From Sphingobacteriaceae bacterium (GTDB lineage Bacteria > Bacteroidota > Bacteroidia > B-17B0 > Aurantibacillaceae): a stretch of 43,557 bases of DNA. The notes beneath the pieces were generated by a model. It had not been told where the DNA came from. It made no database searches and saw nothing but the letters and a program-made list of their open reading frames with translations. The translations under genes and the position numbers were made by a program. Shown piece by piece: positions 1 to 43,557 of the stretch (position 1 is its first letter; every line of letters begins with the position of its first letter). Where the stretch lies: positions 1 to 43,557 of the forward strand of contig JAHEYG010000017.1 of the NCBI GenBank assembly GCA_023251725.1, written 5' to 3'.

Positions 1-1
1 C

Positions 2-502
2 GGAGCTATCGATGGAAAAAATGGTGTCATCTTTACTAACCAAACTGTATTAAGCATAAGAGACGGAAAAGCAACAGAGCCAAAACCTTTTATACACGAT
101 TTATTATTAATGGGATTTGATGTTTACTTTTTTAAACCAATCATCACTTCTCACCTGCTCGATTCGTTAGGTTACAATTTAAAAATAATTCGTGCCGATA
201 CTTTTGAAACAAAAAAAGTTTATGTGGTGGGCGCGCAAAAAAACGATTCTGTTTCTAATCAATTTTGGATTAGTGCCGAACATTTATTTTTATACCGCAT
301 CATTTACAAAAAAAGCAAAAACATACAGGATGTTATTTTTGGGAATTATGAAAAATTAGAAAACAATTGGGTGGCAAAAACCATCACCTTTAAAAATAAT
401 GGCTTTATTAGCGCGATCGAAAAATATTACGATATTAAATTTCCTAAAGAATTAAATGGAGACCTTTTTAAACCGGAAAAATTTTTAGAAGCGAAATGGT
501 AA
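2..502 (+). CDS. Outer-membrane lipoprotein-sorting (LolA-like) protein, 5' end cut by window
   Basis: The frame is open from base 2 of the window, so the first ATG at 110 is internal and the true start lies outside. About 166 residues are visible. The alternating short strands, the phrase NQFWISAEHLF, a following W-x-K-x-x-x-F strand, a glycine turn and a closing EKYYDIKFPKE strand before a final F-x-P-x-x-F are what I know from Bacteroidota proteins annotated as outer-membrane lipoprotein-sorting proteins with a LolA-type half-barrel. Such proteins are periplasmic or membrane-attached and bind hydrophobic molecules, but the ligand of this branch is unknown to me. It stops 3 bases before the converging secreted protein gene. 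The family call is from memory of sequence style and the signal peptide cannot be seen. Confidence 0.6.
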   Translation, partial: GAIDGKNGVIFTNQTVLSIRDGKATEPKPFIHDLLLMGFDVYFFKPIITSHLLDSLGYNLKIIRADTFETKKVYVVGAQKNDSVSNQFWISAEHLFLYRIIYKKSKNIQDVIFGNYEKLENNWVAKTITFKNNGFISAIEKYYDIKFPKELNGDLFKPEKFLEAKW

Positions 503-523
503 TTGTTACTTACCAATAACAAT
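502..523. terminator. Small inverted repeat between converging genes, possible bidirectional terminator
   Basis: Perfect 7-base arms ATTGTTA and TAACAAT at 502-508 and 517-523 enclose an 8-base loop. They sit exactly where the rightward LolA-like gene and the leftward NHL gene meet, and lie within the last codons of the latter. There is no strong U-tract, so termination is only a guess. Confidence 0.3.
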
Positions 524-2761
524 CTTCCCGGTAACGGCCCTACCTGTTTCTTTATCTTCTATCACTACAAAATACAATCCGCTCTCTAAATCTAAATTCA
601 TTTCTTTTTTTATTCCCGTAAATTTATCCGAATGTACTAACAGTCCGGCCACACTGTATATTTTAATATCCAGTTCCAAAGAAGCGGTCTCCCTCGATAA
701 AATTATTTTGCCGTTACTCGGGTTAGGATAAATTGAAATTGGTGTATTGATAGCCGAGTTTTGCACTATGCCAGTACAAAAACTTAAGTTCAGAAAAAAT
801 CCGGCAACAGCCGAACAACCGGCGGCATTGGTTCCGGTAACCGTATAAAATGTAGAAGCCGTTTGAGTAATGGCAGCCGTTGGGGTAAGCGCTCCGGTAC
901 TCCACGAATAAGTTAATGCTCCGCCCGCGGTTAATGTGGCGGTTTGGCCAACACAAACATAAGGCGGACCGCTGGCCGTAACCGTAGGAGAACTTCCGCT
1001 ACTAACAATTAACGACATTAAACTTCCGGGACAAACACTATTAGACGGAACCACATTAACTGTTGAATTAGCGGCACCAAAATTTACGGTAACTAACGTT
1101 CCGCTACCAACAACAGTGGCTGTTCCATTGGCGCTCCACGCATAACTCGTAGCGCCTGTAACTCCGGTAACAGAATAAGTAAATGAAGTTCCCGAACAAG
1201 CAACTGTTGGCCCGTTTATACTTCCGCCCGTTGGAGGTGCCCCGGGGATAATAGCAACCGTTGAACTGGTTCCGTTGTTCGCCAAAATGTTATCCACTTG
1301 ATCGGAGGCCGTAATGTTTGCGTAAGAAGTTAATGTTTGCGGAATTCCGGTATTAACTGTTCCGTTTAAAACTAAAGTGGCCGAAGCGCCGTTTTTTATA
1401 AATGGAATGCTCCACCAACCCGAAGCCGCCGAATAAGTTCCTACACTCGGTGAACTTCCGGTTAAATTAAATAAAACAGGTAAAGCAGTATTAGCAACAA
1501 TATTTTTCGCTGTATCGGGTCCGTTATTAGTAATTGTAATTGAAAATTGTACAAAACTATTTAAACAGGCGCTTGATACAGAATTTGTCATTGCAATTGA
1601 AAGCTCAGCAGTTTTTGTAGGAACTGTTCCAAAAATCATTACACGATTCATGTCGCGGCCATTCACAAATAATCTTCCGTTTAAATCGAACCAATTACCG
1701 TAAGGTGTGCGCATCGATTGTGCGTTAACGCCTCCGTTAAAAGGTGTATTGCTTGTAAAATTCGGTTGCCCTAAAACCACATTCGCTAAAGCACCATTGG
1801 TTGTAGGAATAGTATTGTAAATTAAAACGCGATGATTAAAATATTCGCAAATAGCTAATTTACCATCGGGCGAACAAGTAACACCAAGTGGATTATATAA
1901 AGTAGATTGAGTGGTTCCCAAAGTATTGGTTGTAAAAGTAGTTTGACCAATCACCACATTCGCCGCCACACCATTTGTAGTTGGAACATTATTATAAATT
2001 AATACCCGGTGATTGCCCTGATCGGCCACTACTAATTTTCCGGTGGCCGAAAGCGACATGTACCAGCAACTTTTTAATCCGTTGGCATTAATAATTGCAG
2101 CATTGGTGAAAAATGAATTTTGACCAATCACCACATCTGCGGAAGCGCCGTTGGTTGTAGGAATGGTATTAAAAATTAAAATCCGGTTATTGTTATAATC
2201 AGACACCAAAAGCTTACCATCAGGGGTAACCAAAACTCCGGTGGGGTAATTAAAGTTAGCGCCATTTAAACCTGAAGTGTTAGTGAAAAAATTTGCTTGT
2301 CCAACCACCACATCCGCATTCTGAAAATTAGAAGTGGGAATTGAATTCCAAATTAAAATTCTGTTATTTCCGCCATCGGCAACAATCAGTTTATTTCCAT
2401 CCGGCGAAAAAGCAATTCCTTCATCTGAACCTGTTTGACTTTGTGTGCATCCTATAATATTAGTTGTAAAATTTGCCTGACCAAGAACTATACTCGCAGC
2501 GGCACCGTTAGTTGTAGGAATTGAATTATATAACAATACCCTGTGCCCGGTTTGGCTTCCTATTGCAACAACACCTTTACAACTAATTGCCGAGCTGGTG
2601 GCGGCATAGGTCGTAAATTGGTCAGCAAAAATATTTTGCGTTGTAAAATTCGGCTGGCCAATTACCAAACTGGCGGCCATAAAGTTTGTAAAAGTTTGTT
2701 GAGCAAAAAAAGATTTCCCAAACAAACAAACTGTAAATAAAACAAAGTATATTTTTTTCAT
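506..2761 (-). CDS. Secreted NHL-type beta-propeller protein with DUF11/PKD-like domains and T9SS type A signal
   Basis: I choose the ATG at 2761, giving MKKIYFVLFTVCLFGKSFFAQ, a clean signal peptide; the frame is also open to 2806 but those 15 extra residues would spoil it. After cleavage come six repeats of roughly 55-60 residues, each with V-x-G-Q-x-x-F-x-T-N and then a D-G-K-L-x-x-x-D-x-x-N-x-R-x-L-I-Y-N phrase, which is NHL/six-bladed propeller style. Next is a DUF11-like domain (FSITITNNGPDTAKN), then one PKD/Ig-like segment (YAWSANG) and a shorter SWSTG segment, and finally a T9SS type A sorting domain (ISIYPNPSNGKIIL, ending KIVIGK). The product should cross the outer membrane by T9SS and be anchored or released. 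Its binding partner is unknown. No convincing promoter was found just upstream. Confidence 0.85.
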   Translation of the reverse strand: MKKIYFVLFTVCLFGKSFFAQQTFTNFMAASLVIGQPNFTTQNIFADQFTTYAATSSAISCKGVVAIGSQTGHRVLLYNSIPTTNGAAASIVLGQANFTTNIIGCTQSQTGSDEGIAFSPDGNKLIVADGGNNRILIWNSIPTSNFQNADVVVGQANFFTNTSGLNGANFNYPTGVLVTPDGKLLVSDYNNNRILIFNTIPTTNGASADVVIGQNSFFTNAAIINANGLKSCWYMSLSATGKLVVADQGNHRVLIYNNVPTTNGVAANVVIGQTTFTTNTLGTTQSTLYNPLGVTCSPDGKLAICEYFNHRVLIYNTIPTTNGALANVVLGQPNFTSNTPFNGGVNAQSMRTPYGNWFDLNGRLFVNGRDMNRVMIFGTVPTKTAELSIAMTNSVSSACLNSFVQFSITITNNGPDTAKNIVANTALPVLFNLTGSSPSVGTYSAASGWWSIPFIKNGASATLVLNGTVNTGIPQTLTSYANITASDQVDNILANNGTSSTVAIIPGAPPTGGSINGPTVACSGTSFTYSVTGVTGATSYAWSANGTATVVGSGTLVTVNFGAANSTVNVVPSNSVCPGSLMSLIVSSGSSPTVTASGPPYVCVGQTATLTAGGALTYSWSTGALTPTAAITQTASTFYTVTGTNAAGCSAVAGFFLNLSFCTGIVQNSAINTPISIYPNPSNGKIILSRETASLELDIKIYSVAGLLVHSDKFTGIKKEMNLDLESGLYFVVIEDKETGRAVTGKIVIGK

Positions 2762-2814
2762 GTAAATGGTTTTTAAATTAAAATTTGCAAAATCTAATTT
2801 AGTCAATTCTTTTG

Positions 2815-2847
2815 TAATAAAAAAATCCTGCCAAATGACAGGATTTT
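2815..2847 (-). terminator. Intrinsic terminator of the rpsO-pnp operon
   Basis: On the minus strand a 9-bp perfect stem (AAAATCCTG with CAGGATTTT; plus-strand arms 2822-2830 and 2839-2847) with an 8-base loop is followed by a run of U residues. It starts about 25 bases after the pnp stop codon and lies before the next leftward gene, so it should end the operon transcript. Confidence 0.8.
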
Positions 2848-2872
2848 AACTAAAATATTAAGAAATTAAAGC

Positions 2873-4990
2873 TTATTCAGGCTTTGGCAATAACACTTTG
2901 CGTGATAATTTAAACTTTCCGGTTTTAGGATCGTTGCCCATAAATTTAACTTGTATCATATCGCCTTCTTTTAGCACACCGTCTAAACTATCCAAACGCT
3001 TCCAATCTACTTCACTTATATGCAACAAACCATCTTTACCCGGTAAAAATTCAACAAATGCGCCGTACGGCATAATTGTTTTTACTTTTGCTTCGTAAAT
3101 TTCTCCTACCTCGGGAACCGCAACAATTCCTTTTATTTTTTTCATAGCTGCTTCAATACATTCAGCATTTTCGCCAAATATTTTTACAATTCCTTTATTG
3201 TCTTTTTCTTCGATATTAATTGATGCACCTGTAGTTTTTTGCATTTCCTGAATTACTTTTCCGCCCGGACCAATAATTGCTCCAATACAATCTGTAGGAA
3301 TTTCAATCATTGCAAAACGAGGTGCATGTGGTTTTAAATCGGCGTTTGGTTCTGATAATGTTTTCATCATCTCTCCTAAAATATGTAATCGTCCCGCTTT
3401 AGCTTGTTCTAAAGCTTGCGCCATTACTTCTTTCGCTAAACCGTTTACTTTCAAATCCATTTGCACAGCGGTAATTCCGTCTTTTGTTCCGCACACTTTA
3501 AAATCCATGTCTCCTAAATGATCTTCATCACCTAAAATATCGGAAAGAATGGCGTAGTTACCTTTTTCGTCAGTAATTAATCCCATTGCAATTCCTGAAA
3601 CAGGTTTTTTAATTTTTATTCCGGCATCCATTAACGCTAATGTTCCCGCGCAAACTGTTGCCATACTTGATGAACCGTTACTTTCTAAAATATCGGAAAC
3701 AATACGAATGGTATAACCTGTATCGGTGGGAACTACTTTACGTAAGGCACGACATGCTAAATTACCATGCCCTACTTCTCTTCGGCCGGGACCACGATTT
3801 GGTTTTGCTTCGCCGGTAGAAAATCCCGGAAAATTATAATGCAATAAAAAAGCATCTTCGCCTTTATTAAACGCACCGTCAATCATCATCGCGTCCTTTG
3901 GGGTACCTAAGGTAACCGTTGTGAGCGATTGTGTTTCTCCGCGGGTAAATACAGCACTTCCGTGTGCACGGGGTAAATAATTTACTTCACTCCATATCGG
4001 GCGAATGTCGGTGGTTTTACGGCCATCTAAACGAACTTTTTCATCTAAGGCAACACGGCGAACCGCATCGTATTCTACATGATGATAATATTTATTTATT
4101 AAACCTTCTTTTTCTTTTAATTCTTCTTCACTAAAAGTTTTTTTATACTCTTCAAGCACCTCTTTAAAATTTACTTTACGCTCGTTTTTATTGGGATTGC
4201 AACTTTTTGCTACCGCGTAAACTTTATCGTAAGTATCTTTAAGAACTTTCGCTTTTAAATCATTGTCATTTACTTCGTGATTGTATTCTCGTTTTGTTTT
4301 AGCACCAACCTTTTTTACCAACTCGTTAATGGCGTTAATCTGAACTTTAATAGCCTTGTGTCCGAACTCAATAGCTTCTAACATTTCAGCTTCACTTATT
4401 TCGCTCATTTCACCCTCTACCATTCCGATATCGGTGGCCGAAGCGGCAATAATTAAATCGATTGTAGAAGTTAATAATTGTTCCTTATCGGGATTGATAC
4501 ATAATTTTCCATCAATCTTTCCTACTCTAACTTCTGAAATGGGTCCGTTAAACGGGATATCGGATAATGCCACTGCGGCGGAAGCAGCTAATCCCACTAA
4601 AGCATCCGGCATCGTTTTGCGGTCGGAAGAAATTAAGGAAATCATTATTTGTGTATCGGCATGATAATCTTCGGGGAATAACGGTCTCATTGCGCGGTCA
4701 ACAATACGGCAGATTAATATTTCATAATCCGATAATTTTGCTTCGCGTCTGAAAAATCCTCCCGGAAAACGGCCTGATGATGCGTATTTTTCCTGGTAAT
4801 CTACAGTTAAGGGTAAAAAATCTACTCCCTCTTTTGCAGTTTGCGAACTTACTACTGTTGCCAATAGCATAGTATCTCCTAATCTTACAACTACTGATCC
4901 ATCGGCTTGTTTGGCAAGTTTGCCTGTTTCTAATGTAATCATTCGTCCATCTCCGATATCGAACGAATGTTGAATTCCAATTTTTGACAT
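2873..4990 (-). CDS. pnp: Polyribonucleotide nucleotidyltransferase (PNPase)
   Basis: PNPase degrades RNA 3' to 5' by phosphorolysis and can add tails in reverse. At 705 residues it has the full family length. The order is: first RNase PH domain (start through the [15 protein letters not shown] segment), a helical linker, second RNase PH domain ([20 protein letters not shown], then the [20 protein letters not shown] stretch), a KH domain with the GxxG loop in [10 protein letters not shown], and a C-terminal S1 domain ([18 protein letters not shown]). It follows rpsO with a 139-base spacer that contains two hairpins and has no separate promoter that I could recognise, matching the widely conserved rpsO-pnp operon. 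The ATG at 4990 gives the usual N-terminus. Nothing is missing. Confidence 0.97.
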
Positions 4991-5005
4991 TTTGTTTTAA
5001 TTTAA

Positions 5006-5025
5006 GTTCCGACGTATTTCGGAAC
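5006..5025 (-). promoter_or_regulatory. Hairpin in the pnp leader, next to the start codon
   Basis: Perfect 7-base arms GTTCCGA and TCGGAAC (5006-5012 and 5019-5025) with a 6-base loop lie 15 bases upstream of the pnp ATG on the transcript. In E. coli the pnp leader folds into a hairpin that RNase III cuts and PNPase uses for autoregulation. That known case makes this hairpin a candidate control element, but the sequences are not obviously related. Confidence 0.45.
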
Positions 5026-5075
5026 GGATTTATATTTATTTATTTTATTTTCTATTTTCTACTTTTAATAAGAAA

Positions 5076-5102
5076 GGCATTTCGAAAAAAATCCGAAATG
5101 CC
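5076..5102 (-). terminator. Intercistronic hairpin between rpsO and pnp, possible attenuator or processing site
   Basis: Perfect 9-base arms GGCATTTCG and CGAAATGCC (5076-5084, 5094-5102) enclose a 9-base loop. On the minus strand the hairpin follows rpsO and is trailed by TTTCTTATT, a weak U-rich tract. E. coli has an attenuating terminator in the same place, so partial termination after rpsO or a nuclease site is plausible. Confidence 0.55.
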
Positions 5103-5129
5103 CCCGCTTAATAAAATTAATTCCACTAA

Positions 5130-5399
5130 TTACTTACGTATATCTAATGTCTTGATAATTGCACGGTAACGCACAATATCAGTATGCTTTAAATAATCTA
5201 ATAAAGCGCGGCGTTTTCCTACAAGGTTCAATAACGCGCGTTGAGTACCAAAATCTTTTTTGTTATCTTTTAAATGGCCTGTTAAATGGTCGATACGGTG
5301 TGTAAATAACGCAATTTGCGATTCTGCACTACCGGTATTTTTATCGGCACCGCCATGCTTTTTAAAAATCTGTTTTTTTACTTCTGATGTCAGATACAT
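5130..5399 (-). CDS. rpsO: 30S ribosomal protein S15
   Basis: S15 is a primary binder of 16S rRNA in the small-subunit platform. The 89-residue product is standard length and carries the family core: TGSAESQIALFTHRI, the LTGHLKDNKKDF loop that touches rRNA, and GKRRALLDYLK. It is the first gene of the rpsO-pnp pair and has a near-consensus Bacteroidota promoter right upstream (5431-5462). The start ATG at 5399 gives the M-Y-L-T N-terminus usual in Bacteroidota, while many other phyla begin with M-S/A-L-T. Confidence 0.97.
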   Translation of the reverse strand: MYLTSEVKKQIFKKHGGADKNTGSAESQIALFTHRIDHLTGHLKDNKKDFGTQRALLNLVGKRRALLDYLKHTDIVRYRAIIKTLDIRK

Positions 5400-5430
5400 A
5401 GTTTTTTCTTTTACTTATCAATTAGGACGG

Positions 5431-5462
5431 CAAATATAGGGATATTTATTTAAGATTTCAAA
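5431..5462 (-). promoter_or_regulatory. Promoter of rpsO-pnp
   Basis: On the minus strand TTTG (5459-5462), a 20-base spacer and TATATTTG (5431-5438) match the Bacteroidota sigma-A consensus TTTG-N19..21-TAnnTTTG at every defined base. The -7 box ends about 30 bases before the rpsO start codon. Confidence 0.8.
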
Positions 5463-5507
5463 GGATTTTGTGTGAAATTATAGGGTTGCCTTATTCTCTC
5501 ATTCCAC

Positions 5508-5542
5508 AAAAAAAAAGGCGATTCAATAAGAAACCGCCCTTT
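5508..5542 (-). terminator. Intrinsic terminator after the first giant adhesin gene
   Basis: Read leftward, GGCGGTTT pairs with GAATCGCC with two G-U pairs (plus-strand outer arms 5535-5538 and 5517-5520), and the hairpin is followed by nine U residues. It begins about 20 bases after the stop codon of the 1873-residue protein. Confidence 0.75.
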
Positions 5543-5559
5543 TAATTATTTTTAAAACC

Positions 5560-8500
5560 TTATCGGAATAAACTTACTGGTCCGTTTTTATTAATCTCTT
5601 TATCATCGAATCCGGTTGCTTTTACGAAGTAAAAATAAGTTCCTACAGCTGCTTTGGCGCCATTGGTGGTTACCCCATCCCATCCCGCTTTAACACCTAC
5701 AAATTCATACATTTTCTGCCCCCAGCGATTAAATATCAATAACGATATTTCTTTCACTCCGGTAGATGTAATGGTTAACACATCATTAATTCCATCATCA
5801 TTGGGACTAAACACGTTCGGTATCTCCAATGTTAAACCATCAGTTACATTAATGGTAGCAAAAGCTGTATCACTGCAAGGACCTGAAGTCGCAATCAACT
5901 GTACAACAAAAACACCGCTATTCGGATAAATATAAGTTGGATTGGTTGCTGTTGAAACGGCACTACCATTGCCAAAATTCCAGCTGTAGGCGGTTGCTCC
6001 TGTACTTAAATTAGTAAAATTAACATTAAGAGGCGCAAATCCCGTAATGAAATCCTCAATAAATGCAGCGTTTACAACTGTAAGCGAAATATCAACTGTG
6101 CTTTGAGAGGTACAGCCGGTAGTTGGATTCGTAACTGTTAAAGTATAAATGCCTGCAGCATTAACAATAGGTGACGGTGTGTTCGAACCTGAAACTATTC
6201 CTCCGCCGGTCCAGGCAAAAGTTACACCGCTCGTTGAAGAAGATCCATTTAATGTGAGCGAACTTGATCCGCAAGGAATAGAAGTATTTGAACCGGCGCT
6301 AACATTCGGTAAAGTTGTATTGTTAATTACAGTGTACTGCGTTACTACAGAACATCCGTTTGTGGCATCCGTTACAGTGGCTGAATAAACGCCTCCTACA
6401 GTAACAGTAATAACTGAAGTTACTCCACCGTTCGACCAAATATAATTTACACCAGTGCTTGGAGTTGAACTCGCTGTTAAAGAAACCGTATTATTAGAAG
6501 CTGAGCATCCCACCCCGATGGAAGAAGTTGAAGCTACTGTTACAGTTGGGGTAACCGTATTTCCATTAACACTAACGGTCATGGTATTGCTACAACCATT
6601 ACTGGGATCAACAAATGAAACTGTATAGGTTCCGCTTTGGTCGACCGTTACACTTGCATTTGTGGTAGCGCCAAGTATGCTGGCTCCTGTCCATGTATAA
6701 GTTAACCCTACAGTTGGTGTATAGGCGGGATTAATAATAACATTTGTATTTCCACAAGTGATATTATTTACGGTTGGGGTTGAAGCTGTAGGAATAACAC
6801 TATTATTAGAAATAGTAACGAAAGTGGTGGTGGTGCAACCGTTATTAGCAGTAATTAAACAAGAATAAGTTCCGGCAGTTGTAAAAGTTGGTGTTGTAGT
6901 ATTACTTCCGCTAGCAATTCCACCGGCAGGTGACCAAGAGTAAGAAGCAATTGTAACTGTCCCTGTAGGTGTTGCCGTAACGCCCGGAGCAGCGACCAAA
7001 CAAGTGATACTACCCGAATTCGCCGATAATGTTACCGCTGGAGAATTAGCATCAGCAATTAATGTAGCAGTAGCTACCGGTGCCGAACAACCGTTAGTTC
7101 CCGTAATAACAACAGTGTAAATTCCCGGACCCGAAACATTTGCAGTAGTTGAATTAACGCCACTTAAAATTGTACCGGAAATTGGTGGTGTCCATGTATA
7201 AGTATTTCCGCCAGTAACAGTAACAACTAACTGAGTTGTAGGAGTCGCGCATGATAATGTAAATGTTGAAGGACTAATTGAAATTGCGCTCGGCACATTA
7301 GTACTTGAACTCGCAGCAATACTAACCGTACCGAAACATCCACTTGTAATATCGGTTACAGTGGCAGTGTATGAACCACCTAAACTAGCTGTAATGGTGG
7401 CTAAAGTATTCGTTCCAATAATTCCGGGACCTGACCAATTAAAATTAAAAGCGCCCGCTCCTGCACCTGTAGTTAATGAAATTGTAGTTGTACTACAGGT
7501 AATCGTATTAGAAGCTGTAGCTGTCGGTGTTACGGGAGCGTTATTAGCCGTAATACTATTTGTAATTGTTGTGCTGCACCCATTAACAGTGTTTGTCACT
7601 ACAACCGAATAAATTCCTCCTGCATTAACTGTAATTGTGGGAGTTCCTGCACCGCCTGTAATCCCCGGACCTGTCCACACATAAGAAACCGGCGAAGCAG
7701 TTGTTGTTGCTGCCACTTGAACTGAAGTTGTAATACAGGTTATTGTTCCGGTATTATTTAAAACTACCGAAGGAACATTGGCATTAGGTAAAACAGTTAC
7801 AGATTGCGGTATTGAAGAACAATTATTAAAAGTATTTGTCGCTACAAAAGTATAGGTGCCTGCGCCGCAGGCAGAAGTTGTATAGGCAATAGGACTTCCG
7901 CATACTCCACCTGTCCACACCACTGTACATGTACCGGGATTTGCAGCACCGTTTAATTGAACAGAAGGAGTAGCGCAAGTTATTGTACCCGTTACAGAAA
8001 CGGTTGTGGTTGGTACTATTGTGTTTTGAGCCACAACTACGTTACCTAAGGCCACGCAATTATTAAATGTATTTGTAACAGTATAGTTATAAGTTCCTCC
8101 TCCGTTTATAGTAATTGTGCCGGTTCCTGCACCACCAGTAATTGAAGGACCTGTCCAATTATACGAAACCGGTGTTGAAGTGGTTGTAGCAGAAACTGAA
8201 ACAGTGTTTACAGAACAATTTAAACTTCCTGTTGAAGCAGCAGCTATACTTGGAACAGCTGTATTTTGTGTAACAATAAAATTTCCTGTGGTCTTACAAG
8301 TATTAAAAGTATTTGTTACAGTATAATTATAAGTTCCTCCAACGTTACAGGTAATCGTGCCAGTTCCTGCGCCTCCTGTAATACCCGGACCAGTCCACAA
8401 ATAAGAAACCGGAGCAACTCCTGTTGTAGTTGATAAAGTTGCAGTAGGAACAATACAATTCAAACTACCGGTAGCGGCAGGTGTTAAAGTAGGTGTGACT

Positions 8501-11181
8501 ATATTTTGAGTTACAACTATTGGTCCGCTGGTAACACAACCGTTGGAAGTATTTGTTACAGTATAATTATACGTTCCTCCAACGTTAAGGGTTATTGTTC
8601 CGGTTCCGGCACCGCCTGTTATTCCAGGGCCCGTCCAAACATAACTAACCGGTATGCTTGTAGTGGTTGCTACCGCCGTGGTAGAAACAACAGTACAATT
8701 TAAACTACCGGACGATGCGGCTATACTTGGCGTGATTGTATTTTGATTTACAACAATTGCTCCATTGGTTACACAACCATTCGAAGTATTTGTTACAGTA
8801 TAATTATATGTTCCACCGAGATTGAGTGTAATAGTTCCCGTACCGGCTCCTCCTGTTATTCCCGGACCAGTCCAAATATAGCTTGCTGGAGCGGTTGTTG
8901 TAGTTGCGGCGGCTGAAGTTGAAACTACGCTGCAATTTAAACTTCCGGAAGAAGCTGCAACACTAGGAGCTGTTGTATTTTGAGTAACAACAATTGGTCC
9001 GCTTGATTTACATCCATTTGAAGTATTTGTAACAGTATAATTATAAGTTCCTCCCGCATTCAGAGTTATTGTGCCTGTTCCTGCGCCGCCGGTTATTCCG
9101 GGGCCAGTCCAAACATAACTAACGGGAATGGTTGTTGTAGTTGCAGCAGCAGTGGTTGAAGCGGTTGTACAATTTAAACTTCCCGAGGATGGTGCAACAG
9201 TTGGTGGCGTATTATTAAGAGTAACGGCAACGGTTGCAGGTGTTGATGGACAACTTGCAACATTTACTGTTAAGGAATAAGTTCCTGCAACATTTACATT
9301 GGGATTTGCAGTTGCACCTCCTGAAACAATTCCGGGACCCGACCATACATAAGTTCCTCCGCCAGAACCAGCTAAAACTGTTGTCGGATTTGTACAAGTT
9401 AATTGCTGAGGCAGTCCGGCATTTGCAACAGGAATAGGAACTGCAGTTGCGGTTTTACTTACAATTTGAGTACCTCCGCATTGATCGGTAACCACGCCAT
9501 AAACTGTGTAATTTCCTGCGGCAGGAAAATTAATACTTGCCGGTGAACCTGCGGCAACGGTCGGCACCCCTGCGGCATTAAAACTCCATGTAATATTTAA
9601 TGGAGGCACGCCGTATCCTGTACCGTTAGAAGTTGCAGTTATATTTCCACCAGCGCAAACTGTATTTGTAGATAAAGTAAATGGATTAGGAACGTTGGTC
9701 CATTCCACAGTACGTCCCTGTAAAGTAACATTCCAACTTTGTAATCGAGAACATGTGTTAGTAGCGTAGGTACAATTGCATCCCAAAGTATTATTACAAA
9801 ATACACGTAAAAGATTTAAAGAAAATGTTATTGCTTGCGGCAAACAAGAAGCGGGCAAACATTGAACCATGCTTTGACATCCAGACGAAGCAAAAGGAAG
9901 GGTCGGACTCCAAGTTCCGGAAGTAACACAACCGGGAGAGCACGACCAATATAGCCCTGCACCTGAAGGTGTTCTTCCACCACAATTAGAGAGAATTTCC
10001 ACTCTGGGATCACTATTAAGACATGCGCCACCACCTGAACAACAGGTTATTTGCTCAGTGGCCCACGATGTGCTAAAATCCCAAGGCATACTGCCTCCTG
10101 GAAAAGTCAAAGTAAGAACTTGAGTACAAAATAAAGGTGTTAACATTGAACCGATTGTATTCGGAGGCGCAGCTATTGGTCCAACTGCTGTAATTAATGG
10201 GTCAATTGTAAGCGGATAAACAATTCCGGGCATATTTAGAAATGAAGAATCAACATGAAGTTCAATATTGTTACCCATTACTCTGTAATTATTAAACATC
10301 ATGTGAGTTCTGTCTCCTGAACCATCTATTGAAAATGCTTTTCTTATAACATACTGTGTGGTTCCAGAATGATCGTTGATATGAATGTTATCTTCAAATA
10401 ATCCTCCAGTATTGCCTGATAGCTGCGATAATATTAAATCAGATGATAAATTAAGTCGATCGGTTAAAATTAAACGTTTCGCATTTGGAATTGCTGATTT
10501 TACAATGAACATACTTTTTATATGGCTCTCTCCAAACACAATCTTCATATCTATACCTGGAAAAATATTATTTACATACGCTCCGTTATTTCCAACAACG
10601 TAATCCGACCAATTAGGATTATAATTTTGAACATGGTTCCCATTATCAATAACCGTTAAAACATATTGGTTATTCTGTACACTGTATTTATCGCAATTAA
10701 TATTTGTAAAATGCGAATTAAAATTAATAAGGGTAGGATAAACTTGATTGGGAGCGGAGTAAATTCCTGATGATTCTAGATGTAAAGTTGGATTGATAGC
10801 AATTAGTTGTCCGTTTTTCTGGTAATGCATTGGATTGACAGATTTTTGCATGTAAAAAAAAGTCGGGTCATTAATATCAACAAAATATCGCTCGTTGATT
10901 TTTCTTTTCGAAATTACCTCAACTACATTTTTATTTGGCGCATTACAAGGAAGGGTTCCAAAATCAGGATGTGAATAATATTTTGGATCATTATATTTTT
11001 TGCCTATTTCCTCTGCATAAGTTCTTGGCTCAATAATTTTAGAATAATTCTCAAAATGATATTCAAGCCCGTTAGAGGCCTTGGCGTTTTTTTGAGCCAT
11101 AATTGGATCTGATAGAATTAAAATAAGACAAAATAATCCCTTAATTCCTAAGGATACTAGTTTCGATGATTCATTTTGCAT
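5560..11181 (-). CDS. Giant secreted repeat protein (adhesin-like), T9SS type B / gliding-motility-associated C-terminus
   Basis: The 1873-residue product starts with a signal peptide (GLFCLILILSDPIMAQ). Residues of about 30-340 form an unrecognised head ending in YPLTIDPLI, a phrase common at the end of N-terminal domains of SBBP- and Rhs-type surface proteins. A cysteine-rich stretch follows (ITCCSGGGAC onward) and a PKD-like segment. I count 14 Ig/SprB-like repeats around Y-x-W-T-G-P-G-I-T-G-G; five consecutive ones (plus-strand about 8020-9200) keep a 79-80 residue period. Most carry two cysteines (LNC and NGC), suggesting one disulfide per repeat. Next is a PKD domain (YSWNFGNG) and the gliding-motility-associated tail (IPNVFSPNDDGINDVL, IFNRWGQ, GTYFYFVKATG). 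It is a tandem paralogue of the next gene, with a different head. Adhesion is inferred from architecture only. Confidence 0.9.
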   Translation of the reverse strand: MQNESSKLVSLGIKGLFCLILILSDPIMAQKNAKASNGLEYHFENYSKIIEPRTYAEEIGKKYNDPKYYSHPDFGTLPCNAPNKNVVEVISKRKINERYFVDINDPTFFYMQKSVNPMHYQKNGQLIAINPTLHLESSGIYSAPNQVYPTLINFNSHFTNINCDKYSVQNNQYVLTVIDNGNHVQNYNPNWSDYVVGNNGAYVNNIFPGIDMKIVFGESHIKSMFIVKSAIPNAKRLILTDRLNLSSDLILSQLSGNTGGLFEDNIHINDHSGTTQYVIRKAFSIDGSGDRTHMMFNNYRVMGNNIELHVDSSFLNMPGIVYPLTIDPLITAVGPIAAPPNTIGSMLTPLFCTQVLTLTFPGGSMPWDFSTSWATEQITCCSGGGACLNSDPRVEILSNCGGRTPSGAGLYWSCSPGCVTSGTWSPTLPFASSGCQSMVQCLPASCLPQAITFSLNLLRVFCNNTLGCNCTYATNTCSRLQSWNVTLQGRTVEWTNVPNPFTLSTNTVCAGGNITATSNGTGYGVPPLNITWSFNAAGVPTVAAGSPASINFPAAGNYTVYGVVTDQCGGTQIVSKTATAVPIPVANAGLPQQLTCTNPTTVLAGSGGGTYVWSGPGIVSGGATANPNVNVAGTYSLTVNVASCPSTPATVAVTLNNTPPTVAPSSGSLNCTTASTTAAATTTTIPVSYVWTGPGITGGAGTGTITLNAGGTYNYTVTNTSNGCKSSGPIVVTQNTTAPSVAASSGSLNCSVVSTSAAATTTTAPASYIWTGPGITGGAGTGTITLNLGGTYNYTVTNTSNGCVTNGAIVVNQNTITPSIAASSGSLNCTVVSTTAVATTTSIPVSYVWTGPGITGGAGTGTITLNVGGTYNYTVTNTSNGCVTSGPIVVTQNIVTPTLTPAATGSLNCIVPTATLSTTTGVAPVSYLWTGPGITGGAGTGTITCNVGGTYNYTVTNTFNTCKTTGNFIVTQNTAVPSIAAASTGSLNCSVNTVSVSATTTSTPVSYNWTGPSITGGAGTGTITINGGGTYNYTVTNTFNNCVALGNVVVAQNTIVPTTTVSVTGTITCATPSVQLNGAANPGTCTVVWTGGVCGSPIAYTTSACGAGTYTFVATNTFNNCSSIPQSVTVLPNANVPSVVLNNTGTITCITTSVQVAATTTASPVSYVWTGPGITGGAGTPTITVNAGGIYSVVVTNTVNGCSTTITNSITANNAPVTPTATASNTITCSTTTISLTTGAGAGAFNFNWSGPGIIGTNTLATITASLGGSYTATVTDITSGCFGTVSIAASSSTNVPSAISISPSTFTLSCATPTTQLVVTVTGGNTYTWTPPISGTILSGVNSTTANVSGPGIYTVVITGTNGCSAPVATATLIADANSPAVTLSANSGSITCLVAAPGVTATPTGTVTIASYSWSPAGGIASGSNTTTPTFTTAGTYSCLITANNGCTTTTFVTISNNSVIPTASTPTVNNITCGNTNVIINPAYTPTVGLTYTWTGASILGATTNASVTVDQSGTYTVSFVDPSNGCSNTMTVSVNGNTVTPTVTVASTSSIGVGCSASNNTVSLTASSTPSTGVNYIWSNGGVTSVITVTVGGVYSATVTDATNGCSVVTQYTVINNTTLPNVSAGSNTSIPCGSSSLTLNGSSSTSGVTFAWTGGGIVSGSNTPSPIVNAAGIYTLTVTNPTTGCTSQSTVDISLTVVNAAFIEDFITGFAPLNVNFTNLSTGATAYSWNFGNGSAVSTATNPTYIYPNSGVFVVQLIATSGPCSDTAFATINVTDGLTLEIPNVFSPNDDGINDVLTITSTGVKEISLLIFNRWGQKMYEFVGVKAGWDGVTTNGAKAAVGTYFYFVKATGFDDKEINKNGPVSLFR
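8020..9200 (-). repeat. Tandem coding repeats of 237-240 bp in the first giant gene
   Basis: The marker GTATTTGT(T/A)ACA recurs at 8069, 8309, 8549, 8786 and 9023, that is every 240, 240, 237 and 237 bases. Each unit encodes a 79-80 residue Ig-like module containing WTGPGITGGAGTGTIT and TYNYTVTNT. Older, more diverged units continue on both sides. Confidence 0.9.
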
Positions 11182-11297
11182 ATTAGTAATTTTAAATTAA
11201 TACTTTTTCTATTGAAACACTCAATCAATTAAATAGATTGCCACATAAATCGTGCCGCAACCAATTCGAACTAAAGCTAAATATGAGGTTATCTTAA

Positions 11298-11305
11298 CAA
11301 AAATA
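11298..11305 (-). promoter_or_regulatory. Possible -7 element for the first giant gene
   Basis: TATTTTTG on the minus strand fits TAnnTTTG and lies about 117 bases before the ATG at 11181. No TTTG is present at the expected 19-21 base distance, so the assignment is weak; the rest of 11182-11402 shows nothing else I can name. Confidence 0.3.
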
Positions 11306-11402
11306 TAGAAAAAAAAATCAAGAAATACTCCTTAGTTTAAATAAGTGCTGATTTTCAATTAATTAGATTACAGATGGATTAAATATAGATGGTTTTGAAT
11401 AC

Positions 11403-11440
11403 AAAAAAAGACCTATTCACTAATCGTGAAAGGGTCTTTT
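11403..11440 (-). terminator. Intrinsic terminator after the second giant adhesin gene
   Basis: Read leftward, AAAAGACC pairs with GGTCTTTT (11433-11440 and 11406-11413), with an inner TTCAC/GTGAA stem, and is followed by seven U residues. It starts 17 bases after the stop codon of the 1780-residue protein. Confidence 0.8.
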
Positions 11441-11456
11441 ATAAAAATAATTTATC

Positions 11457-14400
11457 TTATCTGAATAAGCTTACGGGACCGTTTTTGGTAATTTCCTTAT
11501 CATCAAATCCAGTTGCCTTTACAAAATAGAAATAAGTACCGGCGGCAGCTTTGTTTCCGTTGGAATTAACTCCATCCCAAGCTGCTTTTGTGCCTGTAAA
11601 TTCGTACATCTGTTGTCCCCAACGATTAAATATTTGTAATGATAATTCTTTAACTCCAGTAGATTTAATAGTTAAAACATCATTAATTCCATCATCATTG
11701 GGAGTAAATACATTTGGAATTTCAATTGACAATCCATCATTCACCAAAATATCCATTATTGCGGTATCACTACATAAACCAGATGTAGCAATTAAAGTCA
11801 CTACAAAAGAACCATTGCCATTATAAACGTTAGAAGTGCTGGTTTGTGTCGAAGTTGCACCATTACCGAAATTCCAATTATAAGTAACTGCGCCAATACT
11901 AGTATTAGTAAAGTTAACGGTAAGAGGCGCAACACCAACAGTGAAATCAGCCATGAACCCTGCAATAACTGTTGTATTAATAATCGCAACAGTTGAAGTT
12001 GAAAAACAACCTGTATTAGGGTCGGAAACGGTTAGAGTATAAATACCGGCCAAATTTACTATTGGGGTTGGGGTATTAGAACCGGAAACAATACCATTTC
12101 CTAACCAAGTGTAAGTTACGCCGGAAGTTGTAGAAGTACCGCTAAGTACAGAAGTTGCACCTGCACCGCAAGGCAAGGCGCCATTAGTACCTGCGTTAGC
12201 ATTAGGAATTGCAGTGTTATTATTTACAGTATATAAAACTGCAACTGAACAACTGTTAGAAGGATCGGTGACAACAACAGAATAATTACCCGGCGTTGAA
12301 GTCGACATAGTAGAAGTAATTACCCCTGTTGACCAACTAAAGGTAAGCCCTATAGTTGGTGAAGTATTTGCAGTTAAAACTGCAGTTCCGGTACCAGGCG
12401 CGCAACCAATTCCTAGTGTTGAGGTAGAAGAACTAACAGTAGCCGTTGGCGCTACCGTGTTACCAATTACAGTCACGGTAATTGTATTTGAACATCCGTT
12501 ACTTGGGTCGGTTATATTCACCGAATACGTTCCGCTTTGATTAACAGTTACACTTCCGTTTGTTGTTGCCCCTACAATTCCTCCCCCAAACCAAATATAA
12601 GTTAAGCCAGTTGTTGGCGTGTAAACCGGATTGATGATCACACTTGTGTTTAAGCATGATATATTATTTACCGGAATTCCAGCAGTGGTTGGGATAACAC
12701 TATTATTACTAACAGTTACAAAAGTAGAACTCGTACATCCATTATTCGCGGTAATTAAACACGAATAAGTTCCCGCAGCCGTAAATGTAGGAGTCGTTGT
12801 ATTAGCACCTGTTGCTATTCCTATTGTAGGAGACCAAGAATAAGTTGCTATGGTTACTGTTCCGGTTGGAGTTATTGTAACACCTGGTGCTGTATTTAAA
12901 CAGGTAATGCTTGTTGCACCTGTAGATAATGTAACCGACGGCGCATTAGAATTAGCAACTATAATGGCAGTTGCTGCCGGTGCAGAACAACCGTTAGTTC
13001 CTGTTGCAACTACCGAATAAGTTCCGGGACCTGAAATTGTAGCACTTGTTGAATTAACACCACTTAAAATCGAACCTGAAACAGGGGCAGTCCATGTATA
13101 AGTAGTTCCACCTGTAGTTGTAACTACTAATTGTGTGGTTGGAGTTGCACAAGACAAAGTAAAACTTGAAGGCGTGACTGAAATTGAAGTTGGAACAGAA
13201 GTATTAGTAATTGCAGAAATACTTACAGTGCCTGTACAGCCACTAGTTGTTTCGGTTACAGTGGCGGTATAAGCTCCTCCTACACTTGAAGTAATAGTTG
13301 ATAAAGTATTAGATCCAACTATTCCAGCGCCCGACCAATTGTAAGTAAACGAACCGGCTCCGGCTCCGGCAGTTAAGTTTATCGTAGTTGTATTACATGT
13401 TAAAGTATTGGAAGCCACTGCCGTCGGTGTAACTGGAGCGTTATTTGCTGTAACACTGTTTGTAATTATGGAGGAACATCCGTTTAATGTATTGGTGAGA
13501 GTAAGGGTATATACACCACCCATATTTACAGTGATCGTTTGCGTTCCTGCTCCGGCTATAATTCCAGGTCCTGACCAAGTATAAATCACAGGTGCGGCAG
13601 CAGTGGTAGATGTAACTTGCGATGTTAACACTAAACAAGTAAGCGTTCCTGTATTTGCGAGGGTTGCTATTGGAGATCCAGCGTTAGGAAATACCTGAAC
13701 CGTAGAAGAAGCTGAACAACCATTTGCAGGATTGGTAGCAGTCATTGTAAATATTCCGGCAGAACAAGCTGAAGCAGTGTAAGAAGTTGGACCGGCACAA
13801 ACACCACCGGTCCATACCACCGTACAAGTCGAAGGATTGGCAGAACCAATAATTTGTACCGAAGGGGTTAAGCAAGTAACAGTTTGAGAAGAACCTGCAT
13901 TTGCAGTGGGCGGAATTGTAAAATTACCAACAGCACTATTAACTATTGCTGTACAACCATTAACTGAACTTGTAACCAACAAAGAATAGGTTCCAACCTG
14001 ATTAACATTTACAGTCATTTGATTGGAAGCGCCAATTACTCCCGGGCCTGTCCAGCTATATAAAACTCCACCAGCCGGAGCACCCGATAAAGTTACTAGG
14101 GTGTTAGTACAAGTAATAGAAGGAGTAGGACTAATTGAAGGAGTTGGTGCAACCGTATTTGTGGTAGGTAGAACTGTCGTTGAGTTGGTGCATCCATTTG
14201 CAGGATTAATTACAACAACCGAATAAACTCCAGGCCCCGAGCCTGTGGCAAATTGTGAATTTACCCCTGATGTTATTAGTCCTCCAAAAGGAGGTGACCA
14301 AGTATAACTCATTCCGGCAGGGGTTACGGTTAAATTCATTGCCGGAGAAACACAAGTAACTGTTCCTGCGGAAGTGGCAAGAGCAGCAGGGGCAGTGGTG

Positions 14401-16799
14401 TTTTGTATCACAGCAATAGTGCCGGTTGTTTTACAACCATTAGAAGTATTTGTAACAGTATAATTGTATGTTCCGGGACTGTTTACAGTGGCAGTACCGG
14501 TATTTGCACCTGCGGTAATACTTGGACCAGTCCACGTATAAGTTACGGGGGCAGCACCAGTAGTTGAACCAACAGTAGTAGTTAATACAGTACAATTTAA
14601 GCTACCTGCTGTAGCAACAACCGGTGGTAATGTAATATTTTGCGCTACTGCAACGTTTCCTGTAGTTGTACATCCATTCGATGTATTTGTTACTGTGTAA
14701 TTATATGTTCCGGGTAAATTTACAGTCGCAGTTCCTGTTAAAGCGCCCCCTGTTATTCCGGGTCCGGTCCAATTATAACTTACAGGAGCGGCTCCGGTAG
14801 TTGATACAACAGTAGTTGATATAACTGTACAATTTAAACTTCCTGACGATGCGGCTACAGCCGGAGCAGTAATGTTTTGTACCACAGAAACATTTCCGCT
14901 GGTGACACAACCATTGGAAGTATTTGTAACTGTGTAATTATAAGTTCCGGGTAAATTTACTGTAGCGGTTCCAGTAAGAGCTCCGCCGGTTATTCCTGGT
15001 CCTGTCCAATTATAACTTACAGGAGCGGCTCCGGTAGTTGATACAACAGTAGTTGATATAACTGTACAATTTAAACTTCCTGACGATGCGGCTACAGCCG
15101 GAGCAGTAATGTTTTGAGCAACTGCAACATTTCCGCTGGTAACGCAACCATTAGAAGTATTTGTAACAGTATAGTTATATGTTCCGGGTAGGTTTACGGT
15201 GGCGGTACCGGTTAAGGCTCCTCCGGTTACTCCGGGACCAGTCCAGTTATAACTTACAGGAGCGGCTCCAGTTGTTGAAGCGACTGTTGTAGATAATACA
15301 GTACAATTTAAACTTCCTGATGACGCAACAACAGGTGGCGCAACTATATTCTGTAAAACAACAGTGTTTCCTGTTGTTTTACAACCATTAGAGGTATTGG
15401 TAACCGTATAATTATAAGTGCCAGGTAAATTCAATGTTATTGTACCCGTTCCTGCTCCTCCGGTAATACCCGGACCAGTCCAAACATAACTTACGGGTGC
15501 AGCACCTGTAGTTGCTGCTGCTGTTGTAGAAACTACAAGGCAATTTAAACTTCCTGAAGATGGAGCAACACCGGGTGGGGTTGTATTTGTATTAACGGCG
15601 ACCGTAGCAGCCGGAGAAGTACAACCATTTACAGTTACGCTTAATGTAAAAACACCGGATAAATTTACGGTTGGATTGGCAGTTGCTGCTCCACCTGTGA
15701 TTCCTGCCCCAGTCCAAGAATAAGATCCTCCACCCGATCCGACAAGGACGGTGGATGGATTAGTACAGGTTATTGATTTAGAAGGTCCGGCATTTGCTAC
15801 AGGAACGGGAGTAACGCTCACTGAAATGGCGTTTGATGCACTACAGAGTGCAGAAATACCAACTGAATAAGTTACAGGATAAGAACCAGCACCTACTGAA
15901 GGGCAGAAGGAGTTTGTTACTACGCCCGTTCCAACCCAAGTTCCGCCGGCAGTTCCGGTAACTTGTGGAGGCAGATTAACACAAGGGCCGTTAGCACAAA
16001 GTGGACCAATGGCTGTCCAAGATGCGTTATATGGATTTGTTACATAAATAGTGCGAGCTGCGGTTACAATTGGACAAACTCCATTTCCGGTATTGAATGT
16101 ATAGGTAATTGTATAAGTCGTTCCGGGGGTTAGTAACGAAGTAACGAGTTGTGCTTCTGCCCATGGATAACTTGTTAGAGCCCCAGCTACAAAAGGTAAA
16201 ATATTATAAGTACAGGTGCCAATTGTTGTATTCGCAGGAATAACAATAGGAGGATTACAACCAACAAAACCTGCATTCCAGATTCCGGTAGTAATCGCCA
16301 CATTATTATAACAACTTGAAACGGAATAATTCATGTTCGGAACTGCCGACGCAACGTTGCAGATTGACCAAGTGTGAGAACCCGTAGGATCTAAATACGA
16401 AGCAAACAAAGTACTGTTTGAATTATTTGGCATTGGACCAATGTTATTTGCACAAGTTCCAAGAGGGCCTTGACAGCCAACTAAATTTAGAGCAGGATAT
16501 TCGAAAAGGGTGATTGAATTTCTTGTAGCTGAATTAGCATTTGTAGGATTAACAATAAATCTCATACAGGGAGTATTGAAAAGATTAGCCCCTGAACCCG
16601 GTTGTTGTGGATACATGAATATATTACCGCTATTGCAGGCAACAGTATTACTAACAATTGGAGTGAAAGTAGCATCATAGTAATCCAAAGTATTACCGGC
16701 TCCAAGATATAAGTTCACACATTGGGCATAGCTTTTGTGGTTTATAAACGCCAAGGAAAAACACAATAAAATTAGAGTAGTAATTTTTTTCATATTCAT
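11457..16799 (-). CDS. Second giant secreted repeat protein (adhesin-like), T9SS type B / gliding-motility-associated C-terminus
   Basis: The 1780-residue product has a signal peptide (KKITTLILLCFSLAFINHKSYAQ). Two starts are possible: ATG at 16799 (MNMKK) or 16793 (MKK). The head of about 330 residues is rich in cysteine and aromatic residues, unlike the head of its paralogue, and I do not recognise it. I count 16 Ig/SprB-like modules around Y-x-W-T-G-P-G-I-T-G-G; modules 2-6 have a strict 79-residue period and two share a 113-base identical stretch. A PKD domain (YNWNFGNG) and a gliding-motility-associated tail (IPNVFTPNDDGINDVL, IFNRWGQ) close it, with the tail nearly identical to that of the neighbour. 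Several modules also match the paralogue in order (for example the VVWTGGVC module), so the pair arose by duplication and head replacement. It lies 39 bases behind a small secreted-protein gene with a strong promoter and probably shares its transcript. Confidence 0.9.
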   Translation of the reverse strand: MNMKKITTLILLCFSLAFINHKSYAQCVNLYLGAGNTLDYYDATFTPIVSNTVACNSGNIFMYPQQPGSGANLFNTPCMRFIVNPTNANSATRNSITLFEYPALNLVGCQGPLGTCANNIGPMPNNSNSTLFASYLDPTGSHTWSICNVASAVPNMNYSVSSCYNNVAITTGIWNAGFVGCNPPIVIPANTTIGTCTYNILPFVAGALTSYPWAEAQLVTSLLTPGTTYTITYTFNTGNGVCPIVTAARTIYVTNPYNASWTAIGPLCANGPCVNLPPQVTGTAGGTWVGTGVVTNSFCPSVGAGSYPVTYSVGISALCSASNAISVSVTPVPVANAGPSKSITCTNPSTVLVGSGGGSYSWTGAGITGGAATANPTVNLSGVFTLSVTVNGCTSPAATVAVNTNTTPPGVAPSSGSLNCLVVSTTAAATTGAAPVSYVWTGPGITGGAGTGTITLNLPGTYNYTVTNTSNGCKTTGNTVVLQNIVAPPVVASSGSLNCTVLSTTVASTTGAAPVSYNWTGPGVTGGALTGTATVNLPGTYNYTVTNTSNGCVTSGNVAVAQNITAPAVAASSGSLNCTVISTTVVSTTGAAPVSYNWTGPGITGGALTGTATVNLPGTYNYTVTNTSNGCVTSGNVSVVQNITAPAVAASSGSLNCTVISTTVVSTTGAAPVSYNWTGPGITGGALTGTATVNLPGTYNYTVTNTSNGCTTTGNVAVAQNITLPPVVATAGSLNCTVLTTTVGSTTGAAPVTYTWTGPSITAGANTGTATVNSPGTYNYTVTNTSNGCKTTGTIAVIQNTTAPAALATSAGTVTCVSPAMNLTVTPAGMSYTWSPPFGGLITSGVNSQFATGSGPGVYSVVVINPANGCTNSTTVLPTTNTVAPTPSISPTPSITCTNTLVTLSGAPAGGVLYSWTGPGVIGASNQMTVNVNQVGTYSLLVTSSVNGCTAIVNSAVGNFTIPPTANAGSSQTVTCLTPSVQIIGSANPSTCTVVWTGGVCAGPTSYTASACSAGIFTMTATNPANGCSASSTVQVFPNAGSPIATLANTGTLTCLVLTSQVTSTTAAAPVIYTWSGPGIIAGAGTQTITVNMGGVYTLTLTNTLNGCSSIITNSVTANNAPVTPTAVASNTLTCNTTTINLTAGAGAGSFTYNWSGAGIVGSNTLSTITSSVGGAYTATVTETTSGCTGTVSISAITNTSVPTSISVTPSSFTLSCATPTTQLVVTTTGGTTYTWTAPVSGSILSGVNSTSATISGPGTYSVVATGTNGCSAPAATAIIVANSNAPSVTLSTGATSITCLNTAPGVTITPTGTVTIATYSWSPTIGIATGANTTTPTFTAAGTYSCLITANNGCTSSTFVTVSNNSVIPTTAGIPVNNISCLNTSVIINPVYTPTTGLTYIWFGGGIVGATTNGSVTVNQSGTYSVNITDPSNGCSNTITVTVIGNTVAPTATVSSSTSTLGIGCAPGTGTAVLTANTSPTIGLTFSWSTGVITSTMSTSTPGNYSVVVTDPSNSCSVAVLYTVNNNTAIPNANAGTNGALPCGAGATSVLSGTSTTSGVTYTWLGNGIVSGSNTPTPIVNLAGIYTLTVSDPNTGCFSTSTVAIINTTVIAGFMADFTVGVAPLTVNFTNTSIGAVTYNWNFGNGATSTQTSTSNVYNGNGSFVVTLIATSGLCSDTAIMDILVNDGLSIEIPNVFTPNDDGINDVLTIKSTGVKELSLQIFNRWGQQMYEFTGTKAAWDGVNSNGNKAAAGTYFYFVKATGFDDKEITKNGPVSLFR
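14400..15590 (-). repeat. Tandem coding repeats of 237 bp in the second giant gene
   Basis: Five consecutive modules keep a 237-base period (for example GTATTTGT at 14683 and 14920). Bases 14767-14879 and 15004-15116 are identical over 113 positions, pointing to recent duplication or gene conversion of this unit. Confidence 0.9.
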
Positions 16800-16838
16800 C
16801 AGAATTTAATTCTTCTTAATTATTTTTTTTATTAAAAT

Positions 16839-17162
16839 TTATTTTGTTGGTACATCAAAAAAAGTGTTTCTGTTTTCCGGCCTTACAAAGTTGGAATTTT
16901 CTTTGGCCCAAGTATTAATGGTTTGCTTGTATTTTTCTATATTTTCTTTCTTACTATCGTAAATAGGAAAATTACCGGGAATTTCCTTCGAAATTAATTT
17001 TACTAAGATATCTTCTTCCAAACTTGCATATTTCGAAACCACCGGCTCGCTTTTAGCAACAAAGCCATTTGATTGCTTTTTTTGCTTTAAAGATATTTCG
17101 CTTTGAGATTTGAGATTAAAAGAAACGGCGGCTAAAACCAAAAGAAAAGTAACTTTTTTCAT
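16839..17162 (-). CDS. Small secreted protein of unknown function
   Basis: The 107-residue product begins with a signal peptide (MKKVTFLLVLAAVSFNLKSQ). The mature part is charged, lysine-rich and probably helical at its centre (LEEDILVKLISKEIPGNFPIYDSKK cut as LEEDILVKLIS, EIPGNFPIYD), without cysteines or a T9SS signal, so it should stay in the periplasm or be released there. I do not recognise a family. It has its own near-perfect promoter and sits 39 bases before the second giant adhesin, with no terminator between, so the two are probably co-transcribed. That suggests a helper role in export or folding of the adhesin, which is inference. The composition is normal for the region. Confidence 0.75.
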   Translation of the reverse strand: MKKVTFLLVLAAVSFNLKSQSEISLKQKKQSNGFVAKSEPVVSKYASLEEDILVKLISKEIPGNFPIYDSKKENIEKYKQTINTWAKENSNFVRPENRNTFFDVPTK

Positions 17163-17188
17163 ATTGAAACATTTTAAAGTGATTATGA

Positions 17189-17221
17189 CAAAAATATAAA
17201 ATAAAACGATTAATAACCAAA
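17189..17221 (-). promoter_or_regulatory. Promoter of the small secreted protein and second giant adhesin
   Basis: On the minus strand TTTG (17218-17221), a 21-base spacer and TATTTTTG (17189-17196) match TTTG-N19..21-TAnnTTTG fully. The -7 box lies 26 bases before the start codon at 17162. Confidence 0.72.
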
Positions 17222-17289
17222 TAATAATGATAGAATTATGAAAAAATAGTCCAAATTATGGGCTAAAATCGTTTAGAAAAGGCTTTTTT

Positions 17290-19188
17290 TTACTTTTTTT
17301 TAAACATTGAATCGATTTGACCAATAAATCCTGAAACTTGGGTGTTGCCGGGATTAATGTTTAAGGCTTGTTGATAATACTTTCTGCAAACGAGAGTATC
17401 CTTATTTAAAAAATAAAGTTGTCCCAGAGAAACATTTAATAATTCGGAATCGGGCTGTTTTTTCAATTCAGATTCAAAGTATAAAATTCCTTCTTTTATA
17501 TTAGTATTGGCATAACAACTTCCTAAAACTTCATATGGAACAGTAAATTTTGTTCCTCTGCTTGATTTAACTGCTTTAAACAAAAAATATTTTGCACTAT
17601 CGATTTTATTAAGTTTGAAATAGGCAATTCCCAAATTAGCCAAAAGCTCTTTTTTAATTGTATCACGTGCATAGGCTGGTTTTAAATAGCGCAATGCCGA
17701 AAGAGGATCATTCTTATACGAAAGATATAAATAGGCTAAATTATTGAGGCATCCGTTACAGGTAGAATCTTCCTTCACAGCATTTATCAATAGCTTTTCA
17801 GAAAATAACATTTTATTTAATTTATCATTTTGTTTAATTGAACTTTTTTCATTGGATAATTGAACAATTACTTCTGAGCTGGTGAGTAAACTTAATTTAA
17901 CCGATTCGGGATAATTTTTAACATCAGCTTCAAACAGTGTGAGCCGATCTTTCCATTCTTTGTTTCGGCTGATTATCAATCCTCCAAAAAATACCAAAAT
18001 TACCAGTGAAATAGATTTTTGTTTAATATTTAACTGGGAAAATTGAACAGGATATTTCTTTGTTTTTGAGTTAAAAAATAAAACCTGAATTAGAATTAAA
18101 GAGAAACCAATAGAGGCAAAAAATAAAAATCTATCAGCAACAATCCCCGGGGCCGGGGCCACAATATTTAAATACATTGATATAGAAAAACAGAAAAACA
18201 CAATTCCATACCAAATGAAATCGGGTTTATTGAACTTTATTATAAAAAAATAAAATAATGTTCCAGAAATAATTAATCCCAACAAAGCATATAGAGAAGT
18301 GAATGAAAAGACCTGAATAACACTATGCCCATAATACGAAGCCATTTTTGTTGGCAGCAGCAACATTTTAGCATAAAATCCCAGGGAATTTAAAGCCGCT
18401 GAAATTTTTAGAATGAACCCTTTCTCAAAATACAAAGGGTTTTCGAAATACATAAAAACACGGTATTCTACTGCCCTTCCCATTACTCCCCGCTTGGTTA
18501 ATTTATACATCACAAATGCCAATAAAAATAAAATTACAATTCCAATAATTGTTTTAATATTTATTTTACGCTGTTTTAATAATATTATCGGGATAATGGC
18601 GATGTAAGGAACTACATCGAATTTACTTAAATACGCCAACGCAAAAAGCAGTAAAGCAAAAAACATTCTGTACCATTTTTTGATATCGGTATAACGAATT
18701 ACCTGAATAAAACCAAGAAGAGTAAAAATGAAACTAAGAAGGACATCGCGATTTTTAAGGCTCACCACCACTTCTGAATGAACTGGAATAAATGCGAAAA
18801 TTAAAACTGCCAGAAACAAAGTGAAAGGTGGAAATTCTTTAAACAGTAAACGAAACAATTTAAAAAGCAAAATCAGCGTCAGCCAATAGAAAATGATATT
18901 AAAAAAATGTCCGCGCTTAGGATTCTCCCCGAAAATACCACTTTCAATAGCGAAAGAAACTTTTACCATTGGTCGGTATTCGTATTTATTATCGCTTTCG
19001 TCTTTAACATGAAAAGTTTTGAAAGCTTTTGGAATGGCTTTAAATCCCTGGGCTGTGATATTATCTTTACCGGTTACAAACTCATCATCGAGGGCATAAC
19101 CATTCCCAATAATATTTCCATATAAAATAAAAACTACTAACAGAAGTAAACTCTGGTATTTATATTTTTGAAAAAATGATTTCATCAT
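17290..19188 (-). CDS. TMTC-like GT-C membrane glycosyltransferase with C-terminal TPRs
   Basis: The 632-residue protein has about ten hydrophobic segments in its first 400 residues and a soluble helical C-terminus with TPR-like pairs (ALRYLKPAYARD, ANLGIAYFKLNKIDSAKYF, VSLGQLYFLNKD). The N-terminal features follow TMTC/PMT-type enzymes: acidic pair D34-D35 in the first luminal loop, Y-R-P-M at 71-74, and H-S-E-V-V with N-R-D at about 138-148. Such enzymes move a sugar from a polyprenyl-phosphate donor to a protein or glycan on the outer side of the membrane. It is last in a minus-strand run after the MBOAT-SGNH gene (22-base gap) and the GTG-started sulfotransferase. Two ATGs are adjacent at 19188 and 19185. 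Whether it modifies the nearby giant adhesins is unknown. A plain TPR membrane protein without catalytic activity is the alternative. Confidence 0.75.
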   Translation of the reverse strand: MMKSFFQKYKYQSLLLLVVFILYGNIIGNGYALDDEFVTGKDNITAQGFKAIPKAFKTFHVKDESDNKYEYRPMVKVSFAIESGIFGENPKRGHFFNIIFYWLTLILLFKLFRLLFKEFPPFTLFLAVLIFAFIPVHSEVVVSLKNRDVLLSFIFTLLGFIQVIRYTDIKKWYRMFFALLLFALAYLSKFDVVPYIAIIPIILLKQRKINIKTIIGIVILFLLAFVMYKLTKRGVMGRAVEYRVFMYFENPLYFEKGFILKISAALNSLGFYAKMLLLPTKMASYYGHSVIQVFSFTSLYALLGLIISGTLFYFFIIKFNKPDFIWYGIVFFCFSISMYLNIVAPAPGIVADRFLFFASIGFSLILIQVLFFNSKTKKYPVQFSQLNIKQKSISLVILVFFGGLIISRNKEWKDRLTLFEADVKNYPESVKLSLLTSSEVIVQLSNEKSSIKQNDKLNKMLFSEKLLINAVKEDSTCNGCLNNLAYLYLSYKNDPLSALRYLKPAYARDTIKKELLANLGIAYFKLNKIDSAKYFLFKAVKSSRGTKFTVPYEVLGSCYANTNIKEGILYFESELKKQPDSELLNVSLGQLYFLNKDTLVCRKYYQQALNINPGNTQVSGFIGQIDSMFKKK

Positions 19189-19210
19189 AGAAAGAAAATA
19201 ATATGCTAAG

Positions 19211-21700
19211 CTATTTTAAAAATTTAAATTTTTGTTTATTATTCAATATTTCTTCCAACAATTTATCGGCAATAACCTTATGGCCTTTTTTATTGGGATG
19301 CGCGTCCCATATAGATAACTGAATAGTTTCAGGATTGTTCCCCTGATAAACTCCCTCTAAATCAATTATTTCAAAACCGGTATTTTTCGATTCTTTAAAA
19401 CAAAATGATTTATCTTTATCTTTTCTTAAACTGGCATTGGCCGGCAAATAAATAAACACCGGAAAAATATTATTTTGTTTGCAATAATCAGCAATGGTTT
19501 TGTATCCCCAACTAACCATTTCATTCCCAAAAGGTTTAATTTTATTATTTTTTTCGAGTCGGCACATGTGATTATTTACACCTGAAGAGGAATAAATGCT
19601 ATCTAAAAAATTAAATGAAAGTGGCTTGCCTTTCTCAATAACGTTTACAAAATTATCAACGCTCCGCGTAACTTCACCAGTGTGCGCAAAATAAAAAAGA
19701 TAATCGGGTTTAATATTTTTAATCTTGTTCAAAGTCACATAAACATTTTGCAGAAGATGGTAACCCCCGGCTCCAAAATTTAATATTTCAATTTTACTTT
19801 TCGAATATTTATTTATTTCATTCTCGAAAAGGGAGGCGAAATTTTCGTTATTGGAAACACCTGAACCCATTTCATAAGACCCGCCGAGCAAAGCAATTCG
19901 TATCGTACCGGAATCTTTAACCGGCGAATATTCTTTGTCGCGGAGCCCGAATTGATTGGTAGATAAACTATCGCCTTTGAATACTGTTCTAAAATTTGGT
20001 TTAAACTCTTTGATTAATATATTATTTACAGGAAAATAAGCGAGATTATCGAGATTCCATTTTTTATTCTCGTTTTTGATATTAAACAAATCTATGGCTT
20101 TATCATCGTTGTTTAATAATTGTTCGTAATAGCCTCTTTCCATTTCTAACCTGTCTTTATTATTGAGATTATTATGAGCAAAATTTAAAACATTCGTTCG
20201 GTAAGAAGAGCTTTGCAGAATGAAAAATAAAATTATTAATAAGGAATTACAAATTATCCCCGATAAAACAGTGAATTCTTTAAATACAAATCCAAACATT
20301 TTTTTTGTATCGTATAAATATCTGATAATGGAAGCGATTGCAATAAATAAAATTATTGCTCCGCTAAAAATTAAAATATCCCACAGTGAGCCTGTTTTCA
20401 CAAAAGACAAAAGATACCACCACTCGGTAATTGAATTTGATGTCCAAAAGCTCCACAAGAAACCCATTACCACCAACATAAAAATAACACTTGCACCTTT
20501 TTTTACAAACTCTAAAGAATTTGATTTTTTTATTTTGACTTTATCGAACTCCTTCAAAAACAAAACAGAACTTGTAGAAATAGTAATCCCTAAAAAACAC
20601 CAGAATAAAATATCGTTCGGATTAAAAACGAATTTGCCTTTTATCCAAAGCCACTGCCAATTATGAAAAAACCAAGTGCAAAAAAACATAAACAGCGTCG
20701 TTAATAAAATCGCCATTTTTATTGGTATTTTTTTTAATTTGAAGAGAACAGGATAATAAAAAACACGGGTAATAAAATCGCGCCAATATAAATTTATTCG
20801 ACGCCATAAGTCGGGAAAGCTTGTTGCAAAAAAATAATTATCAAAAATTTCGGGAAGTGAAAACCCAAACAAGGTTAAAAACCCCAATGAAATATAAAAC
20901 AATCCCGAAAGGCGAAGAATTAAAGAGTAACCGGAAAATATGAACAAAATTAAATTCCAAAAACTCTCTATTTCATAGGGCGAAGGCGTTAAGTACAAAT
21001 AAACGAAACGGTAAATCAGGGTATGCAAAATTCCACGCGTAATCCATTTCAAACCTTGCTCCAACGATTTTTGGGCCGGTTGAGAGTAGAATCGTGAGAA
21101 AAATAATTTAGGATCTACAATTGGAAATAAAGGAAAGCAGGCTTGCGGTAACATAAATAAATAACATAATCTGTCAATGAAAACAGGTTTGTTTTTAAAA
21201 TATCTTAATTCGTACAATAGAAAAATATAACGTAGCATTAAAAAAACTGAGCCGTACATAATAGTTATTCTCACCATTGAATTGGCAAAGCCATTCATTA
21301 TAAAAAATGCACCTACTCCGGTAAAAATCAAAGCCAAAATATTTCTTAACGAAAAATTGGGAATATAAGTTAAGGCAACAAAAAACAAGATAATAGCGAG
21401 TACACCCGTTGCCGGGAAAATTCCCAGTAAATAAATTTCGATGGCAAAAGCGAAGAGAAGAAGCACTATTTTTCTCAATGAAATTGGCAAAAACATATAA
21501 AGGATAAATCCGCCACTAAGAATGAAAACCGCTTTATCGAACCCCTTATTTTTTTCGATACCAAATGTGTAAATAAGATAAACACACAGCAAAAGCCATA
21601 TTAAATGAAAGGAAAGACGGGCCGAATATTTATATTTAGAATTGGAAACCTGAAGATCGGAATACACTGGTAAAAATTGATTTTTAATGGAGTCAGGCAT
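19211..21700 (-). CDS. Fused MBOAT O-acyltransferase and SGNH hydrolase-like protein
   Basis: The first ~500 of 829 residues are membrane helices. They contain the MBOAT signature S-F-P-D-L-W-R-R at 294-301 and the helix T-W-F-F-H-N-W, whose His346 matches the invariant MBOAT histidine. From about 590 a soluble SGNH domain follows: IRIALLGGSYEMGSG with Ser608 as likely nucleophile, the oxyanion block NFGAGGY at 641-647, the stretch FAHTGE near 673, and D799-x-H801 in WDAHPNKKGH. In known systems (AlgI with AlgJ/AlgX, PatA/PatB, DltB/DltD) the MBOAT protein brings acyl groups across the membrane and a separate SGNH protein places them on the glycan; here both halves lie in one chain. It is probably co-transcribed with the sulfotransferase before it and the TMTC-like gene after it, so a surface glycan is the likely acceptor. 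Confidence 0.85.
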   Translation of the reverse strand: MPDSIKNQFLPVYSDLQVSNSKYKYSARLSFHLIWLLLCVYLIYTFGIEKNKGFDKAVFILSGGFILYMFLPISLRKIVLLLFAFAIEIYLLGIFPATGVLAIILFFVALTYIPNFSLRNILALIFTGVGAFFIMNGFANSMVRITIMYGSVFLMLRYIFLLYELRYFKNKPVFIDRLCYLFMLPQACFPLFPIVDPKLFFSRFYSQPAQKSLEQGLKWITRGILHTLIYRFVYLYLTPSPYEIESFWNLILFIFSGYSLILRLSGLFYISLGFLTLFGFSLPEIFDNYFFATSFPDLWRRINLYWRDFITRVFYYPVLFKLKKIPIKMAILLTTLFMFFCTWFFHNWQWLWIKGKFVFNPNDILFWCFLGITISTSSVLFLKEFDKVKIKKSNSLEFVKKGASVIFMLVVMGFLWSFWTSNSITEWWYLLSFVKTGSLWDILIFSGAIILFIAIASIIRYLYDTKKMFGFVFKEFTVLSGIICNSLLIILFFILQSSSYRTNVLNFAHNNLNNKDRLEMERGYYEQLLNNDDKAIDLFNIKNENKKWNLDNLAYFPVNNILIKEFKPNFRTVFKGDSLSTNQFGLRDKEYSPVKDSGTIRIALLGGSYEMGSGVSNNENFASLFENEINKYSKSKIEILNFGAGGYHLLQNVYVTLNKIKNIKPDYLFYFAHTGEVTRSVDNFVNVIEKGKPLSFNFLDSIYSSSGVNNHMCRLEKNNKIKPFGNEMVSWGYKTIADYCKQNNIFPVFIYLPANASLRKDKDKSFCFKESKNTGFEIIDLEGVYQGNNPETIQLSIWDAHPNKKGHKVIADKLLEEILNNKQKFKFLK

Positions 21701-21755
21701 ATTAATTCAAATGTGTTCTATTATTTATCTTCGTTAAATTAATTACGAAGGATTA

Positions 21756-22643
21756 TTACCAGTTAAATTTTTTACCAAGTATTTTAAAAAGTTTTTCATT
21801 GTAAGGTTTGTAAAACTTATTTAGCGAATCAAAAGTTTCGGGTTTCATTTTTTCGGAAGAACCTTCGTTTAATTTATTAAATATTATTTTATTACTATTT
21901 TTTATTCCCGCAAATTCACAAATCTCACCAAACACTTTTTCCGGATTTTCAAAATAGTTTTCGCTACTGTTGATGTAAATATTATTTTTAGGGATAGAAT
22001 TTATCCAATTAGCCACACTATCGCAATAAATTCCCCGCGAGCGATATCCCAAACGGTAAAAAGCATAATTGTGGTTTTTGTCGGCTATTTCTTTTTTATC
22101 AGCCGTATTAATTCTCTTTTCTTCCAATTCAAGAGCTTTTTCAAAATCGGTTGATTCAAATCCTTTTTTAACTGAAAATTTGTAATGCGAAAACGCACGG
22201 TCCGCAGGGTTACGAAGCAACAAAATAACTTTTGCATTTTTATGATTGCTTAAAATTCTCTGCGGCGCATATATATTTTCGAACGTATCAGTACTTGCAT
22301 CCACCGAATATGCCGGAAGTTTTAATTTGTTTTGCCGCGCGGCTTTGTAAAGTTTAGTAGCAAAAAACTGTTTGTAATATAAAACGCCTTTCGCAAATCT
22401 GGTATTGTTGCCGTAAAAGAACATTTCTTTAGCTTTGGAAGAAATAATTTGCGGATGCTGCACTAAATTATCATATAAAGAAGTGGTTCCTCCTTTTTGA
22501 ACACCAATTATAAAAATATCGGGATTGATACGCAAAAACGAAGTAGCCCGCACAAAAGCAGAAGCAACCAGCGCATCATGTTTATTAAAGACTAATGACT
22601 CGTTATAAAACAATTCATTCAGCATTTGATTCTGAATTTTCAC
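21756..22643 (-). CDS. Sulfotransferase (NDST-like family)
   Basis: The 295-residue protein should transfer sulfate from PAPS to a glycan. It shows the 5'-phosphosulfate loop in IFIIGVQKGGTTSLYDNL, with the catalytic-type lysine of QKGGTT, and the 3'-phosphate site in VILLLRNPADRAFSHYKFS, in the form typical of heparan-sulfate-type enzymes. A late helix with S-E-N-Y-F-E-N-P is where these enzymes position the second substrate. The start at 22643 is GTG; an ATG at 22625 would give MLNELFYN and remove six residues, and both leave the domain intact. It is the first gene of the minus-strand run with the MBOAT-SGNH and TMTC-like genes and is divergent from a second sulfotransferase 36 bases away. 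Confidence 0.85.
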   Translation of the reverse strand: MKIQNQMLNELFYNESLVFNKHDALVASAFVRATSFLRINPDIFIIGVQKGGTTSLYDNLVQHPQIISSKAKEMFFYGNNTRFAKGVLYYKQFFATKLYKAARQNKLKLPAYSVDASTDTFENIYAPQRILSNHKNAKVILLLRNPADRAFSHYKFSVKKGFESTDFEKALELEEKRINTADKKEIADKNHNYAFYRLGYRSRGIYCDSVANWINSIPKNNIYINSSENYFENPEKVFGEICEFAGIKNSNKIIFNKLNEGSSEKMKPETFDSLNKFYKPYNEKLFKILGKKFNW

Positions 22644-22679
22644 TAAATTTACTAAAATTAAAATGATACTTTAATCATT

Positions 22680-23576
22680 ATGCCATTAAAAAAACTTGCC
22701 GATAAGTTTCATACGTTTACAAATTTACTCATTAAAGATAGTTTCCCTACACTTAGTTTGTATTATTATACAAAACCGCGCCTGTATTTGTATTGGAGAA
22801 CGCAGCCCATTCACCGTTTAATTAAAGGCGAAAATGTTTCTAATTGCACCAAACCAAGTTTCATTTTTTTTACGGTGCACAAAAGTGCTTCTACTTTAAT
22901 GGTTAATTTTATTGAGGCTTTATCTAAAATTACCGGACTCGTTCAAATTGATTACAACGGCTATTTTGCCACGGAAGGCGCCAAAGGTTTAGAAAAACAA
23001 AACAATTCACAATTAATTAAAAAAGTTTTTAAACCAAACGGATATATTTATGGTCCGCTTAGGAATTTTATTAATGTACCCCAAATTGATAATTACCCTA
23101 TAATACTTTTGCTGCGCGACCCGCGCGACATATTAACTTCGCAATATTTTTCCATTAAAAAAACGCATCCTTTAATTACTAAAAAATTAATTGAACGGAG
23201 AGAAATAGCAATGAATTCGACCATTGATGAACATGTAAAATCAGAACAAGCCGATAGGTTTTTTCAAACTTATTCGATTTATATTGATAAAATTTTAGGA
23301 AAAAAAAATGTTTTGTTTTTGAAATATGAAGATATGGTGAATGATTTTCGCAGTTTTATTTTGCAAATAAATGCGCATCTTAAATTAAATTTAAGCGAAC
23401 AACAAATTAATTCGCTGGACTTAACAAAGACTTTTAAAATTAAAAGCGAAGATCAAAATAGTCATAAACGAAAAGTTACGCCCGGAGATTACAAAGAAAA
23501 ATTGCAGCCCGAAACCATTGAATGGCTCAATAAAAAATTTGAAACAATTTTAAAAAAACTTAATTACCCCATTTAA
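22680..23576 (+). CDS. Sulfotransferase domain protein
   Basis: The 298-residue product has a PAPS-binding loop in the variant form FFTVHKSASTLMVNFI and a clear 3'-phosphate site in IILLLRDPRDILTSQYFS. A later F-L-K-Y-E-D-M-V-N-D strand-helix is the usual third landmark of sulfotransferases. There is no signal peptide, so it acts in the cytoplasm on lipid-linked or soluble precursors. It starts the rightward operon; its stop overlaps the next ATG by one base (TAATG). The sequence is only distantly similar to its two sulfotransferase neighbours, so the three probably act on different positions. The catalytic lysine lies in HKSAST. Confidence 0.8.
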   Translation: MPLKKLADKFHTFTNLLIKDSFPTLSLYYYTKPRLYLYWRTQPIHRLIKGENVSNCTKPSFIFFTVHKSASTLMVNFIEALSKITGLVQIDYNGYFATEGAKGLEKQNNSQLIKKVFKPNGYIYGPLRNFINVPQIDNYPIILLLRDPRDILTSQYFSIKKTHPLITKKLIERREIAMNSTIDEHVKSEQADRFFQTYSIYIDKILGKKNVLFLKYEDMVNDFRSFILQINAHLKLNLSEQQINSLDLTKTFKIKSEDQNSHKRKVTPGDYKEKLQPETIEWLNKKFETILKKLNYPI

Positions 23577-24508
23577 TGTTGCAACTAAAATTACAATATA
23601 TAGAAGAAAACAAATGGTTTCATCAATGGTATAATCGTTTTTGTTTGGATAAATTAAATAAGAACCGAAATTTATATACCGATTCAACCACAGAAATCTC
23701 CAACGAAAAACCCTTGTTTATTACCGGATTTTTTAGATCGGGAACGAGCGTTACCGCAAAATTATTAAATATAATGGGAATGGATTTGGGACCAGAAAAA
23801 CATTTATTGAAAGCTAAAAATAAACGGGCTCAATTAAATCCGGATGGTTTTTTTGAGAATTATTTGTTCATGGAAACTTCTCTAATGCTTTTTACAAAAC
23901 TAAATTCCTGGGGGCACCTCCCCCCCACCGAATCGGCTTTAAACAATTTCGAATTCAGCGCCACCGATAAACAAACATTTGCCGAATTTACTTTATGCGG
24001 CGTGCACGACGACAGAATAAGTAATAAAAACAAAATGGCCGTTTTAAAAAACTACGACCTTTTCTCATTAAATACTTACCTCCAAAAAGAATTTAAATTT
24101 CCTTACGCCATTAAAAATCCACATTTTTCGGTGATGACTGAATTTTTATTAAAAAAATGGCCGCAAGCAACCCTCTTAGTTTGTTTCAGAGAACCTATGG
24201 CAGCCATTGCTTCTGCGGCAAAAATAACTTCTATGCTTAATCAGGAAATTTATTTAAAATACTACGAGCAATTAGTAAAATTACCTGACAACAAAGTCGC
24301 TTTTTTTTCGTTTGATCATTTATTGAAAAACCCTCAAAAATCGCTGAACGCATTATGTAATAATTTTAATTTAGCCACCCAAAAAATTAAAATCGCCGAG
24401 TCAATCATTAAACCGGCTTTGCACCGTTACAAAAATGCCGGCGAAATTACCAACGAAAAAGTAAAAGAAATTTACCATTTAATGATAAATAAAGCCATCA
24501 ATAAATGA
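23576..24508 (+). CDS. Sulfotransferase family protein
   Basis: The 310-residue protein has a PAPS-type loop in FITGFFRSGTSVTAKLL and a 3'-phosphate-like site in LLVCFREPMAAIASAAK, followed by VAFFSFDHLLKNP. The RSGT loop, with arginine where others have lysine, is common in the sulfotransferase-3 and related families of bacterial glycan clusters. It overlaps both neighbours (one base upstream, ATGA downstream with the GT4 gene), so translation is coupled. It is the third sulfotransferase in 2.8 kb. The acceptor is unknown. Confidence 0.78.
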   Translation: MLQLKLQYIEENKWFHQWYNRFCLDKLNKNRNLYTDSTTEISNEKPLFITGFFRSGTSVTAKLLNIMGMDLGPEKHLLKAKNKRAQLNPDGFFENYLFMETSLMLFTKLNSWGHLPPTESALNNFEFSATDKQTFAEFTLCGVHDDRISNKNKMAVLKNYDLFSLNTYLQKEFKFPYAIKNPHFSVMTEFLLKKWPQATLLVCFREPMAAIASAAKITSMLNQEIYLKYYEQLVKLPDNKVAFFSFDHLLKNPQKSLNALCNNFNLATQKIKIAESIIKPALHRYKNAGEITNEKVKEIYHLMINKAINK

Positions 24509-25686
24509 AAGTGGTTCATTTAAATACTTATACCGAAGGAGGCGCCGCACAAGCTGCACTAAGAATAAACGATGCTTTATTAAAACAATGCTTCGGCGGG
24601 CTCAGCATAGAAAGTAAATTTCTGGCGCTTTACAACAACCAAAATAAAGTTGCTATTGACTTCAGAGATGAATTAAATGTATTTGAAAATTATTTTCTGA
24701 AACTAAAAAATAAACTCCGTGCTTTAAAATTAGAAAAAAAATATTACGAGGCCGAAGAATTATTTAGCGAATTGGAAACGGTTTGGGAGGTAAAAAAACA
24801 TTCACTCATAAAAAATTCGGATATTTTGCATTTGCATTGGATTTCTTCTTTTGTTGATATTCCTTCCTTTTTTCATCTGCAAAATAAAAAAATAGTTTGG
24901 ACTCTTCACGATTATTTTCCGTTTTCGGGAGGCTTTCATTATCCTATTAATGAAATTAAAGAAGAATGGTTTAAAAAAATAGAATTGCAAAAAGATATTA
25001 TTGAGAAAATATTTTCGGAAACTAAAATTGATTTTGTTTTTCCCTCCGAATATTTAAAACAAATAGCGAAAGATTCAAATGCATTGGGAAATAATAATTG
25101 TCAGGTAATAAAAAATCCGGTGGATGTAAATTTGTTTAAGCCTTTGGATAAAAATGCCTGTAGAGATAAACATTTAATTAATAAAACCAAGCCCGTTCTT
25201 TTTTTCTTATCCGATTATTTTAATTATCCCCGCAAGGGATTTGCTTTACTGGCAAAAGCGCTCTCTTTAATAAATAAAGAGGTGACGTTAATTACTGCGG
25301 GAAGAGGAAAATTACCTTCTGTAATTGGTAAAGCAGAAATTAAATATTTTGGATTGATGCAAAATAAAAATTTACTCGTTGAATTATATAATTGTGCCGA
25401 CCTATTGGTAAATCCAAGTTTAGCCGATATTTCAAGCAATACAGTTATTGAAGCCATGGCTTGCGGAATTCCTTCGGTAACATTTGCAACCGGTGGAATT
25501 CCGGAATTAATTACTGAGGTAAACGGAATAATTGCCAATGAAACTTCTGCGCAAGCCCTAGCCGAATCGATAAACTTAGCATTGAGTAAAAATTACGATC
25601 CAGGTAAAATTAAAAGTTTAGCAGAACAAAATCATTCGTTTGAGGTGATTGGCAAGAAATATGCAACTCTTTATTCGCCATTATAA
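24505..25686 (+). CDS. Glycosyltransferase family 4 (GT-B fold)
   Basis: The 393-residue protein starts MKVVHLNTYTEGGAAQAAL, the glycine-rich N-terminal loop of GT4 enzymes. It has the H-D-Y-F-P-F-S-G-G-F-H-Y phrase that I know from the WcaC-like branch of bacterial polysaccharide enzymes. The nucleotide-sugar site is the NTVIEAMACGIPSVTF segment with the following GGIPELI, giving the E-x7-E arrangement. It should work on the cytoplasmic face, adding a hexose to a growing lipid-linked glycan; the sugar cannot be told. Its ATGA overlap with the sulfotransferase before it supports one transcript. Confidence 0.88.
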   Translation: MKVVHLNTYTEGGAAQAALRINDALLKQCFGGLSIESKFLALYNNQNKVAIDFRDELNVFENYFLKLKNKLRALKLEKKYYEAEELFSELETVWEVKKHSLIKNSDILHLHWISSFVDIPSFFHLQNKKIVWTLHDYFPFSGGFHYPINEIKEEWFKKIELQKDIIEKIFSETKIDFVFPSEYLKQIAKDSNALGNNNCQVIKNPVDVNLFKPLDKNACRDKHLINKTKPVLFFLSDYFNYPRKGFALLAKALSLINKEVTLITAGRGKLPSVIGKAEIKYFGLMQNKNLLVELYNCADLLVNPSLADISSNTVIEAMACGIPSVTFATGGIPELITEVNGIIANETSAQALAESINLALSKNYDPGKIKSLAEQNHSFEVIGKKYATLYSPL

Positions 25687-25741
25687 TTGTTTGTGAGACA
25701 AAATGTACTTGAAACAATTATGTTTACAAGCTATATATTTA

Positions 25742-25749
25742 TAAATTTG
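25742..25749 (+). promoter_or_regulatory. Possible internal promoter before the GT-C gene
   Basis: TAAATTTG matches the -7 box TAnnTTTG and ends 16 bases before the ATG at 25766, inside the only sizeable gap (79 bases) of the rightward operon. No good TTTG lies 19-21 bases upstream, so this stays tentative. Confidence 0.35.
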
Positions 25750-25765
25750 TACTCTTTATTAGTAA

Positions 25766-27442
25766 ATGGCTAAACCAACAAAAATTATAAAAAAAACAGA
25801 TTCAAAGACCGTATTCCAAACTTTGAACAATTACTTATTAAAGAACAACCGAATTATTTTTTGGGTTATTTTAGCAATAGGAAGTGTATTGGCCTTACTA
25901 AGTTTTAATGCGCGCATAAGTGAAGCGCACGACGATGCCCTTTACATTGAAGCCGGCTACCGCTACGTGCATGAGTTTCCAAATTATTATTATACTTCAA
26001 ATGCCCCCATGTATCCCATGTTTTTAGCATTGCTGACCATGATGCTTGGCACCAATCTCATTGTTTTTAAGTTATTCTCTATTTTGTTTTTTATTATGGG
26101 TCCCGTTATTTACTACAAGGCGCTCGATAAAAAAGTTCCTGAAATTTTAAAATTCTTCGTGTTTAGTTTTTTGTGCATTAACCACATGATTATTTATTTT
26201 GCAAGCCAAACTTTTTCAGAATCGTTTTATTTATTAATGCAAGCCATCTTTTTTTATTACTTTTCTAGATATAATTTTTCTGAGAATCCCATCAGTACTA
26301 ATCTTAAAATAGATTATAAAAAATGGCTGTGGTTGGGTTTTTTAATGATGATTTTAACGCTGGCTAAAAACATTTTGGTTTTTGGTATCGCTGCTATTTT
26401 ACTTTTTTACTTCATTAAAAAAGAATATAAAAAAACATTTTATGCTCTGGTTTCGTTCGGAATTTTTAAACTATTATACGAATTAATTAAAAACGCTATT
26501 TGGGGGGCTTCTGCCATTCAATACAATTCTCAGGTAAACATTCTCCTCAATAAAGATCCTTACGATGCGAGTCAGGGTCAAGAAGATTTGTCGGGATTTT
26601 TCGGGAGATTGTTCGATAACATCGGATTGTATCTTGGAAAAAGATTTTATCAGATATTAGGCTTCATTGAAGAGAATTACACCAATTCATTTGCTATTCT
26701 TGCTTTTCTTGTAATTGCTCTAACGGTTTACGGGTTGTACATTGCCATAAAAAGAAAGAATGCCATTATTTCTTTTTTTCTTTTATTTGCCGGAACCATT
26801 TTATTCGGAACTTTTTTTGTTCTTCAGGCACGCTGGGATCAGCCCCGATTTTTGTTGGTTCACATGCCTGCTGTTTTGCTGGGAATGTTTTATGGAATGT
26901 ACACGCTGGTTGAAAAAGATAATTTTACACAAAGAATTTTTATTTTATTAATTATTTTGGTGCTGGGCTCCATGTTTATTTCTTCTGCAAAAAGAGCATT
27001 GGCAAATATTCCAATTGTTACTAAAAATTTAAAAGGCGACAAATATTATGGCTATACACCCGATTGGCAAAGTTTTTTAAAAGCCAGCGCCTGGTGTGCC
27101 GATAGTTTACCGAAAGAAAGTTTAGTGGCGAGTCGCAAAGCACCAATGAGTTTTGTGTATGGGCACGGAAAAAAATTCTTTCCGATTTACAGTGTTATTA
27201 AAAAAGATACTGTTACCAGTCAATCTAATCCCGACAGTGCTTTAGCCTTCTTCAAAAAAAATAAGGTCACCCATATTATTTTGGGAAGTTTGCGAATTGA
27301 TCCCACAAAAAATACCGGACAAATAATTAACACGGTGCACAACATTGCGCAACCCATTATGCAAAAATATCCCGATAAGTTGCAAATTATTCACACCGAA
27401 GGTTCGATGGAACCTGCTTATGTTTTAAAAATAAAATATTAA
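25766..27442 (+). CDS. ArnT/PMT-like GT-C membrane glycosyltransferase
   Basis: The 558-residue product has a cytoplasmic N-tail, about ten to twelve membrane helices and a soluble C-terminal domain. The first outer loop carries S-E-A-H-D-D-A-L-Y, the acidic pair typical of GT-C enzymes of the dolichyl/undecaprenyl-phosphate sugar-using group, followed by S-N-A-P-M-Y-P-M-F-L-A-L as in PMT_2-type proteins. It would transfer a sugar from undecaprenyl phosphate to a glycan or protein outside the inner membrane. It shares no close similarity with the TMTC-like protein on the other strand. Its stop overlaps the ATG of the FkbM gene by one base, so the two are translated together. Confidence 0.75.
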   Translation: MAKPTKIIKKTDSKTVFQTLNNYLLKNNRIIFWVILAIGSVLALLSFNARISEAHDDALYIEAGYRYVHEFPNYYYTSNAPMYPMFLALLTMMLGTNLIVFKLFSILFFIMGPVIYYKALDKKVPEILKFFVFSFLCINHMIIYFASQTFSESFYLLMQAIFFYYFSRYNFSENPISTNLKIDYKKWLWLGFLMMILTLAKNILVFGIAAILLFYFIKKEYKKTFYALVSFGIFKLLYELIKNAIWGASAIQYNSQVNILLNKDPYDASQGQEDLSGFFGRLFDNIGLYLGKRFYQILGFIEENYTNSFAILAFLVIALTVYGLYIAIKRKNAIISFFLLFAGTILFGTFFVLQARWDQPRFLLVHMPAVLLGMFYGMYTLVEKDNFTQRIFILLIILVLGSMFISSAKRALANIPIVTKNLKGDKYYGYTPDWQSFLKASAWCADSLPKESLVASRKAPMSFVYGHGKKFFPIYSVIKKDTVTSQSNPDSALAFFKKNKVTHIILGSLRIDPTKNTGQIINTVHNIAQPIMQKYPDKLQIIHTEGSMEPAYVLKIKY

Positions 27443-28188
27443 TGGCAACTAATTTCAAATTAAAAGCCGGCAATTTTCTATACAAAAACTTTTTTTCGTT
27501 GTATAATATACTTTACCGGAATTTTAAATTAAAGAACGACCTATACGAAATTGAGCTTCTTAAAAAACTTATTAAACCGGGCGATGCTGTATTAGACATT
27601 GGCGGCAACATTGGCTTTTACGCAAAAATACTTTCGGATTTGGTGGGAGATAAAGGAAAAGTTTTTTGTTTCGAGCCCGACAGAATAAATTTTAAACATC
27701 TCAGCAAAAATGTAATTAGAAAAACTAATATTAATTTATTTAATTGTGCGGTATCTGATAAAAATGAAGACCTTAAAATTTACAGGTCAAAATTATTAAA
27801 TGTCGATCACCGAACTTATCCTGTAAATAATTATGATAGCATTGAAATTGTAAAAGCGGTATCTATCGATTCGATAATTACTTCTGAAAACATTCAAAAA
27901 ATTGAGCTCATTAAAATCGATATTCAGGGTTACGAATTATCGGCTTTTAAAGGCATGTTAAATCTCTTAGAAAAACAATCGCCCAAAATTATTGCCGAAT
28001 ATTGGCCACATGGTTTCAAAAGAGCCGGAACTTCGGCGGTGGAGTTTTATGATTTTTTCATCAAACTCAATTATAAATTTTTTCTAATCACTAAAAATTC
28101 TTTAACAGAAATAAATAAAGATTACGTTATTAAAAATAACAATCAGCCTTTCGAATTTAGTTTTAACGTGCTCATTACAAAAAACTAA
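27442..28188 (+). CDS. FkbM family SAM-dependent methyltransferase
   Basis: The 248-residue protein has motif I AVLDIGGNIGFYAKIL, the acidic ribose-binding end CFEPD, and the FkbM hallmark LIKIDIQGYELSAFKG. FkbM-type enzymes O-methylate hydroxyl groups, often on sugars of surface polysaccharides. It closes the rightward operon that contains two sulfotransferases, a GT4 and a GT-C enzyme, so a cap or ring O-methyl group on the same glycan is likely. A second FkbM gene faces it, 36 bases away, on the other strand. Confidence 0.88.
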   Translation: MATNFKLKAGNFLYKNFFSLYNILYRNFKLKNDLYEIELLKKLIKPGDAVLDIGGNIGFYAKILSDLVGDKGKVFCFEPDRINFKHLSKNVIRKTNINLFNCAVSDKNEDLKIYRSKLLNVDHRTYPVNNYDSIEIVKAVSIDSIITSENIQKIELIKIDIQGYELSAFKGMLNLLEKQSPKIIAEYWPHGFKRAGTSAVEFYDFFIKLNYKFFLITKNSLTEINKDYVIKNNNQPFEFSFNVLITKN

Positions 28189-28224
28189 TTGTAATTTAAT
28201 TTATCCGAAAAGTATTCTTTAAAA

Positions 28225-29070
28225 TTAAACCGGAATTGCAATCAGATCGGTAGAACCGTGATAAGGAATATATCTTCTGTAGTTTTGAAGCGTCATTTCC
28301 TTTTCTGTTTTTGAATCAAATAATTTGTAATTCAATTCCTTAAAATAATCATGATAAAAATCGAACGAAATTTTCTTTTCATCCATAATGTAAATTCCAA
28401 TTTCGAAAATTATAATGGGGCGCATTTTTTGAATCGCTTTTTTACCGCCTTTAAAAACTTCGTACTCGTGTCCATCGGTATCAATTTTAATAAAATCTAT
28501 TTTATTCAGATTTTCTTCTATTATAAAATCATCGAGCGAAACCGAATTAACGCCTTCGGTTGATTTTGGTGTGCCTTTATGAATAGGATGGTCGTTATCG
28601 CTTTTTTCTCCACTCACTTTCCAACTCGAAAAAGCAATGATGTCGGGCTTATCAGAAGATTTTTCGGAAACAAACGAATTAAAAACTTTTACGTGCGGTG
28701 CATAATCGGGGTTTAAGCTAAGATTGATTTTTAATCGCTCTAAAGCATAAAAGGTGGGTTCAAACGAATACACTTGGCCTTTTGAAGCCAGTTTAGCGAA
28801 TTGAAGCGTCATTAATCCAACATTGGCGCCTATGTCGATAATTACAAAATTTTCTTTTATGCTTAGAAACGAATTGGAAGTAATATGGCTCTGGAAATTA
28901 CCGAATAAAAAAAGAGAAAGCTCTATTCCTTCCGATAAATCCACCTCATACTTTACGCCGCCTCTGGTAATGATTCTTTTTTTCTTGCCTACAAAAAGTG
29001 TTACAATTTTATACAGAACCTTCCCTAAAAAAATTTTAAGCTGCGTAATGGGAAACCACCTGTTCAACAT
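28225..29070 (-). CDS. FkbM family SAM-dependent methyltransferase
   Basis: The 281-residue product has motif I IIDIGANVGLMTLQFA, the acidic end YSFEPT and the family signature FIKIDTDGHEYEVFKG. It differs from the neighbouring FkbM protein in most of its length, including a longer N-terminus with basic helices that could sit on the membrane, so the two are not recent duplicates and may methylate different hydroxyls. It is a single minus-strand gene between two rightward operons. On its 5' side a TATCTTTG (minus strand of 29090-29097) fits the -7 consensus but no -33 box is correctly placed. Confidence 0.87.
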   Translation of the reverse strand: MLNRWFPITQLKIFLGKVLYKIVTLFVGKKKRIITRGGVKYEVDLSEGIELSLFLFGNFQSHITSNSFLSIKENFVIIDIGANVGLMTLQFAKLASKGQVYSFEPTFYALERLKINLSLNPDYAPHVKVFNSFVSEKSSDKPDIIAFSSWKVSGEKSDNDHPIHKGTPKSTEGVNSVSLDDFIIEENLNKIDFIKIDTDGHEYEVFKGGKKAIQKMRPIIIFEIGIYIMDEKKISFDFYHDYFKELNYKLFDSKTEKEMTLQNYRRYIPYHGSTDLIAIPV

Positions 29071-29182
29071 TTTTATAAATACTAAGCGGCAAAGATAGAT
29101 TATTTCTTTAATTTATTAAATTTACAACAAATTTAGCGGCATTTCACCTTCTGAATTTAAAATTTAAATCTGAAATTACCTT

Positions 29183-29935
29183 TTGTTTAAAAAATACGAC
29201 ATACCATTTAGTTTAGACGATCCGCAAACCACTTTGACGCACCGCGATATTATTTTAAACAAACCTTTTTTAAAACGCCTATACTGCGATTGGTATAAAT
29301 TATTTATTGAAACTTCCCGTTCAGTAAAAAACGCCAAATATTTAGAAATTGGTTCGGGCGGCGGATTTTTAAAAGATGAATTTCCGGAAGTAATTACTTC
29401 TGATATTTTAGATTTGGGAGTGGTGGATAAAGTTTTTAGCGCCGAACAAATGCCCTTGGGTGACTCCGAATTAGGTTGTATTATGATGCTCAATGTTTTT
29501 CACCATATCCCAAAACCTTATTTATTTTTAAAAGAAGCAGAACGAACTTTAATTAAAGGCGGAAAAATAATTATGGTGGAACCGGCCAATTCGGCATTAG
29601 GAAGATTTATTTATAAACGATTTCATCATGAGCCATTTGAACCAAACGGACCAAGAGAAATAAAAGCCGGAAATCCGTTGAGTCATTCTAATCAGGCCTT
29701 GCCTTTTATTTATTTTGAACGGGATTTAGATTTGTTTAAGAAAGATTTTCCACACTTAAAGATCAATTATATTAAATACCACACTCCGTTTTTATACATT
29801 TTAAGCGGTGGTGTTTCGCGAAGCGCCATGTTTCCGTATTTTATGTACGGATTTTTTAAAGGAATAGAAAATATATTATCACCTTTGGGGAAACAACTGG
29901 GATTATTTTGCACGGTTGAAATTGAAAAAATATAA
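29183..29935 (+). CDS. Class I SAM-dependent methyltransferase, TTG start
   Basis: The 250-residue protein has motif I YLEIGSGGGFLKDEF, motif IV MLNVFHHIPKPYLFL and GGKIIMVEP, the pattern of Methyltransf_11-type enzymes. The frame opens after a TGA at 29171 and has no ATG before the domain, so TTG at 29183 is the only sensible start; it gives the MFKKYDIPFS N-terminus that resembles relatives I know from Bacteroidota. The later PANSALGRFIYKRFHHEPF segment is a lineage-specific insert. It is translationally coupled (TAATG) to the methyltransferase-GT2 fusion downstream. The substrate is likely a glycan or lipid precursor of this locus. Confidence 0.8.
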   Translation: MFKKYDIPFSLDDPQTTLTHRDIILNKPFLKRLYCDWYKLFIETSRSVKNAKYLEIGSGGGFLKDEFPEVITSDILDLGVVDKVFSAEQMPLGDSELGCIMMLNVFHHIPKPYLFLKEAERTLIKGGKIIMVEPANSALGRFIYKRFHHEPFEPNGPREIKAGNPLSHSNQALPFIYFERDLDLFKKDFPHLKINYIKYHTPFLYILSGGVSRSAMFPYFMYGFFKGIENILSPLGKQLGLFCTVEIEKI

Positions 29936-31353
29936 TGAGCGATATCAAAGAATATTTTAATACACTTGGGAAGCGACGCAAAAATCGCTCTTTAAGCGGA
30001 TATTATTGGAACGAGATAAGTAACTATTGCAATTATTTTTCGCACGAAGATTCTTCGGTACTTGAAATTGGTTGCGGTAGCGGCGATTTATTGTCGAAAG
30101 TTGAAGGCAGCCGGAAGGTGGGAATTGATTTTAGTGAGGAGTTTATTAATTGGGCCAAAGAAAAGCATTCCGATAAAAAAATTGAATTCTTACAAATGGA
30201 TGCCAACAACATTGAATTAAACGAAAAATTCGATTTAATTATTATCAGCAACCTGATTGGATTTGTGGATGACATTCAAAATGTATTTGAACAGGTAAAA
30301 AAAGTTTCTCATCCCAATACAAAAGTGCTCGTGCAATATTACAATTCGCTTTGGGAACCGTTAATAAAATTTTCGGAACTTATCGGATTAAAGAAAAAAA
30401 CTCCTACACAAAACTGGCTCAATTCGCGCGATATTAATAATTTATTATTTATTTCGGGTTTTGATGTCTATAGAAATTCTAAACGGCTCATTTGTCCTTT
30501 TTTTATTCCCGTTTTGTCCTTTATACTAAACCGTTATTTGGCAAAATTTCCTTTCTTCCGCTTTTTTAGTTTAAACCTTTACAGTTTTGCGAAACCTTTT
30601 CCGGAGAATAATGAAAATGAATATGCGCAAAAATATTCAACAACAGTGGTAATTCCTGCACGTAACGAGAGCGGAAATATTGAAAACGCCATTTTGCGTT
30701 TACCTAAATTTGGAAAACACGTTGAAATAATTTTTATTGAAGGAAACAGTACCGATGATACCTGGCAAAAAATACAGGAGATGCAAAAAAAATATTCGGC
30801 CACACACGATATTAAAATCGGCCAGCAAAAAGGAAAAGGAAAAGCCGATGCCGTTCGCGAAGGGTATAAAATTGCAAGCGGAGATATTTTAATGATTTTA
30901 GATGCCGATTTAACAGTGCCGCCCGAAGATATTCCAAAATTTTACGATGCCATTGCCGGCGGAAAAGGCGATTTTATAAACGGAACACGTTTGGTTTACC
31001 CAATGGATAAAGAAGCGATGCGTTTTTTAAATTATTTGGGAAATCATTTTTTCAGCTGGGCATTTACCTGGTTGCTCGATCAAAGATTTAAAGATACTTT
31101 ATGCGGAACGAAAGTAATGTTTCGCACCGATTATATTAAACTTACCAAGAACAGAAAATATTTTGGCGAGTTCGACCCTTTCGGGGATTTTGATTTATTA
31201 TTTGGCGCTCACAAACTAAATTTAAAAATTGTAGAAGTGCCTATTCGTTACCGCGAACGCACTTATGGCGAAACAAATATTTCGCGTTTTAAACACGGCG
31301 TTATTTTATTACGAATGTGCGCTTTTGCGAGTAGGAAGTGTAAGTTTATATAG
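29935..31353 (+). CDS. Bifunctional class I methyltransferase and family 2 glycosyltransferase
   Basis: The 472-residue chain joins two enzymes. Residues of about 40-200 are a class I methyltransferase (SVLEIGCGSGDLL at 41-53, acidic VGIDFSE). Residues of about 235-470 are a GT2, DPM1/polyprenyl-sugar-synthase type: VVIPARNESGNIE at 238-250, GNSTDDTW, the metal-binding D-A-D at 323-325 and RYRERTYGETNIS near the end. The GT2 half would charge undecaprenyl phosphate with a sugar, which is the donor that the GT-C enzymes of this locus need. This gives a mechanistic link with the TMTC-like and ArnT-like genes. The methyltransferase half could act on the same lipid or sugar. It overlaps the preceding gene by one base. 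Confidence 0.87.
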   Translation: MSDIKEYFNTLGKRRKNRSLSGYYWNEISNYCNYFSHEDSSVLEIGCGSGDLLSKVEGSRKVGIDFSEEFINWAKEKHSDKKIEFLQMDANNIELNEKFDLIIISNLIGFVDDIQNVFEQVKKVSHPNTKVLVQYYNSLWEPLIKFSELIGLKKKTPTQNWLNSRDINNLLFISGFDVYRNSKRLICPFFIPVLSFILNRYLAKFPFFRFFSLNLYSFAKPFPENNENEYAQKYSTTVVIPARNESGNIENAILRLPKFGKHVEIIFIEGNSTDDTWQKIQEMQKKYSATHDIKIGQQKGKGKADAVREGYKIASGDILMILDADLTVPPEDIPKFYDAIAGGKGDFINGTRLVYPMDKEAMRFLNYLGNHFFSWAFTWLLDQRFKDTLCGTKVMFRTDYIKLTKNRKYFGEFDPFGDFDLLFGAHKLNLKIVEVPIRYRERTYGETNISRFKHGVILLRMCAFASRKCKFI

Positions 31354-31403
31354 CCACAAATTACACGAATTAACACAAATCTTAATTAGTGTTATTCGTG
31401 GCT
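31352..31403. repeat. Imperfect inverted repeat between converging genes, possible bidirectional terminator
   Basis: AGCCAC (31352-31357) pairs with GTGGCT (31398-31403), and GAATTAACAC (31367-31376) with GTGTTATTC (31389-31397) with one bulge. The left arm also holds the ladder ATTACACGAATTAACACAAAT, a style of degenerate repeat I have seen between genes in Bacteroidota. It overlaps the last codons of the phosphodiesterase-like gene on the other strand. Confidence 0.45.
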
Positions 31404-32510
31404 TAGGTTCAAACAAGCCGTAATCGGATAATGATCTGTAAAGGTTTCGTCGCTTCTGAAATAGTTTTTACACTTTATATTTTTGCTGTGAAAAATATAA
31501 TCTATTCTGAATTGCGGAAATTTTCCGGCGTAAGTTATTCCCAATCCATTTCCCTTCTCAACAAAAGCATCGTTCAAGTTTTTATTAATTAAATGGTAAG
31601 TATAAGACGCCGGCGTGTCATTAAAATCGCCACACAAAATAATTTTGTACTTGCAGCTTTCCATGTTGGTGGCTACTTTCTTAACTTGCTCGGCCCGTTT
31701 TACAAAAGCTCTTTTTAATCTTCTTAAAATACTTTTCGAATTTTCCAATTCATCCGTAACATCATCATCACTTTGAATGGCATCAATAAATTTATAATTT
31801 CCCTTACTAAAACTAATCGATTGCAAATGCATATTATAAATACGAACCGTATCACTATCAATTAAAATATCTGTATAAATACAAATATTATTAGAGCGCG
31901 TATTAAAAATGATTTTTCCTTTATTAATAATGGGATATTTCGAAAAAGTAACGATTCCCCAATGGTCTTTTGCGCGCTGTGTAGTATACTCTACATGATA
32001 ATATTTTGTATTGAACGAATTGATAATGGTATCAATGTTATGAAAATCGCTTTCCTCTTCCGAATTAAAAAATTCCTGCAGACACAATATATCCGGATTT
32101 ATTTCCTGCAATGAACTTAAAATATTTTGTCGGGATTTGGCATTTTTATTCCAGTTATACAAATCAAAAAGCATACTGTTGTAAGAAGTTACTTTTACAT
32201 CGCTGTTGGAAATATTATTTTTAAAAGAAAATTGTAAATAGTTTTTTACGGTAAGAGATGAAAAAATCAACACCAGAAAAGAAAATAAAGTTTCCCGGCG
32301 GAATTGAATGAGCCAATAAAAACAGAAAAATAAATTAATTAAAATAAAAAAAGGAAATGCCAATCCAAAAAATGCAACTAACCAAAATAACTGAGGAGAA
32401 ATATATTTTGCGAACAGCGCAATCAATAAACTCAAAATGAAAATGTAATTAATCCACAATAAAATCCGATTAAATACAGATAGCTTTCGCGACTGGCGAA
32501 CCTTTACCAT
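31392..32510 (-). CDS. Membrane-anchored endonuclease/exonuclease/phosphatase family protein
   Basis: The 372-residue protein has two to three membrane helices in residues 1-95 and then an EEP fold. The family landmarks are present in order: SYNSMLFDL, the metal-binding glutamate of LCLQEFF, the IVTFSKYPI strand, G-D-F-N-D with catalytic Asp and Asn, and T-D-H-Y-P with the catalytic Asp-His pair. The domain should face the periplasm and hydrolyse a phosphodiester, such as nucleic acid, a phospholipid head group or an inositol-type phosphate; the substrate cannot be told. It follows map by 53 bases, so it may be the last gene of the gpmA-HAD-map run. Its 3' end overlaps the inverted repeat at 31352-31403. 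Confidence 0.88.
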   Translation of the reverse strand: MVKVRQSRKLSVFNRILLWINYIFILSLLIALFAKYISPQLFWLVAFFGLAFPFFILINLFFCFYWLIQFRRETLFSFLVLIFSSLTVKNYLQFSFKNNISNSDVKVTSYNSMLFDLYNWNKNAKSRQNILSSLQEINPDILCLQEFFNSEEESDFHNIDTIINSFNTKYYHVEYTTQRAKDHWGIVTFSKYPIINKGKIIFNTRSNNICIYTDILIDSDTVRIYNMHLQSISFSKGNYKFIDAIQSDDDVTDELENSKSILRRLKRAFVKRAEQVKKVATNMESCKYKIILCGDFNDTPASYTYHLINKNLNDAFVEKGNGLGITYAGKFPQFRIDYIFHSKNIKCKNYFRSDETFTDHYPITACLNLSHE

Positions 32511-32563
32511 TTTTCTTAACTCGCCGCCGGATATGTTTTTGAAAATGGAAATTTTTCGGAAAT

Positions 32564-33343
32564 TTATTTTATCAGAGTCAAAGCTTCTTCCACATAAGCA
32601 AAAGTGGAAAGTATTTCGGGTTTACCGTTAATTATGGCAACATCGTGTTCAAAATGTGCGCTGGGCAAGCCGTCGGCCGTTATAATCGTCCACCCATCTT
32701 CTAATTGTTTAATATTTTTGGTTCCTAAATTAATCATGGGCTCTATTGCTAAAACCATTCCGTCTTTTAGTTTGGGACCATCGCCGCGCTTGCCGTAATT
32801 GGGCACTTCCGGATCTTCGTGTAAACTTTTTCCTAAACCGTGGCCTACTAACTCTCTCACAACACCGTACCCGTTTTTTTCGGCGAACGATTGAATTGCA
32901 AAACTAATGTCCCCTATTCTGTTTCCCGAACAAGCCTGTGCAATTCCTAAATACAAACACTCTTTTGTTATTTCGAGCAGCTGTTTTAATTCCGGTTTTA
33001 TTTCTCCCACTGCAAATGAATAAGCGTGGTCGCCATAAAATCCATTTTTCTTCACACCACAATCTACCGAAATAATATCACCTTCTTTTAAAGGTTTGTT
33101 AGTAGGAATGCCGTGCACCACCGCTTCGTTAATGGAAATACACAATGTTGCAGGAAAACCTCTGTAACCTTTAAATGCAGGAACTCCACCATTATCGCGA
33201 ATAAATTGTTCGGCGAGTTTATCTAAGTAAATTGGTTCAACACCGGGTTTTATTTCACGCGCAATAATACCTAAAGTACGCGAGACCGTTAGAGCCGCTT
33301 CGCGCATCATTTCAATTTCTTCGCGGGTTTTAATGTAAATCAT
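32564..33343 (-). CDS. map: Methionine aminopeptidase, type I
   Basis: This 259-residue enzyme removes the initiator methionine from new proteins. The five metal ligands are visible: the Asp of ISVDCG, the Asp of GDHAYSF, the His of VGHGLG, the Glu of AIEPMI and the Glu of FEHDVAI. A substrate-pocket His lies in VVHGIPT. Its ATG overlaps the stop of the HAD gene (TCAT on the plus strand, 4 bases), so the two are coupled. In many Bacteroidota map sits in the ribosomal-protein spc operon; this copy is away from such genes and a second copy elsewhere is possible. Confidence 0.95.
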   Translation of the reverse strand: MIYIKTREEIEMMREAALTVSRTLGIIAREIKPGVEPIYLDKLAEQFIRDNGGVPAFKGYRGFPATLCISINEAVVHGIPTNKPLKEGDIISVDCGVKKNGFYGDHAYSFAVGEIKPELKQLLEITKECLYLGIAQACSGNRIGDISFAIQSFAEKNGYGVVRELVGHGLGKSLHEDPEVPNYGKRGDGPKLKDGMVLAIEPMINLGTKNIKQLEDGWTIITADGLPSAHFEHDVAIINGKPEILSTFAYVEEALTLIK

Positions 33344-33801
33344 TTTTTACCAAATAATTTTTTAAGAAAAGAAGGCTGGCCTCTGTAATTATTATGCGCT
33401 TCCGGATTTTTTACAATGTGCATAAAATCGCCGCTATCCGGGTGCAAAGCTTGCCACACTTCGCCCCAACCCGGAAAACCGCCCACGTTTCTATCATCAA
33501 CAAAAATATCACAATTAATTTTTCTGGAAATGGTATCGTTTAAAACTTCCTCGGGATAATTTTTATTTACCGCATAAAATTCAATTCCGTTTTTACGACA
33601 GTATTCAACAGCTTCATCTAAAGTTTGCCCGGCTCTAAAAGTCCATAAAATTAATTTATGCCCTTTTTTTTGCATTTCTTTTAAGGTAGCAAATGCAAAT
33701 AACATTTCCTTTCCGATACCGGGATAAGCATGTTCTACAATGGTGCCGTCAAAATCAACTGCAATTATTTTACTTCCGGGATTTACAAAAGAATCAATCA
33801 T
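33340..33801 (-). CDS. HAD-family phosphatase, BT0820-like
   Basis: The 153-residue protein has the HAD motif I AVDFDGTIVEH with the nucleophile and acid aspartates, motif II in ILWTFRAG and motif IV in FVDDRNVGG. Length and the P-G-I-G-K-E insert match the small Bacteroidota group typified by BT_0820 of Bacteroides thetaiotaomicron, whose physiological substrate I cannot state. It is one base from the gpmA stop and overlaps the map start, so it belongs to the gpmA-HAD-map transcript. There is no signal peptide, so it is cytoplasmic. Confidence 0.82.
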   Translation of the reverse strand: MIDSFVNPGSKIIAVDFDGTIVEHAYPGIGKEMLFAFATLKEMQKKGHKLILWTFRAGQTLDEAVEYCRKNGIEFYAVNKNYPEEVLNDTISRKINCDIFVDDRNVGGFPGWGEVWQALHPDSGDFMHIVKNPEAHNNYRGQPSFLKKLFGKK

Positions 33802-33802
33802 G

Positions 33803-34408
33803 TTATAAATTTTTTACTGATAAAACTTTTAAATTATTATCTAACTGGTACACTCTTGGCACGCCGGTTCCAATTTCAAATTCTAAAATTTGCTCGGGTG
33901 TCATTTTTTCTAAATACATAATTAAGGCCCGTAAACTATTTCCGTGCGCAGCAATCACTACATTTTTTCCTTGTTTTAATTTCGGAATAATTTCTGTTTC
34001 AAAATAAGGAATAACACGTGCGGCTGTATCTTTTAAACTTTCGCCGTTCGGTGGAGGAATATCGTAACTTCTTCTCCAAATTTTCACCTGCGCATCACCG
34101 TATTTAACTGTAGTCTCTGCTTTATTCAATCCCTGCAAATCACCATACATTCTTTCGTTTAATGCCTGGTTGTAAATTGGGGTTAAGGGTTTGTGTCCTA
34201 AAGTTTGCATGGCTAAAGTTAAAGTATTTTGCGCGCGCTTAAGTGCGGATGAGTACGCGTAATCAAAAATATATCCTTTTAATTTTAAGCCGGCTGCTTT
34301 TGCTTCTTCAATTCCTTTTGGCGTTAATTCAACATCTACCCATCCGGTAAATTTATTTTCTAGGTTCCAGGTGCTTTGTCCGTGACGGAATATTACTAAT
34401 TGAGACAT
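33803..34408 (-). CDS. gpmA: 2,3-bisphosphoglycerate-dependent phosphoglycerate mutase
   Basis: This enzyme interconverts 3- and 2-phosphoglycerate in glycolysis and gluconeogenesis. The phosphohistidine is in [11 protein letters not shown], followed by [15 protein letters not shown], the [11 protein letters not shown] block with the acidic catalytic residue, and the second histidine in [11 protein letters not shown]. With 201 residues it is shorter than the E. coli enzyme (about 250), as is usual in Bacteroidota, lacking part of the C-terminal tail. It heads a run with the HAD and map genes. The 56 bases before it hold no promoter I trust. Confidence 0.93.
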
Positions 34409-34464
34409 TTTTTATTTCTGGTTTCTGGTTTACTATTTCTTGTTAAAGTTAAAAATAAACCTCA

Positions 34465-34800
34465 TTATAAGTCTAAAACTATTTTTAAATTATTTCTCAA
34501 CTTATCTTTCTGAGTATTGGTTAATTGCCCGATATGTTTTATAAGACGTTTATTATCAACCGAGCGAATCTGGTCAACCAACACATCCGACAATTTATTC
34601 AGTTGCGATTTTTTAAGATGAACTCTTAGCAATTCTGCTTCTTTTATCACATTGGTTGTAAGCGGACAAATGATAGTTGAAGGATGTTCGTTATTTAACA
34701 AATCGGTTTGAATAACAACAACAGGCCGGGTTTTGCCGGGTTCGGTGCCAAATTTTGGGCTAAGGTTAGCAAGCCAAATATCATATTGTTTAATCTTCAT
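34465..34800 (-). CDS. MazF/PemK-type endoribonuclease toxin
   Basis: I place the start at the ATG at 34800 (MKIKQYDIWLANL), the normal family N-terminus, rather than 34815, giving 111 residues. The domain is complete: YDIWLANLSPKFGTEPGKTRPVVV cut as YDIWLANLSP and GKTRPVVVIQTD, the strand STIICPLTTN with the catalytic Thr region, and VDQIRSVDNKRL. MazF-type toxins cleave mRNA at short motifs. It overlaps the antitoxin gene by 11 bases, the usual order antitoxin then toxin. The catalytic Arg is in GKTRPVV. This is a full-length, probably active toxin. Confidence 0.9.
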   Translation of the reverse strand: MKIKQYDIWLANLSPKFGTEPGKTRPVVVIQTDLLNNEHPSTIICPLTTNVIKEAELLRVHLKKSQLNKLSDVLVDQIRSVDNKRLIKHIGQLTNTQKDKLRNNLKIVLDL

Positions 34801-35020
34801 CAAACAACCGTTCAAATTCAGCTAAAATATTCAATGAATCACTTTTTGTTAGAGCCGATTCCTTTAAAAGCTGCTTTTTTAATAATCGTTTTTTATTGAA
34901 TAGGTTATAAATACTTACCGCTTCGTTAATGTAGCGATTGCGTGCAATTTTTAATTTGGAAGTGATTTTTTCGGCTTCGCTGAAAATGCCGTCGTCCAGT
35001 TTTAAAGATAGAGTTTTCAT
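34790..35020 (-). CDS. Ribbon-helix-helix antitoxin partner of the MazF-type toxin
   Basis: The 76-residue protein begins MKTLSLKLDDGIFSEAEKIT, a beta strand plus helix of ribbon-helix-helix DNA-binding proteins, and ends with an acidic tail (EFERLFDED) that would block the toxin. The middle is a lysine-rich helix. It overlaps the toxin gene by 11 bases and has a consensus promoter with palindromic bases inside the spacer. Family naming beyond RHH is not safe; the small size, order and overlap support the antitoxin role. Confidence 0.82.
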   Translation of the reverse strand: MKTLSLKLDDGIFSEAEKITSKLKIARNRYINEAVSIYNLFNKKRLLKKQLLKESALTKSDSLNILAEFERLFDED

Positions 35021-35035
35021 TGTTAATTATTTTAA

Positions 35036-35066
35036 CAAAGGTATACATTAAAAGTATATACTCAAA
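35036..35066 (-). promoter_or_regulatory. Promoter and probable operator of the MazEF-like pair
   Basis: On the minus strand TTTG (35063-35066), a 19-base spacer and TACCTTTG (35036-35043) match the Bacteroidota consensus fully. Inside lie GTATAC (35041-35046) and GTATATAC (35054-35061), palindromic elements 13 bases apart that fit binding by an RHH antitoxin dimer pair. Repression by the antitoxin is inference. Confidence 0.7.
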
Positions 35067-35068
35067 AT

Positions 35069-36523
35069 TTATCTCGAATAATAATACAAAATATAATTTT
35101 TGCGCCAGCTTTGATTAGCGAGGGCATTATATTTCTCAAGCACAGGATGGTTATCCGTATTTACCAATGAAGTTGGCGTTAAACTGATTTTAATTTCTCT
35201 ATAAAGCTCAGGAATTTCATTGAGGGATGCAAAAATAATCAGATTACGGTAATCTTCTTTATCTGACGTAGCCGCAAATTTACAATTGAATCCTTGTTTT
35301 TTTAAGGTGTTAAATAAGATGGAAGTTCCCATTCCGCGTTCACCGGAAGTATAGCCGTGCCAGTTAATAATTAGTTTGCCGGTTTTTGTGAGCATTTGTT
35401 TTATTTTATCAAGACTCTCCACCGTAATTACATGAACCGGCTGCTCTTCTGCTTTAAAAATATCCATTAATATTAAATCGTAAGTTTCATTGGAGATATT
35501 AATAAAATGGCGAGCATCATCACAAACAGCATTTACTTTAGGGCCGAGGTAAAAATATTTTTTTGCAATTTCAATAATGCGATTATCCAATTCAACTCCG
35601 GTAACCTCAAAACCTTTTTCAAAAAGTAAAGTTGAAGTTACGCCGCCACCTAATCCTAGTACCAAAGCTTTTTGGTTACTTACGTTTGTTATATTTGCTT
35701 TTAGAATATTTACATAATCAGAAATAGAATGTCCGGTTTTTAAATCCATTTCTGTTTGAACAACGTTGTTCACTAATAATTTTCTTGTGCCGGTAAATCC
35801 TTCACCAATTATTTCGAAAGATTCTTCCAGAACATCCAGTTTTCCCAATAAACCATCTCTTTCGTAAATGCAATTTTTTGCGAGCGGCGCACTTTTGAAT
35901 CCCAAAATAATTAAAACTGTAAATACAAAAATTATGGCAACGTTATTTTTTTTTTGAAGCAGAATCAATAACGAAAGCAGTAATAAAATAGCGAAAGAAA
36001 TTAAAGTAATATTTATTCCGAAAGCAGGAATTAAATAAAAACCGCAAATGAAAGTGGAAATAATTCCGCCCACAGTTGAAATAGAATAAACTAAACCGCT
36101 CACTCTCCCCGACTCCGCCGCCTCTGAAGTTTGCAATGAAATAATTAATGGAGAAGTTGCTCCCATTAAAAACATTGGCGGAACCAATAAAATAAAACTC
36201 GAAATTACAACTGCAGGAATTAAGGGCATTCCTACAGCGAAAATTTTAAACATCCCACTTACAATTGGCATACAACCCATGTACAAGGCTGCAATTAATA
36301 AAATACTCAGTAAAATTTTTTGCTTGTTTTCTTTTAAACTTAATTTTCCTCCATAAAAATATCCTGCTGCTAAACTTCCCAGTGTAATTGCTATTACTGA
36401 GGTCCACACATACAAACTACTGCCGAAATAAGGCGCAATTAATTTGGTACCGCAAAGTTCTGCCGCCATTACCGCGGCGCCTTCGCAGAAACTGATGATG
36501 TAAATCTGTTTATTTATTTTCAC
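35069..36523 (-). CDS. Fused MFS-type transporter and spermidine synthase-like protein
   Basis: The first ~210 of 484 residues are membrane helices of the type seen in fused spermidine synthase proteins (FCEGAAVMAAELCGTKLIAP, YVWTSVIAITLGSLAAGYFYGG given as short pieces). The second half has the synthase-like Rossmann domain: VLGLGGGVTSTLLFEKG, VTGVELDNRIIEIA and DDARHFI, then LILMDIFKAEE. Polyamine synthesis is not proven, since these fusions have poorly known substrates. The start codon is GTG at 36523, directly after AGGAGA, and no ATG occurs before residue 18. Its 3' end is 2 bases from the RHH promoter, but on the same strand. Confidence 0.8.
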   Translation of the reverse strand: MKINKQIYIISFCEGAAVMAAELCGTKLIAPYFGSSLYVWTSVIAITLGSLAAGYFYGGKLSLKENKQKILLSILLIAALYMGCMPIVSGMFKIFAVGMPLIPAVVISSFILLVPPMFLMGATSPLIISLQTSEAAESGRVSGLVYSISTVGGIISTFICGFYLIPAFGINITLISFAILLLLSLLILLQKKNNVAIIFVFTVLIILGFKSAPLAKNCIYERDGLLGKLDVLEESFEIIGEGFTGTRKLLVNNVVQTEMDLKTGHSISDYVNILKANITNVSNQKALVLGLGGGVTSTLLFEKGFEVTGVELDNRIIEIAKKYFYLGPKVNAVCDDARHFINISNETYDLILMDIFKAEEQPVHVITVESLDKIKQMLTKTGKLIINWHGYTSGERGMGTSILFNTLKKQGFNCKFAATSDKEDYRNLIIFASLNEIPELYREIKISLTPTSLVNTDNHPVLEKYNALANQSWRKNYILYYYSR

Positions 36524-36581
36524 TCTCCTAATGTAGAAAGTTTTTTTGAGTAATTAAATTTTATTATCTTTAATTAATTCT

Positions 36582-37214
36582 ATGAAAAGCATTAAAATAT
36601 TTATTATTCTTTTTTACTGTTCTTATCTTTCATTAACTTTAAAGTCACAAGAAACCGTTTATCCATATTCCAATCATAATTTTTTCGTCTCATTTAAAGA
36701 ATCACTTTTTTTTCCAAGAACTAACGATTTCATATATGGGTTCTTAAATTCTACTTTAATGTTCGGAATTAATCCGAATTCATCTAATTCTTATTTTTCA
36801 ATTGGGCCTACATTTACAAGAGATTTTTCTGATTTTTATGGCTTTAATGCTAATTACCGTCTTATCTCCAATTATGGATATTCGCGACACAATTTTGTTT
36901 TTAATGCGGGGTACAAATTTTTATTTACTGAATTTAATGAAGTAAGTGGAATTTATTCTTACAACCATCGTATAAATTTTCATACATTTTATTTAGGGAT
37001 TGGTTATCAATTATTTTTAGGAAAGGAAGAAAGATTTTATTTAGCTCCAATGGCTAATTTCTCTCTTAATTTTTTAACTGATAACCTTTATTCAATTAAC
37101 ATAATTACAGGTCCTAGCGGACGCGTTTTCAAAATTAGTTTAGATGGAATAGCGGCTCCATTATTGGATTTTGAAATTGGAATAAAACTAAACAGGAAGA
37201 AAGCTAAACTTTAG
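36582..37214 (+). CDS. Probable small outer-membrane beta-barrel protein
   Basis: The 210-residue product starts with a signal peptide ([19 protein letters not shown]). The rest is a run of alternating aromatic strands ([74 protein letters not shown]) without disorder, which fits an 8- or 10-strand barrel. I do not recognise a named family. It starts 58 bases from the divergent MFS-spermidine synthase gene and its last 11 bases overlap the converging aroC gene. No T9SS signal is present, so it should be inserted by the BAM machinery. Confidence 0.7.
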
Positions 37215-38283
37215 AAACTTTCGCTCTCAATAAATGATCTACTAAAACTAATGCCGCCATACTTTCTACAATGGCAACCGCGCGCGGTAATACACACGGA
37301 TCGTGACGCCCTTTTGCTTCCAAATTAATTTCTTCACCTTTTTCATTCACGCTTTTTTGTGTTTTCATTATAGTGGCAACTGCTTTAAAGGCAACGTTAA
37401 AATAAATATCCTGTCCGTTACTGATGCCACCTTGCATTCCTCCGGAATTATTTGTCGTTGTTGAAATTATTCCATTCTCATTCACAAAAACATCATTCAA
37501 TTCAGAGCCGTTATAATTTACCGAATCAAAACCCGAACCGTATTCAAAACCTTTCACAGCATTTATACTCAACATGGCTTTCCCCAAATCGGCATGCAGT
37601 TTATCAAACACCGGTTCTCCCAAGCCAGCCGGCGTATTTTTTACAACGCAACTTACAATTCCCCCAACCGTATCACCTTTTTTTCGCGTTTCTTCAATTA
37701 AAGAAATCATTTCTGCGGCAGTTTTTTCATCCGGACAACGCACCAAATTATTTTCAGTTTTACTGAAATCCAAATTTTTGTAATTTGAATTCAATTTTAT
37801 TTTCCCAACACAACTTACGTAAGCGTTAATTGAAATATTTTCTTTTCTTAATAATAATTTAGAAATGGCGCCACCAACAATTCTGCAAGCCGTTTCGCGC
37901 GCGCTGCTTCTGCCTCCGCCTCTATAATCGCGCACACCATATTTTTGCTGATAAGTAAAATCGGCATGAGAAGGACGAAAAGCATCTTTTAAATGTTCGT
38001 AATCTTTCGATTTTGCATCGCTGTTCTCAATAATAAAACCAATTGGTGTTCCCATAGTTTTACCTTCAAAAATGCCTGATAAAAATTTTACTACATCTTC
38101 TTCTTTTCGTTGAGTGGTAATGTGTGACTGTCCGGGTTTACGGCGCTGCATTTCATTCTGAATAAAATTTAGATCAATTTCGAGTCCGGCCGGACAACCA
38201 TCAATAATACCGCCGATGGCAGCACCGTGACTTTCGCCAAAAGTAGTGAGTTTAAAAAGTGTTCCGAATGAATTTCCTGCCAT
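37204..38283 (-). CDS. aroC: Chorismate synthase
   Basis: This FMN-dependent enzyme makes chorismate, the last step of the shikimate pathway. The 359-residue sequence is normal length and carries FGESHG at residues 12-17, [11 protein letters not shown], the [15 protein letters not shown] block and the [17 protein letters not shown]-binding region, then [11 protein letters not shown] near the end. It is a single gene; its tail overlaps the converging barrel-like gene by 11 bases and its start faces hutI with a 90-base gap of short AATTAAGAAT repeats. Confidence 0.97.
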
Positions 38284-38291
38284 GGGTACGA

Positions 38292-38322
38292 AATTAAGAA
38301 TTTAGAATGAAGAATTAAGAAT
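38292..38322. repeat. Short direct repeat between aroC and hutI
   Basis: AATTAAGAAT occurs at 38292-38301 and again at 38313-38322, with a related TTAGAATGAAG between. It resembles the AT-rich filler common between Bacteroidota genes. It could host regulatory binding, but there is no direct sign of it. Confidence 0.4.
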
Positions 38323-38373
38323 TATATGGGTTTAATTTGAGAGATTTATTACATTTATGTTTTGAATTGAACT

Positions 38374-39630
38374 ATGAGTAAAAAACTTCTCATTAAAAAC
38401 ATAAAAAATCTTGTGCAGGTGCGCGAAACTTCTCTTGAGACCGTTAGTGGGAAGGATATGAAGGTTTTGCCTTGTATAAATAACGCCTGGCTCGCTATTG
38501 ATAATGGTTTAATTGCAGATTTTGGGAAGATGGAAGATTTTCCTGGAATTACCGACTGGAAAGATTTAGAAGTGATAGATGCAACCGGAAAAATAGTTTT
38601 GCCTTGTTATGTTGACAGTCACACACACATTGTTTACGCCGGCAATCGCGAGCAGGAATTTGCTGATAGAATTAAGGGATTAACGTACGAAGAAATTGCC
38701 AATCGCGGTGGCGGAATTTTAAATTCGGCAAAATTACTGAGAGAAACTTCGGAGGAAGAATTATTTGAGCAGAGTTTGGTTCGTTTTAAGGAAATAATTT
38801 CGCAAGGCACAGGCGCTGTTGAAATTAAAAGCGGTTACGGATTAAATTTAGAAGCAGAATTAAAAATGCTGCGGGTTATAAAAAAATTAAAAGAGTTGGA
38901 TTTAATTCCTGTTAAAGCCACTTTTTTGGGAGCGCACGCCATTCCTGCTGAATTTAAAAATAATAAAGAAGGCTACATTAATTTAATTATAAATGAAATG
39001 CTGCCCGCTATTGCTAAAGAAAAATTAGCCGATTACATTGATGTTTTTTGTGAGAAAAATTATTTTACTGCGGAGGAAACAAAAAAAATTTTAGAAGCCG
39101 GAAAAAAACATGGATTGATTCCGAAAGTTCACGCCGAACAATTAAGTCATACTTCCGGAATAAAAACCGGGGTTGAATGCGGTGCAATCAGTGTTGATCA
39201 TTTAGAATTTTGCAATGATGAAGATATTACAATATTGAAAAAAAGTAAAACCATGCCCACCATTTTACCCGGTGCGGCTTTCTTTTTAAATTTACCGCTT
39301 CCACCCGCCCGAAAAATAATTGATAACGGTTTGCCCCTCGCTATTGCGAGCGATTATAACCCGGGAAGCTCGCCGAGCGGAAATATGAATTTAATGATGA
39401 GTTTATCCTGCATACAATACAAATTAACTCCTGAAGAAGTTATAAATGCCGTCACCATCAATACCTCTTATGCCATGGGATTAAGTAAAGAAATGGGAAG
39501 TATTACCATTGGTAAATACGCTAATATTATTATTACAAAACCAATAAGTTCTTATAGTTTTATTCCTTATTCTTTTGGGAGTAACTTAATTGAGAGTGTT
39601 TATTTAGGTGGGAAGAAGTTTGAATTGTAA
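38374..39630 (+). CDS. hutI: Imidazolonepropionase (histidine degradation)
   Basis: This amidohydrolase converts 4-imidazolone-5-propanoate to N-formimino-glutamate in the hut pathway. The 418-residue protein has the metal-binding D-S-H-T-H, the substrate region YAGNREQEFADRIKG, HAEQLSHTSG with two metal/catalytic histidines, the SVDHLEF strand and the catalytic Asp of ASDYNPGSSPSGN. No other hut gene is near. The last residues are SVYLGGKKFEL; a diverged second copy of exactly this end lies at 40892-40930, behind the Fic gene, so the present 3' end may come from a different allele. Confidence 0.96.
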   Translation: MSKKLLIKNIKNLVQVRETSLETVSGKDMKVLPCINNAWLAIDNGLIADFGKMEDFPGITDWKDLEVIDATGKIVLPCYVDSHTHIVYAGNREQEFADRIKGLTYEEIANRGGGILNSAKLLRETSEEELFEQSLVRFKEIISQGTGAVEIKSGYGLNLEAELKMLRVIKKLKELDLIPVKATFLGAHAIPAEFKNNKEGYINLIINEMLPAIAKEKLADYIDVFCEKNYFTAEETKKILEAGKKHGLIPKVHAEQLSHTSGIKTGVECGAISVDHLEFCNDEDITILKKSKTMPTILPGAAFFLNLPLPPARKIIDNGLPLAIASDYNPGSSPSGNMNLMMSLSCIQYKLTPEEVINAVTINTSYAMGLSKEMGSITIGKYANIIITKPISSYSFIPYSFGSNLIESVYLGGKKFEL

Positions 39631-39638
39631 GCTGTTCC

Positions 39639-39670
39639 AACCGAAGCATCGACCGGTTTCCCGGGTTTTT
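39639..39670 (+). terminator. Weak hairpin after hutI
   Basis: AACCG (39639-39643) pairs with CGGTT (39654-39658) over a 10-base loop, and TTTTT follows at 39666-39670 after TCCCGGG. The stem is short and the U-tract displaced. The stretch 39631-39665 looks less AT-rich than its surroundings. Confidence 0.3.
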
Positions 39671-39691
39671 CATCTTTTACTATAAAATTCC

Positions 39692-39739
39692 ATAGTTAAA
39701 GTTAAACTATTTCCATTAACTATAAGAAAATATAGTTAA
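39692..39739. promoter_or_regulatory. Cluster of palindromic operator-like sites before the Fic gene
   Basis: TTAACTATA (39716-39724) and TATAGTTAA (39731-39739) form a perfect 9-base inverted repeat with a 6-base spacer, ending 9 bases before the ATG. Upstream, ATAGTT (39692-39697) and AACTAT (39705-39710) form another with a 7-base spacer. The shared core ATAGTTAA appears four times with small changes. Such spacing suits a dimeric repressor, perhaps the winged-helix end of the Fic protein itself. Confidence 0.55.
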
Positions 39740-39748
39740 ATTTACAGT

Positions 39749-40885
39749 ATGGATATCATGAATTTTAAATCGGGCAAATATGTTTCTCAGACCGGATACA
39801 AAAGTTTTTTACCTGAGAAAATTAATAAAGAGTGGGTGCTGAACTCCCCCGAAATATTAATTCTTTTGGAAGAAGCCACAAGTAAAGTTAGTGCCTTAAA
39901 TGCCTATTCACTGATGATTCCTGATGTAGATGTTTTTATAAGGATGCACATTGTAAAAGAGGCAACCACTTCCAGCAAAATAGAGGGCACACAAACCAAT
40001 ATGGAAGAAGCGGTGTTGAGCAGATTACAAGTTAGTGATGAACAAAGAAATGATTGGCAGGAAGTGCAGAATTACATCCGGGCAATGAATTTCGCCATCA
40101 AACAATTGGATAAACTTCCTGTTTCAAATCGCTTATTTAAACAAACGCATGCTATTTTGATGAAAGGCGTAAGAGGAAAACATAAAGCACCCGGAGAATT
40201 TCGCAGAAGTCAGAACTGGATTGGAGGATCTTCACTAAAAGATGCAACTTTTATTCCCCCTCACCATACAGAAGTAAGTGCTTTGATGGGAGACCTTGAA
40301 AAATTTCTGCATAATACCAATATCAATGTTCCTCATCTTATAAGGATAGCAATTGCTCATTATCAATTTGAAACTATCCACCCATTTTTGGATGGTAACG
40401 GAAGATTGGGTAGATTGCTGATAACACTTTATCTTGTAAGCAATAATATTTTAAAGAAGCCATCATTATACCTCTCAGATTTTTTTGAACGAAATAGGCA
40501 ACATTATTACGATAACCTTACCATCGCAAGAATACACAACAACATCAACCAATGGATTAAATTTTTTCTTGTTGGAGTAATTGAAACTGCCGACAAAAGT
40601 ACAAACGCTTTTGAAGCAATAGTTAAATTGAGGGAGAATCTTGAAGGCAAGAAAATCAATACACTCGGTAAGCGTGTTCCGCTGGCAAAAAAAGCGCTGA
40701 ATTATCTTTATGTAAAACCAGTAATTACGGTAAATGATTTAATTACCGAATTAAAAATTTCGAAGCCTACCGCTAATGCTATCGTTAAAGATTTTTTACA
40801 ACTGAACATCCTGAAAGAACAAACCGGATTTAAACGTAACCGGATTTTTGTATTTGAAGAATATATGAATTTATTCAGAAAATAA
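39749..40885 (+). CDS. Fic family AMP-transferase-like protein with winged-helix C-terminus
   Basis: Fic enzymes usually attach AMP to target proteins. The 378-residue chain has an N-terminal domain with the inhibitory helix S75-x-x-x-E79-G80 (class II, self-inhibiting), the Fic core with HPFLDGNGRLGR at 211-222 including the catalytic His211 and the full nucleotide-binding tail, and a C-terminal winged-helix-like domain at about 310-375 (NDLITELKISKPTANAIV). Start ATG at 39749 (MDIMNF); a second ATG follows at 39758. Palindromes upstream suggest autoregulation. The gene is bracketed by two versions of the hutI 3' end, which points to arrival as a cassette. The target protein is unknown, and no antitoxin-like partner is adjacent. 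Confidence 0.92.
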   Translation: MDIMNFKSGKYVSQTGYKSFLPEKINKEWVLNSPEILILLEEATSKVSALNAYSLMIPDVDVFIRMHIVKEATTSSKIEGTQTNMEEAVLSRLQVSDEQRNDWQEVQNYIRAMNFAIKQLDKLPVSNRLFKQTHAILMKGVRGKHKAPGEFRRSQNWIGGSSLKDATFIPPHHTEVSALMGDLEKFLHNTNINVPHLIRIAIAHYQFETIHPFLDGNGRLGRLLITLYLVSNNILKKPSLYLSDFFERNRQHYYDNLTIARIHNNINQWIKFFLVGVIETADKSTNAFEAIVKLRENLEGKKINTLGKRVPLAKKALNYLYVKPVITVNDLITELKISKPTANAIVKDFLQLNILKEQTGFKRNRIFVFEEYMNLFRK

Positions 40886-40891
40886 ATCACG

Positions 40892-40930
40892 GTAGTCTAT
40901 TTGAGTGGGAAGAAATTTGAGTTACTTTAA
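40892..40930 (+). pseudogene. Remnant of a hutI 3' end
   Basis: Read in the right frame these bases encode VVYLSGKKFELL and a stop. The intact hutI gene 1.3 kb upstream ends SVYLGGKKFEL. Of the first 11 aligned codons, eight encode the same amino acid, and five of those eight differ only in the third base or synonymously (TTA/TTG, AAG/AAA, GAA/GAG, TTG/TTA, GTT/GTC), as expected for two alleles that diverged under selection. The remnant overlaps the tail of the converging lipoprotein gene by 9 bases, consistent with an ancestral tail-to-tail hutI/lipoprotein arrangement. Confidence 0.75.
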
Positions 40931-41311
40931 AACAGCAACATCGTTTTTATAAACAACAGAATCCTTTAATATTCCACTTGTAGAAAAATATTTCCAAACG
41001 CCTTCTTTTTTATTGTCTTTGTAAAAACCTTCTTCCATTTTAACCCGCTCAGGACTAGATGTAATACTTTTTTTAATTGCTGTATCTGAACCACTTTGCG
41101 TATAAATTGTATGATGCAATACGGCGGTTTTATAAACTCGCCAATGCCCTTGCTTAACACCATTTTCTGTAAGATTAATTGTATCTCTTCCGGCCATTTC
41201 GTAAGACCAACCACGATGACCGATTGCATTTTTCTTGGTTGAATAATTATTGCAAGATGACATTAAAAGAATTAATGTTAAGGAGAAAAATAAATATAAT
41301 TTTGTTTTCAT
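40922..41311 (-). CDS. Small lipoprotein with MORN-like repeat
   Basis: The 129-residue product has a hydrophobic signal followed by the lipobox-like L-M-S-S-C at residues 16-20, so it is probably lipid-anchored. The C-terminal half has the MORN/YwqK-type phrase EEGFYKDNKKEGVWKYF followed by SGILKDSVVYKND, and an earlier GVKQGHWRVYKT reads as a first, weaker unit. The function of such proteins is poorly known. It is 19 bases behind a T9SS type A protein gene and is likely on the same transcript. Its last 9 bases overlap the hutI remnant. Confidence 0.78.
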   Translation of the reverse strand: MKTKLYLFFSLTLILLMSSCNNYSTKKNAIGHRGWSYEMAGRDTINLTENGVKQGHWRVYKTAVLHHTIYTQSGSDTAIKKSITSSPERVKMEEGFYKDNKKEGVWKYFSTSGILKDSVVYKNDVAVLK

Positions 41312-41330
41312 AACACGATAAATTAAACTA

Positions 41331-42569
41331 TCATTTCACCACAACAATTTTCTCCTTAAATAATTTTCCACTTTGCGCATCCGAAATAAAATAAATTCCA
41401 TTAGCTAAATCAGAAATTATTTGCTGACGGTTATTGTTGGAATTTAATTCAAAAGTAAAAACAGTTTGTCCTAATTCATTTATAATTTTTAAATTCAAAT
41501 CGTTCTTCGCCATAATGGTAAATTCACCATTGCTGGGATTCGGCTGAAAAATTAGTTCTTTCTCCGCCAAAATAGCTTCTTTCATTATTCCCGTACACAT
41601 TCCCACCGAAGTGGTTAAAATACTTGTGCAGGCCCCTGGCGTGGTAACCGCGCACGAATAAGTTCCCGGTGCAAAAACTACCGCCGTGGAGCTTGTTGTT
41701 GATCCCAATATTCCCGGCCCACTCCAGCTATATGTTGTTGTTGCCGCCCAACCAATAGCCGAAACATTTACTGTATTAGTGCCGCAACCCAGTGGACCGT
41801 TATTAGTAAAAACATAATTATAAATGCCGGTATTAATAGAGGGACAATTTCCCATATCGGAAGCACCCGGAAATGCTGCTGGCGGCGCAATCAATGTAAA
41901 ATTAACGACGGAGCCGGAAACTATACCTTTATAAAAACCAAAGCTGTTAAGTACAAAAACATTATATCCCATTACTGCAAAACCCGCGCCCGCGATTGCA
42001 TTCGGCATTCCTGTCATTGTATACGCAAAAAGCGGGTTGCCGCCAAAATCATACATTTGCAAACTTTGTGGAGTATTAGTTTTTAAAACATAAAAATCAC
42101 CATTAATATCCGCTGCTAAATCGTAAGGGCCTCCAGTTGCAAATCCCGCAATTGTGGTGAGCAAAGTTCCGTTTGCGGTTCCATCATAGCGATAAACATC
42201 GCCGGTGGTTCCCACAAAATTAAAAATATAACAACCGCCGCCGCCCGGATTTACCGCGCTGCCGTTTCCTGAATTAAATCCGGTATTAATCCATGTGCTT
42301 CCGTTCCACCAATTATAAATGCCGCCAATTTGTGTATAAAATGTGGGCGAAGGCCCTACGGCATTTAAATTATTGCACAATGTAAGTCCGACTCCATTAC
42401 AGGGAATGTAAGTGGAAGGATTAGTAGCTGAAATTGGTAATGCAGGGTTGTATTTATAAATAAAAGGCGAGTTAAGATAATAAACCACTGTATCGGGACA
42501 ATTAGGCAATTGCGCACATAAATTACTATATGAAAAAATAATACTAAAAATTAAAAATATTTTTTTCAT
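41331..42569 (-). CDS. Secreted protein with T9SS type A sorting domain
   Basis: The 412-residue product begins with a signal peptide (KKIFLIFSIIFSYSNLCAQ). The body shows a propeller-like stretch (VYRYDGTANG, YDLAADINGDFYVLKTN, MYDFGG), then an Ig-like module with TTYSWSGPGILG and GTYSCAVTTPG similar to the modules in the giant adhesins, and a C-terminal type A signal (LIFQPNPSNGEFTI, LANGIYFI, EKIVVVK). It is exported by T9SS and either attached to the surface or released. It has its own promoter at 42586-42616 and precedes the MORN-like lipoprotein. Confidence 0.85.
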   Translation of the reverse strand: MKKIFLIFSIIFSYSNLCAQLPNCPDTVVYYLNSPFIYKYNPALPISATNPSTYIPCNGVGLTLCNNLNAVGPSPTFYTQIGGIYNWWNGSTWINTGFNSGNGSAVNPGGGGCYIFNFVGTTGDVYRYDGTANGTLLTTIAGFATGGPYDLAADINGDFYVLKTNTPQSLQMYDFGGNPLFAYTMTGMPNAIAGAGFAVMGYNVFVLNSFGFYKGIVSGSVVNFTLIAPPAAFPGASDMGNCPSINTGIYNYVFTNNGPLGCGTNTVNVSAIGWAATTTYSWSGPGILGSTTSSTAVVFAPGTYSCAVTTPGACTSILTTSVGMCTGIMKEAILAEKELIFQPNPSNGEFTIMAKNDLNLKIINELGQTVFTFELNSNNNRQQIISDLANGIYFISDAQSGKLFKEKIVVVK

Positions 42570-42585
42570 GTTATGTTTGTTTTCC

Positions 42586-42616
42586 TAAATTTAGCGAAAG
42601 AATTTGAATCTACAAA
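42586..42616 (-). promoter_or_regulatory. Promoter of the T9SS type A protein and MORN-like lipoprotein
   Basis: On the minus strand TTTG (42613-42616), a 19-base spacer and TAAATTTA (42586-42593) match TTTG-N19..21-TAnnTTTG except for the last base. It lies 16 bases before the ATG, within the short gap after the TamB-like gene. Confidence 0.55.
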
Positions 42617-42623
42617 TAAAGCT

Positions 42624-43557
42624 TTATTTTTTTTCCGTTGTTGTATCTTCTGAAATCGTTTTTTTCTTTTTCGCTGATTTTACTTTTTTAATATAACGTT
42701 TATAAAGATCCCCCCAGGTTTCAAATTCCTCTCTGTAAAAAATTCCTACGCCTTGTGTAAATGGTCCGCCCGAAGTGGTTATTTGTGTATTGTCATTGCT
42801 TCTGTTAAATCCTTTAATGCGATACCGGCCATCGTCTGTAATTTTATATTCGGCATTTACATCTCCAATCAATCCGCTTGAATTAGAATTTTTATTATTG
42901 TTCACACCAAAATTTCCATCTACCAATAATCGGTTATTTAATAACTGCTTCGAAAGCGCCACATTTAATTCGTCGCTGCTTAAGGCGCCACCGGGTCGGT
43001 AATTTACGCCAATATCAATTTGTTTTGTCAGGCCGTTTAACCAGCCACTTAATCGGTTCGAAAGCATTTCGCTGCCGTTAGAAGCAATTGCGCCACCCGC
43101 AGTAACTCCGCCCCCCTGCGAATACGCTAATGGTGTAACAAAACTGTTTAATAACAGCAACGAAAAAACCTGGCGATTCAATTCGGCTTCATCAAATAAA
43201 ATACTTTTTATTTTTGAACGCGTGCTTTCATCAATAGTTGGCAAATCAACGCCGAAACTTATATCGGGAGAAGTTAATTTTTCTTTCATTAATAATTTAC
43301 AATTTACCGGATAGCGGCGTTTGTAAATGCCGGTTGAATCGTAAGGAAAAAGCGGCGCAATGGAAGCGCGCTGTTTGTAATTGGCGGTAATGTCTATTTC
43401 GGCATTGTACGGACTCCCGCTCCACACAATATCACTACCGGATTCAATTTCGAATTTTTTAGTGATAAAATTTTCAAGTGTAAATAAATATTCTCCATTG
43501 GTAATTTTATACTCACCAAACATATCGAATTTACCAAGATTATTAATTTTTAAACTT
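42624..43557 (-). CDS. TamB-like translocation/assembly protein, C-terminal part, cut by window
   Basis: The frame stays open to the right edge of the window, so the ATG at 43523 is internal; about 311 residues are visible. The segment LGKFDMFGEYKITNGEYLF is the beta-helix end of TamB/DUF490 proteins, followed by the VNCKLLMKEKLTSPDISFGV strand pair, the DEAELNRQVFSLLLLNSF stretch that precedes the last region, and DVNAEYKITDDGRYRIKGF in the tail. TamB spans the periplasm and helps move lipids and outer-membrane proteins between membranes. The far C-terminus is a basic and acidic tail (KKVKSAKKKK then SEDTTTEKK), typical for Bacteroidota members. The stop is followed by the promoter of the next leftward gene. 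Confidence 0.87.
   Translation of the reverse strand, partial: SLKINNLGKFDMFGEYKITNGEYLFTLENFITKKFEIESGSDIVWSGSPYNAEIDITANYKQRASIAPLFPYDSTGIYKRRYPVNCKLLMKEKLTSPDISFGVDLPTIDESTRSKIKSILFDEAELNRQVFSLLLLNSFVTPLAYSQGGGVTAGGAIASNGSEMLSNRLSGWLNGLTKQIDIGVNYRPGGALSSDELNVALSKQLLNNRLLVDGNFGVNNNKNSNSSGLIGDVNAEYKITDDGRYRIKGFNRSNDNTQITTSGGPFTQGVGIFYREEFETWGDLYKRYIKKVKSAKKKKTISEDTTTEKK

Follow-up and report, generated by a model that had tools for sequence, protein, structure and literature searches.

The gene at positions 19211-21700 on the minus strand of the window, by which we mean the whole 43,557-nt stretch of DNA analyzed, encodes a single protein of 829 amino acids in which an MBOAT membrane domain is joined to an SGNH domain. 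The single-chain fusion is confirmed. By profile and by fold the protein belongs to both superfamilies, with two departures: the FXYXXF tail is missing, and the block III position of the SGNH half is a His. We propose, with a probability of about 0.6, that the protein is a one-chain, Dlt-like surface-glycan acyltransferase and that the donor of its family is a proline-derived acyl group held on a carrier protein; the acyl path, the donor, the acceptor, and the donor used by this particular copy are inferred. The gene and the parts of the chain are as follows.

19211-21700, minus strand: fused MBOAT-SGNH O-acyltransferase, 829 amino acids (intact ORF with full-length homologues in many phyla)
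20177-21637, minus strand: MBOAT half, residues about 22-508, the multi-helix membrane part (from hhalign, Foldseek, and the helices of the model)
20663-20665, minus strand: His346, putative MBOAT catalytic His (conserved in 98/98 homologues)
20126-20134, minus strand: Gly523-Tyr524-Tyr525, in the linker that follows the final membrane helix; candidate acyl-Tyr shuttle (from conservation; role inferred)
19214-20032, minus strand: SGNH half, residues about 557-829 (from hhalign and Foldseek matches to TesA/EstL5)
19877-19879, minus strand: Ser608, the block I nucleophile in GGSYEMG (98/98)
19682-19684, minus strand: His673, where classical SGNH enzymes have the block III Asn (His 68/98, Thr 15/98, Asn 5/98)
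19298-19306, minus strand: Asp799-x-His801, block V (Asp 94/98, His 98/98)

The ORF begins with ATG and has no internal stops, and the numbering of His346, Ser608, Asp799, and His801 was found to be correct when checked against its translation. Neither a Pfam scan nor a PDB sequence search with the single 829-residue protein returned a match, and a search for homologous loci with it as the query found nothing. NCBIfam returned only a weak, sub-threshold SGNH match (NF047475, E 1e-3). Because the single-sequence Pfam, NCBIfam, and PDB searches gave almost nothing, profiles and structure were required, and the family profile was built from an alignment of 16 fused proteins. In an hhalign comparison with standalone Bacteroidota MBOATs (16-sequence profile), the N-terminal half was matched over residues about 63-440 with a probability of 98.7 and an E-value of 3.8e-16, and His346 fell on the His of the WHG motif. 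The standalone proteins used in this comparison match PF03062 with E 2e-30; among the fused members, 3/16 matched MBOAT_2 weakly (best E 0.006). The C-terminal half aligned with standalone SGNH proteins (16-member profile, hhalign) with E 8e-36. AT3 (PF01757) was sought in the 16 fused members and was found in none.

An AlphaFold model of the fused protein had a mean pLDDT of 80.4 and a pTM of 0.78. A Foldseek search of the PDB with this model gave HHAT (E 8e-6) and DltB (E 1e-5) as the top matches, followed by SGNH esterases of the TesA/EstL5 type (E 6e-5 to 1e-3). The sequence-only reading had placed an MBOAT signature with His346 and an SGNH domain with Ser608 and Asp799-x-His801 on one chain, and it would have fallen had profiles failed to assign the N-terminus to MBOAT or had a structure model lacked the central tunnel with His346 at its core. 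The intact ORF, the alignments of both halves, the fold matches, and the homologues described below all bear it out, and neither refuting result was obtained.

Complete single-chain homologues were found in 5 other species of the same genus, in 9 further Bacteroidia genomes from three other families, and on a Microvirga plasmid. With matches below E 1e-60 counted, the fusion was present in 13/395 Bacteroidia genomes. A search with the 16-sequence alignment, taking one genome per species, retrieved 264 loci encoding relatives, of which 79 were kept for locus counts. The record titles name Bacteroidota, Rhodothermales, Acidobacteria, Alpha-, Beta-, and Gammaproteobacteria, Deltaproteobacteria, Gemmatimonadetes, Hydrogenedentota, Planctomycetota, Verrucomicrobiales, and Anaerolineales. 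In the 79 loci the matching frames span nearly the whole profile, except where a contig end truncates them. An apparent split of the gene in genome G260 proved to be a stretch of N within it and not a true split.

To measure conservation, 98 full-length proteins drawn from roughly nine phyla were aligned. The invariant residues are His346, Ser608, His801, Asp196, Gln349, Trp367, Trp419, and Tyr525. The block V spacing in the fused proteins is D-x-H and not D-x-x-H. The residue counts at the block III position depend on the alignment; the Microvirga homologue reads VANTAE there.

Two or more copies of the fusion, complete or cut by a contig end, occur in 12/79 loci. At L081, L092, L101, L109, L125, L134, L138, and L149, two to four fused genes stand in tandem within a single cluster; such arrays suggest that one polymer has several acyl sites or acceptors. 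Locus L091 (10151-11596, plus strand) encodes a standalone PF03062 MBOAT with an FXYXXF tail, in a cluster that also holds a fused copy.

FXYXXF is an acyl-shuttle motif: PatA is acylated on its Tyr, and DltX uses it too (PMC12148441). All 13 of the standalone MBOATs checked from the same genomes (13/13) have an FXYXXF tail, either FIYFRF or one like it; the motif was sought in the fused proteins and is absent. Between Trp419 of the MBOAT core and Pro568 of the SGNH core, the near-invariant residues are essentially Asp516 and the Gly-Tyr-Tyr at 523-525 (Gly523 97/98, Tyr524 97/98, Tyr525 98/98), and Tyr524-Tyr525 are the sole near-invariant Tyr residues after the MBOAT core. Gly-Tyr-Tyr was not seen at the equivalent place in the standalone SGNH relatives examined. 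We infer from this pattern that one Tyr of the pair is a candidate built-in acyl shuttle. The linker bearing the pair is modeled with low confidence (pLDDT about 43-69). Lys/Arg-rich loops at 321-327, 386-395, and 466-478 alternate with acidic or neutral loops. On the positive-inside rule, this pattern implies that helix 478-495 leads outward and thus that the SGNH half lies outside the cytoplasm; by the same inference the helix that holds His346 (327-354 in the model) would run outward.

Unsupervised clustering of the neighbors of the fusion in the 79 loci ranked AMP-binding adenylation enzymes (37 loci) and acyl-CoA-dehydrogenase-like proteins (34 loci) first. A further cluster (cluster 2, 16 loci) consisted of apparently spurious frames lying antisense to real genes in GC-rich genomes and was set aside. 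Profile searches located a small carrier-protein gene directly downstream of the fusion and on the same strand in 43/79 loci, the carrier bearing a DSx phosphopantetheine site, and found carrier, adenylation (A) domain, and dehydrogenase together in 42/79. In this conserved operon the carrier gene usually comes before genes for a PltF-like prolyl adenylation enzyme and for a prolyl-carrier dehydrogenase like PigA, RedW, and AnaB. The full cassette was not seen within reach in the other 37/79 loci, and some Rhodothermales and Saprospiraceae loci with tandem fusion copies have no carrier. Since the cassette profiles were built from fusion neighborhoods, the locus counts serve to describe the family and do not test the association independently.

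In the PDB the cassette dehydrogenase best matched the prolyl-ACP dehydrogenase 4irn (4e-97), with 6cxt and the L-prolyl-PCP dehydrogenase 5zw0 next. Its NCBIfam scores, 6e-138 for PigA and 7e-126 for RedW, are both below the NCBIfam cut-offs, so it is a relative whose orthology is unproven. The A-domain matched PltF (6o6e) with 1e-70 and 9e-59; this L-proline-carrier ligase was its best standalone match, coming after gramicidin and other NRPS modules, and the domain also scores with DltA models. Among 58 A-domains with a readable specificity code, 22 read DLLYLALVCK and 19 DLFYLALVCK, codes beginning with EP having been discounted as a wrong motif match. We take these two sequences to be the code of proline enzymes in pyrrole pathways; a literature search for them gave no confirmation. 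The specificity residues and the similarity to PltF suggest that the substrate is proline, without a substrate assay. The carrier protein matches PltL. Its best NCBIfam match was to an ornithine-lipid ACP, which was below the cut-off and was not taken as its function.

A flavin halogenase, matching CmlS and PltA, is present in 15/79 loci. It often stands at the end of the cassette (L067:1468, L071:11100, L077:11139-12533, L084:13987, L102:12555, L118:12432, and others), and for this reason some members may handle halogenated acyl groups.

The association extends beyond gene neighborhoods. In the 395 Bacteroidia genomes, 10 of the 11 genomes with the dehydrogenase (cassette-derived profile, E 1e-100 or better) also have the fusion (hypergeometric p 1e-16). 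Because this profile came from fusion neighborhoods, the curated PigA model was used for a second test, in which the fusion was present in eight of the nine best genomes (8/9, p 8e-13); the cut of E 1e-90 or better was chosen after the gap had been seen, the next matches being at 1e-83. The genomes are related, and both p-values overstate independence. In G145, G260, and G334 the fusion and the dehydrogenase are on different contigs, and the link is therefore not only one of adjacency. The fusion occurs without the dehydrogenase in the window genome (75% complete), in G329 (72%), and in G112 (99%). One genome has a PigA-like dehydrogenase without the fusion (G233:C1:126656-127789, minus strand, E 1e-108), the only such Bacteroidia genome in the sample; the surrounding genes may reveal a different role for this cassette.

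The immediate neighbors of the fusion in the window are the following.

17290-19188, minus strand: GT-C-like (PMT_2) membrane protein with a TPR tail, next downstream (PF13231, E 1.7e-7; 56% identity to the L073 gene)
21756-22643, minus strand: sulfotransferase, the upstream neighbor (PF00685, E 1e-21; 52% identity to the L073 gene)
22680-23576, plus strand: sulfotransferase (PF00685, E 5e-13; 69% identity to the L073 gene)
23576-24508, plus strand: sulfotransferase-like protein (PF13469, E 2e-10; 38% identity to the L073 gene)
24505-25686, plus strand: group 1 glycosyltransferase (PF13692, E 1e-21; 36% identity to the L073 gene)

This block of sulfotransferases, glycosyltransferase, and GT-C-like TPR protein is common to the window and to a sister species (G001). 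Three sulfotransferase-like genes stand beside the fusion (21756-22643, minus strand, and 22680-24508, plus strand), and such genes also flank many relatives (roughly 13-17 of the 79 loci), for which reason the acceptor glycan may also be sulfated. Wzm/Wzt exporters are present in about 10 of the loci. Elsewhere in the window, two very large related repeat proteins (5560-11181 and 11457-16799, both minus strand) resemble one large protein that the sister species encodes at the corresponding position, the latter of the two with a C-terminal domain resembling gliding-type C-terminal tails; a Fic/DOC family protein with a Fic_N domain is encoded at 39749-40885 (plus strand).

Profile searches of the 43,557-nt window found no cassette genes, and neither the cassette dehydrogenase nor the A-domain was found in the window genome, which is 75% complete. 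Loss and an assembly gap cannot be told apart here, and the absence may be one of missing sequence. The sister species carries a fusion 61% identical to the window copy in a syntenic cluster and has the carrier, A-domain, and dehydrogenase about 4.6-7.4 kb away from it. The donor of the window copy is accordingly inferred from its relatives, its own incomplete genome showing no cassette.

The mechanism that we propose runs as follows. The MBOAT half would take an activated acyl group at the cytoplasmic side and pass it through the His346 tunnel; one of the tyrosines in the Gly-Tyr-Tyr linker would carry it, just outside the membrane, as an acyl-Tyr ester; and Ser608 of the extracytoplasmic SGNH half would accept it and pass it on to a hydroxyl group on an exported polysaccharide. 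The roles of DltB, the DltX shuttle, and DltD would thus be combined in one polypeptide. Neither the loss of FXYXXF nor the family-wide link to the carrier and prolyl-activation cassette featured in the earlier reading. That link makes an acyl-carrier protein a likelier donor than acyl-CoA, and a charged peptidyl carrier protein is the most likely family donor. It would bear proline oxidized to a pyrroline- or pyrrole-2-carboxyl group, halogenated in some species; evidence from sequence cannot distinguish the pyrroline from the pyrrole product, and the pyrrole nature of the group is itself an inference. Transfer to a glycan is likewise inferred, no acyl-glycan having been observed. We give even odds to the broader proposal of a widespread pathway in which carrier-bound proline is oxidized, sometimes halogenated, and esterified to a surface polysaccharide by the fusion through its acyl-Tyr linker.

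It is possible, although we do not favor it, that the family is mixed, with cassette-linked members using the proline-derived acyl group and others, possibly including the window copy and the tandem copies, having switched to acetyl-CoA or another thioester. The window genome without a cassette would fit such a division, as would the tandem copies in 12 of the loci, which suggest diversification. However, the sister species has the cassette beside a syntenic fusion, and the absence from an assembly of this completeness may be only apparent.

More doubtful is a fused O-acetyltransferase of the PatAB/AlgIJ kind, which would draw on acetyl-CoA while the neighboring cassette served another product. 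Acyl-CoA is thought to be the donor for most characterized bacterial MBOAT/SGNH pairs (PMC12148441), no cassette was found in the window genome, and the full cassette is not seen near the fusion in 37/79 loci. Against this stand the carrier gene directly downstream of the fusion in loci of several phyla, the genome-level co-occurrence that holds also across contigs, and the lack in the fused proteins of the FXYXXF shuttle of acyl-CoA-type MBOATs.

We regard it as very unlikely that the two halves share no transfer path, the MBOAT half acylating a lipid or protein as HHAT does and the SGNH half acting as a deacylating esterase. HHAT is the top fold match and SGNH domains are often hydrolases, but DltB is an equally good match, the fusion and both active sites have been kept over about nine phyla, and the neighborhood, with its sulfotransferases, glycosyltransferases, and Wzm/Wzt exporters, is one of surface-glycan biosynthesis. 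Nothing was found in favor of an artefact, whether a sequencing error that merged two genes or a remnant without activity, and it is already refuted by the 98 aligned full-length proteins, which come from independent assemblies and have the same fusion with intact catalytic residues.

The one-chain acyltransferase that we favor can be set against the two known routes of bacterial envelope acylation, one relying on an MBOAT paired with a distinct SGNH protein and the other on a fusion of AT3 and SGNH domains (PMC12148441). The earlier reading had drawn the same division between two-protein MBOAT systems and fused AT3-SGNH enzymes, in agreement with that source. No literature was found on a fused MBOAT-SGNH protein, or on an MBOAT with an adenylation and carrier cassette and a polysaccharide, in a search limited to open-licence papers, which is no proof of absence. 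The fused MBOAT-SGNH protein would be a third bacterial design for acylating envelope polymers, found in roughly nine phyla. With donor site, candidate shuttle, and transferase in a single chain, the hand-over of the acyl group could be tested in one purified protein, and the predicted surface modification would be detectable by mass spectrometry. If the proposal is true, bacterial surfaces are coated with (halo)pyrrole esters.

The PatA/PatB, AlgI/AlgJ-AlgX, and WssH-type pairs move an acyl group through an MBOAT for transfer to a polymer by an extracytoplasmic SGNH protein, as we propose for the fusion, but they are separate proteins with an FXYXXF tail on the MBOAT and an acyl-CoA donor where this has been shown; the non-Dlt MBOAT/SGNH pathways have no carrier protein (PMC12148441). 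The AT3-SGNH enzymes OatA and OafA/OafB share with the fusion a single-chain layout in which an extracytoplasmic SGNH domain comes after the membrane acyltransferase, and OatA has an acyl-Tyr intermediate. The membrane half of the fusion is, however, an MBOAT, and since the AT3 domain is absent the fusion is not an AT3-SGNH enzyme. In the PC-esterase/Cas1p group, an SGNH-like domain has W/H at the block III Asn position (PMC2824669). That group resembles the fusion in having this Asn replaced and in combining the SGNH-like domain with a membrane acyltransferase in one protein (PMC2824669), whereas the membrane half of Cas1p is of the AT3-like 10TM type and the domain order differs.

The carrier, A-domain, dehydrogenase, and halogenase of the cassette have relatives in the pyrrole-2-carboxyl carrier pathways (PltF/PltE/PltL/PltA, PigA, RedW, and, for anatoxin, AnaB). 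In those pathways the product feeds a soluble natural product, whereas the product of the fusion cassette would go onto the cell surface. A close parallel at the level of the family is Dlt (DltA/DltC/DltB/DltX/DltD), which D-alanylates teichoic acid using an MBOAT, an SGNH protein, a dedicated carrier, and an amino acid-adenylating enzyme; DltB is among the top fold matches of the fusion, and the cassette A-domain also matches DltA. Unlike Dlt, the fusion has MBOAT and SGNH on one chain throughout and no DltX-type FXYXXF that we could see, and the hosts are of the Gram-negative type; where the cassette is present, its A-domain residues are of proline type, and it adds a prolyl-carrier dehydrogenase and in some loci a halogenase. 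Because the two-protein layout is not met, the fusion is a member of neither Dlt nor PatAB, although we propose that it works like both. With its cassette, it would be the second carrier-protein-dependent MBOAT system after Dlt, and one with an unusual cargo known from antibiotics and pigments.
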